Source: Acidovorax sp. NO-1
GTDB taxonomy: Bacteria > Pseudomonadota > Gammaproteobacteria > Burkholderiales > Burkholderiaceae_C
DNA: 64,000 nt
Direction of reading: 5' to 3'
NCBI RefSeq assembly: GCF_000238595.1
Contig: NZ_AGTS01000101.1
Location: forward strand, 1 to 64,000
The notes under the pieces are model-generated. The model saw only the letters and a program-made list of their open reading frames with translations. It had not been told where the DNA came from and did no database searches. Positions 1-64,000 of the stretch are shown piece by piece. The first letter of the stretch is position 1, and the number at the start of each line of letters is the position of its first letter. A program made the position numbers and the translations under genes.

Positions 1-1402
1 CGATTTTCTCGACCGTCTCCTGCAAGGAAGCCAGCAGCGCCGTGGTGCGCTGTTCGAAGGCCTGCGATGCGGTCTGCAGCGACTGGTCAAGCTGCACCGC
101 AGCGCCCTCCAGCGCGTGACACACGCCGCGCTGCTGCTGCGCCGTTTGTTCGCCCATCTGCTGCCATTTCTCCGCCAGTCGGCTGGCCATGCCCTCCATG
201 GACTGGCTCCAACCTGCAAGGCGCTGCTGGTCCGCCGCCAGTTGGGCCGCCTGTGATTGGGCCACTGTCTCTTGCAATGTGATCACCAGCGCGGTGGTGC
301 GCTGCTCCAGCATCTGGGTGATGGACTGCAGCGCGCTGCCCAACTGCACCGCCTGCTGGTCCTGCGTCTGCGTGTGGCGGTGCAAGGCCTCCGTCCAGGT
401 GTCGGCCACCTGGCGGGCCGTGCCTTCCCATTGGGCCGTGAGGGCATGCATCTGCACACCGGTAGCCTCGCGCAGCCGCTGGTGCGAGCGCTCGGCCTCT
501 TGCGCCAGCGTTGCCATGGCCTGCTCCACCACCGGGCGGATCGTCTCACCCGCCATGCGGGCGCTGGCGCCCAGACTGTCGTGCAGGGATGCGCCCACGG
601 TGGTGGCGAGCTGGGTGTAGGCCGCGGCCGCTTCGCGATGAAACACCTGCTGCTGGTCTTGCAATTGGCCGTTTAACTGCTCGTGGCGGCGCTCCAGCCC
701 TTCCATCAGGCCGTGCAGGCGCTCCGCAATCAGCGGCATGGCCTGCGCCTGGGCCTTCAGGGCCTCGAACATTTCCTGGCGCCGGTGGGCCGCCGAGAAG
801 GGGCGCAGCTCGCTGGCGATGCGGGCATCGAGCGTGCGCAACGCTGCCAGCCGCTCGCGGCGGCACAAGGCGGACATCAGCCCCAGCATGGCCGACGCAG
901 CCACCCCGGCCACCGAAGTGCCAAACGACAGACCCAGCCCCTTAATGGGCGCGGCCAGCGCCGCCCGGATCGACTCCAGGCTGGACGAGGCTTCCAATGC
1001 GAACACCGCACCCTTGAACGTGACCACCATGCCGAGAAAGGTACCCAACATGCCGAGCATGACCAAGAGCCCCACCAGGTAGGGCGCCAGCGCAGGGCCC
1101 GGCAGCGGCACACGCTCCCCGTCAATCCGCTGTCGTACCGGGTTGCGCAGGGACGGATGCAGGCGCTCAAGCCAGCCGCCCAGGTTCTCCAGGGACTGCT
1201 GCCCCAGCCCGGCCAGAGCTGCCGATAGCGACGAGGTCGCGGCCCGGAATTGCATCAGTTCAAAGGCGCCCAGTACATAGACGGCGGCGATCACCACCGT
1301 CATGGTGAGCGCCAGCGGGCTGGAACCGGCAAAGCCCCAGCCCACCCAGCCCACCACGGCCAGGCCTGTGGCAAAGATGGCAGCCATCACACTCTTGTTC
1401 AT
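1..1402 (-). CDS. DUF802 family membrane protein, MotA/TolQ-like N-terminus (3' part beyond window)
   Basis: The frame is open from the ATG at 1402 to the left window edge (about 467 codons, no stop seen). The first 200 residues hold roughly four hydrophobic segments, including GMLGTFLGMVV and a later glycine-rich helix (GLGLSFGTSVAGVAAS), the pattern of MotA/TolQ/ExbB proton-channel subunits. After these comes a long Gln/Ala/Glu-rich, probably coiled-coil tail with a clear internal repeat: EQRTTAL..LQETV recurs after exactly 84 residues. The N-terminus matches my recollection of the DUF802 family of Burkholderiales. The start overlaps the stop of the DUF3348 gene by four bases, so the two are translationally coupled. 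In this order the family is usually followed by an OmpA/MotB-like gene, which would lie off the left edge; that is inference. Function unknown. Confidence 0.85.
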   Translation of the reverse strand, partial: MNKSVMAAIFATGLAVVGWVGWGFAGSSPLALTMTVVIAAVYVLGAFELMQFRAATSSLSAALAGLGQQSLENLGGWLERLHPSLRNPVRQRIDGERVPLPGPALAPYLVGLLVMLGMLGTFLGMVVTFKGAVFALEASSSLESIRAALAAPIKGLGLSFGTSVAGVAASAMLGLMSALCRRERLAALRTLDARIASELRPFSAAHRRQEMFEALKAQAQAMPLIAERLHGLMEGLERRHEQLNGQLQDQQQVFHREAAAAYTQLATTVGASLHDSLGASARMAGETIRPVVEQAMATLAQEAERSHQRLREATGVQMHALTAQWEGTARQVADTWTEALHRHTQTQDQQAVQLGSALQSITQMLEQRTTALVITLQETVAQSQAAQLAADQQRLAGWSQSMEGMASRLAEKWQQMGEQTAQQQRGVCHALEGAAVQLDQSLQTASQAFEQRTTALLASLQETVEKI

Positions 1403-2220
1403 TCGATCATTCCTGTTTCCGGTTCCGGGGTCTTCCTGGTTTTGGGGGCGCTGTGCGTGGAGCAGGGGGCGTCGTTCTGTGCCGCTTCCAGCAAGCCCGC
1501 AAGGGGTTCGAGCCGCACCTGCAGCTCGGCCAGCAGCAGCGCCTGCAGGTCGCGCTCAAAGGCATGCAGCCAGCCCCCCGGCAGCGACCACCGGTGCGGA
1601 TCGTCGTCCCGCCCTGCGGCCTTCAGATGCTGCTCATGGGCCGTGCGCAGCTGCGCCATCCGCCGCTCCAGATGGCCGGGTAATGAGGCCCAAAGCCTTT
1701 GCTCGCGTGCGCCCAGCATCTGCTGCAACACGGCATCCAGAGCCGCGAGCCTGCGCAAGCCCGGCGGCCCCACCGACAAACCTTGGCGCAGTTGCAGCCG
1801 CAGGGCGGCCACCCGCGCGTCCAGCTGCTTGTGCAGTGCCAGATACCGCGCCACGTGGACGGCAAACTCTGCTGCGGCCTGGGGGTCCGGCTGGTCGGGC
1901 GAGGTGTTGTCGGCCCGCTGCCGCCCCGGTTTGACGGGGGCCGGCGGGACGGTGACAAGCTCGACCAGCTCCGCCCTGGTGGACTGGAAAGCCGCCTGCA
2001 GCGCGCGCGAGTCCACAGGGTGCTGCTTGTGGGGAATCGCCGGGGAATCCGTGGACTCCAGGGCGTGCAGCGCACGGCTCAGCGCGACGGCATCCACGGT
2101 GCTGAGCCATTGGCTCAGCTGCTCGGCCACGTCCGGGCGCGGCTGCACGCCCTGGGCATGCGCCCATTGCTTTAGCAGGAGAACGAGTCTTGAGCTGTTG
2201 AGTTTGTGGTGCTGGTACAT
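1399..2220 (-). CDS. DUF3348 family protein
   Basis: A 273-residue soluble protein, mostly helical by composition, without signal peptide or membrane segment. The N-terminus (SSRLVLLLKQW) and the following helix (AEQLSQWLSTVDAVALSRAL) fit the DUF3348 family of Burkholderiales. Its TGA overlaps the ATG of the downstream DUF802 gene in the ATGA arrangement. No biochemical role is known to me; constant linkage to the MotA-like DUF802 protein suggests it serves that membrane complex. The start at 2220 is the first ATG in the frame and lies just downstream of an intergenic region with a strong hairpin. Confidence 0.8.
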   Translation of the reverse strand: MYQHHKLNSSRLVLLLKQWAHAQGVQPRPDVAEQLSQWLSTVDAVALSRALHALESTDSPAIPHKQHPVDSRALQAAFQSTRAELVELVTVPPAPVKPGRQRADNTSPDQPDPQAAAEFAVHVARYLALHKQLDARVAALRLQLRQGLSVGPPGLRRLAALDAVLQQMLGAREQRLWASLPGHLERRMAQLRTAHEQHLKAAGRDDDPHRWSLPGGWLHAFERDLQALLLAELQVRLEPLAGLLEAAQNDAPCSTHSAPKTRKTPEPETGMIE

Positions 2221-2237
2221 CGGTGGGGGCCGGTCAG

Positions 2238-2269
2238 GGCGCCTGCAGCAGCCAGAGGGTGCAGGCGCC
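2238..2269. repeat. perfect 10-bp inverted repeat in 5' region of DUF3348 gene
   Basis: GGCGCCTGCA (2238-2247) and TGCAGGCGCC (2260-2269) are perfect complements around a 12-base loop. The hairpin lies 18-49 bases upstream of the DUF3348 start, in the 310-bp gap to the divergent YitT gene. There is no T-run on either side, so it is not a classical terminator; it could be an mRNA leader structure or a protein-binding palindrome. The rest of the gap (2270-2530) shows no gene or strong signal. Confidence 0.5.
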
Positions 2270-2530
2270 TTGGGGAGGAGGTCCCCGCAATCGGCAAAGC
2301 CTGCTATTTTCGCAGGAACGCTGGCGCCCCAGCCCCCGGGTGCCCTGGGTTGCAGGTGTTACATCTGTCTCTGGGGGCCCCTGCCCATCGCGCGCGCGGG
2401 GCAAATCACGCTGCCGATTGGTGTTTTGTTGACCACGGACAAGTTCTGACGGCCGCCCGGGAGGTCCAATCGCCCTCACGCTGCGCCGCCTGCGCATGCC
2501 GTGGGATCCCCTATTTACCTGCAATTCGCC

Positions 2531-3193
2531 ATGTCCAACCCTTCCGCACCCCTTGGCGCGCCCATGGCGAAGACACCCGCCCGGGAAGCTGCCCCCGTTG
2601 CCGTGCCCCACACGCTTACAGAAGACGCGGTCGCCATCTTCACCGGCGTGCTGCTGATTTCCGTGGGGGTGGCATTTTTTACCAGCGCGGGGCTTCTGAC
2701 CGGGGGCACAGCGGGCCTTGCGTTTCTGCTGCACTACGCCACAGGCATCGGCTTCGGCAAGATCTTCTTTGTGCTGAACCTGCCGTTTTACTGGCTGGCA
2801 TTGCGCAAGCTCGGGCGCGCATTCACCGTGAAGACCTTTGCTGCCGTCCTGCTGCTTTCGCTGCTGTCAGAGATGCAGGCACAGTTTCTGCAGTTTGCGC
2901 AGCTGCAACCGCTTTACGCCGCCATTGCGGGGGGACTGATCACCGGGACAGGTTTTCTGGTGCTGTTCCGGCACCGCTGCAGCCTCGGCGGCGTGGGCAT
3001 CGCGGCGCTGTACCTGCAGGACCGCTACGGATGGCGCGCCGGCAAGGTGCAGATGGCGGTGGACTGCTGTATCGTGCTACTGGCCCTCTGGACAGTCGAC
3101 CCCCTGCGGGTCGCGTGGTCCATCGCCGGTGCAGTGGCCCTGAACCTGGTCCTCGCCATGAACCACCGGCCCGGGCGCTACATGGCGGTGTAG
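2531..3193 (+). CDS. YitT family membrane protein
   Basis: A 220-residue integral membrane protein with five or six hydrophobic segments, for example IFTGVLLISVGVAFF, LITGTGFLVLF and VAWSIAGAVALNLVLA. The motif GGTAGLAFLLHYATGIGFGKIFFVLNLPFY-like region and the later SLGGVGIAALYLQDRYG are typical of the YitT/DUF161 family. The C-terminal DUF2179 domain found in many Gram-positive YitT proteins is absent, giving the short proteobacterial form. A GTG at 2501 in the same frame would add ten residues; ATG 2531 is preferred because the following sequence looks like a normal cytoplasmic N-terminus. Substrate unknown. Confidence 0.8.
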   Translation: MSNPSAPLGAPMAKTPAREAAPVAVPHTLTEDAVAIFTGVLLISVGVAFFTSAGLLTGGTAGLAFLLHYATGIGFGKIFFVLNLPFYWLALRKLGRAFTVKTFAAVLLLSLLSEMQAQFLQFAQLQPLYAAIAGGLITGTGFLVLFRHRCSLGGVGIAALYLQDRYGWRAGKVQMAVDCCIVLLALWTVDPLRVAWSIAGAVALNLVLAMNHRPGRYMAV

Positions 3194-3274
3194 TGCGCAG
3201 ATAGCGCCCCATTTCCCTTCAGTAACGTCGGAACGGGTGGGAACCAACTGGTCAGCCGTCGTATCATCTCTCGC

Positions 3275-3700
3275 ATGCGTCGCGGCTTTTTCATGTTCCT
3301 GATGTTGGTGCTGGTCCTCAGAGGACTCACCGGCATGGCCATGGCCGCAGGGGTTGTACCCCCGTTGGTGCCCGCGGGTTCTCATCTCCAGGAGCTAGCC
3401 CATCACCATGGCTCGGTGGAGGCTCAGGACACCTCCAGTCATCACGCCGGCGTCTTCGTTGGTCACGTCACTCTCGCGTCTGACGCTGCCGAGCCCTGCG
3501 CAAGCGGTTCGGAGGGCTGCGGCCTGCATGCGGACCATGCAGGCACCTGCTCCGCCTGCGAGATTTGCCACTCGGCCATGCTTGCCCCATCAGCGCCTTC
3601 GCGCGTACCCCCTGTCCCCCTGGACCCAATGCCCCCACAGGGCGCGACCACCTTTCACAGCGCGCCCGCTGCGCCGGACATCAAACCGCCCATCGCCTGA
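3275..3700 (+). CDS. small secreted Cys/His-rich protein, probable copper-cluster accessory (DUF2946-like)
   Basis: A 141-residue protein starting with a signal peptide (FFMFLMLVLVLRGLTGMAMAAG), so it is exported. The mature part is rich in histidine (HLQELAHHHG) and cysteine (CASGSEGCGLHADHAG, then CSACEICH), with a low-complexity Pro/Ala C-terminus. Spaced Cys and His residues in a secreted protein immediately upstream of copper-handling genes suggest metal binding; the layout resembles DUF2946-type proteins, but I cannot confirm the family by eye. It reads in the same direction as the genes that follow. Confidence 0.6.
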   Translation: MRRGFFMFLMLVLVLRGLTGMAMAAGVVPPLVPAGSHLQELAHHHGSVEAQDTSSHHAGVFVGHVTLASDAAEPCASGSEGCGLHADHAGTCSACEICHSAMLAPSAPSRVPPVPLDPMPPQGATTFHSAPAAPDIKPPIA

Positions 3701-3772
3701 TCTCCCACGCCCGAAGTGCGTCTGCCAACGCCTGAAACCCACCCGACGAGGTGCCATCAGCGGCAGCGCAAC

Positions 3773-4051
3773 ATGCCGCTGCCCGACAACACCTTCCCCA
3801 TGATGACCGGCACCGGACAGTTCGGCCCGGTGGAGATGGGCGGCATGTTCACCACGTTCAAGGTACGGGCCGACCAGCCAGCGGGCGACTACCGCGACCC
3901 GGGCGACTTCAAGCACCCTGCAGGCACCGTGGCTTACGAATGGCAGGGCACCCCCGCCAGCACTCCACGCCCTGCGCGCACCGACGCCCCTGGCACGGCA
4001 CCCGGCGCTGCCAACGCACGCAAGCCCCCCACCAGCGGCCACCAGCACTAA
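3773..4051 (+). pseudogene. C-terminal remnant of a periplasmic multicopper oxidase
   Basis: An open frame of 92 codons whose first half (MPLPDNTFPMMTGTGQFGP, then VEMGGMFTTFKVR and DPGDFKHPAGTVAYEW) corresponds to the extreme C-terminus of large copper-oxidase-type proteins of this bacterial group. The cupredoxin domains and copper ligands expected upstream are absent: the 72 bases between the preceding gene and this ATG do not continue the homology. The tail after this is Pro/Thr/Ala-rich and ends in His residues (SGHQH). It is most simply a deletion remnant inside a copper cluster; expression as a short metal-binding peptide cannot be excluded. Recognition of the parent is from memory. Confidence 0.6.
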
Positions 4052-4072
4052 CCTTTCCCATCAGGACACACC

Positions 4073-4570
4073 ATGAACACTATTAAATTGATAGCTGCTT
4101 GCGCTTTATGTATAAGCGCCAGCACCTCTTTTGGCCATGAAAATGCCCATCACACTCCGTCGAACAGCCCGGTGGTCAAGGAGCAAAAGGACTGGGGCAT
4201 CGCGGGCGACGCCAAGGCTGTGCGCCGCACCATCACCCTGCGCATGACCGACGACATGCGCTTTGCGCCGAACCACATCGAAGTGCGCGAGGGCGACACC
4301 GTGCGGCTGCGCGCCGAGAACCGCGGCAAGGTGCTGCACGAGATCGTGATCGGCACCAAGGCCGAGCTGGACGCCCACGCCGAAATGATGAAAAAGCACC
4401 CCGGCATGGAACACGACGAGCCCTACATGGCCCACGTGGCGGCGGGCAAGACCGGCGATATCGTGTGGCACTTCAACCGCGCCGGGAGCTTTGACTTTGC
4501 CTGCCTGATCGCCGGCCACTACCAGGCTGGCATGACCGGCACCATCACCGTGCTGCCCCGCACCAAGTAA
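4073..4570 (+). CDS. periplasmic cupredoxin (CopI-like)
   Basis: A 165-residue exported blue-copper-fold protein. Residues 1-21 form a signal peptide (KLIAACALCISASTSFG), and the mature part has the cupredoxin beta pattern with ligands visible as His in GKVLHEIVIG and the C-terminal Cys-His-Met set in FACLIAGHYQAGM, which fits a type 1 copper site. An extra Met/His stretch (EMMKKHPGMEHDEPYM) may bind further copper. An AGGAC ribosome site lies 5' of the ATG. It sits between the oxidase remnant and DUF411/CusF-like genes, so periplasmic copper tolerance is likely. Oddly, the signal peptide is encoded by a copy of the dispersed palindromic repeat. Confidence 0.85.
   Translation: MNTIKLIAACALCISASTSFGHENAHHTPSNSPVVKEQKDWGIAGDAKAVRRTITLRMTDDMRFAPNHIEVREGDTVRLRAENRGKVLHEIVIGTKAELDAHAEMMKKHPGMEHDEPYMAHVAAGKTGDIVWHFNRAGSFDFACLIAGHYQAGMTGTITVLPRTK
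4083..4125 (+). repeat. palindromic repeat copy inside the cupredoxin signal peptide
   Basis: The stretch contains the element core GATAGCTGCTTGCGC, then ATAAGCGCCAGC, matching the intergenic copies (for example 11016-11075). It lies in frame and encodes residues of the signal peptide (KLIAACALCISAS). Confidence 0.6.
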
Positions 4571-4584
4571 CGCCAGGAGAAACC

Positions 4585-5124
4585 ATGACCACCGTACACC
4601 AACATCGCCGCGCATCCGCCGCAGCCAGCCCTGCACGCCGCCAATGGCTCGCCACGGCACTACCCTTGCTGGCTGCGGGCGCGGCCATCACCCTGCTGCC
4701 CGGCGCGTCCCGCGCAACACCCAAAACGCCCACACCGCTGGAAGTGTGGAAAGACCCCAACTGCGGCTGCTGCCAGGACTGGGTGGACCACATGCAGGCC
4801 AACGGCTTTGCCGTGAAGGTGCACGAAACCGGCAACAACGCCGTGCGTGCCCGCCTGGGTCTGCCGCAAAAGCTCGGCTCGTGCCACACCGCCCTCGTTG
4901 GCGGCTATGTGGTGGAAGGCCATGTGCCTGCCAGTGACGTGCGCGCCCTTCTGCAGCAAAAACCCAAAGCCCTGGGCCTTGCGGTGCCCGGCATGCCCGT
5001 GGGCTCGCCCGGCATGGACGGCGCGGTGTACGGCAACCGCCGCGACCCCTACGATGTGCTGCTGGTCGCCCGCGACGGCACCACCCGCGTTTTCAACAGC
5101 TACAACCCAAAGGCCCCGTCATGA
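4585..5124 (+). CDS. DUF411 family periplasmic metal-binding protein
   Basis: A 179-residue protein with a twin-arginine-like or Sec leader (RRQWLATALPLLAAGAAITLL). The mature domain begins LEVWKDPNCGCCQDWVDHM, the conserved CxCC-type motif of the DUF411 family, followed by GSCHTALVGGYVVEGHVP, which carries the second conserved Cys-His. DUF411 proteins accompany copper and other metal resistance genes in proteobacteria; the biochemical role is not firmly known. An AGGAGA ribosome site is at 4575-4580. The stop overlaps the next start by four bases, so it is coupled to the CusF-like gene. Confidence 0.85.
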   Translation: MTTVHQHRRASAAASPARRQWLATALPLLAAGAAITLLPGASRATPKTPTPLEVWKDPNCGCCQDWVDHMQANGFAVKVHETGNNAVRARLGLPQKLGSCHTALVGGYVVEGHVPASDVRALLQQKPKALGLAVPGMPVGSPGMDGAVYGNRRDPYDVLLVARDGTTRVFNSYNPKAPS

Positions 5125-5507
5125 AACCACTCGCCCACTCCACCGCTGCCCTGTTACTGGCCTGCGCGCTGGGTCCGGCCCTGGCGCAGGCCCCCGCCCC
5201 GGCGGACGGCCATGACAGCCACCACCCTGCTGCCGCTCCGGCCGCACAGGGAGCCACTGACAATCCATCGGCGGACCAGAGCGAGCTGAGCGAAGGCGAA
5301 ATCACGCGCTGGGACCCGCGCACGCTCAAGGTCACGCTGCGCCACGGCGAAATCAAGAACCTGGAGATGCCGCCCATGACCATGGTGTTCCGCGTGGCGG
5401 ATGCGGGTGTGCTGGGGGAACTGAAGCCGGGCGACAAGGTGCGCTTTCAGGCCGAAAAAAGGCCCCCGGGCACCTATCACGTCACGCACATCGAGAAAGC
5501 GCCCTGA
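5121..5507 (+). CDS. CusF-like periplasmic copper-binding protein
   Basis: A 128-residue exported protein: signal peptide to about residue 22 (LLLACALGPALAQA), a Pro/Ala/His-rich linker (HDSHHPAAAPAA), then the small CusF-type barrel. The signature is seen as GEITRWDPRTLKVTLRHG followed by NLEMPPMTMVF, providing the Met pair and Trp expected for Cu(I) binding in CusF. It is coupled to the DUF411 gene by ATGA overlap. No CusA/B efflux genes are in the window, so it may act as a stand-alone chaperone or cooperate with an efflux pump elsewhere. Confidence 0.85.
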   Translation: MKPLAHSTAALLLACALGPALAQAPAPADGHDSHHPAAAPAAQGATDNPSADQSELSEGEITRWDPRTLKVTLRHGEIKNLEMPPMTMVFRVADAGVLGELKPGDKVRFQAEKRPPGTYHVTHIEKAP

Positions 5508-5557
5508 ACACCGACCCACCCGTCTGACGCCAAGTCGGCGCACCATAATCGACGGCC

Positions 5558-6566
5558 ATGAGCTCCCCACACATTCTCACTGGCAGCGCCGGCAGCATCA
5601 CCCGCGTGGCCGGGATCGAGGTAGGCCACTTCACCGACACGCGCCGCCCCACGGGCTGCACCGTTGTCATGGCGCGCGAAGGTGCCGTGGGCGGCGTGGA
5701 TGTCCGCGGCGCAGCGCCCGGAACGCGCGAGACAGATCTGCTCGACCCGTGCAACCTGGTCGAAAAGGTGCACGCCATCGTGCTGGCCGGCGGCAGCGCC
5801 TGGGGGCTGGAGGCCGCCACCGGCGCCGTGCGCTGGCTGGAAGAGCGCGGCGTGGGCTTTGACGTATCCGTGGGCCGCCTGCCCATCGTGCCCGCCGCGG
5901 TGCTGTTTGACCTGCTGGTGGGCGACATGCGCATCCGCCCCGATGCCGCTGCCGGCTATGCCGCCTGCGATGCCGCATCTGCGACAGATCCTGCAGAAGG
6001 CAACGTGGGCGCAGGAACAGGCGCCGCCGTAGGCAAGATCTTTGGAATGCAGCGCGCCATGAAAGGCGGCATCGGCACCGCATCGGTGACGGTAGAGGGA
6101 GTCACGGTGGGCGCCCTCATCGCCTGCAATGCTCTGGGAGATGTGGTGGACCCCGACACTGCCCAGGTGATCGCCGGTGCGCGCACCGATGACGGCCTGC
6201 GGCTGCGCGACACCCGCCGCGCCTTGCTGCGGGGCGAGGCCCCTCAACCACTCCTGGCCGGCACCAACACCACCATCGGGGGTGGTGGCCACGGATGCTG
6301 TGATCACCAAGGTGCAGGCCCACCGGCTGGCGGTATCTGCCCACGACGGCCTGGCGCGCAGCATCAACCCGGTGCACACCATGTCCGACGGCGACACGCT
6401 TTTCAGCCTGGGAACCGGCCGGGCCGGCAAGAGCGTGGGGATGATGGTCTTGGCCACGATGGCCGCCGAGGCCACGGCCATCGCCACGGCGCGCGCTGTG
6501 CGGGCGGCCCGCTCGATCACGACCGCAGAGGGTCTGCATCTGCCCTGGGCCGGGGAGCTCGGCTGA
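5558..6566 (+). pseudogene. P1 family peptidase (DmpA/BapA type), frameshifted
   Basis: The first 241 codons encode a P1-family aminopeptidase N-terminal part (GIEVGHFTD, GSAWGLEAATG, NVGAGTGAAVGKIFG) up to LAGTNTTIG, the self-cleavage region where Thr becomes the N-terminal nucleophile. Directly after it the frame is lost: the family continuation VVATDAVITKVQAHRLA and SINPVHTMSDGD is read in the next frame to a stop at 6566. A run of five G at 6278-6282 explains the shift; four G would restore one protein of about 335 residues. It may be a real mutation, a phase-variable site or a sequencing error. The uncorrected frame runs on to 6643 as nonsense. Confidence 0.85.
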
Positions 6567-6601
6567 AGCAGCACGTCCCTCGAAACCCGTCGCCCAAGGG
6601 G

Positions 6602-6634
6602 CATAAAAATAAAAGCCACCCGCTGGGGTGGCTT
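6602..6634 (-). terminator. Rho-independent terminator of the tRNA-Val transcript
   Basis: On the minus strand the 9-bp stem AAGCCACCC / GGGTGGCTT (6613-6634, four-base loop) is followed by TTTTATTTTTATG. It lies about 80 bases beyond the 3' end of tRNA-Val, which is where its terminator is expected. Confidence 0.8.
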
Positions 6635-6711
6635 GAGAGATGATTTGCAGGCAGGTGCCTGCAGCAAGTTTTTTTGGAAACGTCTGAAGCTGGTTTCTTC
6701 GGACAAAAACT

Positions 6712-6788
6712 TGGTAGGCGCGATTGGACTCGAACCAACGACCCCCACCATGTCAAGGTGGTGCTCTAACCAGCTGAGCTACGCGCCT
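6712..6788 (-). tRNA. tRNA-Val (GAC)
   Basis: On the minus strand the cloverleaf is complete: acceptor AGGCGCG pairs with CGCGCCT, the D-arm contains AGCTCAGCTGGTTAGAGC, the anticodon stem CCACC/GGTGG holds the loop TTGACAT (anticodon GAC, valine), the T-arm is GTTGG-TTCGAGT-CCAAT, and CCA is encoded at the 3' end. It is 77 bases long and lies between the broken P1 peptidase and relA. No integrase or duplicated 3' end is visible, so it is not an obvious integration site. Confidence 0.97.
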
Positions 6789-6896
6789 GTCGTTGTTTAG
6801 ACCACGATTATAGCCATAAAAAACGGGCCCTCAGCGCAGCGCTCGACAAATCGCTCGAGGCACCGTTGCGAAGACTCCTCGCGCCCCAGCCACCGA

Positions 6897-9110
6897 TCAG
6901 CGCCTGCGCGCCGAGCGCACTCCCTGCACCCCGGCCACGATGCCCAGCACCTTGTTCAACCGGCCCGAATCCGACACCTCCACGGTGAAGGTCATCCATG
7001 CGGTGCCTTTAACAGACTGCGTCTGCACGCCGATCACGTTGGTCTTCTCGCGGGCAAAAACTTCCGAAATATCGCGCAGCAGACCCTGGCGGTCTGCAGC
7101 CTCCACCGCCACATCCACGGGGTAGACGGCAGCAAGGGCGGAGGCCTTCGGGGCGCCCCACTCCACGTCGATCACGCGCTCTGCGTTGCGGGCCGCCATC
7201 TGGCGGAAGTTGCTGCAATCCGCCCGGTGCACGCTCACGCCCTTGCCGCGCGTGACGAATCCGCGGATCACGTCCGGCGGCGCAGGCTTGCAGCACTTGG
7301 CCAGCTGCGTCATCAGCGAGTCGATACCCACCACCAGCACGCCCCCCTTGGGCGACGATTCGTTGGTGCGCGTCTTTTTCAGCAGCAGGAAATCATCGGG
7401 CGGCACCACCGGCTCGGGCGGGCGCAGTACGGTTTCGATGTTGCGCAGCGAAAACTCGTCCTTGCCCACCACTTCAAACAGGCCGTCGGCCGACTTGAAC
7501 CCCAGCTGCACCGCCAGGTCTTCCAGCTTGATGGCAGTTTTGCCTTCGCGCTGCAGCAGTTTCTCGACCGCCTCGCGCCCCCGAGCCACCGTCTCGTGCG
7601 TCGCCTGGGCGTTGAACCACGCACGCACCTTGGCCTTGGCGCGGTTGCTGGTCAGGTAGCCCAGTTCGGCATTGAGCCAGTCGCGGGAGGGGCGGCCCTC
7701 CTTCACGGTGGAAATTTCCACCGTCTGGCCGTTTTGCAGAGGCGTATTCAGCGGCACCATGGCGCCGTCCACCTTGGCCCCCCGGCACCGGTGCCCCAGG
7801 CTGGTATGCACCGCATAGGCAAAGTCCACCGGGGTGGCGCCTTGCGGCAACTCGACCACGGCGGCATCGGGCGTCAGCACGTAGATGCGGTCCTCGAAGA
7901 GCCCCCGGTTGGGCACGGCGCCCGAGAGGTCGCGCTCCCACGCCAGCAGCTGGCGCAGCACGGCAATCTTGGCGTCATATTCGCCGGCGGCCGACACCCC
8001 CGCGTAGCCTTTGCTGCCAGCTTCCTTGTAGGCCCAGTGTGCAGCCACCCCGTGCTCGGCGTGGTCGTGCATGGCCTGCGTGCGGATCTGGATCTCGATG
8101 GGTTTGCCATGGTCGTCGCGCACGATGGTGTGCAGCGACTGATAGCCATTTGGTTTGGGCTTGGCGATGTAATCGTCAAACTCCTCCACGATGGGCTTGA
8201 ACTGCTCATGCACCCAGCTCAGCGCTGCGTAGCAATCTTTCACGTTGGGTACGACCACCCGCAAGGCGCGGATATCGAACACCTGGTCGAAATTGAGCGA
8301 CTTGCCGCGCATCTTCTTGACGATGCTGTAGATGTGCTTGGGGCGGCCCTGCACGCTGGCGCTGATGCTGCGGGCGCGCAAGTCGGATTCAAGCCGCGCG
8401 CGCAGCTGCTCCATATACACCTCGCGCTCGCCGCGCTTTTCGTCGAGCAGTCGGGCCACCTCCTTGTAGGTGTCTGGCTCCAGAAACCGGAAGGACAGGT
8501 CCTCCAGCTCCCACTTCACCTGCCAGATGCCCAGGCGGTTGGCCAGAGGCGCAAAGACCTGCAGGGATTCGCGCGCCAGACTGGGCGCAACGGGCAGCTT
8601 GCTGGCGGCATGAAAACGCAGGGTCTGCAGGCGCGAGGCCAGGCGCAGCATCACCACGCGCAGATCGCGCGAGAAGGCGAGCAGCATCTTGCGCACGTTC
8701 TCGGTCTGCACGGCCGGATCGTCCAGGTGCTCGGCACCGCGGGCCTGCTGCTGCACGCGCATCAGCTTGGTGGTTTCTACCGCCAAGGCGGCAAAGTTCT
8801 CGCCAAAGGCCTTGGCGATCACCTCTTCGGGCTTGTTCAGATGGATGCAGGCATGCACCAGATAGCTGGCGGCCTGCATGGCCTCCGACCCGCCGATGCT
8901 CTTGAGAATGGCGGCGACGGCGTCAGCGTGGGCCAGGGTGTTCTCACCCGAATCCAGCGTTTCGCCGGCCATCAGCGGCTCCGCAAAGGCACGGGCCCGT
9001 GCCAGCGCGTTCACCTGCTCGGGCAGTGTGTGCGCGGTGGCGGCCAGCAGCTGTGGCAGTGCCTCCGCCTGGGGAGCGTGCGACGCCTGAGCGGGAGGGT
9101 AGGTTTTCAT
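6897..9110 (-). CDS. relA: (p)ppGpp synthetase RelA
   Basis: A 737-residue long RSH protein that makes (p)ppGpp from GTP/GDP and ATP on stalled ribosomes. Domain order: degenerate hydrolase domain (about 45-200), synthetase (about 240-360), TGS (RIYVLTPDAAVVELPQGATP), zinc-finger region with CCKPAPPDVIRG, and C-terminal ACT. The synthetase contains EFDD (310-313), the EXDD signature of monofunctional RelA rather than the RXKD of bifunctional enzymes, and the hydrolase lacks the catalytic HD pair (HACIH at 86-90). It should therefore only synthesise alarmone, and a SpoT-type hydrolase must be encoded elsewhere. Its ATG overlaps the stop of the upstream hydrolase gene. Confidence 0.95.
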   Translation of the reverse strand: MKTYPPAQASHAPQAEALPQLLAATAHTLPEQVNALARARAFAEPLMAGETLDSGENTLAHADAVAAILKSIGGSEAMQAASYLVHACIHLNKPEEVIAKAFGENFAALAVETTKLMRVQQQARGAEHLDDPAVQTENVRKMLLAFSRDLRVVMLRLASRLQTLRFHAASKLPVAPSLARESLQVFAPLANRLGIWQVKWELEDLSFRFLEPDTYKEVARLLDEKRGEREVYMEQLRARLESDLRARSISASVQGRPKHIYSIVKKMRGKSLNFDQVFDIRALRVVVPNVKDCYAALSWVHEQFKPIVEEFDDYIAKPKPNGYQSLHTIVRDDHGKPIEIQIRTQAMHDHAEHGVAAHWAYKEAGSKGYAGVSAAGEYDAKIAVLRQLLAWERDLSGAVPNRGLFEDRIYVLTPDAAVVELPQGATPVDFAYAVHTSLGHRCRGAKVDGAMVPLNTPLQNGQTVEISTVKEGRPSRDWLNAELGYLTSNRAKAKVRAWFNAQATHETVARGREAVEKLLQREGKTAIKLEDLAVQLGFKSADGLFEVVGKDEFSLRNIETVLRPPEPVVPPDDFLLLKKTRTNESSPKGGVLVVGIDSLMTQLAKCCKPAPPDVIRGFVTRGKGVSVHRADCSNFRQMAARNAERVIDVEWGAPKASALAAVYPVDVAVEAADRQGLLRDISEVFAREKTNVIGVQTQSVKGTAWMTFTVEVSDSGRLNKVLGIVAGVQGVRSARRR

Positions 9111-10066
9111 CCGGCCAGAGCACCTTCCTGCGCAAGGAGGAACTGTGTGACCGCAGCGACCTGGTCTGCCGCCACCAGCGTGGGCGCATGCCCTACGCCG
9201 TCAAATTCGACCAGGCGCGCACGCGGCCCCCGCAGGGCCATGGCCGTCGCGGTTTCGCGCGAGAGCAGGTCGGACTGCGCACCGCGCAGCAGCAGCGTGC
9301 GGGCTGTGATGTGGTCATACAGCTGCCAGAGCGTGGCCTCGCCCGCCGCCGCAGACTCCTGGGTCAATGTCCTGAACGGTACAGCGATGGCCGGGTCGTA
9401 ATGGAGCACCAGGCCCCCATCGGGCAGCTCACGCACCATGTGGCGCGACAGCTCCAGCCATTGCTCGGGCGTGTGCGGTCCGAAGCTGGTAGAGATCGCC
9501 CACATGGCATCGGCCGCCTGCTGCAGCGATTCAAACCGCACCGTCTGCCCCAGGTATTGCCCGATGCGCTGCAGCGCCTCCCACTGGATCACTGGCCCCA
9601 CGTCGTTCAGCACCAGCCGGCGCACGGGCACGGGCAGCGGCAGCCCGGGCTGGCCCGTGACGCCCATGCCGATCAGCCCCCCCATGCTCGTGCCCACCCA
9701 ATCCAGGGTGGCCATGGGTGCCTGCTGGTGGATCTGGCCGAGCAACGCCAGCATGTCAGCTGCATATTGCGGAATCTGGTAGCCCATCGGGTCGGCCAGC
9801 CAGTCGCTGCGGCCCCGCCCCACCACGTCGGGGCAGATCACGCGGGCATGCGCGCTCAGCGTGCGCGCCAGGGTGTCAAAGTCGCGCCCTTGCCGCGAGA
9901 GGCCATGCACACACACCACCACATGCGGGTGGGCCGGATTGCCCGTTGCATTCCACTCCCAGTATGCCATGCGGTGCTGCGATGTTGCCGCCGTGGCCGC
10001 GCCTGCAGACGACGGTGGGGCCGCAGAACCAGGGCACAGTACGTAGTTCAGCGTAGGTTCATTCAT
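9107..10066 (-). CDS. alpha/beta hydrolase
   Basis: A 319-residue alpha/beta-hydrolase. Visible motifs are the oxyanion HG (VCVHGLSRQGRDF), the nucleophile elbow GTSMGG (serine), an acidic residue in LLLRGAQSDLLS and the catalytic histidine in DGVGHAPTL. There is no signal peptide, so it is cytoplasmic. The start is placed at 10066 (MNEPTLNYV) because the longer frame to 10282 would run through the promoter and start of the divergent bdhA gene. It is translationally coupled to relA (four-base overlap). Substrate unknown; neighbourhood with 3-hydroxybutyrate dehydrogenase makes a polyester-related esterase possible but unproven. Confidence 0.85.
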   Translation of the reverse strand: MNEPTLNYVLCPGSAAPPSSAGAATAATSQHRMAYWEWNATGNPAHPHVVVCVHGLSRQGRDFDTLARTLSAHARVICPDVVGRGRSDWLADPMGYQIPQYAADMLALLGQIHQQAPMATLDWVGTSMGGLIGMGVTGQPGLPLPVPVRRLVLNDVGPVIQWEALQRIGQYLGQTVRFESLQQAADAMWAISTSFGPHTPEQWLELSRHMVRELPDGGLVLHYDPAIAVPFRTLTQESAAAGEATLWQLYDHITARTLLLRGAQSDLLSRETATAMALRGPRARLVEFDGVGHAPTLVAADQVAAVTQFLLAQEGALAG

Positions 10067-10181
10067 GGGTGCGAAATCCTGGAGCGGCGCTTGATAATGC
10101 TTGTGAAAGTCGGCCCGCATCGCCCAGCGTGCGCGCCGACTTTTCCTTGCTTTGCATCGTAATTCATTCGGAGAGACTCCC

Positions 10182-10964
10182 ATGCTGAAAGGCAAAACTG
10201 CCCTCGTCACCGGCTCTACCAGTGGCATTGGTCTTGGCATCGCCAAGGCGCTCGCCCGCCAGGGCGCCAATATCGTGCTCAACGGATTTGGCGATGTGGA
10301 TGGCCCCCGTGCCGAAGTGCTGGCAGCGGGCGAAGCTGCTGGCGCCCAGGTGGCCTACCATGGGGCCGACATGAGCCGCGCCAGCGACATCGAGGACATG
10401 ATGAAGTACAGCGCAAGCCAGTTTGGCCGCGTGGACATCCTGGTGAACAACGCGGGCATCCAGCACGTGGCCAATGTGGAAGACTTTCCCGTGGAGCGCT
10501 GGGATTCCATCATTGCCATCAACCTCACCAGCGCTTTTCATACTTCGCGCCTTGCGCTGCCTGCCATGAAGGCTGCCAACTGGGGCCGCATCATCAATGT
10601 GGCGTCGGTGCACGGCCTGGTGGGCTCTGCACAGAAGTCTGCCTATGTGGCGGCCAAGCACGGCATCGTGGGGCTGACCAAGGTCACCGCCCTGGAGAAC
10701 GCCACCACCGGAGTCACCTGCAACGCCATCTGCCCGGGCTGGGTGCTCACGCCGCTGGTGCAAAAGCAGGTCGATGCCAAGGCTGCGGAACGGGGCCTGT
10801 CCAACGAGGACGCCAAGAAGTTGCTGCTGGGCGAGAAAGAGCCTTCGATGCAGTTCACCACGCCGGAAGAGCTGGGCGAACTAGCCGTGTTCTTCTGCTC
10901 GCCGGCCGCCAACAATGTGCGCGGCGTAGCGTGGAACATGGATGGGGGCTGGGCCGCCCAATGA
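10182..10964 (+). CDS. bdhA: 3-hydroxybutyrate dehydrogenase
   Basis: A 260-residue short-chain dehydrogenase. The NAD-binding TGSTSGIG (residues 9-16), NNAG, active-site serine in NVASVHG, YVAAKHG (YxxxK) and the C-terminal NMDGGWAAQ are all visible; the last, with QKQVDAKAAERG, fits the 3-hydroxybutyrate dehydrogenase subgroup (interconversion of 3-hydroxybutyrate and acetoacetate in polyhydroxybutyrate turnover). The ATG at 10182 has GGAGAG upstream. It is divergent from the hydrolase-relA pair with a 115-bp shared promoter region, and convergent with the SIMPL gene across a repeat hairpin. Confidence 0.9.
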   Translation: MLKGKTALVTGSTSGIGLGIAKALARQGANIVLNGFGDVDGPRAEVLAAGEAAGAQVAYHGADMSRASDIEDMMKYSASQFGRVDILVNNAGIQHVANVEDFPVERWDSIIAINLTSAFHTSRLALPAMKAANWGRIINVASVHGLVGSAQKSAYVAAKHGIVGLTKVTALENATTGVTCNAICPGWVLTPLVQKQVDAKAAERGLSNEDAKKLLLGEKEPSMQFTTPEELGELAVFFCSPAANNVRGVAWNMDGGWAAQ

Positions 10965-11015
10965 GCGCATGGCACCCTGCTGCGCTTGCAGCGCACCGGG
11001 GTCATCACACCACCC

Positions 11016-11075
11016 AAAAATGATAGCTACCAGCGCTTATCCAGTAAGCGCTGGCGGCTAATTTGGCTTGAAAAT
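11016..11075 (+). repeat. palindromic repeat, intergenic copy 1 (best hairpin)
   Basis: This is the clearest copy: ATAGCTAC followed by a perfect 10-bp hairpin CCAGCGCTTA (11030-11039) / TAAGCGCTGG (11045-11054) with a five-base loop, then CGGCTAATTTGGCTTGAAAAT. It lies between the convergent bdhA and SIMPL genes and ends exactly at the SIMPL stop codon, so it could serve as a bidirectional terminator. Confidence 0.85.
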
Positions 11076-11788
11076 CAGCGCATCTGCACGGAACCCGACA
11101 CGTTCACGATGACCTGGGCCTTGCCAGCCTCCACCGGCACGGCCGGGTCGGAGAACGAGCCCATCTTGGCTTCGGCTGCCATCATGCGGGGGCGTGGTCC
11201 GGGGTTCATCTCGTTGCTGTTCACCGCCACTTCCCTCAGGCTGTATTGGGTGAAGCCGAAACCCTTGGTCAGCTCGGCGGCCCGGGCCTTGAACTGTTCG
11301 ATCGCCTCTGTCTGCGCCTCCGTCTCCACCTTGGCGCGCGCCTCGCGCGACAGGCCAAACGCCACGTTGTTGATCGTCAGTGTCTGAATCTTGCCGGCCG
11401 TGGTCGTGATGCGTGAAAAGTCACGCCCCTCCAGCACCAGTTCGGCCCGGCCCTGCCAGCCGTTGATCTTGCCGTCCTTGCCATAGCGTGGGTAAAGTCC
11501 GAAGGGCCCCGTGCGCACGTCCATCTGCCCGGGCTGGGCGTTGCGTTTGGCTTCGGCCAGGGCCGCGTCCAGCGCCTGCTTGAGCTGGGTCTGCACAGTC
11601 GCAGCGTCGGCGGCTTCCTTGCTGGTGGCCAGATTGAGCACCAGCAAATCCTGCTGGACTTCCACCGTGCCGGAGGCCGAGAGCTGCACGACATTGCGCG
11701 GCTCTGGCGCGGTCATGGTTTGCGAAAAAGCGGCTCCAGCGCAAGCGATCAAAGCGCTTGCAGCTATCAATTTTGTAGTGTTTTTCAT
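11075..11788 (-). CDS. periplasmic SIMPL (DUF541) domain protein
   Basis: A 237-residue exported protein: signal peptide (KLIAASALIACAGAAFSQ, residues 6-23), then one SIMPL/DUF541 domain beginning VVQLSASGTVEVQQDLLVLNL and ending with VIVNVSGSVQMR, the characteristic terminal strand. Members are periplasmic oligomers of unclear function, some linked to envelope or oxidative stress. The signal peptide is encoded within a copy of the dispersed palindromic repeat, as in the cupredoxin gene. It is divergent from ompR and has its own leader region of about 217 bp shared with it. Confidence 0.85.
   Translation of the reverse strand: MKNTTKLIAASALIACAGAAFSQTMTAPEPRNVVQLSASGTVEVQQDLLVLNLATSKEAADAATVQTQLKQALDAALAEAKRNAQPGQMDVRTGPFGLYPRYGKDGKINGWQGRAELVLEGRDFSRITTTAGKIQTLTINNVAFGLSREARAKVETEAQTEAIEQFKARAAELTKGFGFTQYSLREVAVNSNEMNPGPRPRMMAAEAKMGSFSDPAVPVEAGKAQVIVNVSGSVQMR
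11730..11785 (-). repeat. palindromic repeat copy inside the SIMPL signal peptide
   Basis: On the minus strand the sequence AAATTGATAGCTGCAAGCGCTTTGATC-type core matches the element; it is in frame and encodes KLIAASALIACA of the leader, nearly the same peptide as in the cupredoxin gene (KLIAACALCISA). Confidence 0.65.
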
Positions 11789-12005
11789 GGTAGTTCCGTC
11801 CTTGCTTCGGGTGCGCGAGCCCGGTTTGGGCTGTGCGGAACGTCACCATAACCGCAGTGCGACCCACCGGCCATAAAGCGTGTTCGCTGCCATCGCGAAG
11901 CTGCGCAAAACATGTAACAGTTGGTCAAACCCAAGGTCAAAACACGAACTTCGGCGTTTCAACTGGTCAGAATCGGCTCTGTTACAAATTGGACTTGGGA
12001 TCAAG

Positions 12006-12737
12006 ATGGCCACAACAACCAATCGCACCGACAAAGTTCTGGTGGTAGACGACGACGCACGGATCCGCGACCTGCTGCGCCGCTACCTCACCCAGGAAGG
12101 CTTTGAAGTGATGGTCGCTGAAGACGGCAAGGCACTGAACCGCCTGCTGCTGCGTGAGACGGTCGACATCATCGTGCTCGACCTCATGATGCCGGGCGAA
12201 GACGGGCTTTCCATCTGCCGCCGCCTGCGCGCTGCCAACGACCGCACCCCCATCATCATGCTCACCGCCAAGGGCGAGGACGTGGACCGCATCGTGGGCC
12301 TGGAAGTGGGTGCGGACGACTACCTGGGCAAACCTTTCAACCCCCGCGAGCTGCTGGCCCGCATCCACGCAGTGCTGCGCCGCCGCCCCGCACAGGAAGC
12401 ACCCGGGGCCCCTTCGGGCGACAACGAGGTGGTCACTTTCGGCCCCTTCACATTCGATCTGGGTACCCGCGCACTGCAGCGCAATGGCGAAGAGTTGCCC
12501 CTGACCACCGGCGAATTCGCCATGCTCAAGGCACTGGTGCGCCACCCCCGCCAGCCGCTGTCGCGCGAGAAGCTTGCCCTGCTCGCCCGTGGCCGCGAGT
12601 TCGAGCCCTTTGACCGAAGCCTGGACGTGCAGATCTCTCGCCTGCGCAAACTCGTAGAGGTGGATGCCGCAGCGCCGCGCTACATCCAGACGGTGTGGGG
12701 GGTGGGCTACGTGTTCGTGCCGGACGGAACGAGCTGA
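12006..12737 (+). CDS. ompR: OmpR-family response regulator
   Basis: A 243-residue regulator. The receiver domain (about 10-125) shows VLVVDDDARIRDLL, the phosphoacceptor Asp in DIIVLDLMMPGEDG, the conserved Thr in MLTAKG and Lys in GKPFNPREL. The C-terminal winged helix has the OmpR-type pattern (LTTGEFAMLKALVRHPRQPLSREKL, RSLDVQISRLRKLVE, YIQTVWGVGYVF). The kinase gene follows 10 bases after the stop, so the pair is cotranscribed. The ATG at 12006 is chosen because the receiver domain begins directly after it; the longer upstream frame has no homology. Confidence 0.88.
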   Translation: MATTTNRTDKVLVVDDDARIRDLLRRYLTQEGFEVMVAEDGKALNRLLLRETVDIIVLDLMMPGEDGLSICRRLRAANDRTPIIMLTAKGEDVDRIVGLEVGADDYLGKPFNPRELLARIHAVLRRRPAQEAPGAPSGDNEVVTFGPFTFDLGTRALQRNGEELPLTTGEFAMLKALVRHPRQPLSREKLALLARGREFEPFDRSLDVQISRLRKLVEVDAAAPRYIQTVWGVGYVFVPDGTS

Positions 12738-12747
12738 CCCGCTACCT

Positions 12748-14286
12748 ATGCGCAAAACCGACGGAAATCCGGGGTCGCGTTCAGCATCGTCCCGGCAGTC
12801 CGTGACCGGGCCTGCCGACGCCACCAGCCCCGCCCCCCTGGAAGCCCTGCGGCAGGCCCGCGAGCACCGTGCGCGCGTGGGGCTCAACCTTTTCTGGCGC
12901 ACCTTCTTCCTGCTGGCATTGCTGCTGGTGGGGAGCATTCTGGCCTGGCTGCAGACCCTGCGTGCGCTGGAGTTCGAGCCGCGCACACTGCACACCGCGC
13001 AGCAGATTGCCTCGCTGGTCAACCTCAGCCGCGCGGCGCTGGTGCACTCGGACGCCATCGCCCGGGTGTCGCTCATCAAGACCATGGCCGACCAGGAAGG
13101 GGTGCGCATCCTGCCGCGCGAGCCGTCCGACAAATTCGAACTGCTCCAAGGCACGGCCCTGGGCAACCGCCTGACCGACGAGCTCACCCAGCGCCTGGGG
13201 CCCGACACCATCGTGGCGCAAAACGTCAATGGCGAGACCGGCTTGTGGGTGGGTTTCAACATCAACGGAGACCCCAACTGGCTGCTGATGGACCGCTCGC
13301 GCTTCAGCCCGGCCGGGGGCCGCACGTGGTTGATCTGGCTCGTCACGGCAGGAGCGCTGTCCCTGGCCGGAGCCGCCGCCATTGCACGACTGATCAACCG
13401 GCCGCTCAAGCAGCTGTCCTATGCGGCCAACCGCGTCAAGGACGGTGACTTTGCCGCCAGCCACCTGGACGAAGAAGTGGTGACCAGTGAAATCCGCGAG
13501 GTGAATATCGGCTTCAACCGCATGGCGCAAAAGCTGGCCAAGCTGGAGCAGGATCGCGCCGTGATGCTGGCCGGTATCTCGCATGACCTGCGCACGCCAC
13601 TGGCGCGCCTGCGTCTGGAAACCGAGATGAGCGTCAACGACCACGTCGCGCGCGAGCACATGGTGGCCGATATCGTTCAGCTTGACGCCACCATCGACAA
13701 GTTCCTGGATTACGCCCGCCCCGACCACGTGACACTCACGCCCGTCAACATGCACGCGGTGGTGTCATCGTGCGTGTACGCCGTGCAGGACCATCGGGAG
13801 CTGCAGATCACCATGTCGGTACCCGAAGATCTGAACGTGCTGGCCGACGAGGTGGAGCTTGCGCGCGTGATCTCCAATCTGCTCGAAAACGCGCGGCGCT
13901 ACGGCAAGACCGAAGACACCGGCATCACCAGCGTCGAGATTGCCGCCAAGGGCCGCGAAAACTGGGTACTGGTCAAGTTGCGCGACCACGGTCCGGGCGT
14001 ACCGCCTGAACAGCTGTCCAACCTGACCAAACCGTTTTTTCGGGGTGACTCCGCGCGCACGGCTGCGGCGGGCGCGGGCCTGGGGTTGTCCATCGTCGAC
14101 AAGACGGTGCAGCGCATGGGCGGCATTTTTGCGCTGGCCAACTCCAGCACCGGCGGCCTGGTGGCCCACCTGCAGCTGCAACGCGCCACCGACCTGCCAG
14201 GCGGTGCCGATCCGAAGCAACGCCTGCAGCGCCCCTCCGTCAAACGGCAGTTGCCCCGGCGCCGCGCTGAAGACCGCGTGACCTGA
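12748..14286 (+). CDS. envZ: EnvZ-like sensor histidine kinase
   Basis: A 512-residue membrane sensor kinase. It has a basic cytoplasmic N-terminus, TM1 (FWRTFFLLALLLVGSILAWL, about 50-70), a periplasmic sensor domain, TM2 (WLIWLVTAGALSLAGAAAIA, about 192-211), HAMP, the H-box LAGISHDLRTPLARLR with the phosphoaccepting His, and an ATP-binding domain with N-box LENARRYG, GPGVPPEQ and AGLGLSIV motifs. It is preceded 10 bases upstream by the cognate OmpR-type regulator. Role by family: osmotic or envelope sensing. The ATG at 12748 is chosen because the longer frame overlaps ompR. Confidence 0.85.
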   Translation: MRKTDGNPGSRSASSRQSVTGPADATSPAPLEALRQAREHRARVGLNLFWRTFFLLALLLVGSILAWLQTLRALEFEPRTLHTAQQIASLVNLSRAALVHSDAIARVSLIKTMADQEGVRILPREPSDKFELLQGTALGNRLTDELTQRLGPDTIVAQNVNGETGLWVGFNINGDPNWLLMDRSRFSPAGGRTWLIWLVTAGALSLAGAAAIARLINRPLKQLSYAANRVKDGDFAASHLDEEVVTSEIREVNIGFNRMAQKLAKLEQDRAVMLAGISHDLRTPLARLRLETEMSVNDHVAREHMVADIVQLDATIDKFLDYARPDHVTLTPVNMHAVVSSCVYAVQDHRELQITMSVPEDLNVLADEVELARVISNLLENARRYGKTEDTGITSVEIAAKGRENWVLVKLRDHGPGVPPEQLSNLTKPFFRGDSARTAAAGAGLGLSIVDKTVQRMGGIFALANSSTGGLVAHLQLQRATDLPGGADPKQRLQRPSVKRQLPRRRAEDRVT

Positions 14287-14295
14287 AACGGGCAA

Positions 14296-14326
14296 CGGCA
14301 GCCTGCAAGCGCACCGCAGGCTGCCG
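14296..14326. terminator. strong hairpin between convergent envZ and ispF
   Basis: CGGCAGCCTGC (14296-14306) and GCAGGCTGCCG (14316-14326) form a perfect 11-bp stem with a nine-base loop, 10 bases after envZ and 11 bases before the ispF stop. There is no T-run, so it is not a textbook intrinsic terminator, but position between convergent genes favours a bidirectional 3'-end role. Confidence 0.6.
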
Positions 14327-14337
14327 GGGCCCTGCCG

Positions 14338-14817
14338 TCAGCAGGTGCAGATCAGCACTGCGGCACGCGCCTCGATGGCAAGCCCCTGCCCCACCGGCCC
14401 CAGACGCTCTGCCGTCTTGGCCTTCACGTTGACCTGCCCCAGCGCAACGCCCGCCGCATGCGCAATGGCCACACGCATTCCGGGAATATGTGCTGCCAGG
14501 CGCGGCGCCTGGGCAATGACGGTGCTGTCGATGTTGCCGACCTCATAGCCCGCAGCGCGCACGCGCCGCGCAGCCTCTGCCAGCAGCACGCCCGAATCCG
14601 CGCCGCGGAAGGCGGCATCGGTATCCGGGAAATGGCTGCCAATGTCACCCAGGGCCGCGGCCCCGAGCAGCGCGTCCGTGATCGCATGCAGCAGCACATC
14701 GGCGTCCGAGTGGCCCAGCAGCCCCACGGGGTGCTCAATCTCCACACCACCTATCACCAGCCGGCGGCCGGGCACCAGGGCATGCACATCCCAGCCTTCA
14801 CCAATCCTGATATTCAT
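14338..14817 (-). CDS. ispF: 2-C-methyl-D-erythritol 2,4-cyclodiphosphate synthase
   Basis: A 159-residue IspF, catalysing the fifth step of the MEP isoprenoid pathway. The metal-binding motif GWDVHAL at the N-terminus, [30 protein letters not shown] and the C-terminal [17 protein letters not shown] are all intact, and the length is normal. It lies 101 bp downstream of ispD on the same strand, the common ispD-ispF order. ATG 14817 gives the canonical [12 protein letters not shown] start. Confidence 0.97.
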
Positions 14818-14918
14818 CCACTTGCCTTTGTGTATTTACGTGCCTTGCGGCGTTGTGTTTGCCACGCGTTCCCCCCGGTGGCCCGTGCAGCCAGCGGGTG
14901 GGCCGGGAAGGGCCGCCC

Positions 14919-15815
14919 CTAAAAGAGATTCTTCTTGCCTGGGGCGGTAGTCACCTGCCCCCGTTCGCCGCCAAAGCGCTCCAGCGTGGTACTGTGCGCG
15001 CGCTGCGCCAGCACTGCGGCGGCCAGCGCGAAATCGTCCGGGTAGGTAACCTTGAAATTCTGCGCCCCACCGGGTACCAGGCGGGGGTGAAAGCCCATGG
15101 CCTCCATTGCGCTGGCCTCATCGGTCACGTTGGAGCCTACCTTGACGATGGCATCCATCAGCGGGCCGATGCGGAACATCTGCGGCGTTTGCGCCAGCCA
15201 TTTGTCACTGCGGTCCACCGTGGAGGCCACGCGTACTCCGCCGGGCCCGTCGATGGAGGTTTTGAGCGTGTCGGCCAGTTTGTGCGCCAACAGCCCTCCC
15301 ACGCTGTCGCCCGCACACTGGTCAATGAGGGCGTTGATCTGCTCGGAGGTCACCAGGCACCGTGCCGCATCGTGAACCAGCACCCAGTCATGGGGCTGGG
15401 CGCCACGTTCCAGCAGCGCCTTGAGGCCGCCCAGCACCGTGTCGGCCCGCGTGGGGCCACCACACTCCACCACAAAATAAGCGGGATGCGCGTGGGTCTC
15501 CAGAAACCGGTCACCCGGTGCTACCGCCACCAGCGTCCCCAGCAGCCGCCCCACGCCTGCAAAGGCTGCGAGTGTGTGCAGCACCATGGGATGCCCCGCC
15601 ACCAGGTGGTACTGCTTGGGTAACGGGCCTGCAGTGACCGCGGTGGGGTCCGAAAACGCCGCCACGGTGGAGGGCTGGGCGGGAGCCGCCTGCGCAGCAC
15701 CCGCAATGCCCGCTGCCACTGCACGCGACCCCACGCCCGCACAGGGCACCAGCGCCCAGAACCGCCCCTGGGCAGACAAAGGAACGAGCGGGGGTTGCAG
15801 CAAGGGAGCAATCAT
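14919..15815 (-). CDS. ispD: 2-C-methyl-D-erythritol 4-phosphate cytidylyltransferase with inserted loop
   Basis: A 298-residue IspD, the third MEP-pathway enzyme (CTP + MEP to CDP-ME). The nucleotide-binding motif is seen as PCAGVGSR, followed by PKQYHLV, LVHDAARC, and the C-terminal TDEASAMEAMG. Between GVGSR and PKQY, normally about six residues apart, lies an Ala/Pro-rich insert of roughly 30 residues (positions about 32-66), which makes the protein longer than the usual 230-240. The glycine loop and lysine are intact, so activity is expected. It is transcribed ahead of ispF and divergent from mfd. Confidence 0.93.
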   Translation of the reverse strand: MIAPLLQPPLVPLSAQGRFWALVPCAGVGSRAVAAGIAGAAQAAPAQPSTVAAFSDPTAVTAGPLPKQYHLVAGHPMVLHTLAAFAGVGRLLGTLVAVAPGDRFLETHAHPAYFVVECGGPTRADTVLGGLKALLERGAQPHDWVLVHDAARCLVTSEQINALIDQCAGDSVGGLLAHKLADTLKTSIDGPGGVRVASTVDRSDKWLAQTPQMFRIGPLMDAIVKVGSNVTDEASAMEAMGFHPRLVPGGAQNFKVTYPDDFALAAAVLAQRAHSTTLERFGGERGQVTTAPGKKNLF

Positions 15816-15913
15816 GGAGCGCTCATTCTAGAATCCTCCGTTGCCCTCCGATCCAGCCCGTGCGTGTTCCGCGCCCCTGGGGATGCGGGGGGCCCAACGA
15901 CGCCACCGTCCGC

Positions 15914-18900
15914 ATGGAACTGCCCAAACTCTCCCCCGGAAAACGCTTCACCCTGCCCCGCCCCGTGGGCAGCGCCGACTCTCTGCTGCTGGCCCGCCTG
16001 GCCGAGCGCGACAGGGCCGCGGGCCGCACCACCGCCATCGTCACGGCCGACGCCACCGATGCGCAGCGCCTCATTGATGAGATGGCCTTTTTTGCGCCTG
16101 GCCTGCGTTGCGCGCTGTTCCCCGACTGGGAGACGCTGCCCTACGACAGCTTCTCGCCGCACCAGGACCTGATCAGCGAACGCCTGGCCACGCTGTGGCG
16201 CATCAGCCAGAAGGACAAGGACACCGGCGCCGACGTGGTGCTGGTGCCCGCCACCACGGCGTTGTACCGGCTGGCGCCACCGTCCTTTCTGGCGGGCTAC
16301 ACCTTCCACTTCAAGGTCAAGCAAAAGCTCGACGAGGCCAAGTTCAAGGCCCAGCTCACGCTGGCGGGCTACAGCCACGTCTCGCAGGTCGTAAGCCCGG
16401 GCGAGTACGCCGTGCGCGGCGGGCTGATCGACCTGTTCCCGATGGGCTCGCTGGTGCCGTTCCGCGTGGATTTGTTCGACGACGAAATCGACAGCATCCG
16501 CACCTTCGACCCCGACAGCCAGCGCAGCCTGTACCCCGTGCCCGAGGTGCGCCTGCTGCCCGGCCGCGAGTTCCCCATGGACGACGAGGCGCGCGCCAAA
16601 TTCCGCAGCCGCTGGCGCGAGATGCTGGAGGGCGACCCGACCAAGAGCCGCATCTACAAGGACATGGGCGCGGGCGTGGCCACGGCGGGTATCGAGTACT
16701 ACCTGCCGCTGTTCTTCGACGAGACAGCCACCGTGTTCGACTACCTCGGCGGTGAGGCCACCGTGGTGCTGCACGGCGATCTGGAGCCGGCCTTTCAGCG
16801 CTTCTGGCAGGACACCAAGGACCGGTTCCGGCTGGTGCAGGGCGACCCCGAGCGCCCGGCGCTGCCGCCCGAGGCACTGTTCCTCTCGGCCGACCAGTTC
16901 TACACGCGCGCCAAGGAGCATGCGCAGTTGTCCCTCCGCCCCGGCGTGGAGGACGTGGATGACAACCCGCACTTCCACAAGCTCGGCGACCTGTCGGTGG
17001 TGCGCGGTGCAGAAGACCCGCTGGCCCGGCTGCACGCCCACATCCGCAACACGCAGCACCGCGTGCTGCTGCTGGCCGAGAGCGATGGCCGGCGCGAGAG
17101 TTTGCTGGATTTTTTGCGCGCCAGTGGCGTGAACCCGCCGGCCTTCGACTCGCTGGCCGAGTTCCAGGGCACGGCCGACGAGAAGGTGGGCATCGCCACC
17201 GCGGGCCTCACCGTAGGCTTCAGCTGGATCGAGGACGGCATCGACTTCGTCACCGAGACCGAGCTGTTTGCCGCCGGCCCCACCACGCGCCGGCGCAAGA
17301 AGCAGGAGCAGGTGAGCGATGTCGAGGCGCTGATCAAGGATCTGGCCGAGCTGAACGTGGGCGACCCCGTGGTGCACAGCGCGCACGGCATCGGCCGTTA
17401 CCGGGGCCTCATCAACATGGATGTGGGCAACAAGAACCCCGATGGCACGCCCGCCATGCAGGAGTTTCTGCACCTAGAATACGCCGACAAGGCAGTGCTC
17501 TATGTGCCCGTGAGCCAGCTGCAGCTCATCAGCCGCTACACCGGCGTCTCCGCCGACGAGGCGCCGCTGCACAAGCTCGGGAGCGGCCAGTGGGAAAAGG
17601 CCAAGCGCAAGGCCGCCGAGCAGGTGCGCGACAGCGCGGCCGAGCTGCTCAACATCTACGCCCGCCGTGCACTGCGCCAGGGCCATGCCTTCCGCTACAG
17701 CCCGCAGGACTACGAAACCTTTGCCAACGACTTCGGCTTTGAGGAAACGGCCGACCAGAACGCCGCCATCCACGCAGTAATCCAGGACATGATCAGCCCC
17801 CGCCCCATGGACCGCCTGGTCTGCGGCGACGTGGGTTTTGGCAAGACCGAGGTGGCGCTGCGCGCGGCCTTCGTGGCCGTGACGGGCGGCAAGCAGGTGG
17901 CCTTCCTCGCGCCCACCACGCTCTTGGCCGAGCAGCACTACCAGACGCTGGTGGACCGCTTTTCCAAGTGGCCGGTGAAGGTGGCCGAGGTCTCGCGCTT
18001 CCGGTCGGGCAAGGAGATCACCGCCGCCATCAAGGGCATCGGCGACGGCACGGTGGACATCGTGGTGGGCACGCACAAGCTATTGAGCGAATCCACCAAG
18101 TTCCACAACCTGGGCCTCTTGATCATCGACGAGGAGCACCGCTTTGGCGTGCGCCACAAGGAGCAGATGAAGGCCCTGCGCGCCGAGGTGGACGTGCTCA
18201 CGCTCACGGCCACGCCCATCCCGCGCACGCTGGGCATGGCGCTCGAAGGGCTGCGCGACCTGTCGGTCATCGCCACCGCGCCACAGCGCCGCCTGGCGAT
18301 CAAGACCTTTGTGCGCAACGAGGGCACGGGCGTGATCCGCGAGGCGGTGCTGCGTGAACTCAAGCGCGGCGGGCAGGTGTACTTTTTGCACAACGAGGTG
18401 GAGACCATCGAGAACCGCCGCCAGAAGCTCGAAGAGATATTGCCCGAGGCGCGCATCGCCGTGGCCCACGGCCAGATGCCCGAGCGCGAGCTGGAGCGCG
18501 TGATGCGCGACTTCGTGGCCCAGCGCTACAACATCCTTCTGTGCTCAACCATCATCGAGACCGGCATCGACGTGCCCACGGCCAACACCATCATCATGAG
18601 CCGCGCCGACAAGTTTGGCCTGGCGCAGCTGCACCAGCTGCGCGGCCGCGTGGGCCGCAGCCACCACCAGGCCTATGCCTACCTGATGGTGCCCGACACC
18701 GAGGGCCTGACCAAGCAGGCCGCGCAGCGCCTGGACGCCATCCAGCAGATGGAAGAACTGGGCAGCGGCTTCTACCTGGCCATGCACGACCTGGAGATTC
18801 GCGGCGCCGGCGAGGTGCTGGGCGAGAACCAGAGCGGCAACATGCTCGAAGTGGGGTTCCAGCTGTACAACGAGATGCTGAGCGAGGCCGTGAAGGCGCT

Positions 18901-19390
18901 CAAGGCGGGCAAGGAGCCCGACCTGCTCTCGCCGCTTTCGGTCACCACCGACATCAACCTGCACGCCCCTGCCCTGCTGCCCGACGACTACTGCGGCGAC
19001 GTGCACCTGCGCCTGTCGTTCTACAAGAAGCTGGCCACGGCCAAGACGCCCGACCAGATCGACGGCCTGCTCGAAGAGATCGTGGACCGCTTCGGCAAGC
19101 TGCCGCAGCAGGCCCAGACGTTGATTGACGTGCACCGCCTGCGCGTACTGAGCCAGCCCTACGGCGTGGTGAAGGTGGATGCGGCGCCTGGCGTGATCAA
19201 CATCACCTTCAAGCCCCAGCCGCCGATTGACCCGATGCGCATCATCGAGCTGATCCAAAAGAACAAGCACATCAAGCTGGCGGGCAACGAGAAGCTGCGC
19301 ATCGAGCGCGAGCTGAAGGAGCCGAAAGACCGCGCGCAGATGGTGCGCGACATTCTGCGCAACCTGGGGCAGCCACTGGTTACCGCATGA
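15914..19390 (+). CDS. mfd: transcription-repair coupling factor Mfd
   Basis: A 1158-residue Mfd, which displaces stalled RNA polymerase and recruits UvrA. In order: UvrB-homology region with DWETLPYDSFSPHQDLISERL, RNA-polymerase interaction domain (LNVGDPVVHSAHGIGRYRGL), then the RecG-like translocase with Walker A VCGDVGFGKTEVALRAAF, DEEH box LLIIDEEHRFGVRHKE, TATPIPRTL and the C-terminal motifs IIETGIDVPTANTIIMSRAD and QLRGRVGRSHHQAYAYL, and the D7 domain. Length and motifs are normal. ATG 15914 is preferred to the longer frame because it starts the recognisable N-terminus. Confidence 0.97.
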   Translation: MELPKLSPGKRFTLPRPVGSADSLLLARLAERDRAAGRTTAIVTADATDAQRLIDEMAFFAPGLRCALFPDWETLPYDSFSPHQDLISERLATLWRISQKDKDTGADVVLVPATTALYRLAPPSFLAGYTFHFKVKQKLDEAKFKAQLTLAGYSHVSQVVSPGEYAVRGGLIDLFPMGSLVPFRVDLFDDEIDSIRTFDPDSQRSLYPVPEVRLLPGREFPMDDEARAKFRSRWREMLEGDPTKSRIYKDMGAGVATAGIEYYLPLFFDETATVFDYLGGEATVVLHGDLEPAFQRFWQDTKDRFRLVQGDPERPALPPEALFLSADQFYTRAKEHAQLSLRPGVEDVDDNPHFHKLGDLSVVRGAEDPLARLHAHIRNTQHRVLLLAESDGRRESLLDFLRASGVNPPAFDSLAEFQGTADEKVGIATAGLTVGFSWIEDGIDFVTETELFAAGPTTRRRKKQEQVSDVEALIKDLAELNVGDPVVHSAHGIGRYRGLINMDVGNKNPDGTPAMQEFLHLEYADKAVLYVPVSQLQLISRYTGVSADEAPLHKLGSGQWEKAKRKAAEQVRDSAAELLNIYARRALRQGHAFRYSPQDYETFANDFGFEETADQNAAIHAVIQDMISPRPMDRLVCGDVGFGKTEVALRAAFVAVTGGKQVAFLAPTTLLAEQHYQTLVDRFSKWPVKVAEVSRFRSGKEITAAIKGIGDGTVDIVVGTHKLLSESTKFHNLGLLIIDEEHRFGVRHKEQMKALRAEVDVLTLTATPIPRTLGMALEGLRDLSVIATAPQRRLAIKTFVRNEGTGVIREAVLRELKRGGQVYFLHNEVETIENRRQKLEEILPEARIAVAHGQMPERELERVMRDFVAQRYNILLCSTIIETGIDVPTANTIIMSRADKFGLAQLHQLRGRVGRSHHQAYAYLMVPDTEGLTKQAAQRLDAIQQMEELGSGFYLAMHDLEIRGAGEVLGENQSGNMLEVGFQLYNEMLSEAVKALKAGKEPDLLSPLSVTTDINLHAPALLPDDYCGDVHLRLSFYKKLATAKTPDQIDGLLEEIVDRFGKLPQQAQTLIDVHRLRVLSQPYGVVKVDAAPGVINITFKPQPPIDPMRIIELIQKNKHIKLAGNEKLRIERELKEPKDRAQMVRDILRNLGQPLVTA

Positions 19391-19456
19391 ATATCAATGA
19401 AAATGGCCTCTGACGCTTATCCAGCATGCGCAAGCAGCTATCAATAGTGTAGTGAA
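19391..19456 (-). repeat. palindromic repeat, intergenic copy 2 (degenerate)
   Basis: Read on the minus strand it shows TTGATAGCTGCTTGCGC, GGATAAGCGTCAGAGGCCATTTT and a terminal ATTGATATT. It occupies the whole gap between the mfd stop and the next gene; the hairpin arms have diverged. Confidence 0.7.
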
Positions 19457-19458
19457 TC

Positions 19459-20118
19459 ATGTGGTTTGAAGCTGCTCTTGTCCTCGTCGCCATGGTGGCT
19501 GCGCTGGCAGCAGGGCCCTGGCGCATGCTGGCCAGCGGCAAACCCCTGGCGCACGAAACCCATGGCGCGCCGTCTGCGCTGTGGACGCCGCTGCTGGCCA
19601 CCCTGGTGCTGCTGCCCTGGCTGTGGGCCCTGCCCACGCTGCACGCGATGCCGTTGCAACTGCAATGGTCGGGCGCCTGCCTGGTGGTGCTGATGCTGGG
19701 CTGGCCACTGGCAATCCCGGTACTTGCCGCTGTGGGCGTGGTGGCCTGCCTGGTCTCCCCTGCCATGGCCTGGGCCGATGCGCTGGGCGCCACCGTGTGG
19801 CTGGGCGTGGTGCCGGCGACGCTGGCGCTGGGCTTGGGCGCGCTGGTGCGGCGCTACACGGGCACCAAACCGTTTGTCTATGTGCTGGGCCGTGCATTTC
19901 TGGGCACGGTGGTCTGCGTGTTTGCGGCGGGCGTGCTGTCGCAGTGGAGCGGCCACCTGCTGCCCGGCGTGGGCGATGAGCTGTCGCTGGTAGCGCGCTG
20001 GCTGATGGCGTGGGGGGATGGTTTTGTCACCGGCATGCTCACGGCGATTTTTGTGGCCTTCAAGCCCGAGTGGCTGGCGACCTGGTCGGACCGGCTGTAC
20101 CTGCCCCGGCCCGACTGA
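19459..20118 (+). CDS. CbiM-like energy-coupling-factor transporter permease
   Basis: A 219-residue protein with six or seven hydrophobic segments (for example FEAALVLVAMVAALAAGPW, LATLVLLPWLWALP, WPLAIPVLAAVGVVACLVS). The C-terminal part GDGFVTGMLTAIFVAFKPEWLATWSDRLYL resembles orphan energy-coupling-factor permeases of the CbiM type found in Burkholderiales; no ATPase or CbiQ partner is adjacent. CbiM proteins take up cobalt, which would fit the large cobalamin cluster later in the window, but the substrate cannot be read from the sequence. It starts just after the repeat that follows mfd. Confidence 0.65.
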   Translation: MWFEAALVLVAMVAALAAGPWRMLASGKPLAHETHGAPSALWTPLLATLVLLPWLWALPTLHAMPLQLQWSGACLVVLMLGWPLAIPVLAAVGVVACLVSPAMAWADALGATVWLGVVPATLALGLGALVRRYTGTKPFVYVLGRAFLGTVVCVFAAGVLSQWSGHLLPGVGDELSLVARWLMAWGDGFVTGMLTAIFVAFKPEWLATWSDRLYLPRPD

Positions 20119-20218
20119 ACCCGTGGGCAAGCCCCCGCAGCCTTTCCGTATATCGGCCAGGGGCGGGGCGATACCATTACGCGTTCTGATCCCTGCACCC
20201 ACCTGCCCCATTTGTGCC

Positions 20219-20932
20219 ATGACCCACGCCACCGAATTCGCCCCCGGCCTTGTTGTCCAGGGCATCGTTCCGCCCCTGTCCCTGTCGAGCTACAAGCTCA
20301 TCGCGTTTGACATGGACTCCACCCTCATCAACATCGAGTGCGTGGACGAAATCGCCGACGCCGCAGGCCGCAAGGCGGAGGTGGCCGCCATTACCGAAGC
20401 GGCCATGCAGGGCGTGATCACCGACTACAAGGAAAGCCTGCGCCAGCGCGTGGCCCTGCTCAAGGGCGTGATGGTGCAGCACATGGAACAGGTGTTCACA
20501 GAGCGCCTGCGCTTCAACCCCGGCGCCAAGGAGCTGATCACCGCCGCCAAGGCGGCGGGCCTGACCACGCTGCTGGTCTCGGGCGGCTTCACCTTCTTTG
20601 CCGACCGCGTCAAAGCCGGGCTTGGTATCGACTTTGCGCGCTCCAACATGCTGGAAGTGCAAGATGGCCAACTCACCGGCCGCATGGTGGACCAACCTTG
20701 GGGCGACATCTGCGACGGTGCGGAAAAGCGCCGCACACTGCTGGAGGTGGCTTCGCTCATGGGTATCTCGCCCCAGCAGGCGATTGCCGTAGGCGACGGC
20801 GCCAACGACCTGCCCATGATGGGCGCGGCCGGCCTTTCGGTGGCCTACCATGCCAAGCCCGCCGTGCGCGCGCAGGCCAAGGTGGCCATCAACCAGGGCG
20901 GGCTCGACCGGCTGCTGGAAGTGCTGCGCTGA
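20219..20932 (+). CDS. serB: phosphoserine phosphatase SerB
   Basis: A 237-residue HAD-family phosphatase, last step of serine synthesis. The nucleophile motif FDMDSTLINIECVDEIAD, motif II LLVSGGFTFFAD, and motif III/IV IAVGDGANDLPMMGAAGLSVAYHAKP are intact. The length corresponds to the catalytic domain without the N-terminal ACT-like region of E. coli SerB, a common short form. The ATG at 20219 is chosen because the longer frame has no homology and lies in the upstream gap. Confidence 0.95.
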   Translation: MTHATEFAPGLVVQGIVPPLSLSSYKLIAFDMDSTLINIECVDEIADAAGRKAEVAAITEAAMQGVITDYKESLRQRVALLKGVMVQHMEQVFTERLRFNPGAKELITAAKAAGLTTLLVSGGFTFFADRVKAGLGIDFARSNMLEVQDGQLTGRMVDQPWGDICDGAEKRRTLLEVASLMGISPQQAIAVGDGANDLPMMGAAGLSVAYHAKPAVRAQAKVAINQGGLDRLLEVLR

Positions 20933-20958
20933 CCCCCGCACTCCGCGACACAACCACC

Positions 20959-21555
20959 ATGCTGAAGGCCCGCACCATCCGCGCCGTGCAGTCCCTGCGC
21001 AGGGGCTGGAAGCAGCACCTGGCCACGCTCACGCTCGCCTGGATCGCCATCGTGGCGGTGGACACCTGGCGCACCCGCGACCTGCCCCAAGGCCCTGCGC
21101 CCGATGTGGCACTGCTCATGGCCCCCACCCTGGCGGATGCCAGCGCGCCGCCGCTGCACACCACCCTGGCACAGTGGCGCGCCCTGCACCCCGGCCAGCC
21201 CGTGGCCCTGCACTTCTGGGCCGAATGGTGTTCCATTTGCAAGCTCGAAGAGCCCAGCATCGCCAGCCTGTCTGCCGACTGGCCCGTGCTGGGCGTGGCC
21301 ATGCAGTCGGGCAATGCCGAACGCGTGGCCCAGGTGCAGCGCCAGCGCGGCATGGCCTGGCCCACGGCGGTGGACGCGCAGGGCACCCTGTCGCGCAGCT
21401 GGGGCGTGCGCTCCGTGCCTGCGCTGGTGGTCATCGATGCCGATGGCCAGGTGCGGTTTGCCACCTCGGGCTACACCCCCGAATGGGCCATGCGCCTGCG
21501 GCTGTGGTGGGCACACGCCATGCCGAGGTGGGGCGCCATGCTCCTGAATAAATAG
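20959..21555 (+). CDS. membrane-anchored thioredoxin-like disulfide protein (ScsD/TlpA type)
   Basis: A 198-residue protein with an N-terminal membrane anchor (HLATLTLAWIAIVAVDTW, about 21-38) and a periplasmic thioredoxin fold containing FWAEWCSICKLEEPS (CxxC, Cys-Ser-Ile-Cys) and the cis-Pro region VRSVPALVVID. This fits ScsD/TlpA/DsbE-like reductases that handle disulfides or cytochrome maturation in the periplasm. It follows serB by 26 bp on the same strand. The last codons and stop (LLNK then TAG) fall in the start of a palindromic repeat, so that element supplies its C-terminus. Confidence 0.8.
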   Translation: MLKARTIRAVQSLRRGWKQHLATLTLAWIAIVAVDTWRTRDLPQGPAPDVALLMAPTLADASAPPLHTTLAQWRALHPGQPVALHFWAEWCSICKLEEPSIASLSADWPVLGVAMQSGNAERVAQVQRQRGMAWPTAVDAQGTLSRSWGVRSVPALVVIDADGQVRFATSGYTPEWAMRLRLWWAHAMPRWGAMLLNK

Positions 21556-21604
21556 CTGCTCGCACCCACCAGTCAAGCGCTGGCGGCCAATTTCATTCAA
21601 ATTC
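21546..21604 (+). repeat. palindromic repeat, intergenic copy 3
   Basis: AAATAGCTGCTCGCAC, AGTCAAGCGCTGGCGGCCAATTT and CATTCAAATTCAG identify the element; the left hairpin arm has decayed. It lies between two convergent genes and supplies the stop codon of the thioredoxin-like gene and the last codons of nsrR. Confidence 0.8.
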
Positions 21605-22120
21605 AGGCTCTGCCGCCCCCGGCTTGCGTCGCCGCGCCAGCGCACTGTTGCGCGGCAGGGCCACCGTGGGCAACACGGTGCGCGCCGCACTCCCTGCGCC
21701 CGACGCCCCGGACGACGTCACCATCAGATCCTCGAGCGTCACGCCGTCCAGCACCGCCAGGAACGCCTGCATGGCCCGCCAGAGCGCGCCTTTGAGGCGG
21801 CAATGGTTGTTCAGGCGGCACTGGTTGGTGGCAGGGTCAAAACACTCCACCAGGTTGAAATCGGTTTCGGTAGCGCGCACCACTGCACCGATGTTGATGG
21901 AAGACGCGGGCACCATGAGGCGCATACCGCCTCCGCGCCCGCGCGTGGTCTCCAGCAGGCCCTGCGCGGCAAGCTGCTGCACGATCTTCATCAGGTGGCT
22001 GCGTGAGATGCCATAGCCCTCGGCCACCTCGGTGATGGTCACTGGCTGGGCGCGGCCTTGCGTTGCCGCACAGTACATCAGCACGCGCAGGGTGTAGTCG
22101 GTCCATTGGGTAAGGCGCAC
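21593..22120 (-). CDS. nsrR: nitric-oxide-sensing Rrf2 repressor NsrR
   Basis: A 175-residue Rrf2-family regulator. The winged helix is at the N-terminus (MRLTQWTDYTLRVLMYCA, EVAEGYGISRSHLMKIVQQLAAQGLLETTRGRGGG) and the iron-sulfur ligands are the three cysteines in VECFDPATNQCRLNNHCRLK, the spacing typical of NsrR. It should repress NO-detoxification genes until NO damages the cluster. It is divergent from ytfE with a likely NsrR operator between. The C-terminal residues (PEFE) come from a palindromic repeat overlapping the stop. Confidence 0.92.
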   Translation of the reverse strand: MRLTQWTDYTLRVLMYCAATQGRAQPVTITEVAEGYGISRSHLMKIVQQLAAQGLLETTRGRGGGMRLMVPASSINIGAVVRATETDFNLVECFDPATNQCRLNNHCRLKGALWRAMQAFLAVLDGVTLEDLMVTSSGASGAGSAARTVLPTVALPRNSALARRRKPGAAEPEFE

Positions 22121-22144
22121 GGGATTTGTCGCAGGTCAAAGTGA

Positions 22145-22167
22145 AAGATGTACAAAAATTGCATTTT
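22145..22167. promoter_or_regulatory. probable NsrR operator between nsrR and ytfE
   Basis: AAGATGTAC (22145-22153) and TTGCATTTT (22159-22167; reverse complement AAAATGCAA) form an imperfect inverted repeat resembling the AAGATGCAT half-sites known for NsrR. It lies in an unusually AT-rich 92-bp intergenic region, 46 bases upstream of ytfE. An AT-rich TAAAAT at 22174-22179 could be part of the ytfE promoter. Confidence 0.65.
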
Positions 22168-22212
22168 ATTGGATAAAATATTCACATCACATGAATCTTT
22201 AAAAGGACCGCC

Positions 22213-22950
22213 ATGAACGCCCGTATCGACACCCTGCACGCAGCCCAGCCCGCCCTCCATGCCGACCAGCAGATCGGCCAGATTGCCGTGCAGCTGCCCG
22301 GCGCGACGGCGGTGTTCCGGCGCCTGAAGCTTGATTTCTGCTGCGGCGGTCAGGTCAGCCTGGCCCACGCGGCGGCAGAAAAGGGCCTGGACGTGGATGC
22401 GGTGCTCGCAGAGCTCTCTGCCCTGCAGCGCAGCGACGCCGCGCCGCAGGCAGCCACACCCGCAGAACTCATCGACCACATCCTTGCGCGCTACCACGAG
22501 GTGCATCGCCAGCAGCTGCCCGAACTCATCCGCATGGCGCGGCGCGTGGAGGCTGTGCACCGCGACAACCCGCATGTCCCCGCAGGCCTGGCCGACCACC
22601 TGGAGGCCATGCACCAGGAGCTGCTTTCACACATGCTCAAGGAAGAGCAGGTGCTGTTCCCCATGCTCAAGAACGGCGGGAATCCATTTGTCGGTCAGCC
22701 CATTGGCATGATGCGTGCCGAACACGTGGACCACGGCGAGGCATTGGACAAGCTCAACGCCCTGACCAACGACGCCACACCGCCACAAGGCGCCTGCAAC
22801 ACCTGGCGTGCACTGTACGCTGGCATTGCGCAGCTCGGCGATGACCTCATCAACCACATCCACCTGGAAAACAATGTGCTGTTCCCGGTGTTCGAGGCCA
22901 GCGCAGCACCATCGCAGGGCTGCGGCTCGTCCGGCTGCGGCTGCAGCTGA
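22213..22950 (+). CDS. ytfE: iron-sulfur cluster repair di-iron protein YtfE/ScdA (RIC)
   Basis: A 245-residue RIC protein. The N-terminal DUF542 domain has LKLDFCCGGQVSLAHAA, then a hemerythrin-type di-iron domain with histidines in HILARYHEVHRQQ, HLEAMHQELLSHMLKEEQVLFP, RAEHVDHGEAL and HIHLENNVLFP. It repairs NO- or oxidant-damaged Fe-S proteins. The C-terminus ends with a Cys-rich tail (CGSSGCGCS) not needed by the family, possibly metal binding. The ATG has AAAAGGA upstream. It is followed by a truncated haemoglobin and controlled by an apparent NsrR site. Confidence 0.95.
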   Translation: MNARIDTLHAAQPALHADQQIGQIAVQLPGATAVFRRLKLDFCCGGQVSLAHAAAEKGLDVDAVLAELSALQRSDAAPQAATPAELIDHILARYHEVHRQQLPELIRMARRVEAVHRDNPHVPAGLADHLEAMHQELLSHMLKEEQVLFPMLKNGGNPFVGQPIGMMRAEHVDHGEALDKLNALTNDATPPQGACNTWRALYAGIAQLGDDLINHIHLENNVLFPVFEASAAPSQGCGSSGCGCS

Positions 22951-22965
22951 GGCGGAGCTGCTGCC

Positions 22966-23412
22966 ATGAGTCCACCCGACGCTGCACGCCCGAGCCACTA
23001 CCCGCTTGCGCCAAGCGTGGAAAGCATCTCGCAGCTGGTACACGGGTTTTATGGCGACGTGCGCCGTGACCCCTTGCTGGGCCCGGTGTTTGAACAGGCA
23101 CTGCACGGCCGATGGGATTCCCACCTGCAGCGCCTGGTGGACTTCTGGAGCACCGTGGCCCTGGGCACGCGCAGCTTCAAGGGCGACGTCTTTGGCAAGC
23201 ACATGGCGCTGGAGGGCGTCACGCCCGCCCACTTTGCGGCCTGGGTGGGGCTGTGGCAGCAGCACACCAATCGCCTTTTTGCACCCGAAGTGGCGCGCGA
23301 ACTGCAGGTGGCCGCGCATGGCATTGCGCGCAATCTGTTCAGGGGCTACTTCGGCAATGACCCGGCGTTTGCGCCTGCGCGCCACACACACAGCGGGCAC
23401 GACGTGCATTGA
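22966..23412 (+). CDS. group III truncated haemoglobin
   Basis: A 148-residue globin of the group III (P) type: FYGDVRRDPLLGPVFEQAL, WDSHLQRLVDFWSTVALG, FKGDVFGKHMAL and FAAWVGLWQQHT are the characteristic helices, with the proximal histidine in the KHMAL/HF region. It starts 15 bases after ytfE and should belong to the same NsrR-controlled NO-defence transcript. The C-terminus is His-rich (ARHTHSGHDVH). Likely role: NO or oxygen chemistry. Confidence 0.88.
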   Translation: MSPPDAARPSHYPLAPSVESISQLVHGFYGDVRRDPLLGPVFEQALHGRWDSHLQRLVDFWSTVALGTRSFKGDVFGKHMALEGVTPAHFAAWVGLWQQHTNRLFAPEVARELQVAAHGIARNLFRGYFGNDPAFAPARHTHSGHDVH

Positions 23413-23443
23413 TCCAAGGCCGGAACCTTGGCGCCGGGACCGA

Positions 23444-23617
23444 CTACTTCTTCTTCTCGCCGGGCGTGAAGAACAGCGCCAGGCCCACAGCAATCAGCGC
23501 CACCGGCCACCACACCCGCAGCAGCTCACGCAGGCTGATGCTGATCAACCCGAGGTTGGTCAGCAGAAAAAACACGCCCAAAACGACCAGGACGATCGCA
23601 GCGATATGGCCCTTCAT
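23444..23617 (-). CDS. small LiaF/DUF5668-like transmembrane protein
   Basis: A 57-residue membrane protein read on the minus strand: MKGHIAAIVLVVLGVFFLL, then NLGLISISLRELLRVWWP, VALIAVGLALFF and the charged tail TPGEKKK. Two transmembrane helices flank an amphipathic turn, the pattern of the LiaI/LiaF-type N-terminal region (DUF5668). GAGGGA lies upstream; a second ATG six bases earlier (23623) is an alternative start. The GC-rich palindrome CCAAGG-CCTTGG just beyond its stop could act as a 3' structure. Function unknown. Confidence 0.75.
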   Translation of the reverse strand: MKGHIAAIVLVVLGVFFLLTNLGLISISLRELLRVWWPVALIAVGLALFFTPGEKKK

Positions 23618-23714
23618 GTGCATTCCCTCGGGGTTTGTTGTCAGATGGTGGGGGCCATTATGGTGGAGGCCGGTGTCGGGAAAAGGACGGTGAACGCAAC
23701 CGCCCCGGCACCGA

Positions 23715-23927
23715 TTAACGGCTCCGCAACGGCGTGAGCAGGTCGGACAAGCCGTTGTGGTCGATTTCGTGCATCAGTGCCAGCAATTGCCCCAGTTCGC
23801 CCTTGGGGAAACCTTCACGCGCAAACCAGTTCAGGTAGTTGCCTGGCAGGTCGGCCAGCAGCGTGCCTTTGTGCTTGCCATAGGGCATCTCGGTGGTCAC
23901 CAGGCGCTGCAGCTTGTCCGCATCCAT
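23715..23927 (-). CDS. DUF3820 family protein
   Basis: A 70-residue soluble protein with TTEMPYGKHKGTLLADLPGNYLNWFAREGFPKGELGQLL, the signature of DUF3820 proteins (small, uncharacterised). ATG 23927 (MDADKLQRL) is chosen over the longer frame because the extra residues are basic and unrelated. It follows yciH by ten bases on the same strand and is probably cotranscribed with it. Confidence 0.82.
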   Translation of the reverse strand: MDADKLQRLVTTEMPYGKHKGTLLADLPGNYLNWFAREGFPKGELGQLLALMHEIDHNGLSDLLTPLRSR

Positions 23928-23937
23928 TGCCCGCCCC

Positions 23938-24300
23938 TTAGCCGCCCGCACGCTTGACCTTGTGGCCCAGCTTTTGCAGTGCGGCCATCACACGCTCCAC
24001 GTGGTCGCCCTGCACTTCGATCACGCCGTCCTTCACCGTGCCGCCGCTGCCGCAGGTGGCCTTGAGCTGCTTGCCCAGTTGCTCCAATGCAGCCGAGTCC
24101 ACCAGCACGCCCTTGACCAGGGTGACGGCCTTGCCGCCACGGCCTTTCGTTTCGCGGGAAACGCGCACGATGCCGTCGCCAGTGGGCAGGGGTTTGTTCT
24201 GCCTGCAGGAGCACTGCGCCAGGGGCTGGCGGCAGTCGGGGCACATGCGGCCCAATTCGGTTGAATACACCAGCCCGCCCAGGTCCGCCAGCGATTTCAT
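23938..24300 (-). CDS. yciH: SUI1/eIF1-like translation factor YciH
   Basis: A 120-residue protein: a short zinc-knuckle-like Cys motif (MCPDCRQPLAQCSC, about 19-32) followed by the SUI1 domain (VRVSRETKGRGGKAVTLVKGV, LKATCGSGGTVKDGVIEVQGDH). The family resembles eukaryotic eIF1 and may affect start-codon fidelity. It is translationally coupled to the upstream DUF2721 gene (four-base overlap). ATG 24300 gives the canonical N-terminus. Confidence 0.9.
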   Translation of the reverse strand: MKSLADLGGLVYSTELGRMCPDCRQPLAQCSCRQNKPLPTGDGIVRVSRETKGRGGKAVTLVKGVLVDSAALEQLGKQLKATCGSGGTVKDGVIEVQGDHVERVMAALQKLGHKVKRAGG

Positions 24301-24764
24301 TTCGAGCCCTCCGCATCGCGCTGGAGCATGTGAAAGTTCAGCAGGCGGGTGGCCAGCAGGGTTTCGGCCAGAAAGCACACCAGGGCCAGCAAAAACGACA
24401 CCACCCCTGCCAGAAACCCGGCCACGGCCAGCCGGTTGGACTGGAAGTTGGTGGTCTCTCCGAGAAACAGCAAGATGATGGTGATGCCGATCAAAAACGC
24501 ACAGAACGTGAGCAAGCCAATACACCCGTTGGCCAGCCGCCCGCGCAACCGCAAATCGCCCAGCTCCTGGTAGGCGCGGGCCACAAAATCTGGCTCGGTG
24601 TTGGCGCGGGCGCGGTCTTCCACCACGCGGGCACGGTCAATGATGCGCGCCAGCCGCCCAGCCACGGCTCCAATCATTCCGGACACGGCGGTCAGCAGAA
24701 ACACCGGAGCCACCGCAAGCTGAATACCGTGGGTGATGGCTGAAGAATCGAGGGTGAGGGCCAT
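24297..24764 (-). CDS. DUF2721 family membrane protein
   Basis: A 155-residue protein with three hydrophobic helices (IQLAVAPVFLLTAVSGMIGAVAGRL, CIGLLTFCAFLIGITIILLFLGE, VAGFLAGVVSFLLALVCFLAETL) separated by a charged cytoplasmic stretch, fitting DUF2721. The start at 24764 (MALTLDSSAITHGIQ) is preferred to the longer frame, which has no membrane or family signal. Its stop overlaps the yciH start. Function unknown. Confidence 0.85.
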   Translation of the reverse strand: MALTLDSSAITHGIQLAVAPVFLLTAVSGMIGAVAGRLARIIDRARVVEDRARANTEPDFVARAYQELGDLRLRGRLANGCIGLLTFCAFLIGITIILLFLGETTNFQSNRLAVAGFLAGVVSFLLALVCFLAETLLATRLLNFHMLQRDAEGSK

Positions 24765-24949
24765 GGCATTGAAATGGGAACGTCGGCGAATCGCCGGTGG
24801 GGTGATTATCGGCCGCTCCACAGCAGCGCGCGGCGGCCCTCGAGCCACTGCATTCACGGCCGTTGTGCAAGTGCGGTGACAATCGCAGCTTCTTTTTGCG
24901 ATTGCGCTGGCGTGCGTTCACCTGTCGGGCGCCGCCTGGCGCTGCCTCC

Positions 24950-26233
24950 ATGCCCTTTGCCTCTCTCGGTTTGTCCCCTGCCCTTGCCCACGCTGCAGAA
25001 AAAGCGGGCTTTGTCACGCCCACCCCCATCCAGGGTGCGGCCATCCCGGCCATCCTGCAGGGCGCGGACCTGCTGGGTGCGGCGCAGACGGGGTCTGGAA
25101 AAACCGCCGCTTTTGCCCTGCCCTTGCTGCAGCAATTGCAGCTGAGCGCCACCGGGGGGCCGCGCAGGGTGCGGGCCCTGGTGCTGGTGCCTACGCGCGA
25201 GCTCGCGGCCCAGGTGGGCGAGGTGCTGCGCAGCTTGGCCCAGCACCTGCTGCAACCGCTCAAGATCGCCATCGTGTTTGGCGGCGTGTCGATCAACCCC
25301 CAGATGCTGGGCCTGCGCGGTGGCGCCGACATCGTGGTGGCCACACCCGGCCGCCTGCTGGACCTGGTGGAGCACAACGCACTGCGGCTGGGCGCCGTGG
25401 CGCATCTCGTGCTGGATGAAGCCGACCGGCTGCTGGATCTGGGCTTTGCGGAAGAACTGCAGCGTGTGCTGGCACTGCTGCCTGCGCAACGGCAGAACCT
25501 CTTTTTTTCTGCCACCTTCCCAGCGACAGTGCAGACGCTGGCCGATGGCCTCCTGAAAAACCCCGTGCGTGTCGAGGTGCCTCACACCCCCGGCAAGGAA
25601 CCCGCCATCGAGCAACGCGCCATTGCGGTGGACGCCAGCCGCCGCACCCAGCTGCTGCGCCATCTGGTGAAGGAGCACAACTGGTCACGCGTGCTGGTGT
25701 TCGTGGCCACCCAGTATGCCGCCGAGCATGTGGCCGAGAAGCTCTACAAGGCCGGCATCTATGCCACGCCGTTCCACGGCGGGCTCAGCCAGGGCGCGCG
25801 CAGTCAGGTTTTGCAGGAGTTCAAGGACGAGCGCTGGCAGGTGGTGGTGACCACCGATCTGGCCGCGCGCGGCATCGACATTGCGCAGCTGCCGGCCGTG
25901 GTCAACTACGACCTGCCCCGTTCTGCCGTGGATTACGTGCACCGCATCGGGCGCACCGGCCGTGCGGGCGAAAGCGGCGTGGCCGTGAGTTTTGTGACGG
26001 CGGACGCGGAGGCGCACTTTCGCCTCATAGAAAAACGCCAGCACCTCGCACTGCCGCGAGAACAGATTGCAGGGTTTGAACCCACCGAGGCACCCGCGCC
26101 CGCACCGGTCACCGACCCCGAAGGCACCGGTGGCGTCAAAGGCAAACGCCCCAGCAAGAAAGACAAGTTGCGCGCGGCCGCTGCGCACGCTGCTTCCGCC
26201 GATACCGCCGCCCACAACAAAAAAGGCTCCTGA
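24950..26233 (+). CDS. rhlE: DEAD-box RNA helicase (RhlE-type)
   Basis: A 427-residue ATP-dependent RNA helicase. Motifs in order: Q-motif (FASLGLSPAL ... PTPIQ), Walker A AAQTGSGKTAAF, PTRELAAQ, GG, TPGRLLDL, DEAD-box variant VLDEADRLLDLGF, SAT (FFSATFP), and C-terminal ARGIDIAQLP and HRIGRTGRAG. It ends in a basic, Lys/Ala-rich tail (KGKRPSKKDKL) usual for RhlE. It acts in ribosome assembly or mRNA turnover. The coding end overlaps the hairpin that terminates the convergent DUF6172 gene. Confidence 0.92.
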   Translation: MPFASLGLSPALAHAAEKAGFVTPTPIQGAAIPAILQGADLLGAAQTGSGKTAAFALPLLQQLQLSATGGPRRVRALVLVPTRELAAQVGEVLRSLAQHLLQPLKIAIVFGGVSINPQMLGLRGGADIVVATPGRLLDLVEHNALRLGAVAHLVLDEADRLLDLGFAEELQRVLALLPAQRQNLFFSATFPATVQTLADGLLKNPVRVEVPHTPGKEPAIEQRAIAVDASRRTQLLRHLVKEHNWSRVLVFVATQYAAEHVAEKLYKAGIYATPFHGGLSQGARSQVLQEFKDERWQVVVTTDLAARGIDIAQLPAVVNYDLPRSAVDYVHRIGRTGRAGESGVAVSFVTADAEAHFRLIEKRQHLALPREQIAGFEPTEAPAPAPVTDPEGTGGVKGKRPSKKDKLRAAAAHAASADTAAHNKKGS

Positions 26234-26242
26234 AAGGAGCCT
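26217..26242 (-). terminator. terminator of the DUF6172 gene, overlapping the rhlE stop
   Basis: On the minus strand AGGCTCC (26236-26242 side) pairs with GGAGCCT (26224-26230 side) around a five-base loop and is followed by TTTTTTGTTG. The stop codon of rhlE lies within the loop region, so the two convergent genes share this 3' structure. Confidence 0.7.
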
Positions 26243-26268
26243 GTCATTGCTGGGTAAAACCGGGGCGT

Positions 26269-26604
26269 TCAAATTTCGTCGTCGGCCTCTTGGGTCTCGT
26301 TGCCAGCGGCCTCGCCCGGCGCCCTGGGCTTGCGCTGGGCAGCTCTGGCCAGAATTTCCACATAGAACTGCGCACCGCCCTCGGCTGCCACCTCGTTGAT
26401 CAGGCCAGTCAAAGCCGACAGGTGCGCCTCCTGGGCGTCCTCCTTGGTCCGGCCAAAGCGGCAATCGAAATCCCAGAAATCGGCGCCTTCGGGCAGATCG
26501 CGGCGGCGCTCGCGCTTGATGTACTTGCGGATTTCGTGCTTGACGGCCTCCAGAACGCGGTCGCGGTTCTTGCCTTCAACGTGGAGTTGGAAAATTTTTC
26601 TCAT
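26269..26604 (-). CDS. DUF6172 family protein
   Basis: A 111-residue protein beginning MRKIFQLHVEGKNRDRVLEAVKHEIRKYIKRERRRDLPEG, then FWDFDCRFGRTKEDAQEAHLSAL. These match a small conserved family of proteobacteria (DUF6172) of unknown role. The acidic, Glu-rich C-terminus is low complexity. ATG 26604 is chosen because the longer frame has no conserved residues. Confidence 0.8.
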   Translation of the reverse strand: MRKIFQLHVEGKNRDRVLEAVKHEIRKYIKRERRRDLPEGADFWDFDCRFGRTKEDAQEAHLSALTGLINEVAAEGGAQFYVEILARAAQRKPRAPGEAAGNETQEADDEI

Positions 26605-26693
26605 GGGCGATGGTACCGCCTGCAGCGGCACCCACCCCACACCACCTGCGCGCACGGGCGCTGCACACCCTGCAGAGCCCCGCTTTTTTTGCG

Positions 26694-28352
26694 TCAGTGC
26701 GCGGGCAGCGACAGCGGCCGGGAGGATGTGGCCCCACCGTGCAAGGCCGGCACCGTAAGTCCCACCGGGCCCCCGGTCAACGCCACATCCCCGCCCCCAG
26801 GGGACGACGGCGCAAGCTGAAACTGCTGGACAACCTCCAGCAGGCGCCGTACCTGATTTTTCATGCCATTGGATGCGGACGAACTGTCATCCACGAGCAG
26901 GGCGTTCTTCTGCGTCGCAGCGTCCAGTTGGCGCACGGCCTCGCCAATCTGCGCGATACCGCGGGCCTGCTCCTGCCCGGCGTCCTTGATCTCACCCATC
27001 AGCGCCATCACGCCACCCACCCTTTGCACGGTCAGGGCCACGCGTTCACCCGCCTGGTCAACCAGGGTGGCGCCCCGCTCCACGCTGCGCACGCTCGCCG
27101 CGATCAGCCCCCGGATCTCCCGGGCTGCCGTGCTGCTGCGCTGGGACAAACCGCGCACCTCACCCGCCACCACGGCAAAGCCGCGCCCCTGCTCCCCCGC
27201 ACGTGCAGCCTCGACGGCCGCGTTCAGGGCCAGCAGATTGGTCTGAAACGCGATGTCATCGATCACCTTGATGATGTCGGTCACCTTCTGCGACTGCACG
27301 CTGATCTCCTGCATGGTCGCAATCACGTCGCGCATGACCGTGCCACCTTCATGGGCCACCCGGGCGGCTTCCTGCGCAAGCTCGGTGGCCCGGTGGGCGT
27401 TGTCGGTGTTGTGCTGCACGGTGACTGTCAGTTGTTCCATCGATGCGGCCGTCTCCTGCAGGTTCGATGCCTGCACCTCGGTGCGGCGTGCCAGGTCTTC
27501 GGTGCCGCCGGCGATCAGCACGGCCTCCTGCGCCACGGTTTCGGTGCTTTCGCGCACCTCGGTGATCACGCGCACCAGCTGGTGGTTCATCTCGCGCAGG
27601 GCGCCCAGCAACTCGGCGGTTTCGTCGCTGCCGCGAACGTCGATGCGGGCAGTCAGATCGCCGCCCGCGACCGTGCGGGCAAGCACGACGGCCTGGCCCA
27701 GGGGCCTCGCAATGGAACGGGTGATGACCCAGGCCATCGCAGCTCCTGTCATCAAGGCCAACGCCGTGGCCGCCAACATCCACCAGTGGATGGTGTCGCT
27801 CAATGTCCGCGCTCCAGCAAACTCGGCAGCCGCCACATCGATCTGCATAGCCACCAGGCGCTCGATGGCCTCCTGCACCTTGACGGCGTTGGGGCGGATC
27901 TGGTTGATGTACAACTCGGAACCGTCGTCGTATTTGCCCGCCACCAATGCAGTGGAAGCGGGGATCAGGCCTTTGTCGAGGTAAGTGGCGTTGGCGTTGG
28001 CAAAGGCCTGCGCCAGGGCCTGCTCGTCGACGCTCAGGGGTTTGACGGCATAGTCATTCCACAAGGTCTGGATGCGCTCGACATTGGCGGTCAGGGCTGA
28101 GTGGCTGGCCTGCAGGTTGCTGGTGCCCGGGTCCATCAGCATGTCCATCACCAGCACACGGTTGCGCTGCGTGAGATGACTGATTTCAGCTAGCACGCCC
28201 ATGGGCACGGTACGGTCGCCGTACAGCGCGGCGCTGCGCTCTGTCAATCGCTTGGCTCCACTGATGCCGCCCGCGGCCACGGCCGATATCAGCAGCAAAA
28301 GCACTGCGAACGCCAGTCCCAAGCGGGTACCAATTTTCATTTTATGAAGCAT
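26694..28352 (-). CDS. methyl-accepting chemotaxis protein
   Basis: A 552-residue chemoreceptor: TM1 at about 7-28, a periplasmic four-helix-bundle ligand domain (about 29-190, containing [16 protein letters not shown]), TM2 ([21 protein letters not shown]), HAMP, and the cytoplasmic hairpin with the signature [38 protein letters not shown]. No C-terminal CheR/CheB-binding pentapeptide is seen; the tail is Pro/Gly-rich. ATG 28352 (MLHKMKIG) is chosen; MKIG at 28340 is an alternative. It is divergent from the pstS-like gene across an AT-rich gap, which makes phosphate-related sensing a possibility, not a conclusion. Confidence 0.92.
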
Positions 28353-28516
28353 ATGAATCTCTTGTAAACGTTCACCGGATATTGCCGCAGGGCTGCATTG
28401 CCCCATGCGGATCTTTACCTGATGTCAAAGATACTAATTGTTTCAAATGACAGAATAGTGACGACCCGAGACATTCAATCACTTTTCCGATACGCTAAAA
28501 TTCGCGTCGCCTTAAT

Positions 28517-29614
28517 ATGATTAACATCAAAAATCTTCTGGACATGAAATATTTTTACTTCGTATTTTTGCTGTCGCTTGGGCTGATACCCGCCGACCAC
28601 GCCAATGCTCAGAATGTGACCGGCGCTGGCTCATCCGCAGCCGCTCCCATTTACCGCAGCTGGGCCAAGGCGTATTTCAAGGCCACCGGTAGCAAAGTGG
28701 ACTACGACCCCGTCGGCTCCAGTGCGGGCATGAAAAAAATCCAGCAGCAGGCCACCGGCTTTGGGGCCACGGATGTCTATCCACCTGAGAAGGACCTGAT
28801 GGAATACGGCCTTCTGGCGCTGCCCGTGGCCATCACGGGCATTACTCCCATCGTGAACCTGCCCAAGGTGCAAAGTACGCAGTTGCGCCTGGACGGGAAT
28901 GTGCTGAGCCGGATCTTCATGGGGGAAATCAACCGCTGGAACGCAGCGGAAATCACCGCACTGAACCCCGAAATGTCTCTGCCTGACCTACCCATCAAGG
29001 TGGTGGTGCGTGCAGATGGCTCGGGTACCACCTATAACTTTGCGGACTACCTGGGCAAGGTCAACCCCCAATGGAAGGCCACCTACGGCACCAAGACAAG
29101 CATTGCATGGCCTGCCGGGTTTCTCGCCTTCAAGGGTAGCGATGGCGTGGCCAAAGGCGTGCGCGACACCTTGGGTGCCATCGGCTACGTGGACTTTGGG
29201 TATGTAGCCGAATATGGTCTGGCTGCCGTGCAGATGAAAAATGCCGAAGGCGTGTTTGTCGGGCCCTCCATTGATGGGTTCAGGGCGGCCCTCTCCCATA
29301 GCGACTGGTCGGCCTCCGGAGCTTTCCACAGCACACTGACCCAGCGCCCGGGCAAATCGGTGTGGCCGATCACCATGGGCACTTTTGTGGTGTTTCCCAA
29401 AGTGACCCAGGCCCCTGAGCAGACAGCCCAGGCGCTCAAATTCATTATCTGGTCATTCTTGAATGGCGACACCCTGGTGCAAGAGAATAATTTTGTGCGC
29501 CTGCCAGACCGCGTACAGGCCTCGGCATTCAAACTCATTACATCGATTCGTGATCACCAGGGAAAGCCACTGGGAATGAGTTTGATGTCATCCTTGAACT
29601 CCTTCGCACAATAA
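28517..29614 (+). CDS. pstS: PstS-like phosphate-binding protein (orphan)
   Basis: A 365-residue exported substrate-binding protein: signal peptide (FYFVFLLSLGLIPADHANA), then VTGAGSSAAAPIYRSWAKAY and VRADGSGTTYNFADYL, the phosphate-binding loops of PstS. No pstCAB genes are adjacent, so it is an orphan. An internal ATG at 28547 would give a leader-only start and is possible; neither start has a strong ribosome site. The flanks (about 28430-28540 and 29610-29725) are much more AT-rich than the neighbours. It lies between the chemoreceptor and the CHAD protein. Confidence 0.85.
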   Translation: MINIKNLLDMKYFYFVFLLSLGLIPADHANAQNVTGAGSSAAAPIYRSWAKAYFKATGSKVDYDPVGSSAGMKKIQQQATGFGATDVYPPEKDLMEYGLLALPVAITGITPIVNLPKVQSTQLRLDGNVLSRIFMGEINRWNAAEITALNPEMSLPDLPIKVVVRADGSGTTYNFADYLGKVNPQWKATYGTKTSIAWPAGFLAFKGSDGVAKGVRDTLGAIGYVDFGYVAEYGLAAVQMKNAEGVFVGPSIDGFRAALSHSDWSASGAFHSTLTQRPGKSVWPITMGTFVVFPKVTQAPEQTAQALKFIIWSFLNGDTLVQENNFVRLPDRVQASAFKLITSIRDHQGKPLGMSLMSSLNSFAQ

Positions 29615-29727
29615 TCAATTTTGAGTTAATCATACATATTGCATGATATATTAATATTGGCCGTGGTGCGATTTTCAGCACTGAAGCGTTCACAAAGAGC
29701 AGATATTTCAGGATAATTTTGCTCCAC

Positions 29728-31254
29728 ATGGAAATCGAGTTCAAATTTTGCATCCCCGCGGAGCGCGTGGCAGGCGTGAACGCCGCCATGCGCCGAGGCC
29801 GTTTCGAGCCCATCCGCATGGAAGCGCGCTACTTCGATACGGCAGATGGCGCGCTGTCGTCCCGTGGCATTGCTTTTCGCTTGCGCCGCGAGGGCGATCA
29901 GTGGGTGCAGACCGTCAAGGCCCTGGGCGATGGCCCGCTGGACCGGCAGGAGCACAACGCCGCACGCGGCCCGGCCACCGCAGGCACCGTGCCCGAGCCC
30001 CTGCCCCGACTGCACACTGGCACTGTGGCAGGTGCCCGGCTGCTGGAGGCGCTGCACGCCGCCAACGGCCCGTTGACCGAAACCTACGGAACCGAAATGG
30101 ACCGCATCACCCGCGAAATCACCCGGCAAGGGGCGGTGGTAGAGCTGGCACTGGACACAGGGCGGGTTGTGGCCCACCGTGGGACCGCGCAACAGCGCGA
30201 GGCACGCATTTGCGAGCTGGAGCTGGAACTCAAGGCCGGGCCGGTGGCAGGCCTGGCAGCGCTCGCCAGGCAATGGGCCACACGGCATGGACTGTTTTTG
30301 AGCACGGTGTCCAAGGCCGAGCGGGGCGAACGGCTGCTGACCGTGCCCGGCAACCACTCGCACCGCAAGACCAGACCTCTGTCCACCATTGACCAGCAAC
30401 TGCCCACAGGAGCAGCATTGCAGCGCGCCGTGGTGGCGCAGTGCTTGCAGCAAATCCTGGGCCCTGCCAGCGACCTCGCCGAGGGCTCACGTGACGACGA
30501 GCACGTGCACCAGCTGCGCATTGGCATCCGCCGCCTGCGCACCGCCCTGCGCGAGCTGGCGCCCTTGGCCCCCGGCGGCTTCGACCCCGCCTGGGAGCCG
30601 CCGCTGGTGCAGGTCTTCCAGCAACTTGGCCACCTGCGGGACCGCAGCCAAGTGTTGCAACGCATCGGGGCAGAACTGCGCGCCGCCGGAGCACCCCATC
30701 TGGAGATGTTGGGGGATGGGTCAACCGGTTCCGCGCCCGCAGAGCACATCGTGCGCGATGCAGCCTTCCAATGCGCGCTGGTGGGCCTGATGGCCTTCAC
30801 CACCCAGGGCCTGGATGGCGCCACCGGCAGCGAACCGGCGGGTCTGGCTGCAAAAGACACTCGTCGCTGGGTGCAACAGCGCCTGCACACACTGCATGCC
30901 CAGGTGCACAAAGGCATGCAGTGCTTTGCCGAACTCTCCCCCGACGCCCAACACCGCCTGAGAAAACGCCTCAAACGTTTGCGCTACCTCACCGAGTTTG
31001 TGGAGCCGGCTTTGGATGGGCCCAGCGCGCGGTTTCTGGACAGCCTGCAGCCTGCGCTGTCGGCTCTGGGCCGACTCAACGACGAGCGCGTGGCCGCGGC
31101 GTTGTACCGGGAGATTGCCGAGGCGGGCGAACCGAACGCCTGGTTTGGCGTGGGCTGGCTGGCGGCACACCAGGAGTTGGCTATCACGGCCTGCGCAGAA
31201 ACCTTGTTGCAGATCGCGAAAGCTCCCCGCTTGCGCAAAACCGGTAAGCGCTGA
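29728..31254 (+). CDS. CYTH-CHAD domain protein (inorganic triphosphatase/polyphosphate-associated)
   Basis: A 508-residue two-domain protein. The N-terminal CYTH domain begins EIEFKFCIP (the EXEXK-type motif) and includes RYFDTADGALSSRGIAFRLRREG and ELELELKAG; such enzymes hydrolyse inorganic triphosphate or similar substrates. The C-terminal CHAD domain (from about residue 220) has DDEHVHQLRIGIRRLRTALRE and LRKRLKRLRYLTEF, rich in conserved His/Arg/Lys that bind polyphosphate. ATG 29728 is preferred to a TTG at 29719. It follows the PstS-like gene by 113 bp of AT-rich sequence. Confidence 0.9.
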   Translation: MEIEFKFCIPAERVAGVNAAMRRGRFEPIRMEARYFDTADGALSSRGIAFRLRREGDQWVQTVKALGDGPLDRQEHNAARGPATAGTVPEPLPRLHTGTVAGARLLEALHAANGPLTETYGTEMDRITREITRQGAVVELALDTGRVVAHRGTAQQREARICELELELKAGPVAGLAALARQWATRHGLFLSTVSKAERGERLLTVPGNHSHRKTRPLSTIDQQLPTGAALQRAVVAQCLQQILGPASDLAEGSRDDEHVHQLRIGIRRLRTALRELAPLAPGGFDPAWEPPLVQVFQQLGHLRDRSQVLQRIGAELRAAGAPHLEMLGDGSTGSAPAEHIVRDAAFQCALVGLMAFTTQGLDGATGSEPAGLAAKDTRRWVQQRLHTLHAQVHKGMQCFAELSPDAQHRLRKRLKRLRYLTEFVEPALDGPSARFLDSLQPALSALGRLNDERVAAALYREIAEAGEPNAWFGVGWLAAHQELAITACAETLLQIAKAPRLRKTGKR

Positions 31255-31330
31255 GGTGGCCAGGAGGCCACGCCGTCGCGGCTCCATCAAGCCCGCCCGC
31301 CCGCACCTGCCGCACGGCACAATGGTCAGC

Positions 31331-32044
31331 ATGACGGATTCTCTCCCTGACCCGCGCCTGCCGCACCCTGGCACGCGCCAGCACACTGCACGCACAGCCC
31401 AGCACCCCACGCCAGACAAAGACCAGATCGCCCTGCTGGAACCCTTTGAGCGCCTGGGCATGGACCGCATTGCGCTGGTCTCCACGCCCGCGCAGGCCGA
31501 CGAGGCATGCACCGATCTGGCCACCGCCAGCGCCTGGGGTTTTGACACCGAATCCAAGCCCACCTTTGTGCGCGATGAGCCGTCGGACGGGCCGCACATC
31601 GTGCAACTGGCCACGCTGGAGCGGGCCTGGGTCTTCCAGCTCCACAACCCCGGCTGTCGCGCCCGCGTGGCCGAGCTGCTGGCGCTGCGCGGCGTGACCA
31701 AGGCAGGCTTTGGGCTGGGCGACGATACCAAGCGCATCCAGCACAAGCTGGGCGTTCAGCCGGCCGACGTGCTGGAGCTGAACACCGTGTTCCGGCAGCA
31801 GGGCTACCGCAAGGACATGGGCGTGAAAGGCGCGGTGGCCGTGCTGTTCAACAAGCGCTTCATCAAATCCAAGAAGGCCGCCACCTCGAACTGGGCCAAC
31901 GCCCGGTTGACTGAAGCACAGTTGGTCTATGCAGCCAACGATGCGTGGGCGGCGCTGCGGGTGTTCCACGCGCTGCAAGGGCCTGACAGGCAGCATACAG
32001 CGGCACCACCATCACCCATTCACTATAAAAATAGTAGCTACTAG
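31331..32044 (+). CDS. RNase D-like 3'-5' exonuclease
   Basis: A 237-residue DEDDy exonuclease domain. The ligands are seen as WGFDTESKPTF (D-E), LGDDTKRIQHKLG (D) and LVYAANDAWAALRVF (YxxxD). It lacks the HRDC domains of full RNase D, so it is a single-domain relative. The start is ambiguous: ATG 31322 would add three residues (MVS). The last codons and stop (YKNSSY) are provided by a palindromic repeat. Likely role: RNA 3'-end processing; substrate unknown. Confidence 0.82.
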   Translation: MTDSLPDPRLPHPGTRQHTARTAQHPTPDKDQIALLEPFERLGMDRIALVSTPAQADEACTDLATASAWGFDTESKPTFVRDEPSDGPHIVQLATLERAWVFQLHNPGCRARVAELLALRGVTKAGFGLGDDTKRIQHKLGVQPADVLELNTVFRQQGYRKDMGVKGAVAVLFNKRFIKSKKAATSNWANARLTEAQLVYAANDAWAALRVFHALQGPDRQHTAAPPSPIHYKNSSY

Positions 32045-32089
32045 CGCTTATCCACCAAGCCCTGGCGGCCAATTTTAATTAAAATTCGG
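32027..32089 (+). repeat. palindromic repeat, intergenic copy 4
   Basis: AAAATAGTAGCTACTAGCGCTTATCCACCAAGC-type core with CTGGCGGCCAATTTTAATTAAAATTC downstream. It lies between the convergent exonuclease and fadH genes and contains the exonuclease stop codon. Confidence 0.8.
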
Positions 32090-32098
32090 CCATGCACT

Positions 32099-34241
<2,143 letters not shown>

Positions 34242-34250
34242 TCCAGTTCC

Positions 34251-34883
34251 ATGGCAAGCCGCAATTCCCCGCCTCCCACTTCATCCTCTGCCGAAGCCCC
34301 CACCGACCGCCGCCAGGACATCCTGAACGCCGCCCTGGCCTGCGCGGCCGAAGGGGGAGTGGACGCGGTGACCATCGACGGCGTGCGTGCGCGCTGCGGG
34401 GCCAGCGTGGGCAGCATTTATCACCACTTTGGCAACCGCGACGGCATCGTGGCAGCATTGTTCTTCGACATCTACCACGACCAGTCGCGCAGCGTGCAGG
34501 CGCAACTGGATGCCGCCCAGAGCGTGGAGGCGGGCGTGTTGGCCTTGGTCACGGGCTATTTGGACTGGGTGGTGGCGCAGCCCGAGCGGGCGCGTTTTCT
34601 GTTCCAGGCCCGGGGCGCCGTGGCAGCCGGCCCACGCACGCCCGACCTTGCCGAGGCCGCCCGGCGCCGCAACCAAGCCCTGGTGGCCTGGTTTGAGCCG
34701 CACCGGCAGTCCGGCGCGCTGCGCAACCTGCCGTGCGAGCTGATGCCCTCTCTGGTGATGGGGCCCGTGCAGAGCTATTGCAGGGCCTGGCTGTCGGGCA
34801 ACGCGGCCCAGGGCGGACTGCCCTCGCCTACCACCTATCGTGCAGAGCTGGCGGATGCAGCCTGGCGGGCTGTGAAGGCTTAG
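34251..34883 (+). CDS. TetR/AcrR family regulator, probably of fadH
   Basis: A 210-residue regulator. The N-terminal helix-turn-helix is RRQDILNAALACAAEGGVDAVTIDGVRARCGASVGSIYHHFGNRDGIVAALF, a typical TetR DNA-binding domain; the C-terminal ligand domain is divergent. It is read away from fadH and likely binds the TTCTAGAA palindromes just upstream of its own start. By context an acyl-CoA or fatty-acid-related ligand is plausible, but this is inference. Confidence 0.88.
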   Translation: MASRNSPPPTSSSAEAPTDRRQDILNAALACAAEGGVDAVTIDGVRARCGASVGSIYHHFGNRDGIVAALFFDIYHDQSRSVQAQLDAAQSVEAGVLALVTGYLDWVVAQPERARFLFQARGAVAAGPRTPDLAEAARRRNQALVAWFEPHRQSGALRNLPCELMPSLVMGPVQSYCRAWLSGNAAQGGLPSPTTYRAELADAAWRAVKA

Positions 34884-34897
34884 ATCGAAAAATCAGA

Positions 34898-35125
34898 TCA
34901 GTAATGCGGCGGCAGCTCGTCGCGCAGGTTGCGCGGGCCGTTCGAGCCGCCTTCGGGCGCCTGCTGGCGCAGCTGGATGACCTCGTGCGTCAACCGGTCG
35001 ATCAGTTGCTGCTGCTGGTAGATGGTCATGTTCAGCTGGTCCAGCAGGTCTTCGGTAAAGCTGGCCTTGATCTCCAGGCTTTCGAGGCGCTGGAGAACGT
35101 TGGCGAGATCGTTGGTGTCGGACAT
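34898..35125 (-). CDS. slyX: SlyX family protein
   Basis: A 75-residue coiled-coil protein: LQRLESLEIKASFTEDLLDQLNMTIYQQQQLIDRLTHEVIQLRQQ and the C-terminal ELPPHY are the hallmarks of SlyX, a small conserved proteobacterial protein of unknown role. ATG 35125 gives the normal length. It follows the aminotransferase gene by seven bases on the same strand. Confidence 0.9.
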   Translation of the reverse strand: MSDTNDLANVLQRLESLEIKASFTEDLLDQLNMTIYQQQQLIDRLTHEVIQLRQQAPEGGSNGPRNLRDELPPHY

Positions 35126-35132
35126 GGAGGCG

Positions 35133-36323
35133 TCAGATCGCCTGGCCCAGGCGCGCCACGCCTTCGCGGATCTTGTCCACATCGGCCGTGGCAAACGACA
35201 GGCGGAAGGTGGCGTGGTCGGGGTTGGCGCAGAAGAAGGGCGTGCCGGGCACAAAGGCCACGCCCTTTTCAATAGCGCGTTTGGCCAGCACGTTGCCGTC
35301 GGCCACCTTGCCGCCCGCACCGGTGAGCCGCGCCCACACAAACAGGCCGCCCTGGGGCTGCACAAATTCGATGGCGTCGTCCAGGTCGTTCCGCAGCGCA
35401 TCGCCCATGGCCTGGGCGCGTTCGGCGTACACCTTGCGCACGTTGGCCAGCGTGGCGGGCATGCGGCCGGCCTTGAGGTACTGCGCGGCCGTGGCCTGCG
35501 CAAAGGTGCTGGTGTGCGCGTCGCTGAATTGCTTGCACATGGTGGCCTTGCCCAGCAGCTCGGCCGGGGCAATCATCCAGCCCACGCGCAGGCCGGGCGA
35601 CAGCACTTTGCTCAGGCTGCCGCAGTGCACCAGCAGATCGCGGCTGCCGGGCACGGTGGCCGAGAGGTTCAGCAGGCTGGGCGGAGGCGCGTCGCCAAAG
35701 TACAGGTCGCCGTAGGGGTCGTCCTCGACGATCAGCGTGTTGTGCTTGACGGCCATCTCCAGCACGGCCTTGCGGCGCTCCAGGCTCAGCATGGCGCCGC
35801 TGGGGTTGCCGAAGGTGGGGATCAGGTAGACGAACTTGGGTTTGTGCTCGGCGATGAGTTTTTCCAGCTCGTCGGTTTTCACACCGTTGCCGTCAATGGG
35901 CGCACTGATGAGTTCGGCACCGTAGAGGCGAAAGCACTGGATGGTGGCCAGGAAGGTGGGACCCTCCACGATCACCTTGTCGCCGGGGCTGATGAGCGTC
36001 TTGCCCAGCAGGTCCAGCGCCTGCTGGCTGCCGGTGGTCACGATCAGGTTGTCGGCCACCACATCTTTGGCGCCCTTGGCTGTCATGAAGGCTGCCAGTT
36101 GCTCGCGCAGCGGGTTGTAGCCTTCGGTCGCGCCGTATTGCAGCGCAGCGCCGGGCTCTTCGGTCAGAGCGGCATTGCTGGCGGCGCGGATGCCTTCCAC
36201 GTCGAACATCGCGCTGTCGGGGAAGCCACCCGCAAAGCTGATGATGCCGGGCTTGCCCAGCAGCTTGAAGAGCTCGCGGATGGCGGAGGTTTCTACGTTG
36301 TTCAGGCGGTCGGCAAATTGCAT
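35133..36323 (-). CDS. PLP-dependent aminotransferase (class I/II, 2-aminoadipate/LysN-like)
   Basis: A 396-residue fold-type I aminotransferase without the GntR domain of MocR proteins. Visible motifs: SFAGGFPDSAMFD, YGATEGYNPLRE, VTTGSQQALDL, PTFGNPSGAMLS, VEDDPYGDLYF and the PLP lysine in GSLSKVLSPGLRVGW. The family includes 2-aminoadipate and aromatic or branched-chain transaminases; the substrate cannot be fixed from sequence. It is the first gene of a pair with slyX and divergent from nth. Confidence 0.88.
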   Translation of the reverse strand: MQFADRLNNVETSAIRELFKLLGKPGIISFAGGFPDSAMFDVEGIRAASNAALTEEPGAALQYGATEGYNPLREQLAAFMTAKGAKDVVADNLIVTTGSQQALDLLGKTLISPGDKVIVEGPTFLATIQCFRLYGAELISAPIDGNGVKTDELEKLIAEHKPKFVYLIPTFGNPSGAMLSLERRKAVLEMAVKHNTLIVEDDPYGDLYFGDAPPPSLLNLSATVPGSRDLLVHCGSLSKVLSPGLRVGWMIAPAELLGKATMCKQFSDAHTSTFAQATAAQYLKAGRMPATLANVRKVYAERAQAMGDALRNDLDDAIEFVQPQGGLFVWARLTGAGGKVADGNVLAKRAIEKGVAFVPGTPFFCANPDHATFRLSFATADVDKIREGVARLGQAI

Positions 36324-36511
36324 GGCGTGGACAGGATGGTTGGCAAAGAATCACGCATTGTCGCCAATTGGCGAGCAGGTTTCCTGCGGCTTACACTGCG
36401 TCGGCCTGTGCGTCGGCCTGTTGCAGGCGCCGCCGTTGCAGCGCAGCGGCTGAACAGCGCACCCCTTGCCACCGCACGCCCTTCGACTCCCCACCCCCAC
36501 CCAACCCACCG

Positions 36512-37150
36512 ATGAAGACCGCGCAGATTGAACCCTTTTTTGCCACCCTGAAGGCGGCCAACCCCCTGCCCAATACGGAGCTGGAATACACCACGGTGTT
36601 CGAGCTGCTGGCCGCTGTGCTGCTGTCGGCCCAGGCCACCGACGTGGGCGTGAACAAGGCCACGCGCCGGCTGTTCCCGGTGGCGGGCACGCCGCAGGCC
36701 ATTGTCGAGCTGGGACTGGAGCGGCTGGAGGGCTACATCAAGACCATCGGCCTGTACAAGAGCAAGGCGCGGCACCTCATGGAAACCTGCCGCATTCTGG
36801 TGGAGAGCCACGCCGGCGTGGTGCCCCGCACCCGCGAAGCACTGGAAGCCCTGCCCGGCGTGGGCCGCAAGACCGCCAACGTGGTGCTGAACGTGGCCTT
36901 TGGCCAGCCCACCATGGCGGTGGACACCCACATATTTCGAGTGAGCAACCGCACCGGCCTGGCGCCCGGCAAGAACCCTTTGGCGGTGGAAATGCAGCTG
37001 ATGAAGCGTGTTCCTGCGGAATACGCCGTGGATTCACACCACTGGCTCATCCTGCACGGCCGCTACGTGTGCCAGGCGCGCAAGCCGCGCTGCTGGGAAT
37101 GCGCGGTGAGCCCGTATTGCGACTACCGGCCCAAAACGCCGGCGCCCTGA
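36512..37150 (+). CDS. nth: endonuclease III
   Basis: A 212-residue DNA glycosylase/AP lyase for oxidised pyrimidines. The helix-hairpin-helix LPGVGRKTANVVLNVAFG carries the catalytic lysine, VDTHIFRVSNR the catalytic aspartate, and the 4Fe-4S loop is C-x6-C-x2-C-x5-C (CQARKPRCWECAVSPYC). ATG 36512 is chosen because the longer upstream frame runs through an unrelated region. It is divergent from the aminotransferase gene and followed by a palindromic repeat. Confidence 0.96.
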   Translation: MKTAQIEPFFATLKAANPLPNTELEYTTVFELLAAVLLSAQATDVGVNKATRRLFPVAGTPQAIVELGLERLEGYIKTIGLYKSKARHLMETCRILVESHAGVVPRTREALEALPGVGRKTANVVLNVAFGQPTMAVDTHIFRVSNRTGLAPGKNPLAVEMQLMKRVPAEYAVDSHHWLILHGRYVCQARKPRCWECAVSPYCDYRPKTPAP

Positions 37151-37168
37151 TCTCGGCCCATTAGCTAC

Positions 37169-37231
37169 ATTTTTAATAGCTGTCAGCGCTTTACCATAAA
37201 GCGCCAGCGGCCAAAAATGCTTGAAAATCTG
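37169..37231 (+). repeat. palindromic repeat, intergenic copy 5
   Basis: TTTTTAATAGCTGTCAGCGCTTTA, ATAAAGCGCCAGCGGCC and TGCTTGAAAATCTGG match the element; hairpin arms CAGCGCTTTA and TAAAGCGCCAG are slightly mismatched. It lies 18 bases after nth and about 120 bases before the diguanylate cyclase. Confidence 0.85.
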
Positions 37232-37353
37232 GCTGTAACCACCGCCCCACACCAGCGTCACTCAAGGCCTTCCGCCGCAGCGGGCCGTGGCTATACTGAG
37301 CGCCGCGTAGAAACATTTTTTTACGCCTTTATCCCCCAAGCCCGCACCACTGG

Positions 37354-38487
37354 ATGACGAACCTCGACCCGCGTTCCATGATTGCCCTGGGGGGCTTCAT
37401 GTCCGCCGTCATGGCCATGGTGCTGCTGTTCATGCGGCGGCACTACCCGCCCAGCATCCGGGGCGTGGGCGGCTGGGCGGCAGCGCCCCTGATCTGGCTG
37501 GGCTCCACCTTGCTGTTCGGCATGCGCGGCGCCATCCCCGACTGGCTGGGCCTGGTGCTGGCCAACCAGCTGCTGGTGCTGGGCAACGTGACCTACTACA
37601 TGGGTACACGGCAGTTCCTGGGGCAGCCCCCCACCTGGCGCACCTGGAACTGGGTGATGGCGGGCAGCACCGTGGTGTTCATCTACCTCACGTACTGGGC
37701 CCCCAACTACCCCGCGCGCGTGGGGTTTTTCACCCTGTTGATGGGCGTGCTGTATGCCGTGCAGCTGCGCTTCATGCTGCGCCACGGGGGCCGCAACTTT
37801 CCCGTGCGGCTGGTCGAAGTGGTGCTGGCGCTGCACATGCTCGTGCTGGCTGTCCGGCTCGGCTCCATCGTGGCCGGGAAGGCGGGCAGTGGCCTGATGG
37901 AAGCCTCGGTGTTCCAGACCCTCTATGTGGGCGCCTACGTGCTCACGGTGCTGATGCTGTCGATCGGCGCGGTGCTGATGGCCACCGACCGCTTGCGCAC
38001 CGAACTGGAGCACCTGGCCACCTACGACTCGCTGACACAGGCCCTGAACCGCCGCGCATTGCTGCAGCGCTGCGAGGATGAACTGGAGCGCGCCCAGCGC
38101 TATGGCAACGGCCCCTCCATCATGATGCTGGACCTCGACAACTTCAAGGCCGTGAACGACACGCATGGCCACCAGCACGGCGATGCCGTACTGGTGCACT
38201 TTGCCGAACGCACCCGCCAGGTGCTGCGCCGTGCCGACCGGCTGGGGCGCTACGGGGGTGAGGAGTTCCTGGTGCTTCTGCCGGGCGCAGACACGGCTGC
38301 GGCCGTGGGTGTGGCCCAGCGAATCCACGCCACGCTGGCCTCAGGCCACCCTCTCGACTGCCAGGTGAGCATCGGCCTCACCAGCTGGACCGGGCCCCAG
38401 GAGACCCTGGACGCCATGCTATCCCGTGCCGACGCCGCGCTCTACCGCGCCAAGGCAGAGGGTCGCAACAGGACCGTGGTGGCCTGA
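37354..38487 (+). CDS. membrane diguanylate cyclase (GGDEF)
   Basis: A 377-residue protein with five or six N-terminal membrane segments (residues about 8-205, for example MIALGGFMSAVMAMVLLF and YVLTVLMLSIGAVLMA) and a C-terminal GGDEF domain. The active-site signature is GGEEF, and RRAD five residues before it is a complete inhibitory I-site, so active, product-inhibited c-di-GMP synthesis is expected. No EAL domain. The membrane sensor part is not a named family I recognise. The gene stands alone between the repeat after nth and cobT. Confidence 0.9.
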   Translation: MTNLDPRSMIALGGFMSAVMAMVLLFMRRHYPPSIRGVGGWAAAPLIWLGSTLLFGMRGAIPDWLGLVLANQLLVLGNVTYYMGTRQFLGQPPTWRTWNWVMAGSTVVFIYLTYWAPNYPARVGFFTLLMGVLYAVQLRFMLRHGGRNFPVRLVEVVLALHMLVLAVRLGSIVAGKAGSGLMEASVFQTLYVGAYVLTVLMLSIGAVLMATDRLRTELEHLATYDSLTQALNRRALLQRCEDELERAQRYGNGPSIMMLDLDNFKAVNDTHGHQHGDAVLVHFAERTRQVLRRADRLGRYGGEEFLVLLPGADTAAAVGVAQRIHATLASGHPLDCQVSIGLTSWTGPQETLDAMLSRADAALYRAKAEGRNRTVVA

Positions 38488-38546
38488 GCGACGGGCCTGG
38501 ACAGGCGCAGCCCTGCCGGTATGGGGCGATTGCGCGCCCCTCCGTA

Positions 38547-39605
38547 TCAGCTCTTCGGGGTGGCTACACCCGCTGATTCAAAGCTCGCCATCTCGGCCAG
38601 CACGGCACAGGCCGACTGCAGAAGTGGCCAGGCCAGTGCCGCTCCCGACCCCTCGCCCAGACGCAGCCCCAGGTCGAGCAACGGCTCGGCCTGCATCTGT
38701 GCCAGCATCAGGCTGTGGCCCCGCTCGCCGGAGCGGTGGGCAAACACGCAGCGCTGCAGCACATGGGGAGCCAGGCGACTGGCCACGAGCACGGCCGCGC
38801 TGGTGATGAAACCATCCACCACAATCACGCGCCGCTGTGCGGCCGCCTCCAGTACGGCGCCCACCATGGCGGCCACTTCAAAGCCGCCCAGCGACGCGAG
38901 CGCGGCCAGTGGCGTGGTGGCATCGACGTTGGCATCCAGCGCCTGCTGCAGCACTGCGCGTTTTCGCTCAATGCCCGCCGCGTCCAGCCCCGTGCCCGCA
39001 CCCGTGCAGTCGGCAATCGGCAGGCCGCACATGCGGGCCAGCAGCAACGACGCCACCGAGGTATTGCCAATACCCATTTCGCCCAGCAGCACTACGTTGC
39101 CGGGCAGTTCGCGCACGAGTTCGACGCCGTGCAGGAGTGCCCGGGCGCACTGCGCGGCGCTCATCGCCGGGCCGCTGCTGGCATCTTGCGTGCCGGGCGC
39201 CACCTTGCGCAGCAGCAGACGCGGCTGGTCGGGAGCGTTTTCACGCGGGGCAATATCGCGCGCCACGCCGCAGTCCACCACCGTGAGGGCCAGGCCATGC
39301 TGGCGCGCAAGCACACTCACGGCGGCACCACCAGCCAAAAAGTTTTCCACCATTTGCCAGGTCACATCACTGGGGAAGGCCGAGACGCCGCGCGCGGCCA
39401 GACCGTGGTCGCCCGCAAAGACGACCATCTGCGGCTGGCTCAGCGCCGGGGTATCGGTGCCCAGAATCTGCCCCAGCCTGAGCGCCAGGGCCTCCAGGCG
39501 CCCGAGCGAACCCAGCGGCTTGGTTTTGTGATCAAGCTTGTGTTGAAGGGCCTGGGTGATTTGCGGATTGTTCAGGTCGGTAACCGCGGGCAGGTGTGTG
39601 GTCAT
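38547..39605 (-). CDS. cobT: nicotinate-nucleotide-dimethylbenzimidazole phosphoribosyltransferase
   Basis: A 352-residue CobT (E. coli nomenclature), which activates the lower ligand of cobalamin to alpha-ribazole phosphate. Recognisable parts are KTKPLGSLGRLEALALRLGQ, MVVFAGDHGLAARGVSAFP, LLGEMGIGNTSVASLLLA, TGAGTGLD and HRSGERGHSLML, including the catalytic glutamate near the C-terminus (LRLGEGSGAALAWPLL). ATG 39605 gives the canonical start MTTHLPAVTDLNNPQI. It is downstream of a cobalamin riboswitch with a small disrupted gene between. Confidence 0.94.
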   Translation of the reverse strand: MTTHLPAVTDLNNPQITQALQHKLDHKTKPLGSLGRLEALALRLGQILGTDTPALSQPQMVVFAGDHGLAARGVSAFPSDVTWQMVENFLAGGAAVSVLARQHGLALTVVDCGVARDIAPRENAPDQPRLLLRKVAPGTQDASSGPAMSAAQCARALLHGVELVRELPGNVVLLGEMGIGNTSVASLLLARMCGLPIADCTGAGTGLDAAGIERKRAVLQQALDANVDATTPLAALASLGGFEVAAMVGAVLEAAAQRRVIVVDGFITSAAVLVASRLAPHVLQRCVFAHRSGERGHSLMLAQMQAEPLLDLGLRLGEGSGAALAWPLLQSACAVLAEMASFESAGVATPKS

Positions 39606-39703
39606 GGTGTGTTTTTGCTCAAGCAGGACTCGGCGCAGCCCGAACGGGCCTGCGCTGGAAGGTGGGATATAGCGGCGGGCCAGCCCGTCGCGTAGAAATG
39701 GGT

Positions 39704-39930
39704 TCAGGCGGCAGGGCGCTTGAAACCCACTGGGGGCACGCAGTGCGCAGCGGTGAGGCTGCGACCGGTCACCACGTTGGGCACGGGCGTGGGCAAAAAC
39801 TGCCCGCGCCCGTGGCGGTGAGAAAAGATGGCGTCGTAAATAGCCCGTATATGGCGTCGTCAATGGCGTCGCGGGCTTCTTGTGCGAAGTCGCGAACGCT
39901 TTGCGCGGCTGGCGCTGGAGCGGTATTCAT
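39704..39930 (-). pseudogene. small gene after the cobalamin riboswitch, apparently frame-disrupted
   Basis: The ATG at 39930 opens a frame of 53 codons (MNTAPAPAAQSVRDFAQEA...) that ends at 39769. If the 11 bases GGGCTATTTAC after the codons for DDAIY are skipped, the frame continues with DAIFSHRHGRGQFLPTPVP and VTGRSLTAAHCVPPVGF to a stop at 39704, giving a sensible 71-residue protein. The region holds three GACGCCAT copies, so slippage or microduplication is a likely cause. The product is not recognised. It sits 59 bases after the riboswitch and ahead of cobT, so a B12-related role is plausible. Confidence 0.4.
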
Positions 39931-39988
39931 GGCAGTCCCCTGTGCGTGAATAGGTGGCGCGCTGCCTGGCCTTGCAGCGCGTTGGATA

Positions 39989-40155
39989 TTCAGGCCGGTC
40001 TTCTGGCTTGGAGTCTTCTGGCCCCTGCGCCTTCCCGGCCTTGGGGGCCAGTGGCATTGAGCAGGGGTCATCATCCTTACAGCGTTGGGCACGCGGCGGA
40101 TTTGCACCGCCTTCCCGATTCTCCCGTTGCCGCCAAGCGGCATTGGGCACCTGAA
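39989..40155 (-). ncRNA. cobalamin riboswitch
   Basis: On the minus strand the conserved cobalamin-riboswitch landmarks appear in order: P1 strand TTCAGG (40155-40150), GGGAAGGCGGTGCAAATCCGCCGC, CAACGCTGTAAGG, GCCACTGG, CCGGGAAGGC and the closing AGCCAGAAGACCGGCCTGAA, which pairs back with P1. It is about 167 nt long and sits 59 bases upstream of the small disrupted gene and then cobT. High adenosylcobalamin should shut down expression of that transcript. Confidence 0.9.
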
Positions 40156-40205
40156 GCCGCGAATGGTAGCAGCCCGGTGCGCCCCATCCATTCAAGGACT
40201 GGATC

Positions 40206-41117
40206 TCAGCTCGCCAGCACCGAGCCGTCCTTGGCACGGTCGCGGGCCAGTGCTTCGGCCATGCTCTTGCGGCGAAAAAACACTGTCACGATGCTGGAGG
40301 TGATCACGATGAACAGCGAGTACAGCACCGGAATCAACAGCACCTCCTGCTGCATGGGGCCGGTAAAAGTGAGAGTCACGATCAGCACAGCCAGCGGGCC
40401 GTTCTGGATGCCGGTCTCCAGCGCGATGGTGCGGCTGCGGTTGGGGTCCTGCTTGAGCAGCCGGGCCAGCCCAAAACCCAGTGCGATGCCAAAGATGCCC
40501 AGACCGATGGCGGCAAAGAACACGTACCACGGCGTGCCGGCCAGCAGCATGTGGTTGCGCGGAATCCACGTAAACACCAGGAACAGGATCACCGCCACCC
40601 CCAGCATGCCACCCAGCAATTCAATGGTGGCGCCGATGTTGGGGTTGAGCTTGCGCAGCACCATGCCAAGGACGGTGGGCACCAGCAGCACAAACAGCAC
40701 CTGTGCCACGTTGCCTGCCGGAATCTTGAAATCGCCGCTCAGCCCGGCCAGCTGCGAGTAAAACTCCAGCAGCGCGGGCACCATGCCCAGCGCGATCAGC
40801 GACGACACCGAGGTCATCATGATCGACAGCGCCAGCACCGCCTTGCTGAAGTAGGTAAAGATGTTGGAGGTGGTGCCGCCCGGCATGCACGCCATGAGGA
40901 TCAGCCCGACCGTCAGGCCTTGCGAGAGGCCCAGCGCCTTCGCCAGCACAAAGCCCAGCAGCGGCATGATGCCGTACTGGCACAAAAGGCCCACCATCAC
41001 GCCCTTGGGTTTGCGAAAGGCGATGCGAAAGTCGCGCCAGGTGAGCGATGCGCCCATGCCGAGCATGATGACGATCATCATGATGCCCAGCAGCTTGGTC
41101 TCGAATTCGGAGATCAT
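40206..41117 (-). CDS. bile acid:sodium symporter (BASS) family transporter
   Basis: A 303-residue membrane protein with about nine or ten helices. The motif MACMPGGTTSNIFTYFSKAVLALSIMMTSVSSLIALG and the later ETGIQNGPLAVLIVTLTF are the BASS-family sodium-binding and substrate regions. Substrate unknown (the family carries organic acids and steroids). It is downstream of a FadD-like ligase by about 36 bp on the same strand, so the pair may import and activate a carboxylic acid. Its stop is 50 bases before the riboswitch. Confidence 0.88.
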   Translation of the reverse strand: MISEFETKLLGIMMIVIMLGMGASLTWRDFRIAFRKPKGVMVGLLCQYGIMPLLGFVLAKALGLSQGLTVGLILMACMPGGTTSNIFTYFSKAVLALSIMMTSVSSLIALGMVPALLEFYSQLAGLSGDFKIPAGNVAQVLFVLLVPTVLGMVLRKLNPNIGATIELLGGMLGVAVILFLVFTWIPRNHMLLAGTPWYVFFAAIGLGIFGIALGFGLARLLKQDPNRSRTIALETGIQNGPLAVLIVTLTFTGPMQQEVLLIPVLYSLFIVITSSIVTVFFRRKSMAEALARDRAKDGSVLAS

Positions 41118-41153
41118 CTTGGAGTACTCGTTCTCAGGGTGGAGGGGTGGGGC

Positions 41154-42902
41154 TCAACCCCGGTTCAGCTCTTCGGCCACCGCCCTGCGCAGGTCCTTGC
41201 GCAGCACCTTGCCGACGGGGCTCTTGGGCAGTTCATCGCGCACCACCACCAGCTTGGGCACCTTGTAGGCCGCCAGGTGCTGCTTGCAGTGGGCGATCAC
41301 GTCGGCGGGCATCACTTCCTTGGCGTGGTCCGGGTTCTGCACCACGTAAGCACGCACCGCTTCGCCCGTCTTGGCGTCGGGCACACCGATCACGGCGACC
41401 TCCAGCACATGGTCCATGTCAGCGATCACGTCTTCCACCTCGTTGGGGTACACGTTGAAGCCCGACACCAGAATCATGTCCTTCTTGCGGTCCACGATGC
41501 GCATGAAGCCGTGCTCGTCCATCACGGCCACATCGCCCGTGGCGAACCAGCCGTTGTTCATGACCTTGGCGGTTTCTTCTTCGGCGTTCCAGTAGCCCTT
41601 CATGACCTGCGGGCCACGCACCCAGATCTCGCCGGGTGCTCCCGGCGCGGCATCCTGCCCCTGGTCGTCCACCAGGCGCACGTCGGTGCCCGGGGCGGGA
41701 ATGCCGATGCTGCCGTCGCGCGGCGTGCCGGTCAGCGGGTTGAAGCTCACCACCGGCGCGGTCTCGGTCAGGCCATAGCCCTCGGCGATCGGCGTCTTGG
41801 TCAACTCGCGCCAGCGCTGCGCCACCACGGTGTGCAGCGCAGTGCCGCCAGAAATGGACGCCTTGAGCGTCTTGGGCGGATAGGCCACGAACCACTCTTC
41901 GTTGAGCAGGCCGTTGAACAGGGTGTTGACCCCCGTCATCCATGTGATGGGGAAGTTCTCCATGGCGCGCTGCAGGTTCTGCACTGGCCGGGGGTTGGGG
42001 ATCAGCACGTTATGCCCGCCAATCGACAGAAAGCCCAGCAGATTGGCCGTGAAGGCAAAGATGTGATACAGCGGCAGGGCCGTCAGCACGCATTCCTCGC
42101 CCATGGCCATGTGGGTCTGGCCCATGGCGCGGGTCTGCTGGATGTTGTTCAGCAAATTGTCGTGCGTCAGCATCGCGCCCTTGCTCACGCCGGTGGTTCC
42201 ACCGGTGTACTGCAGCAGCGCCAGGTCATGGCGGCCCACGGTTTCCCAGTAGGTGCGGGCGGGCGTCTTGGCCAGCGTGGCGCGCCCCTGGGTCAATGCA
42301 TCCTTCAGCCGCACATGGGGCACCGAAACCTGCGGCAGCACCCGGTTCCAGTAGCGTTGCACCCCGCGCACCACCGCGCCCGGCACGGTGGGGAAGAACT
42401 CCGAAATCGCCGCCAGCACCACTTTCTCGACACCCGTCTTGGCCAGCACGGCGGGCAGCTTGTCGGCAAACATGTCCACCATCACAAGCACCTTGGCGCC
42501 GGCGTTGTTGAACTGGTGGATCATTTCTGTCTCGGTGTAGAGCGGGTTGGTGTTCACCAGCACACAGCCGGCCTTGAACACACCCAGGGCTGCCACCGGG
42601 TAGCCCAGGCTGTTGGGCATTTGCACCGCTACGCGGTCGCCCGCCTTCAGGCCCGCCACGGCACGCAGGTAACCAGCAAACGCATCGGAAAGTTCGTCCA
42701 CCTGCTCAAAGCTCAGACGGCCATTCATGCCGTTGGGCACCACGCAACTGAAGGCGGCCTTCACCTTGCTTTGCGCCTGCCACTTCTTGCAGCATTCGTG
42801 GGTCAGTTCGGCCAGGTTGCGGTAGGGCATCGACTCCAGTTCCGGGGCAATGCCCACCTGCTGGTACGACGGGTGCCAGGGCCTTAGAGGCAATTCGGTC
42901 AT
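41154..42902 (-). CDS. long-chain fatty acid-CoA ligase (FadD-like)
   Basis: A 582-residue AMP-forming acyl-CoA synthetase. The ATP/AMP motif YTGGTTGVSKGAMLTHDNLL, the adenylate motif EGYGLTETAPVVSFNP, and the hinge GWFATGDVAVMDEHGFMRIVDRKKDMILVSGFNVYPNEVED are intact, with the catalytic lysine in SPVGKVLRKDLR. There is no signal peptide. ATG 42902 gives MTELPLRPW. A palindrome CGAACGGTCGTTCG lies 29 bases upstream of the start, a likely operator of a TetR-type fatty-acid regulator. Confidence 0.9.
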   Translation of the reverse strand: MTELPLRPWHPSYQQVGIAPELESMPYRNLAELTHECCKKWQAQSKVKAAFSCVVPNGMNGRLSFEQVDELSDAFAGYLRAVAGLKAGDRVAVQMPNSLGYPVAALGVFKAGCVLVNTNPLYTETEMIHQFNNAGAKVLVMVDMFADKLPAVLAKTGVEKVVLAAISEFFPTVPGAVVRGVQRYWNRVLPQVSVPHVRLKDALTQGRATLAKTPARTYWETVGRHDLALLQYTGGTTGVSKGAMLTHDNLLNNIQQTRAMGQTHMAMGEECVLTALPLYHIFAFTANLLGFLSIGGHNVLIPNPRPVQNLQRAMENFPITWMTGVNTLFNGLLNEEWFVAYPPKTLKASISGGTALHTVVAQRWRELTKTPIAEGYGLTETAPVVSFNPLTGTPRDGSIGIPAPGTDVRLVDDQGQDAAPGAPGEIWVRGPQVMKGYWNAEEETAKVMNNGWFATGDVAVMDEHGFMRIVDRKKDMILVSGFNVYPNEVEDVIADMDHVLEVAVIGVPDAKTGEAVRAYVVQNPDHAKEVMPADVIAHCKQHLAAYKVPKLVVVRDELPKSPVGKVLRKDLRRAVAEELNRG

Positions 42903-42930
42903 GGAATGCTTCGCAGAAGGGTTGAAAAAT

Positions 42931-42944
42931 CGAACGGTCGTTCG
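42931..42944. promoter_or_regulatory. TetR-type operator-like palindrome upstream of the acyl-CoA ligase
   Basis: CGAACG-GT-CGTTCG is a perfect 14-bp palindrome 29 bases upstream of the ligase start. Similar CGTTCG-type palindromes are used by TetR-family fatty-acid-degradation repressors; which regulator binds here is not visible. Confidence 0.6.
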
Positions 42945-43246
42945 GAACTGGCGGATGTTAGCCAAGCCCGGCCCGGATTTCTGGAGTCCGTTCTCAGTTT
43001 TACGCCGGGGTTTTCCCGCTTGTGGCGAACGCGCGCATGGCCGGTCGCGGGCATACGACCTGGGCTTCTCTGAGGCCCGCCGAGTGGGGGAGAGCCCCAC
43101 CCGCGCCCGTTACCAACGGCGGTTGAGCGCGCCCGAATCGACAACCCGGGTGACGATGACCCTGCGGGCTGTTGGGCTACCGATCACCCTGGTGTTGATG
43201 ATGGCAGCAGATGTGTCGACGTCAACGTGGGGTGCGCAATTGCTTC
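42945..43246. other. intergenic region without a convincing gene
   Basis: About 300 bases between the ligase promoter and the repeat after cobQ. Short open frames exist on both strands but have no start signal, no recognisable family and composition unlike the neighbours. It probably carries the ligase promoter and remnants. Confidence 0.5.
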
Positions 43247-43300
43247 TTTTTTGATAGCTGCTGGCGCTTGATGGATAAGCGCTAGAGGCTATTTTTATAT
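43247..43300 (+). repeat. palindromic repeat, intergenic copy 6
   Basis: TTTTTTGATAGCTGCTGGCGCTTGATGGATAAGCGCTAGAGGCTATTTTTAT-like element (core GATAGCTGCTGGCGC, ATAAGCGCTAGAGGC). It lies about 45 bases beyond the cobQ stop. The T-run on one side and A/T tail on the other could make it function as a terminator. Confidence 0.85.
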
Positions 43301-43343
43301 GAGTTTCATGCGCCATGCCCCCAGGGGAGTGCCATCGCGGGGC

Positions 43344-44849
43344 TTACTCGGCGTCAGCTTGCGCGACAAGGGCGTCCAGCACACCGGGTTCGAAGCGCCG
43401 GGCAACGCCATCGGCCAGCCCATCAAACACAGCCTCCAGTGTGGGCGCATGGGCACCAAAAAGGGCTTTCAAAACAGCAGCGTCTTCCAGCAAACCGTGC
43501 AGGTACACGCCCAGCACATTGCCCGCCGGGTTTTGCCAGGCGATGCCGGGGATGACCTCGCGCGCCACATCGCCCTTGGCAGCCATGGCCGGGTGCTGGG
43601 CTGTCTGGCCGTGGTGGATTTCGTAGCCGGTGACGGGCACACCCGCCAATGCCGCCCACGCGCCCTGCACTGCACCCAACTGCGCCTGCGTGCGCTGCAC
43701 GGTCTTGGCGACTTCGAACGTGGTGACCAGGGGCAGCAGGCCCAGGCCCGGCGCATTGCCGTCGATGCCGGCGGTGTCGATCAGCGCCTCGCCCAGCATC
43801 TGCAGGCCGCCGCACACGCCCAGCACCGTGCCGCCCTGCCCCGCGTGCTGCGCTATGGCCTGATCCAGACCCTGTGCGCGCAGCCAGGCCAGGTCGGCGG
43901 CGGTGGACTTGGAGCCGGGCAGCACCACCCAGTCGGAGGGCTTCAGCCCGCCCAGGTCTGCCGGACTGCGCGCCCACAGCAGACGCACGCCGGGCACGTT
44001 CTTGAGCGGCTGGAACTCGTCGAGATTGCTGATGCGCGGGTAGGCCACCACGGCCACCGTGGTGTGCACGGCGCCCGCTGACAACGTGCGGTCATCGAAT
44101 ACACCATCTTCTTCGGGCAGACCGTGGCGCCACTGCATCGGTATGGTGGCCACCGTGGGCACGCCGGTCAGGTCTTGCAGCAACTGCGGCGCAGGGGCCA
44201 GCAGGCTGGCGTCGCCGCGAAACTTGTTGAGCACAAAGCCATGGATCAGCGCACGCTCGTCCTCGGGCAGCAGCGCCCAGGTGCCGTACAGGTGGGCAAA
44301 CGCGCCGCCCCGGTCGATGTCGGTCACCAGCAGGCAGCGTGCATCGGCATGGCGGGCCACGCGCATGTTGACGATGTCACTCGCGTGCAGGTTGATCTCT
44401 GCTGGCGAACCTGCGCCCTCGATCACCACCACGTCGTTCTCGGCACGCAGTGCATCCAGCGCTGCAGCGATCTGCGGCCACACCTTTTCGCTGCGGCCGC
44501 GCCAGGGCATGGCCGTCAGCTCGGCACTCACCTGCCCCATCAGCACGACCTGGCTGTGCGTGTCGGCCTCGGGCTTGAGCAGCAGCGGGTTCATGCGCAC
44601 CTCAGGCTCGGCGCGCGCGGCAAGCGCCTGGAAATACTGGGCGCTGCCGATTTCGCCCATCACACCCGCAGGGCCAGGCACCACACGTGCGTTGTTGCTC
44701 ATGTTCTGCGCCTTGAACGGCGCGACCTTGAGGCCCAGGTTGCTGTAGTAGCGGCATAGCGCGGTGGTGAGCCAGCTTTTGCCCGCACCGCTGGTGGTGC
44801 CCAGCACCATCACGCAACGGGCCAATTGGGGAGCAGAGTTTTCAGTCAA
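43344..44849 (-). CDS. cobQ: cobyric acid synthase CobQ
   Basis: A 501-residue CobQ, amidating adenosylcobyrinic acid a,c-diamide at four positions with glutamine. The N-terminal P-loop-like ATPase begins VMVLGTTSGAGKSWLTTALCRYYSNLG, followed by QAQNMSNNARV-type region (APFKAQNMSNNA), DIDRGGAFAHLYG, and the C-terminal class I glutamine amidotransferase has VLGVCGGLQMLGE (nucleophile Cys) and a His in GVYLHGLLED. The stop of the upstream DUF3037 gene overlaps its start by four bases. It is the last gene of the large minus-strand operon. Confidence 0.96.
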   Translation of the reverse strand: MTENSAPQLARCVMVLGTTSGAGKSWLTTALCRYYSNLGLKVAPFKAQNMSNNARVVPGPAGVMGEIGSAQYFQALAARAEPEVRMNPLLLKPEADTHSQVVLMGQVSAELTAMPWRGRSEKVWPQIAAALDALRAENDVVVIEGAGSPAEINLHASDIVNMRVARHADARCLLVTDIDRGGAFAHLYGTWALLPEDERALIHGFVLNKFRGDASLLAPAPQLLQDLTGVPTVATIPMQWRHGLPEEDGVFDDRTLSAGAVHTTVAVVAYPRISNLDEFQPLKNVPGVRLLWARSPADLGGLKPSDWVVLPGSKSTAADLAWLRAQGLDQAIAQHAGQGGTVLGVCGGLQMLGEALIDTAGIDGNAPGLGLLPLVTTFEVAKTVQRTQAQLGAVQGAWAALAGVPVTGYEIHHGQTAQHPAMAAKGDVAREVIPGIAWQNPAGNVLGVYLHGLLEDAAVLKALFGAHAPTLEAVFDGLADGVARRFEPGVLDALVAQADAE

Positions 44850-45238
44850 GGCAATGGGCGGACCATGCGGTCCATGATGTGTTCAAGTGCTGCGGCCGCA
44901 TCGGAGCAGCGGCCCGTGTGCACGGGCGAGGTCTGGATGATGGCGCTGCGTTTGGCGGTGAGCCAGTGAAAACGCTGGCGGTACGGCAGGCGGGCGATGG
45001 GGCCACAGCCTTCGTCGCCCGCACAGATGGCCACGATGGCGGCCAGATGGCGGCGCACGGTGTCGATGTCGGCGTGCGGGTCCATGGTCAGCAGGCGCGC
45101 TTCATCGAGCGCGATGGCAGCCTGGAGAAAGCCGGTGCGCTGGCACGACAGGATCACGCCGGCGTTGATGAACTCTTCGCGCTCCACGCGCGGTACCACG
45201 CGCACGATGGCGTAGTCGTACACCTCAGGCGCGTGCAT
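44846..45238 (-). CDS. DUF3037 family protein
   Basis: A 130-residue protein starting YDYAIVRVVPRVEREEFINAGVILSC, the conserved opening of DUF3037. Such proteins are commonly encoded next to a HipA-like kinase, as here: its start lies 14 bases inside the end of that gene, and its stop overlaps cobQ. No membrane segment or enzyme motif is visible. The pair is embedded in the cobalamin operon without an obvious metabolic reason. Confidence 0.82.
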   Translation of the reverse strand: MHAPEVYDYAIVRVVPRVEREEFINAGVILSCQRTGFLQAAIALDEARLLTMDPHADIDTVRRHLAAIVAICAGDEGCGPIARLPYRQRFHWLTAKRSAIIQTSPVHTGRCSDAAAALEHIMDRMVRPLP

Positions 45239-46019
45239 CGACGGCCTCCTTCAGCGCATTCACCCAGGTGGTGCGCCCGGCAATGCGCGCGCAGAAGTAG
45301 TCCACATAGGCTCGGCGGTGGGTAGCGGCTGCGGTCAGCAGGCCTTCTTCGTGGTCGGCACCGGCCAGCACCAAAAACTCGTCGGGCACCTCGGCCAAAA
45401 TGCCGGTCACCACCTCGGGCGTGAGGCGCGCGGCCAGCTCGGCATCCACCTGCGCGAGCAGCGTGGCCCGGGCCAGCAGCACATGGTCGGCAATGGGCGC
45501 AAAGGGCTTGGCGGGCAGGGCCACCGTGCCGTTCCAGGCGTGGTGAAAGGTCAGCGCCGCACCATGGTCGATGAGCCAGGGCTGGCGGTGCCACATGAGC
45601 AGATTGGTGTTGCGCGCGGTGCGGTCCACATTGCCCACCAAGGCATCGAACCACACGAGGCGTGTGGCAAAATCATCGGACACCACATCCACCGCCGGGT
45701 CGAAATTGAGCGCGCCCGACAGGTAGTCCAGCCCCACGTTCAGGCCGCCGCTGGCGCGCACCAGGTCCTGGATCTCGGGGTCGGGCTCGGTCTGCGCCAG
45801 CGCGGGGTCGAGCTGGGCCAGCACGATCTCGGGCACGGGTAGGCCCAGCGCACGGGCGATACCGCCCGCGATCATCTCGGCCAGCAGTGCGCGCACGCCC
45901 TGCCCTGCGCCACGGAACTTGAGCACGTAGGTGCCCAGGTCGTCGCCCTCAACGATGGCGGGCATGGAGCCACCTTCACGCAGCGGCGTGACGTAGCGAT
46001 TGACGGTGATGGTTCTCAC
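45225..46019 (-). CDS. HipA-like kinase, paired with DUF3037
   Basis: A 264-residue HipA-family kinase-like protein. The nucleotide-binding lysine region is YVLKFRGAGQGVRALLAEMI, the catalytic loop WFDALVGNVDRTARNTNLLM and the metal-binding aspartate WLIDHGAALTFHH, all kinase-like and intact. It lacks the N-terminal domain of full HipA toxins and no HipB-type antitoxin is adjacent. The GTG start at 46019 is supported by AGGGGAG six to seven bases upstream and overlaps the cobC stop (GTGA). Function unknown; it may be a toxin-antitoxin-like or regulatory kinase with DUF3037. Confidence 0.78.
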   Translation of the reverse strand: MRTITVNRYVTPLREGGSMPAIVEGDDLGTYVLKFRGAGQGVRALLAEMIAGGIARALGLPVPEIVLAQLDPALAQTEPDPEIQDLVRASGGLNVGLDYLSGALNFDPAVDVVSDDFATRLVWFDALVGNVDRTARNTNLLMWHRQPWLIDHGAALTFHHAWNGTVALPAKPFAPIADHVLLARATLLAQVDAELAARLTPEVVTGILAEVPDEFLVLAGADHEEGLLTAAATHRRAYVDYFCARIAGRTTWVNALKEAVDARA

Positions 46020-47092
46020 GAGGTCTCCCCTGAACCGTTTGAAACTCTGTGCGGGATGGTACGGCCCGGCAGCGCCTGCCATGCGGCCTGCAGCGCATCT
46101 TGAGCAGCAGGCGCCAGCACCCCCAGCCGCACGGTGCCGGGCAGGCCGAACGATGTTGCATCGCGCAGCTTGATGCCGCTGGCGCGCAGCGCGGCCAGGT
46201 CGCTTTGCAGCTTGACTGAGACGGGCTGCGCGCAAAAATAGTTGGCCAGGCTGCCGGCGTGCAAGGCCCAGCCCAGGTCGGTGCACAGGGCCTGCTGGCG
46301 CGCCTTCCAGGCGCCCAGAGTGCGCAGGCTGCGCACCAGCCACTGCTGCACGGTGGCTTGCGTCCACGCCTGCAGCAGTGCCACACCGTGGGCGCCCACG
46401 GGCCAAGAAGGGGCCAAGGCCGTCAGCCCCAGCGCCTGCTCTTCACCGTCTGGCGGTGCAATCGCATAGGCGGCACGTACGCCCGTCAGCCCCAGGGCCT
46501 TGTTGGGGGTCCAGAGTTGCCAGCTGGCCGATGGCAGGTACGGCTGCGGTGCGCCCGTCCATGCGCCCTCGGGGTCCAACCGCAGGGGGACATACGCGCA
46601 GTCGAGCACACGCCTGGCAGCAGCAGCATCGCCCGGCCGCCAAGCACCCAGCGCGGGGTCTTCCAGCCCCAAAGGGCTCGACGGCTCGCACGCCCATTGC
46701 AGGCCTGCTGCGGCGCCGCCGCCCCGCAGCACCTCCAGCCCCCGCACCTGTGCGGCCTGCGCGTAGTCGCCATAGCTGTATTGCGGCACGGCGACCTGCA
46801 CAGCGCCCTGCTGTGCGGCCAGCGCGGTGATGCGGTGGATGAACTCGCTGGCACTGGCCGCCAGCACGATACGCCCCGGCGCCACGCCATGGAAGGCGCC
46901 CAGGGCCTCGCGCAGCGCCGTGTAGGCCGGGTCGGGGTAGCGCGTGGCGTCGGCCGCCTGCACGGCGTGCAGCGCCTCAGGGCATGGCCCGCAGGCGTTG
47001 CTGTTGGTCGAGAAATCAAACACCGGAACGCCCGCAGCATCCGGCCCACCGTGCAATGGCACGGACGTGGAGAAACATCTTGGGGAGGTCAT
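46016..47092 (-). CDS. cobC: threonine-phosphate decarboxylase (CobC/CobD type)
   Basis: A 358-residue PLP-dependent enzyme of the class I/II fold that makes (R)-1-aminopropan-2-ol phosphate for the cobalamin side chain. Visible are STNSNACGPCPEAL (the family's N-terminal S-x-N-P/C region), RYPDPAYTALREAL, a glycine-rich AASASEFIHRI, and the Schiff-base lysine in LWTPNKALGLTGVRAAYA. Its ATG overlaps the cbiB stop by four bases. Symbol follows the Pseudomonas/Alphaproteobacteria usage; in Salmonella this enzyme is CobD. Confidence 0.9.
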   Translation of the reverse strand: MTSPRCFSTSVPLHGGPDAAGVPVFDFSTNSNACGPCPEALHAVQAADATRYPDPAYTALREALGAFHGVAPGRIVLAASASEFIHRITALAAQQGAVQVAVPQYSYGDYAQAAQVRGLEVLRGGGAAAGLQWACEPSSPLGLEDPALGAWRPGDAAAARRVLDCAYVPLRLDPEGAWTGAPQPYLPSASWQLWTPNKALGLTGVRAAYAIAPPDGEEQALGLTALAPSWPVGAHGVALLQAWTQATVQQWLVRSLRTLGAWKARQQALCTDLGWALHAGSLANYFCAQPVSVKLQSDLAALRASGIKLRDATSFGLPGTVRLGVLAPAAQDALQAAWQALPGRTIPHRVSNGSGETS

Positions 47093-48102
47093 GCGTGCGC
47101 CCAGGCAACCCCCACCAGCACCAGTAGCTGCAGGCCCGCCACCACGGGCACCATCGCCAGCACCACCTGCGTGCCCAGGCGCGCGGCACGCCGCGTATCC
47201 AGAGGCCCCGCCCGGCGGCCCTTGCTGTGCAGCGTGTACACACCGGGCTTGGCCAGGCGCACGTTCAACGCCAGCGCCATGGCCGCCATGGGCCAGCCGC
47301 TGTTGGGGGATGGCGTCTTGCGCGCCTGGCGGGCCAGCGTGGAAAACGGCAGGCCCCTGGCGACCACCGCCAGCAACAGGGCGGTGATGCGGGCTGGCAC
47401 CCACGACAGCACGTCGTCCGCCCGCGCCGCCCACTTGCCCGCCCATTGCCAGTAGCGCCCGCCGCGCATGCCGGGGTAGCCCCACATGGCATCGGCCGTA
47501 TTGGCAAAGCGGTACAGCGCAGCGCCCGGCAGGCCCAGCAGCGCAAACCAAAAGAGCGGCGCTACCACGGAATCATTCAGGTTCTCGGCCAGCGACTCGA
47601 TGGCCGATTCGCGCACCTGTCCGGCGGTGAGTGCGCTCACGTCCCGGCTCACCAGCCGGGCCAGCTGCGCGCGCCCGGCGGGCAGCGACTGACCCAGCGC
47701 CACGTCCACCGCCAGCACCTCGTCGTGCAACATGCGCCAGGCCAGCAGGGGTTTGAGCAGGAGCGCCAGCAATGCCATGGCAAGGAACGCATGGAGCATC
47801 AGCACGAGGTGCTGAATCCCCCAGGCAACTATCAAAACAATAGCTGCCAGCGCATACCAGACAAGCGCCGAGCGCCAAAAAACCTTGAAATCTCGGGCCA
47901 CAGGCACTGCGGGCGCCAGGCGGTCGCCCCACCACTGCAGCGCCTTGCCCATCCACACCACCGGGTGCCACGCGGCGGGGGGCTCGCCCAGCAAGTAATC
48001 CACCGCCAAAGCCAGGGGCACCGCCAAGAGAAACGCGAGCCAACCTGCGGCCCACATGCCGGGCAACATTGCGGGCCACAGATCGTGCAACGGCATGTTC
48101 AT
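47089..48102 (-). CDS. cbiB: adenosylcobinamide-phosphate synthase CbiB
   Basis: A 337-residue membrane protein with about five hydrophobic segments, attaching aminopropanol (phosphate) to adenosylcobyric acid. Signature parts: DYLLGEPPAAWHPVVWMGK, VRESAIESLAENLNDSVVAPLFW, ADAMWGYPGMRGGRYWQWAGKWAARADDVLSWVPAR and GWPMAAMALAL. It is also called CobD in Pseudomonas nomenclature. A palindromic repeat copy lies in its coding sequence (47828-47891). Its ATG overlaps the jetD stop by four bases, so translation of this B12 enzyme is coupled to the Wadjet operon. Confidence 0.95.
   Translation of the reverse strand: MNMPLHDLWPAMLPGMWAAGWLAFLLAVPLALAVDYLLGEPPAAWHPVVWMGKALQWWGDRLAPAVPVARDFKVFWRSALVWYALAAIVLIVAWGIQHLVLMLHAFLAMALLALLLKPLLAWRMLHDEVLAVDVALGQSLPAGRAQLARLVSRDVSALTAGQVRESAIESLAENLNDSVVAPLFWFALLGLPGAALYRFANTADAMWGYPGMRGGRYWQWAGKWAARADDVLSWVPARITALLLAVVARGLPFSTLARQARKTPSPNSGWPMAAMALALNVRLAKPGVYTLHSKGRRAGPLDTRRAARLGTQVVLAMVPVVAGLQLLVLVGVAWAHA
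47828..47891 (+). repeat. palindromic repeat copy inside cbiB
   Basis: ACAATAGCTGCCAGCGCATACCAGACAAGCGCCGAGCGCC-like stretch then AAAAACCTTGAAAT matches the element consensus. In cbiB it is read in the antisense direction and encodes part of a membrane helix (FKVFWRSALVWYALAAIVLIV). Confidence 0.6.
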
Positions 48103-49322
48103 TCAGATTCCCCGGTCGGCTGCAGCACGGACAGGGCCTGCTCAACCCAGCCAAACCCGATGCGTTCTTGCTCCAGCCGCAGGGGGGGCTCTGCCCGCAC
48201 CCGGCCATAGCGCAGGTCGTCGTAAAGCGCGGATTCATGAGGGTGCAGCCGTGGCAACTCGCGAGTCAAGGGCTGGGGTTCGTGCCCCCAGTGGTCGGCA
48301 TGGGCCAGCAAGGTGGCGCGGTCCATCAACAGCGACTGGGCCTGCGGCAGCGTGGCGCGCAGTTGGTCCAGGATGGCAAAGCCGTGCGTGTCGATGTCAC
48401 CCCAGTAGTGCACTGCACAGTGCCGCAGCCAGGCCGCGCCCGCCAGCACCTCAAAACCGTAGCCCGCGCCAAACACCACCAGGCTGTCGGCAACCGGTGG
48501 CAGGGCCAAAAAATTGACTTCGTTTTCGGTAATGAACACCCGGCGCACGCGCGGGTTCAAAGACTCGAAAGCGCCTTGTGTGATGGTGATATCTGTGATG
48601 CCCGCCCCCCACGGCGCGAGCGCAGCCGCCCCCAGCCAGCGCAGCCGAATGCGCAGCGGCTTGTCGGCAAAACCATAGCGGCGTGCAAACTGGCCCACGC
48701 CCGTGGCCGCAGCGTCCACGGCCTGGGGCGGCAGGACCAGGTCCAGCAGCTCGGTCAGCACGCCCCGGTGCGCTTCGGTGAACTTGGTGTCCACGCCGGG
48801 CAGGTCCATCTGGCGCAGGTAGATGCCGGGCCGGGGGTGGGCCTGCAACCATGCCACCACGGCCAGCAGCCGAGGCCAGGCCGCAGCCAGCGCCAGGGCC
48901 TGCAGAGGGCGGCGCGCCAACCAGGGCAACAGCAAGGGCTGCTGCCCGGCAGTGGTGGCCACCAGCGCGGCAAAGCGGCGGGCGTCGGCGGTTTTGCCGA
49001 TCAGGGCCAGGGCTGCGTCCAGGCTGTCTACCCAGGCAACGTCGGGCAGGCTGTGCTGGCCTACCTCGCGGTGACGCAGTTCGCGTTCTTCCAGCCGGTA
49101 GTGGCCTGCGCCTGCCCGCAGGCTGCTGGCCCAAGCGCGGGCCTCGGCAAAGCGCTGGGCCAGCTCGCTGGAGCTGGGCGCCACCACGCGCAGTCGGCAG
49201 GGGAAGACCAGCGACGGCGTGTCCACCGCTGCATGGCCAGCTACCAGCGCGGCCAGCAGCTCGCCCCGGTCCCAGCGCTTTTGCACCTGCGCGCGCAGGT
49301 CGTCCGGGCTAGTCCAGGCCAT
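48099..49322 (-). CDS. jetD: Wadjet protein JetD (DUF3322/DUF2220, topoisomerase-like nuclease)
   Basis: A 407-residue JetD, the DNA-cleaving subunit of Wadjet. The N-terminal arm domain (DUF3322) is followed by a C-terminal Toprim domain (DUF2220) with [15 protein letters not shown] carrying the catalytic glutamate and [18 protein letters not shown] with the DxD metal site. Both motifs are intact, so the nuclease should be active. It overlaps jetC by 14 bases and cbiB by four. The ATG 49322 is chosen because the longer frame lies entirely within jetC. Confidence 0.93.
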
Positions 49323-52300
49323 GGCCGGGCTCCGGGTGGATGTGGATTTGCTGCGTGAGGCCCTCCAGCCGCTCTTTCTCGGCCTGGTACTCCTCAATGC
49401 TCAGGGTGCGCAGTTGCGAGTCGCGCCCCTCTGCGTTGTGCACAAAGCCTACGCTGGACACAAAGGGCTCGATGATGTGAATTTTTTGCAGCGGCGTGAC
49501 GATGAGCAGTTGTAGATTGAGCCGCTGGAACAGCTGCAGGCCATATTGCGCCGATTCGTCCGAGCCCCTGCCAAACGCCTCGTCGATGACCACAAAGCGA
49601 AAGCTGCGCGAACGCGTCTCGCCCCAGGCCAGGCCAAACTGGTAGGCCAGGCTGGCGGCCAGGATGGTGTAGGCCAGCTTTTCCTTTTGCCCGCCCGACT
49701 TGCCGCCCGAGTCGCTGTAGTGCTCGTGTTCGCGCCCATCGGCACGCCAGCGCTCGCTGGCCGAAAACACGTACCAGTTGCGCACATCGGTCACCTTGGC
49801 GGCCCAGCGGCGGTCAGGCTCGGCCAGGCCCGGGCGGCCGCGCAGGCGCTCGATGATGGCCTTGACCTGCAGGAACTTGGCCTCTGAGTACTGGCTGCCC
49901 TGCCCCGCCCCGTCACCGGGCAGGGTGCCCGACATCGCCCCCGACAGGCAGGCCGTAAGCTCGGCGCGAAACTCACGCACCTCCACGTCGCCCGTGGCCT
50001 GAGCCTCCAGCACGATGAAGCGCTCGGGGTTGTAGTCGATCTGGGTGAGCGACTGGTTGATGAGCGCAATGCGTTCCTGGATGGTTTCGCGCTCGCGGTT
50101 GAGCTGCGAGTTGAAATGCGCCACCTCGTTGATGGTGTTCTCATTGAGCAGGCGTTTGAAGTCGGCCTCAAAACGCGGCAGGTCGTCGGCGTGCAGTTGC
50201 TCCAGCAACTTGCGGTATTCACTGGCCGAAGCCACCGCCACGTCGATTTCCTGCGTCTCCAGCGCATAGGCGGTGTTGAATGCGCGCATGGCGGCGATGA
50301 TTTTTTCCACCAGTTGCTGGCTGCGCCGCCCTTCGGCGTCGATGGACTTTTGCAGCGCCTCGCGCAGCTCGCGCTCGCGGGCGTCGCAGTGGGGCAGCGT
50401 GAGCGGCTGGCCGCCCAGCACCTCGGACAACAGGGTGTTCAGGTGCTCGGCGGCAGCACGGTCTGTAGGGGGCTCATCGGTAAGGGCCGCTTCTGTATCG
50501 CTGCGCCGGGTGCGAGCGTGGGCCAGGTTCACCTCGGTGCGGGTGCGCCGGTCGCGCTGCTCGGCCAGGCGCCCCTCCAGCTGGACCAGTGCTCTTTCCA
50601 CCTCAGCCAAACGCCCGGTGAGGGTTTGCAGCAGGTCGGAGGATGCGCGCAACTGCGCCAGTTCGTCGTTCAGCCTCGCCACCTCGCGCGCAGGGGTTTG
50701 CCAATCCAGCTCCGCATAGTCGCGAAACTCCACCAGCTTGTCGAGCCAGCGCAAGCGCTCTTGCACCGACTGCTGCTGCGTCTGCAGCTCGGCAATGCGG
50801 GCGCCCACGCGGCCCAGGTGGGCCTCCAGCACTTTGGCCTTGGCCTGCAGGGCCGCCAGCTTGGCGGTGTTGCTCCAGCCCAGCACGTAGCGGCTGCGGT
50901 CGGCCAGCGCGTGGCGGTCGTCCTTTTCGTGGCGCTCGCCGCCCTTGATTTGCCCGGCGCGGGTGATGGCCCGGGGCTCGCGGCGAAACTGCTCTTGGGT
51001 GGTGCAGCACACCACGTTGAAGCGCTGCCACAGCGCCTGCTCCAGCCAGCCGTAAAAGGGTGAATCGGGTTTGATGGAGAGCTTGCGCAACAGGGCATCG
51101 GCGGGCAGCTCCGGGACGTCTGCAGGCCGCGTTGGGTGCACCTTGTAGTACACCAGCCGTCCGCGCAGGGCCGTCTGGTCCACCCATTCGGCCACGCGCG
51201 CATAAAGCGCTTCGGGCACCAGCAAAGACAGGCCAAAGTTGTGCATCAGCCGCTCGATGGCGCCTTCCCAGTCGCGTTCGCTGTCTCGCACCTCGATCAG
51301 CTCGCCCGCAAAGGGCATGCGGTCTTCGGGCACGCCCAGCGCCTGGCACAGCGCCGCGCGGATGCCGATCTGCCGCGCATCGATGTTGCTGCGGCGCCCG
51401 CGCAGGCTGTCGATCTCGGCCGCCAGCGCGGCGTGCTCCTGCCGCCCCTGGTGCAGCGCGGCGCCCTGCTCCACCTCTTCGTTGCGCAGCTCGTTGCTGC
51501 GAGCCCCTTCCACCTCACGCATGCTTTGGCAGGCCTGCTGCTGGGTCAGCAGCTCTTGCGCGTTGCCCACCTGCAGCAGGCCCAGCGGCTGGCGCAGCGC
51601 GTCGTAGCGCGCGGCATGGGCTTTGCGGCGCGTGCTTTCGGCCTGGCTGCGGGCCATGGCTTCTTCCAGCTGGGCAATGCGGTCGCCACCGCTTTGGGCA
51701 ATGGCCGCGCGCAGTTCGCGCTCTTGCGTTTGCTGGCGGGCTTTGTCGGTCTCCAGCACCTGCACCTTGGTGTGGTCGCTGGCCAGGGCATCGGTGAGCT
51801 GCGCAATGCGCTCATCCAGCAGCGCCAGCTTAAGCCCGGCAAAGTGCGCGCGCAGCGCATCGCGGCTGGCGCGCTGGGTGTCGATGTGGGCCTGCACCTG
51901 GGCATGGCGGTCGCAGTCGGCCACCAGGGGGGTCAGCAGCGCCACCTGGTGCTGCGCCTTGAGCACCGCCGCATGGGCGCGGCTCAGGTCGTCAAAGTGG
52001 GCCATCAGGCTCTGGATGCGCGGCGCCACGTCAAAGGGCTCCAGCATGTGGTGGCGCACAAACTCAGTGAGGTTGCCCACCGACTTCATCGACACCGTCT
52101 GGTGAAACAGCTCCAGCGCCTGCTCGCCGAGGTTGCCAAACCGGCGCCGAAAATGCGCGCCATATTGCGCAAAGCTGTCAAACAAGGCCACACCGCCTTT
52201 GCGCAGCCGTGTGCGCAGCCCGGTGATGGCGCTGCCAAACTGGGCAAAGTCGTCGGTAATCGACAAGGCCTTGTCGGCCACGGCGTACAGGCGTTCGGGC

Positions 52301-52818
52301 TGCCCCTGGGCCTCCTTGAGCCAGAACACCTGCGCCAGCGTCACCGTCTGGTCAAACCCCGCGTTGTGAAACACCCCCAGGATGACCGAATAGCTGCCCG
52401 CATCGCGCAGGGCCACGGGCTTAGCGCTACCGCTGGTTTCGTTGCGCTCGGACTTGAAATGCCCCAGCACATAAGAGCGCAAGGAGCGCTCACGCGCATC
52501 GGCCCCGGCGGCCTTGTTGTAGGCAATGCGGTGCGCTGGCACCAAGAGCGTTGTGACGGCATCGACCAGCGTGGACTTGCCCGAACCAATATCGCCCGTC
52601 AGCAGCCCGTTGCGGCCGTCCAGCGCCAACGACCACACACGTTTGTCAAACGTGCCCCAGTTGAACACCTCCAGCCGCATGAGCCGAAAACCCGAGAGCG
52701 CCGCAACTGTGGGAGCCGCCGCCCGCTCCTGGGCCCCGCTCGGCCCGGCAGGGGCAAGCGGGGCCGCGGGGGCCGCCGGGTCGCCCGCAAACAGGTCGCC
52801 CTCGTCACTGCTGTGCAT
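49309..52818 (-). CDS. jetC: Wadjet SMC-like ATPase JetC
   Basis: A 1169-residue MukB/SMC-like ATPase. The head domain shows Walker [17 protein letters not shown] (about 73-88), and near the C-terminus the ABC signature [24 protein letters not shown] and Walker [16 protein letters not shown], separated by long coiled coils of Gln/Leu/Arg-rich sequence. In Wadjet it extrudes DNA loops to measure circular plasmid size before JetD cleaves. The N-terminus is Pro/Ala-rich and may be disordered. It overlaps jetB by 14 bases. Confidence 0.94.
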
Positions 52819-53473
52819 CGTCTGCCTCCGTCTGCGAGGTGCTCAAGTGCTGCTGGTAGGCCTGCAGGCGCTCGTCAAAATCGGCCAGCCACTGGGCATC
52901 GACAAAGGCCTTCAGGATGCGGCGCACCTCGTACACCGGTGCCTGGCCCGCATGGGTGGCCTTGAGGCGGCGCACAAAGCCCAGCTCAATCACTTTGTTC
53001 AGGTGCGTTTCGATCTGGTCGATCAGCCGCGCATCGTTGGTGCTGGCGGGCATGAAGATGCGCACCATCTCCACCACCTCGTCGCGCGCCAGAATCAGCC
53101 GGGCTTCGCCGCCGGTGGCATCCAGCTCCGCCAGCTTCTTGCGCAGCAGGGCCAGCAGCAGGCTGACGTGAAAACTCAGGGGCTGGCGGCGCACCAGGCG
53201 CGGCAACTTGGCGGCCGCCTCGTCCTCCTCTTGCACGCGCGAGCGCACAAAGGCATAGCCTTCGGCCTCGTCCACCACCAGGTCCAGCGCCAGCACCGCC
53301 ACGTAGTCTGCCGCCCGTGCACGCAGCGCCTGCAGGGCGTCCCACAGCGCAGCGTCTTCGTCGCGGTAGACCACGCCACGCAGCAACGGGATGACCACGG
53401 CAGACAGATCCCACTGCGGTAAGGGGTTGGCGATTGCATCGATGGGCGCTGCGTCGTTCAGGTCGTCGCTCAT
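52805..53473 (-). CDS. jetB: Wadjet protein JetB (DUF4194, MukE-like)
   Basis: A 222-residue protein of the DUF4194 family, corresponding to the MukE-like partner of Jet[28 protein letters not shown], then [44 protein letters not shown] and the winged-helix part [15 protein letters not shown]. The ATG at 53473 has AGGACTTGA upstream; a TTG at 53479 would overlap the jetA stop. It should bind JetA and JetC in the loop-extruding complex. Confidence 0.9.
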
Positions 53474-53475
53474 GC

Positions 53476-54933
53476 TCAAGTCCTCACAAAGATCACACGC
53501 GGCAGCGTGGCGCTGCGTTGCACGCCGTCGGATGCGGTCCAGTGCACCGTCTCTTGCACAGCTTCATCCACCACGGCCTGCGCGGCCACGCTGGCCAGTT
53601 GCAGGTAGGCCACCAGCTCGCCCAGCCCCTGCTGCAGCGGACGCATGTGCAGCAACTCACCCAGGCTGACCTGGGCCCGCGTTTGCAGCGCTTGCCGCAC
53701 ATGGGCAGCCAGCGCGGCCTTGTCCACCCGCACCTGGGTAAAGAGCGCCGCAGCGTCCACCCCAGCGTCGCCTACCTGCACGGGAGCATCGTTCAGCGCT
53801 ACGGCGGCCGCAGGGCGAAACAGCGGGCGCTCCAGGGGTAACTGCACGGCGGGGTGCAGGGCGTCCACGCCGAACACCTCGCCGGGCGGGGGTGCATCGC
53901 GCAGCGCCACGGCCCGCGCTTCGATGCCGTGAAGCAGCTCCATGATGCGGCGGTTCTCCAGCCAGGCCTGGTCGTCCAGAAACCGGCGCAACTGCTGCGA
54001 CAACTGGGCCACCGTGCGCTGGGCGTGTTCGCCCGCCTCCAGCCAGTCGTAGTGCACGCGGCGCAGCCGTGCATCGGGGGCCAGTTGCGCCACCGGGTCG
54101 AGGGCCAGCACGTGGTCGAGCAGCGCGCTCAGTTGCTCTTGCCGCGCCTGCGACATGAGGAATTCCCAGAACGCCCGAAAGCTCTTGCCCTGGTCGGATT
54201 CGGCAATGGCGTCGCGCTCGCCCAGGATTTCGCGCAGCAGCGCACCCCGGCCCTGCGTGGGGCCACCATCCCACAGTGCGATGCGTTCGCGCACCTTGCG
54301 GTCGAGCTGGCGAAAGTTGTGCTCCACCTCCCGAAAATCGCCCAGCAGCTCGCGCGCCAGGCTGGTGAACTGCTGGAACCGGTCTTTGAGCGCGGTGTCG
54401 TCCAGCAGCGGCATGTGTCCGCCCAGCACCTGGGCGATTTCCGCGTCGATGGCATCGCGGCGCTTGTGCAGTTCAGCGATGCGGGTCTCGGGGTTGGTGT
54501 CGGTGCCTTCGCTCATTTGCTGCAGCAGCGCAAACAGCGTGAGCAGGCGCGATTCGGTGCCCACAAAGCTGCGCTCTGTCAGGCTGGCCAGCCAGGTCAA
54601 GGCCCGCTCGGTGGCGGGGGTGAGGTCGAACTGCGGCTCGTCCGTGCCCGGGGGGTAGAACTTGCGCAGCCAGCCCTTGTCGTGCGCGGCCCAGTCGTTC
54701 AGATAGTCCAGCGCCGACCGGGGGAAGGCCTGCTCGCCCAGGCGTTCACGCAGATCGTAAAGCGTGTCGTTCAGCGCCTCCACCAGGTTGGCCTGCGCCA
54801 TGGAGCGCACATTCGGCGCAATGAAAACGCGGTGCAGAAAACTGGCCACCAACGGCGCATGCTCGGCCACCAGCAGCCGCCAGGCGGGGTGCTGGCGGCG
54901 CATTTGGTGCAGCGTGGTGTAGTCCAGATCCAT
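53476..54933 (-). CDS. jetA: Wadjet protein JetA (DUF3375, MukF-like kleisin)
   Basis: A 485-residue DUF3375 protein, the kleisin-like subunit of Wadjet. It starts MDLDYTTLHQMRRQHPAWRLLVAEHAPLVASFLHRVF, with WLRKFYPPGTDEPQFDLTPATERALTWL, coiled-coil region and a C-terminal domain ending LPRVIFVRT. The longer frame to 55020 is rejected because its extra residues come from a dispersed CTTCGACAGGCTCAG-type repeat. It is the first gene of the jetABCD set and follows cobO by 176 bp, the largest gap in this part of the operon, where a defence-specific promoter could lie. Confidence 0.92.
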   Translation of the reverse strand: MDLDYTTLHQMRRQHPAWRLLVAEHAPLVASFLHRVFIAPNVRSMAQANLVEALNDTLYDLRERLGEQAFPRSALDYLNDWAAHDKGWLRKFYPPGTDEPQFDLTPATERALTWLASLTERSFVGTESRLLTLFALLQQMSEGTDTNPETRIAELHKRRDAIDAEIAQVLGGHMPLLDDTALKDRFQQFTSLARELLGDFREVEHNFRQLDRKVRERIALWDGGPTQGRGALLREILGERDAIAESDQGKSFRAFWEFLMSQARQEQLSALLDHVLALDPVAQLAPDARLRRVHYDWLEAGEHAQRTVAQLSQQLRRFLDDQAWLENRRIMELLHGIEARAVALRDAPPPGEVFGVDALHPAVQLPLERPLFRPAAAVALNDAPVQVGDAGVDAAALFTQVRVDKAALAAHVRQALQTRAQVSLGELLHMRPLQQGLGELVAYLQLASVAAQAVVDEAVQETVHWTASDGVQRSATLPRVIFVRT

Positions 54934-54980
54934 GCGAAGTTTGAAGAAGGGTCGGGGGCTTTGCACGAGCGGCGCCCAGG

Positions 54981-55004
54981 CTTCGACAGGCTCAGCCCGA
55001 CCGG
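54981..55004. repeat. dispersed CTTCGACAGGCTCAGCCCGA-type element between cobO and jetA
   Basis: CTTCGACAGGCTCAGCCCGA followed by CCGG belongs to a short repeat seen widely in GC-rich proteobacteria (recalled, not searched). It lies in the 176-bp gap upstream of jetA, next to the presumed insertion junction. No other structure or ribosome site is obvious in the gap. Confidence 0.55.
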
Positions 55005-55109
55005 TAGTGGGTGTCGACAATGCGCCAGGTCGATACCGGGCGTGTTCGCCGCACCTTCACAAAGCGGGCAACACAGTCAGGCCGCATTGTCGGCCATGCG
55101 CGCGCCCCT

Positions 55110-55679
55110 TTAGTCCTCAATACCGCGCTGCGCGGGAATGCCCGCCTTGAACGCGTGCTTGACCATCTGCATTTCGGTCACGGTGTCGGCCAGTTCGATG
55201 ATCTCGGGCGGGCAGCGGCGGCCGGTGAGGCACACATGCACGTCCTTGGGCCGCTCGCGCAGGGTCTGCAGCACGCCGTCCAGCGGCAGCCAGCCGTAAA
55301 TCAGCGGGTAGGTGATCTCGTCGAGCACCACCAGAAAGTGCTCGCCCGACAGGATGGCGGCGCGCGCCTTCTCCCAGCCGTCGCGCGCGAGCTGGGCAGA
55401 GTGCTCCAGGTCCTTGCTCTTCCAGCTGAAGCCGTCGCCCAGCCCCTCGATGGGCAGGCCAATCTGCTCGAACATGCGGTGCTCGCCAAAGCGTGCGGTG
55501 GGCACCTTCATGAACTGGAAAATCTTCACGGCCTTGCCCCGGCCGTGCGCGCGCAGCGCCAGGCCAAAGGCGGCCGTGCTTTTGCCCTTGCCATCGCCGG
55601 TGTTGACGATGACGATGCCCCGGCGTTCGCCCTCGGGCTTTTCGTAGCGTTTTTCGGTGGGCGGGGTTTCGATCTGCAT
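55110..55679 (-). CDS. cobO: cob(I)yrinic acid a,c-diamide adenosyltransferase CobO
   Basis: A 189-residue P-loop corrinoid adenosyltransferase (CobA/BtuR/CobO family) that attaches the 5'-deoxyadenosyl ligand. The ATP site [49 protein letters not shown] and [20 protein letters not shown] are intact. ATG 55679 gives [12 protein letters not shown]; the longer frame would enter the cobN-like gene. It follows the CobN-like gene by 29 bases and precedes jetA. Confidence 0.95.
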
Positions 55680-55708
55680 GGTGTCGATTCTTTCAGAGAG
55701 GCCGGGCA

Positions 55709-58700
55709 TCACACGCCGGCCGGTTGCAAAGGGGAAGACAGCGAGGACGGACGGCGCGCCTGCCACGCGGCGCCCGCCATCGCCACCAGGGCCATGACCA
55801 GCAGGGCCACGATGCCCGCCATGCGCTCCACGGGGCTGGGCTCGGTGGCGCTGTCAGAAGGGGCTGGCTCGGGCTGCCGCTCCAGCAACACGCCCATGGT
55901 AGGCACGGCGGGCGCGGAAGGTGGTGCTTCTGCCTGGGCGGGCGGCGCGGGCAGGTCAGCGGCGGGGGGCGCGGGCTGTGGCACTGCCAGGGCTGGCGAC
56001 TGCGGCGCAGCAATGGCCATGCCAGCAGCTGGGGTCAGCTCTACGGCCTCACCACGTGCCGCTCGCTCCACCCAGCGGCGCACGCTGGGCAGTTCGGCCG
56101 CCAGCGGCGCGGCACGCGTCAGTTCCTGGTACATCTGTGCCAGTTGTTTTTGCGTGTCGGCATCGGCCTGCCAATAGCCCTGGCGCTGCGCCTGCACCAG
56201 GCGCTCCAGCGACTGGGCGTAGGCCTGTGGATGTTCTTTCAGCCACTCGGGCAGGCCCAGCTGGTGCTTGTCGCGCACCAGCACGTCGTAGAAGCTTTGC
56301 CAATGGTCGCTGCGCACCGTGTCGGGCGCCACGGCCTGCCAGCCCCAGGCGAACTGCACGGCCTTGAGCACCTGCAGCGTGCCCGAATAGCCCTCGGCCT
56401 TCTGCGCCTGGAGCCAACCCGGGTGCAGGTAGCGCGACTGCATCTCCAGCGCAATGGCGCGCTGTGCAGTTTCGGTGGTGGGCTCACTCACATCCCGCAG
56501 CTGGGCCACATGCAGCTCCAGCCCCTGCGGCCGGCCGGCCACACGGGCTGCGGCCGACAGGCCACCCAGGTACTGGAACGGGTCGTCCGAGCTGACCATA
56601 GCGTACAGGTTCGAGCTGCGCGACAGGATGGCTGCGTCGGTGCGGCGCAGGTGCGCTCCCAGCGCCTTCGCCGCCGTGCCGCCCGCAACCCCCGTCACCG
56701 GCTCGCCCTCCAGATAAGGCTGGCTCATCCGCTCGAGGAACATCTGGCCCAAGCGCGCATCGTTGGTTTGCAGGCCGTCGCTTTGCACCGCGTCGGACAG
56801 GCCGGTGCCATAGTCGCCCACCGCATTGCCGAACGAGCGCACGCGCGCCAGTTGCTCGGCCTGCGCGCGGGGCACGCCCTGCTTGCGCAGCTCCTGGCCG
56901 ATCTGCGCGGTGGTGCGCGCGATCACATTGCCGGGCTCGGCCGTGGCGGCCTGGGCCACCGCACGGTCCAGCAAGCCCATCAGCGCGGGGAACTGGTCGC
57001 GGTAGGAGCCGGTGATGCTCATGAGCACATCGACGCGCGGGCGCTTGAGCTCATCGGCGGCAATGGTCTCCACGCGCACCGGGCGGCCCGAGTCGTCCCA
57101 CACCGGGCGCATGCCCAGCGCCACAAGCGCCTGCGCTTCCATGATGCCCTGGTGGCGCAGCGTTTCGCCCGCCCACAGCGACAGCGCCATACGCTCTGGC
57201 GCCCGGCCACCATGGCGCGCCTGGTAGTCCTTGAACCAGTCGTTGAACAAGGTCTGCGCCACGGCATAGGCCTGGCGCGTGGGCAGGCGGCTCGGGTCCA
57301 GCCCCGTGAGGTTGCGGCCTGTGGGCAGGCTGTCGGGGTTGCGGATGGGGTCGCCGCCGTAGGCTGCGGGCAGGAAGCGGCCCTCCAGCCCCGCGAGCAG
57401 GCCGGGCATTTCGCCTTCGGTGGCCAGCAAGCGCTCCAGCTCCTGCGCGCGTTGCGCAAGCTGCAGCAGCGCGGGCGTGTCGATGGGTTTGCGCGCGGCG
57501 CGGTTGGGCACATGGTCTTCGGCGCGCACCAAGCCGTCTTGTGCTGGCGACGCGTCAGGCGGCACGGGGCGCAGGTCCAGCACGCTGGCGGCCTGCGCAT
57601 CGGTCAGCGCCACTTCCAGCCAGCGCGCGGGGCGTGCAGCCAGCACCGCGTCGTGCTTGATCAGGAAGGCTTCGTCGATGTCTTCGCCCAGCGCCTCGAT
57701 CAGCGGCTTGCGCAGCGCCTGCAGGATGGTCTCGCGCCGCTGCTCGGGCGCGGGCACGCGGCCGAACACGGCCAGGCCCTTGGGCTGCGAGCTTTGCGCG
57801 AGCTGGTCCAGGTAGGGGTGCAGGATTTCAAGAAAGCCGTGGAAGTCGGCCGCGATGCGCTCGGCGCTCCAGCCCAGGTCGCGGTGCAGCTGGTGCTCCA
57901 CAAACTGCGCCACCAGCTGCTTTTCGAGCGCGCGGCGCGTGGGGCCTTCGTCCACGGTTTCCCATTCGTGCATCACCTCGTGCATGTGGGCCATGCGCGC
58001 CTCGAAGCCCGCCGGGGCAAACACCGGCGTGCGGTGGCTCACCAGCACGGCGCGGCCCCGGCGCTTGGCGGTGAGGGCCTCGCCCAGGTTGTCCACGATG
58101 TAGGGATAGACCACGGGCAGGTCGCCCAGGGGCAGCAGCGCGTCGTCGTGCACATCCAGCGCGCGCGCCTTGCCGCCCGCCCATTCCTGCGTGCCGTGGG
58201 TGCCGAAGTGGATGAGCGCGTCGGCCTCCAACTGCGCCCACAGGTACACGGACAGGTAGTGGTGCGACAACGGCGCCTTGGACTTGTGCATGAACGGGTT
58301 CTGGCCCAGGCGCAGCGTTTCTTCGCGCGGGGGCTGGGGCAATACCGAGAGCTTGCCCACCTGCAGACGCGGGATGGCGAACACTTTTTCGCCCTGCCAC
58401 TCGACCACGTAACGGCTCTTTTCGGGCGTGCCCCAGTGCGCGTTCATGCGCTCGCGCACGGCCTTTGGCAGCGTGGCCAGGTGCTGCTCATAACGCGCCA
58501 GCGGCAGCGCGGCGGCCTGGTCGTTTTGCAGCAGCGCGCGCACATCGGCGCCGGGGTAATACGCGGCGAGCAGCGGCTTGAGCCCATCGATCCAGCCCTG
58601 CTCGGGCACCTGCTGTGTGCGGTAGCCCGCCTGGGCCAGGCCGCCCGAAACCTGCTCTAGGCTGCGCGGCACGTTGAGGAACGAGGCGCCGAAGTTGGTG

Positions 58701-59926
58701 CCACCCGGCGGGTAGTTGTAGACCATGGCCACCAGGCGCTTGTCGGCGGCGGGTTTGGTCTGCAGCGCGATCAGGCGCCGCGCCTTCGCGGCCACGGCCT
58801 GGGCCTGGCGCTCGATGAGGCGGAAGTCTTGCCCCTCGGCGCCGTGGGCAGCGACCAGGACCGGGTCGATGGCGCCTGCCGCCTCAGGCTGCGCTAGGTA
58901 GAACGGCACATCGGACAGCGACAGGCCCGTGTCGCTGGCTTCCCACGCTGCCGCATCGCCTGCCCGGTAAGGCTGCGTGCCCAACAGCGGCACGCCCCAG
59001 CGGGCCAGCAGCGGCTGCAGCGCAGCGGCCTGGGGCACAAGCTGGTGCAGCACCAGGACCGAGGCATGCAGGCGGCCCGGGCCGGTGCCGCTTTCGGGGG
59101 GCAGCTCCAGCACCTCGGCCAGCGTCTGCGCCGTGACCTGCTGGCCAAAGGCCGCATAGGCGAACAGGCCTTGCTGGCGGAAGGTGCGCAGCCAGGCATC
59201 GAGCCATTCGGTGCTGCCATCGACAAAATGGTGGCGGTGCACCAGCACGGCCACGACCGGCAGGCTCCGCAGTGCCGGCTCACCCTGGCGCCAGGCCTCC
59301 AGCGCGGCGGCGTTGGGCAGCAGGCGGGGCGCATCGGGGTGGTAGATGCCCCGAGGGGGCAGGATGTCGGGCGCGGGCAAGGCGGACATGGCAGCACCCG
59401 CCACGGTGGCCCGCGCTAGGGCGATGGCGTTCTTCAGATTGCGCGGGCCGCCCGCCTGCAGGTAAGCCACCATGCGGGCGGGAGCCTCCAGCGCAGACAG
59501 GTCAACAGCCGGTGTGCCCGCAGGCACCCAGACCACGCGGCCCGGGGCGCTTGCGGCACGGGCATCGAGCTGAGCGCCCACCATGCGGCGCAGGCGCGCC
59601 TCCACGCTGGCGTGCGGAGCATCCACCCACACCATGGCGGCGCCCGCCAGAGCGCGCTCCAGCTTCTGGGCCTGGGCCGCGTCCAGTACCGCCGGGCCGG
59701 CCAGCGGGTAGTCGATGTGCACAAAGCCCAGGCCCGCGTCGGAGGCCAGGCGCAGCACCATGGCCGTGCGCGGGGTGGTGGTGATGTCGGACGTGAGCCA
59801 GAGCAGCACCGGCGCTGTTTTATCGGCGCCGCCCGCTGCCAAGGCTTTCTCAGCCTGGACGGCATGCACCAGCGGCGCAGCCAGCAGCAGGCACCACAGT
59901 GCCGCGCGCAAGATCAGTGTCTTCAT
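55709..59926 (-). CDS. CobN-like chelatase-family protein, exported and membrane-anchored
   Basis: A 1405-residue protein of the CobN/ChlH large-subunit family ([127 protein letters not shown]). Unlike cytoplasmic CobN it begins with a clear signal peptide ([22 protein letters not shown]) and ends with a Pro/Ala linker and a transmembrane helix ([20 protein letters not shown]) plus a basic tail, so the body should be periplasmic. It overlaps an ExbD-like gene by four bases. This plan resembles HmuS-type proteins rather than cobalt-inserting CobN, and no CobS/CobT-type ATPases are in the window. Confidence 0.9.
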
Positions 59927-60309
59927 GGCTTGGCGGGTGCCGGCGTGGCGGAGCCACCCGCGCCACCGGCCGAAGCTCCAGCTGGAGCAGCGCCCGTTTC
60001 AGGGATGTAGACGATATTGCCGTCTTCCAGCTTGTAGGCCACGCCCGCACGCACGCCCTGCCCTTGCGCTGCGCTGCCAGCGCCCTTGAAGCGCACTTCC
60101 TTGCCCTGCTCGCGCACGACCACTTCCATGTCGGGCTGGCCCGCATTACGGATGATGCTCACGCTTTCATTGGCACTCGTCTGGCTTTGCACGGCCACGG
60201 CCGTGAGCAGTGCCACCACCAGCACCAGGAACACGTCCACCAGGTTCACGGCCGACAGCATCGGATCGTCATCGTCCTCGGCGAGGACGCTTAGGTGCTT
60301 CAAGGTCAT
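59923..60309 (-). CDS. DUF2149 / ExbD-TolR-like membrane protein
   Basis: A 128-residue protein with one N-terminal transmembrane helix DPMLSAVNLVDVFLVLVVALLTAVA. The aspartate in NLVDVFLVLV sits where ExbD, TolR and MotB carry their proton-coupling Asp. The periplasmic part contains DMEVVVREQGKEVRFKGAG and a Gly/Ala/Pro tail. The opening AEDDDDPM and this helix fit DUF2149. It overlaps both the ExbB-like and CobN-like genes by four bases, so the three should form one complex. Confidence 0.85.
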   Translation of the reverse strand: MTLKHLSVLAEDDDDPMLSAVNLVDVFLVLVVALLTAVAVQSQTSANESVSIIRNAGQPDMEVVVREQGKEVRFKGAGSAAQGQGVRAGVAYKLEDGNIVYIPETGAAPAGASAGGAGGSATPAPAKP

Positions 60310-60773
60310 TGCGCCACCCCGCGCTCCTTGCGCACCACCAGCAGCTCGGCCAGCAGCCAGCGGCGGCGCACCGAGTACACCACCAGGCCCACCGACGCAG
60401 CCGCTAGCGCCAGCACCACGCCCGCAAAGGCGCCGCTGAAAACGGCGAGGGCCTGCTGGCCGTTGCCCGCCGCCACGCTCTGCAGCGCAGGGCCCAGCGG
60501 GATCATCGTGGCGATCAGCCCCAGCATGGGCGACAGACGGCTGAGCAGGCGCACGGGCTCCACCTGGCGCACTAGTTGCAGTTCCAGCTCTTCCATCGAC
60601 AAACCCGGAGCCACGCGCAGCGAACGGTACTGCGGCTGGCGCCAGCGCTGCCACGCCTCCATGAGCGTGGCGCCGCCCGACCACAACGCGTAGACAAACG
60701 CCAGCCCCACCAGCACCAGCACCGGCCACAGCAACGACTGCGCGACCTGCGAAAAACCCGATTCGATGTTCAT
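60306..60773 (-). CDS. MotA/TolQ/ExbB-family proton channel protein
   Basis: A 155-residue membrane protein with three helices (LLWPVLVLVGLAFVYALW; LSPMLGLIATMIPLGPALQSV; VFSGAFAGVVLALAAASVGLVVYSV), the second and third being the MotA/TolQ/ExbB core (LSPMLGLIATMIPLGPAL then FAGVVLALAAASVGL). It is the ExbB half of an ExbB/ExbD-like pair with the DUF2149 protein. It starts 29 bases after btuD and overlaps the next gene by four bases. Confidence 0.88.
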   Translation of the reverse strand: MNIESGFSQVAQSLLWPVLVLVGLAFVYALWSGGATLMEAWQRWRQPQYRSLRVAPGLSMEELELQLVRQVEPVRLLSRLSPMLGLIATMIPLGPALQSVAAGNGQQALAVFSGAFAGVVLALAAASVGLVVYSVRRRWLLAELLVVRKERGVAQ

Positions 60774-60802
60774 GCTTCCACTCCCTCAATCCATGTGTTG
60801 TT

Positions 60803-61597
60803 TCATTGGCTGTGCTTGCGCTGCATCGATGGCAGCGCCATCCACATGCCATCCAGATGCCGCACGTGGATGCGGTGATCAAACACGCTCTCCAGCGCCG
60901 CGTGCGTGGCGGGTGCATCGCAGGCGCCCTGGTGCAGCACGCGGCCCTGTGCCATCACCACCATGTCGTCGGCCTGCAGCGCGAGCGACACCTCGTGCAG
61001 CACGCTGACCACCGTGCCGCCCGCATCGACCAGCGCGCGCATGGTGTGCAGCCAGTCGGTCTGGTGCGGCGGGTCGAGGTTGGCCAGGGGTTCGTCCATC
61101 AGCAGCACTCGCGCCTGCACGGCGAGGGCGCGGGCCAGCAGCACGCGCTGGCGCTCGCCGCCCGACAGCTGCGACAGCGGGCGGTGGCGCCAGTCCCAAG
61201 CCTGGGTGGTGCGCAGCGCCTGCTCGACGGCGGCATGGTCGGCAGCACTTGGCGGGGCCAGCCAGGGCTGGTGCGGCAGACGGCCCAGCATGGCCACGTC
61301 GTAGCTCGTGAGGTCGTCGGCCGAGCCTTCGTTCTGCCCCAGCCAGGCGAGCTGGCGGGCGCGTTCGCGAGCCGGGATCTGCGCCAGCGGGCGGCCCAGC
61401 AATTGCACCTCGCCCTGCACGGCTGCGCGCGGCAGCAGGCCCGCCAGCACCTTGAGCAAGGTGGACTTGCCCGCACCGTTGGGGCCGACGATGCTGGTCC
61501 AGCGCCCGGCGGGCAGTTGCAGGTCAATGCCCTGCAATATCAAGCGGTTTCCGATGCTTGCGCCTATCTGGCTTGCCTTGATAGCTATTGAATTCAT
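60803..61597 (-). CDS. btuD: cobalamin/iron-siderophore ABC transporter ATPase (BtuD-like)
   Basis: A 264-residue ABC ATPase: Walker A VGPNGAGKSTLLKVLAG, Q-loop LGQNEGSADD, signature LSQLSGGERQRVLLARALA, Walker B VLLMDEPLANLDPPHQ and the switch histidine in VSVLHEVSLAL. The FecE/BtuD subfamily and position beside btuC, btuF and cob genes point to corrinoid uptake. It overlaps the btuC stop. The N-terminus (MNSIAIKASQIGASIG) is encoded by a palindromic repeat copy. Confidence 0.9.
   Translation of the reverse strand: MNSIAIKASQIGASIGNRLILQGIDLQLPAGRWTSIVGPNGAGKSTLLKVLAGLLPRAAVQGEVQLLGRPLAQIPARERARQLAWLGQNEGSADDLTSYDVAMLGRLPHQPWLAPPSAADHAAVEQALRTTQAWDWRHRPLSQLSGGERQRVLLARALAVQARVLLMDEPLANLDPPHQTDWLHTMRALVDAGGTVVSVLHEVSLALQADDMVVMAQGRVLHQGACDAPATHAALESVFDHRIHVRHLDGMWMALPSMQRKHSQ
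61536..61597 (-). repeat. palindromic repeat copy at the start of btuD
   Basis: On the minus strand ATGAATTCAATAGCTATCAAGG, GATAGGCGCAAGC and CGCTTGATATTG match the element. It contains the btuD start codon and encodes the first ~16 residues in the sense direction. Confidence 0.5.
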
Positions 61598-62628
61598 AGC
61601 GCACCGCCTTGCGATGTGCGCCGGTGCATGAGCCACAGCAGGTAGGTGCCGCCCAGGGCCGCCGTGAGCACACCCACGGGTAGCTCCTGCGGCGCGAGCA
61701 CCCAGCGCGCGAGGATGTCGGCCGCCATGAGCAGCACCGCGCCCATCAGGCTGGAGAGCACGATGTGCCGCTCGTGCGTCACGCGGACGATGGAGCGCAC
61801 CAGGTGCGGCGCGGCCAGCCCCACAAAGGCGATGAGCCCGGTCTGCGCCACCGCCGTGCCCGTGGCCAGCGCCATGGCGGCCACCAGCCCCACGCGCATG
61901 GGCATGAGCGGCAGGCCCAGGCTGGCGGCCGTGGCCTCGCCTAGCGTGAGGCCATCGAGCGCGCGCGCAAGCATCCAGGCCACCAGCGAGCACAGGGCCC
62001 ACACGGCTGCCATCAGCACGCAGGCCATCCAGCCCACAAAGGCGGTGCTGCCCAGCGTGAAGGCTTGCATGGCCTGAAGGATGTCGGGCGAGGCCAGCTC
62101 CACAAGGTCACGCACGGCCCCCAGCACCACGCCCACAATCACGCCCGCGAGCAGCAGGCGCAGCGTGTGCTGCACCCCGCGCGCGAGGATCAGCGTGAGC
62201 ACCACCGCCCCCGCCGCCCCCAGAAATGCCATGCCCGTGATGCCGATGCGGGCCATCCACTGCGCCGCCACCGGCGACACGCCGAACAGCGCCATCGCCA
62301 CGGCACCACCCAGCGCGGCGCCCGAGGCGCTGCCCAGCAGGTACGGATCGGCCAGCGGGTTGCGAAACAACCCCTGCGCCACCGCGCCCGACAGGCCCAG
62401 CAGCGCCCCCGCCAGCCACGCGCCCAACGTGCGCGGCAGGCGGATGTCCCACACGATCTGCCAAGCCACGGGGTCGCCGTGCATGCGCAGCACGCTGTCA
62501 AAACCCGTGCTGCCCACGCTGGCGCCACACAGGGCCAGCAAGACGCTGGCCAGCAGCAACCAGGCAGCGCACCACGCGGCGCGGCGGGTGGCGGAACTGG
62601 TAGGCACACCGATGGAAGCGCCGGTCAT
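61594..62628 (-). CDS. btuC: cobalamin ABC transporter permease (BtuC/FecCD family)
   Basis: A 344-residue permease with about ten helices: LASVLLALCGASVG, DIRLPRTLGAWLAGALLGLSGAVAQGLFRNPLADPYLLGSASGAALGG (FecCD signature), GVIVGVVLGAVRDLV and QTGLIAFVGLAAPHLVRSIVRVTHERHIVLSSLMGAVLLMAADILARW, the ATPase-coupling region. It overlaps btuF and btuD by four bases each, giving a compact BtuFCD set. A siderophore substrate is an alternative, but the cobalamin context favours corrinoid. Confidence 0.92.
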   Translation of the reverse strand: MTGASIGVPTSSATRRAAWCAAWLLLASVLLALCGASVGSTGFDSVLRMHGDPVAWQIVWDIRLPRTLGAWLAGALLGLSGAVAQGLFRNPLADPYLLGSASGAALGGAVAMALFGVSPVAAQWMARIGITGMAFLGAAGAVVLTLILARGVQHTLRLLLAGVIVGVVLGAVRDLVELASPDILQAMQAFTLGSTAFVGWMACVLMAAVWALCSLVAWMLARALDGLTLGEATAASLGLPLMPMRVGLVAAMALATGTAVAQTGLIAFVGLAAPHLVRSIVRVTHERHIVLSSLMGAVLLMAADILARWVLAPQELPVGVLTAALGGTYLLWLMHRRTSQGGAL

Positions 62629-63527
62629 GGGGCCTTTTCCACCAAGCAGCGTGCCATGATGCGCGCGGCTTCGGCCATGCGCGGCCCAGGGCGCACCACC
62701 ACATCGGAGTCGCCAGAACCAAACACGCACAGCCGGTTCTCGCGGATTGCGCGCATGGTGGCCCAGCCGGGGTACGGCACCATAGCCTGCATGCTGCGGT
62801 TGCCGATCATGATGATGTCGGGGTTGGCGCGCACGACGAACTCGGGGTTCAGGCGCGGAAACGGGCCCAGCGACGCGGGCACCACGTTGCGCACGCCCAG
62901 CCGGGTGAGCGATTCGCCAATGAACGAGGCCTCGCCTGCCGCATAAGGCCCACGGCTCACTTCAAAATACACGCGCGCGTTCTTTGCCTTGGGCGGCAGC
63001 GATTGCGCCGCTGCCAACACGCCCGCGTCGATCACGCGCCAGAGGCGGTCGGAGCCTTGCGCGCGGGGCACGCCCAGCAGGTCGCTCACGGTGCCCAGCA
63101 CGCGGCGCACGTCGGCATGCGTCTTCGGCTCCAGCTGCACCACCGTGAGGCCGAGCGCCTCCAGCCGGTCGCTGGCGCGCGAGCTGACGGACATGAGCAC
63201 AACGTCAGGCTTGAGTGCCACAACGGCCTCGATGCTCGGGTCCAGCCCGCCGCCCACCTTGGGCAACTTGCCAATCACCGCCTCCGGCCAGTTGGAATAG
63301 CGGTCCACACCCACCAACCGGTGACATTGCTCCAGCTCGCACACGCTTTCGGTCAACGACGGCAACAGGCTCACGATGCGCTGCGGCGGGCGCGGCAACG
63401 AGATCTCGCGGCCCTTGTCGTCCTTGATCTGCACCGGCTGCGCCTGGGCCAGCCCGGCCATGAGCAGGCCCAGCGCGATGAGGATGGCGATCACCCAGAG
63501 GATGCGGCGCACGGGGGTGGGTTTCAT
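62625..63527 (-). CDS. btuF: cobalamin-binding periplasmic protein BtuF
   Basis: A 300-residue exported binding protein: signal segment ILWVIAILIALGLLMAGLAQA, then RIVSLLPSLTESVCELEQCHRLVGVDRYSNWPE and VGGGLDPSIEAVVALKPDVVLMS, the helical-backbone-linker fold of BtuF-type proteins. It is the binding partner of the downstream btuC/btuD genes. The ATG overlaps the cobU stop by one base (TGATG). ATG 63527 is preferred because the longer frame places the leader internally. Confidence 0.9.
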   Translation of the reverse strand: MKPTPVRRILWVIAILIALGLLMAGLAQAQPVQIKDDKGREISLPRPPQRIVSLLPSLTESVCELEQCHRLVGVDRYSNWPEAVIGKLPKVGGGLDPSIEAVVALKPDVVLMSVSSRASDRLEALGLTVVQLEPKTHADVRRVLGTVSDLLGVPRAQGSDRLWRVIDAGVLAAAQSLPPKAKNARVYFEVSRGPYAAGEASFIGESLTRLGVRNVVPASLGPFPRLNPEFVVRANPDIIMIGNRSMQAMVPYPGWATMRAIRENRLCVFGSGDSDVVVRPGPRMAEAARIMARCLVEKAP

Positions 63528-64000
63528 CACCGGGGTTCTTTCAAGGTAAGAGGCAGGCCTGCGGCCATGAGCGTAACGCGGGGGCACACCTGCGCCACCT
63601 GCTGGTTGAGTATGCCCAGCGCATCCACAAAGGCGCGCACCTCACGCCCCATCGGGATGACCCCCAGGCCAATTTCATTGCCCACCAGAACAACGGGGCC
63701 GGGGGATTTCCGAATTGCTCCTAAAAACATAGCTGATTGCGCTTTCCAGTCAAGCGCTAGCGCCTGTTTTTGTTCAATACTCATGGATTCCACACCCACG
63801 GGCATGGTCCAGTGGGTGAGCCAGAGCGTGAGGCAGTCCATCACCACCAGCGTCTGCGGCGTGCTGAAGCGCACGAGGGCTGCCGCCACGTCGCGCGGCT
63901 CTTCCACCGTCTCCAGGCCGGGCACGCGCTCGGCGCGGTCACGCTGGTGGCGGGCGATGCGCTCGCGCATCTCGTCGTCCCAGGCCTGCCCGGTGGCGAT
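63527..64000 (-). CDS. cobU: adenosylcobinamide kinase/guanylyltransferase, C-terminal part (5' end beyond window)
   Basis: About 157 codons up to the right window edge, reading YIATGQAWDDEMRERI-type sequence (ATGQAWDDEM visible), RIARHQRDRAERVPGLETVEEP, VVMDCLTLWLTH and VLVGNEIGLGVIPMGREVRAFVDALGILNQQVA, all characteristic of CobU/CobP (nucleotide loop assembly; phosphorylates and guanylylates adenosylcobinamide). The N-terminal P-loop is beyond the edge. A palindromic repeat copy is embedded in the reading frame. It is the first visible gene of the long operon. Confidence 0.92.
   Translation of the reverse strand: MATGQAWDDEMRERIARHQRDRAERVPGLETVEEPRDVAAALVRFSTPQTLVVMDCLTLWLTHWTMPVGVESMSIEQKQALALDWKAQSAMFLGAIRKSPGPVVLVGNEIGLGVIPMGREVRAFVDALGILNQQVAQVCPRVTLMAAGLPLTLKEPR
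63720..63780 (+). repeat. palindromic repeat copy inside cobU
   Basis: CATAGCTGATTGCGCTTTCC, AGTCAAGCGCTAGCGCC and TGTTTTTGTTCAAT match the element. In cobU it is read antisense and encodes SIEQKQALALDWKAQSAMF, a stretch between the conserved CLTLWLTH and VLVGNEIG motifs where CobU proteins tolerate length variation. Confidence 0.7.

Follow-up and report, generated by a model that had tools for sequence, protein, structure and literature searches.

A CobN-like protein with ExbB-like and DUF2149 partners in a cobalamin-riboswitch cluster of Acidovorax sp. NO-1: a candidate chelatase machine for corrinoid salvage

The window analysed here, a stretch of 64,000 nucleotides from Acidovorax sp. NO-1 (NZ_AGTS01000101.1), holds a gene for a CobN-like protein with export signals, preceded by genes for an ExbB-like channel and a DUF2149 protein. 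Why would a protein of the chelatase fold carry export signals and be encoded beside a putative proton channel, within a cluster for B12 uptake? The explanation we favour, with a little less than even confidence, is a proton-driven periplasmic chelatase machine of the BtuS/HmuS kind serving corrinoid salvage.

The trio and its cluster

The relevant features are:

60306..60773, minus strand: ExbB/TolQ/MotA-like channel gene (155 aa)
59923..60309, minus strand: DUF2149 gene (128 aa; one transmembrane helix with Asp25)
55709..59926, minus strand: CobN-like (BtuS/HmuS-type) chelatase-fold gene (1405 aa)
58196..58198, minus strand: His577 of the CobN-like protein, aligned with HmuS His538 (HFGTHG motif)
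56582..56587, minus strand: Asp1114-Asp1115 of the CobN-like protein, aligned with HmuS Asp1208-His1209
55754..55837, minus strand: C-terminal transmembrane stretch of the CobN-like protein, residues 1364-1391 (hydropathy)
60803..61606, minus strand: btuD-like ABC ATPase gene (PF00005; NCBIfam matches to ABC ATPases for haem, corrinoids and B12, all under cut-off)
61594..62625, minus strand: btuC-like permease gene (PF01032; best NCBIfam match BtuC, under cut-off)
62625..63527, minus strand: btuF-like periplasmic binding protein gene (PF01497; NCBIfam BtuF under cut-off)
63527..64000, minus strand: gene continuing past the window, which we take to be cobU-like from its translation, by eye
55110..55691, minus strand: cobO, corrinoid adenosyltransferase (TIGR00708 and PF02572 above cut-off)
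47089..48102, minus strand: cbiB, adenosylcobinamide-phosphate synthase (TIGR00380 above cut-off)
43344..44849, minus strand: cobQ, cobyric acid synthase (NF001989 and TIGR00313 above cut-off)

On re-checking, the trio coordinates, frames and four-base overlaps of the first-pass annotation were correct: the exbB-like/DUF2149 and DUF2149/cobN-like junctions are both ATGA overlaps, and the start of the DUF2149 gene falls within a longer ORF (59923-60918). The cluster order is btuB-cobB-cobU-btuFCD-trio-cobO, placed behind a cobalamin riboswitch, with cbiB as its downstream portion past a Wadjet insert. Since the riboswitch, btuB and cobB sit just past the window edge, the B12-uptake setting read from the window alone is now firmer. 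The BtuB of the cluster has B12 receptors as its best match.

The CobN-like protein belongs to PF02514 (857 bits, E 2.8e-257). Hydropathy above 1.6 in 19-residue windows marks residues 1-23, a signal-like N-terminus, and 1364-1391, in agreement with the signal peptide and C-terminal anchor noted at first pass. These signals point to a periplasmic protein, membrane-anchored by a C-terminal helix. The AlphaFold core (residues 75-1272, pLDDT 90.7) is nearest to M. tuberculosis CobN (7c6o, Z 49.0), followed by ChlH (47.3) and HmuS (40.5 and 39.9, the latter for 9d26 over 1002 residues at 3.2 A). His577 is present in 103/103 alignment rows covering the column.

The ExbB-like protein, searched as a single sequence, had no Pfam or NCBIfam match at E 0.001. 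A profile of 90 ExbB-like trio homologues matched the canonical ExbB profile (hhalign probability 92.6, E 4.6e-7), which bears out the earlier assignment to MotA/TolQ/ExbB channels. It has hydrophobic stretches at residues 7-38 and 106-137 (hydropathy), and T89, P92, G85 and W139 are invariant among the 90 sequences. The DUF2149 protein (PF09919, 80 bits) has one hydrophobic stretch by hydropathy, residues 14-46, including Asp25, which is conserved at 98% across 90 sequences. Its description as an ExbD/TolR-type protein thus holds for the transmembrane Asp and is not established for kinship with ExbD. Against one single ExbD, hhalign put this Asp in register at a non-significant probability of 1; AlphaFold gave only a low-confidence model (pLDDT 67.5), and Foldseek found no PDB match at E 0.001. 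On these grounds DUF2149 as a proven ExbD was set aside, and from its sequence the protein resembles ExbD in layout only.

The ExbB homology of one subunit and the conserved transmembrane Asp of the other suggest that the trio may be proton-coupled. ExbBD-TonB and TolQR-TolA motors likewise combine an ExbB-type channel subunit with a small partner carrying a conserved transmembrane Asp, but their effector is TonB or TolA, whereas here it would be a chelatase-fold enzyme.

Distribution and settings of the trio

Among named loci retrieved using the CobN protein (45 returned, 44 checked, L111 left out), 38 of 44 have both partner genes, and the linkage is therefore more than chance. In the other six, the contig starts inside the CobN gene (five) or at most about 400 bases upstream (L097), so that all 38 loci with enough flank carry the complete trio. 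One membrane CobN (L143) has no ExbB or DUF2149 within its 15-kb locus. Genes of the btu/cob type adjoin in 40/45 CobN-fetched loci. Locus L040 carries DUF2149 and ExbB with no CobN within 20 kb, and its neighbours are uninformative; L035, L063, L064 and L066, with weak DUF2149 matches below the family cut-off and no CobN, were set aside.

A cobalamin riboswitch was found in 14/15 loci of the window clade and 12/16 of a second B12-linked clade, group B, as against 1/15 of the other trio loci scanned. Five relatives' loci are stand-alone riboswitch-trio units. L038 (window clade) and L061 (group B) showed no riboswitch in about 20 kb. A TPP riboswitch lies near L025. CbiC is absent from 27 of the 35 genomes with a B12-linked trio, which accordingly appear to be salvagers; this count leaves out L089 and the group B genomes G143, G256 and G668, which lie outside the B12 context and have no CbiC. 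The remaining 25 genomes of the survey had CbiC in five. CobB scored above cut-off in 9/10 CbiC-less trio genomes versus 32/70 controls (p 0.015).

The same trio also occurs in haem (HmuY; ChaN), zinc and perhaps nickel settings (Runella hyp genes). In the zinc case, PA1922-PA1925 of Pseudomonas aeruginosa, passages of PMC4542158 and PMC9431628 describe a TonB receptor, a CobN-like protein, an ExbD/ExbB-annotated protein and DUF2149 in one operon, under zinc control (Zur regulon), unlike the cobalamin-riboswitch trio. These settings favour a reading that we nevertheless consider unlikely, in which a periplasmic dechelatase would strip cobalt from an organic chelate imported by a TonB-dependent receptor, and the riboswitch would turn the trio on when B12, and hence cobalt, is scarce. 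HmuS does strip iron (PMC12583661), a ZrgA-family metal-binding gene lies between riboswitch and exbB in L092, L095 and L108, a receptor plus PepSY_TM pair occurs in eight related loci, and the window genome, with its own corrin-ring synthesis, would require cobalt. However, the many trio genomes without CbiC should need little cobalt ion, a distribution that also led us to reject the idea, appealing when only the window genome is considered, that the trio chiefly supplies cobalt to de novo B12 synthesis. The preference of the cluster's BtuB for B12 receptors and the replacement of the second HmuS catalytic His by Asp argue in the same direction.

It is similarly improbable that the trio handles corrinoids by proton drive with no metal chemistry at all, in their release, in a hand-over from BtuB to BtuF, or in freeing them from tight complexes. 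The trio does lie between btuFCD and cobO in one cluster, its users are mostly salvagers, and ExbB-type motors move cargo in other systems. Yet a conserved chelatase cleft with an invariant His577 exceeds what binding would need, and the ZrgA neighbours point to metal. In E. coli, moreover, BtuFCD is sufficient by itself.

Relation to HmuS, BtuS and cytosolic CobN

In the tree, the CobN-like protein groups with HmuS and further proteins that have a DUF2149 partner, and is separate from both cytosolic CobN and ChlH/BchH. The larger tree had 104 rows, of which 45 were hand-picked, thinning near-copies, for a second tree and AU tests. A joint clade with cytosolic, cobalt-inserting CobN, the placement that the first-pass annotation had named as counting against it, was rejected (AU p 1.5e-8). 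A sister relationship of the two B12-linked clades was likewise rejected (AU p 1.6e-59). These clades share seven columns exclusively, which is only suggestive as other clade pairs share 0 to 13; Ala at HmuS position 1014 occurs in 23/23 and 16/16 of their rows versus 1/27 others counted.

HmuS (PMC12583661; PDB 9d26) likewise has the CobN/ChlH fold, membrane anchors at both termini and linked ExbB-like and DUF2149 genes (HmuU, HmuV), so that tree and partner genes agree with the kinship and shared set of parts proposed earlier. Its catalytic His538, in HFG(T/A)HG, is kept as His577. Other features differ: the LSLDHxxEFMGG motif with His1209 is missing, Asp1115 occupying the site; the site-1 haem ligands Met79 and His254 are absent from the alignment (fragments L048, L051 and L028 left out), although an Aureibacter hmu homologue lacks Met79 as well; and in place of the Met-rich insertion (domain IV) there is no Met in residues 690-833 (144 aa). 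HmuS has hmuYR as neighbours, the window trio a cobalamin riboswitch and btu/cob genes. It is thus very unlikely that an HmuS-like haem dechelatase has come by chance to lie in a B12 cluster: the tree places the protein nearer HmuS-type rows than cytosolic CobN and its partner set is identical to that of the hmu operon, but those haem-related residues are missing and control is by cobalamin, not iron.

These absences also bear on the earlier proposal that the machine remodels or dechelates its substrate before uptake. Remodelling would fit; dechelation is unsupported, as the HmuS features are missing and it is not evident what salvaging genomes would do with cobalt once stripped off. The Asp at the 1209 site occurs in 25/27 cytosolic CobN rows. 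His versus Asp here failed as a porphyrin/corrin code, for proteins neighboured by HmuY and ChaN genes have Asp too, and the residue is therefore no corrin marker. Passages of the HmuS literature report activity following heterologous expression and haem dechelation in lysates that required NADH, not ATP; the proton motor may thus be dispensable.

BtuS appears in passages of PMC6460266 as a third, non-biosynthetic CobN-related type, membrane-anchored on the periplasmic side and, quoting Rodionov et al. 2003, predicted for metalloporphyrin salvage; ExbB is not mentioned in the text of PMC6460266. The protein studied here has the corresponding export signal and anchor by hydropathy and a clade separate from cytosolic CobN and ChlH/BchH. 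BtuS and HmuS are already published, whereas our literature search found no report of a B12-riboswitch trio or of a proton-driven chelatase.

Cytosolic CobN, working with CobS/CobT, shares the fold and the Asp at the 1209 site, but has no export signal or C-terminal helix, uses an ATP motor and forms a separate clade. That the protein is an ordinary CobN, a cobaltochelatase inserting the metal late in B12 synthesis, is scarcely credible: NCBIfam NF004644 ("cobaltochelatase subunit CobN") does exceed its cut-off (1480 vs 1248 bits) and cob genes surround it, but it carries export signal and C-terminal helix, falls outside the cytosolic clade, and is the single CobN-family protein of a genome that encodes CbiD and a CbiX-type chelatase, and in which profile search found no CobT, so that it is hardly the biosynthetic chelatase. 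As to the dedicated CobS/CobT ATPases whose presence the first-pass annotation had named as counting against it, the search covered CobT and the fused Cob-chelatase subunit family, the latter giving two weak matches, both under cut-off.

Proposed mechanism and its meaning

In the proton-driven chelatase machine that we favour, the large CobN-fold subunit would project into the periplasm, tethered by its C-terminal helix, and the ExbB-like/DUF2149 channel, in complex with it, would drive a conformational cycle, replacing the ATP-driven AAA+ motor (CobS/CobT). Corrinoids arriving via BtuB would bind in the central cleft, close to His577 and Asp1115, the cycle would allow metal into or out of the ring, and BtuFCD would then import the product into the cytoplasm. 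The likeliest net reaction, on scavenged corrinoids that lack a metal or carry the wrong one, would be insertion of cobalt or exchange of the metal.

The strict trio linkage, the riboswitch bias, the lack of CbiC in most B12-trio genomes, the CobB excess and the Asp at the 1209 site argue for this machine, as do the ZrgA neighbours, the model closest to CobN, the lack of CobT and the non-sister B12 clades. Against it stand the ring pathway (CbiC, CbiD) of the window genome, whose own trio could consequently serve cobalt supply, the frequency of CobB in controls, and the exceptions L143, L038 and L061. A more specific version is rather doubtful: a proton-driven periplasmic cobaltochelatase, with ExbB/DUF2149 for the ATP motor, that (re)metallates scavenged corrinoids before import, within a family whose branches are tuned to haem, zinc, perhaps nickel, and corrinoids.

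If the favoured machine is real, tetrapyrrole metal chemistry outside the cytoplasm can run on a proton gradient, and the ExbB/MotA motors acquire an enzyme as effector. A testable role would also be gained by the BtuS family, proposed in 2003, by PA1922-PA1925 of the zinc regulon, and by non-biosynthetic genes annotated "cobN", a trap for B12-pathway predictions. The stand-alone riboswitch-trio units open the question to direct deletion tests. Bacteria may process scavenged molecules of the B12 type while these are in the periplasm, powered by the proton gradient and not by ATP.

Gene coupling within the B12 cluster

As the first-pass annotation had claimed, the CobN-like gene is coupled by four-base overlaps to DUF2149 and ExbB-like genes, and this trio is set among btuFCD and cob genes. 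Genes resembling cobU, btuF, btuC and btuD lie upstream and cobO lies downstream. Past the window end, the contig carries cobB, btuB and then a cobalamin riboswitch (67453-67690) on the same strand as the trio. The CobN-like protein was the sole PF02514 member found in the genome, and its closest named relatives (identity ≤96%) are from Acidovorax and Paenacidovorax.

Genes of the trio and the region downstream of it
60306-60773, minus strand: ExbB-like gene, ATGA overlap with the DUF2149 gene
59923-60309, minus strand: DUF2149 gene, ATGA overlaps on both sides
55709-59926, minus strand: CobN-like gene, ATGA overlap with the DUF2149 gene
53476-55020, minus strand: JetA (PADLOC)
52805-53479, minus strand: JetB (PADLOC)
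49309-52818, minus strand: JetC (PADLOC)
48099-49397, minus strand: JetD (PADLOC)
47089-48102: cbiB, downstream of the trio
43344-44849: cobQ, downstream of the trio

Another cobalamin riboswitch, with a strong score of 118 bits, occupies 39976-40169 on the minus strand of the window; the gene under its control would be below 39976. The Jet genes make up an entire type I Wadjet defence system (48099-55020, minus strand, PADLOC) that separates cobO from cbiB within the B12 cluster. Among 38 related loci, Wadjet occupies this junction in two (L080, L087), eight have an insert of roughly 4 kb, and many have only about 70-400 bases there. PepSY_TM genes were found inside the cluster in 8 loci, and in L070 (14848-18583) and L036 (1197-4932) a TonB receptor and a PepSY_TM membrane protein are paired between cobO and cbiB. 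This pair may be part of a corrinoid or metal system. PepSY_TM proteins include siderophore reductases, and therefore a reduction step is possible.

ExbB-like and DUF2149 genes were both present in 89 of 100 loci examined, a count biased by the selection of loci L016-L066 by DUF2149. In an unbiased set, the named loci selected by CobN, both partners were found in 38/38 with enough flank. The other 11 loci comprise four with weak DUF2149 hits but no CobN, five whose contigs start inside CobN, one (L097) whose contig starts within about 400 bases upstream of CobN, and a single true exception, the Cupriavidus replicon L143, whose 15-kb locus has no ExbB/DUF2149 genes. There, three genes in a row (5473-14537) encode a CobN of the membrane type, a CobW-type protein and a cytosolic CobN. 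One locus counted in the 89, L040, has DUF2149 and ExbB-like genes (9868-10890) and no CobN in 20 kb, its neighbours being a PQQ dehydrogenase, a histidine kinase and opgC; this pair may have another effector in place of CobN.

Relationship to cytosolic CobN and HmuS

BtuS was proposed as a third CobN type by Rodionov et al. (2003), as quoted in PMC6460266, and B. fragilis btuS1 btuS2 mutants reportedly grow poorly on haem iron and still make protoporphyrin. HmuS is an already published dechelatase (PMC12583661). Neither a trio under a cobalamin riboswitch nor a proton-driven chelatase was described in the full-text matches listed; subscription journals are mostly outside that scope, and Rodionov et al. 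(2003) may describe B12-controlled BtuS genes.

In a FastTree phylogeny of 104 sequences, the 23 rows of the window clade (support 1.0) fell inside a 54-row group (0.988) that also holds HmuS and further proteins with DUF2149 partners. Separate from this group were 27 cytosolic CobN, 6 BchH and the 17 rows of group B, a second B12-linked clade of trio proteins joined to it by a weak branch (0.376). For 45 of these rows, an IQ-TREE mixture-model analysis (a quick search with no bootstrap) united all 36 trio-type rows in one group (SH-aLRT 97) and nested HmuS among them (SH-aLRT 83). The first-pass annotation had called for a check on placement among cobalt-inserting CobN proteins; constraining the window clade with cytosolic CobN was rejected (p 1.5e-8). 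The AlphaFold core (residues 75-1272, pLDDT 90.7) aligned best to M. tuberculosis CobN 7c6o (Z 49.0, 2.6 Å, 997 residues), followed by ChlH 4zhj (Z 47.3) and HmuS 9p4s and 9d26 (Z 40.5 and 39.9).

The strongest C-terminal hydrophobic stretch begins 21-48 residues from the end in 70/70 trio-type rows measured (HmuS not among them), 10 of which stay at or below the 1.6 hydropathy threshold (lowest 1.32). In 33 cytosolic CobN and BchH rows, the highest C-terminal value was 1.34 and lay some 85 residues before the end.

The equivalent of HmuS His538 is kept in 103/103 rows covering the column. The HmuS His1209 site is Asp throughout the window clade (23/23) and group B (17/17) and in 25/27 cytosolic CobN; it is His in HmuS, Aureibacter and 5/6 BchH, and 29 other trio proteins have 21 Asp and 8 His. 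The window protein shares the trio clade and the His538 site with HmuS. In the alignment it has neither Met79 nor His254 of the haem site (Met79 is likewise missing from the hmu homologue of Aureibacter), it has no Met-rich insertion, and His1209 is replaced. By the criteria given in the HmuS paper (PMC12583661), the window protein is rejected as HmuS.

Metal settings and corrinoid scavenging

Cobalamin riboswitches were detected in 14/15 window-clade loci scanned (exception L038), 12/16 group B loci (none in L024, L025, L061 and the 3.5-kb fragment L028) and 1/15 other trio loci (L041). Whole loci of 3.5-24 kb were scanned, and therefore the riboswitch-trio distance varies. Riboswitch-headed trio units without cob neighbours occur in Parazoarcus, two Azonexus, Dechloromonas and a Comamonadaceae plasmid; three of these five (L092, L095, L108) carry a ZrgA-family gene between riboswitch and exbB, and L094 has a similar ORF. 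L041 (5889-13556: cobalamin riboswitch, TonB receptor, trio) represents a third trio lineage near Runella L145 in the tree, and a second trio (L044), this one lacking a riboswitch, is present in its genome, G643. In L025 (4950-12676), a TPP riboswitch and TonB receptor directly follow a group B trio.

Other settings involve haem, with HmuY adjoining the trio in L016, L017 and Aureibacter and ChaN in L049 and L054, and zinc, with PA1922-PA1925 reported to have a Zur site and to be induced 45- to 147-fold when znuA is mutated (PMC4542158; zinc setting also in PMC9431628). A Runella plasmid has the trio between hypF and hypCDE beside a gene resembling nickel transporters below cut-off, possibly a nickel setting. 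CobW-type GTPase genes occur in L058 and L143, with homologues in L024 and L039.

CbiC, the precorrin-8X methylmutase, is required for corrin ring synthesis. It was found in 4/21 window-clade genomes, including that of the window, and in 4/14 group B genomes in B12 context (one of these 14 is 82% complete; 17 named genomes have no completeness figure). Since only 8/35 B12-trio genomes carry CbiC, the trio appears to go mostly with corrinoid scavengers, although this shows no clear difference from the class background (42/369, p 0.06), where cobalamin riboswitches reach 269/369. CobB, which acts on early corrins, was over cut-off in 9/10 CbiC-less trio genomes versus 32/70 controls (p 0.015, a statistic that ignores kinship; controls G010, G066 and G075 carry a trio of another kind). 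This excess is consistent with scavenging of incomplete corrins, though unspecific.

Possible function of the trio

The NCBIfam name of the window protein, CobN, is an annotation trap. A cluster for ring synthesis lies on another contig of the genome (C53): CbiD scores over cut-off there, alongside CbiC, five tetrapyrrole methylases and a class-II chelatase of the CbiX family (PF01903). Of the dedicated CobS/CobT ATPases, named in the first-pass annotation as evidence against its reading, CobT was searched for and had no match in the genome; the two weak matches to the fused chelatase-subunit family were below cut-off. A biosynthetic chelatase role is very unlikely on these grounds, and cobalt supply for synthesis is a misfit for the apparent scavengers carrying the trio.

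Taking all versions together, the trio is somewhat likely to be directed at corrinoids. We tentatively favor cobalt insertion into, or metal exchange on, scavenged corrinoids, because the users appear to be mostly scavengers, the residue at the 1209 site resembles that of CobN and some units have a metal-binding protein beside them; at the same time, we regard it as less likely than not. Metal-free corrinoids occur in nature. It is unlikely that the trio handles corrinoids without metal chemistry. Metal removal seems rather improbable, as cobalt stripping would harm a B12-starved scavenger.

Class-I chelatases are driven by an AAA+ motor, CobS or ChlI (PMC7689651). The periplasm is not known to contain ATP. 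The ExbB-type channel and its TM-Asp partner, strictly linked to the CobN-like gene, would be a natural substitute for such a motor. Against proton drive, haem dechelation in B. theta lysates reportedly required NADH, not ATP (PMC12583661), and activity is reported for recombinant HmuS. HmuU/HmuV are assigned to TonB-type import in PMC12583661 and may influence activity according to PMC13227078.

The window clade and group B are not sisters (AU p 1.6e-59). The trio may have had an old B12 role that later changed.
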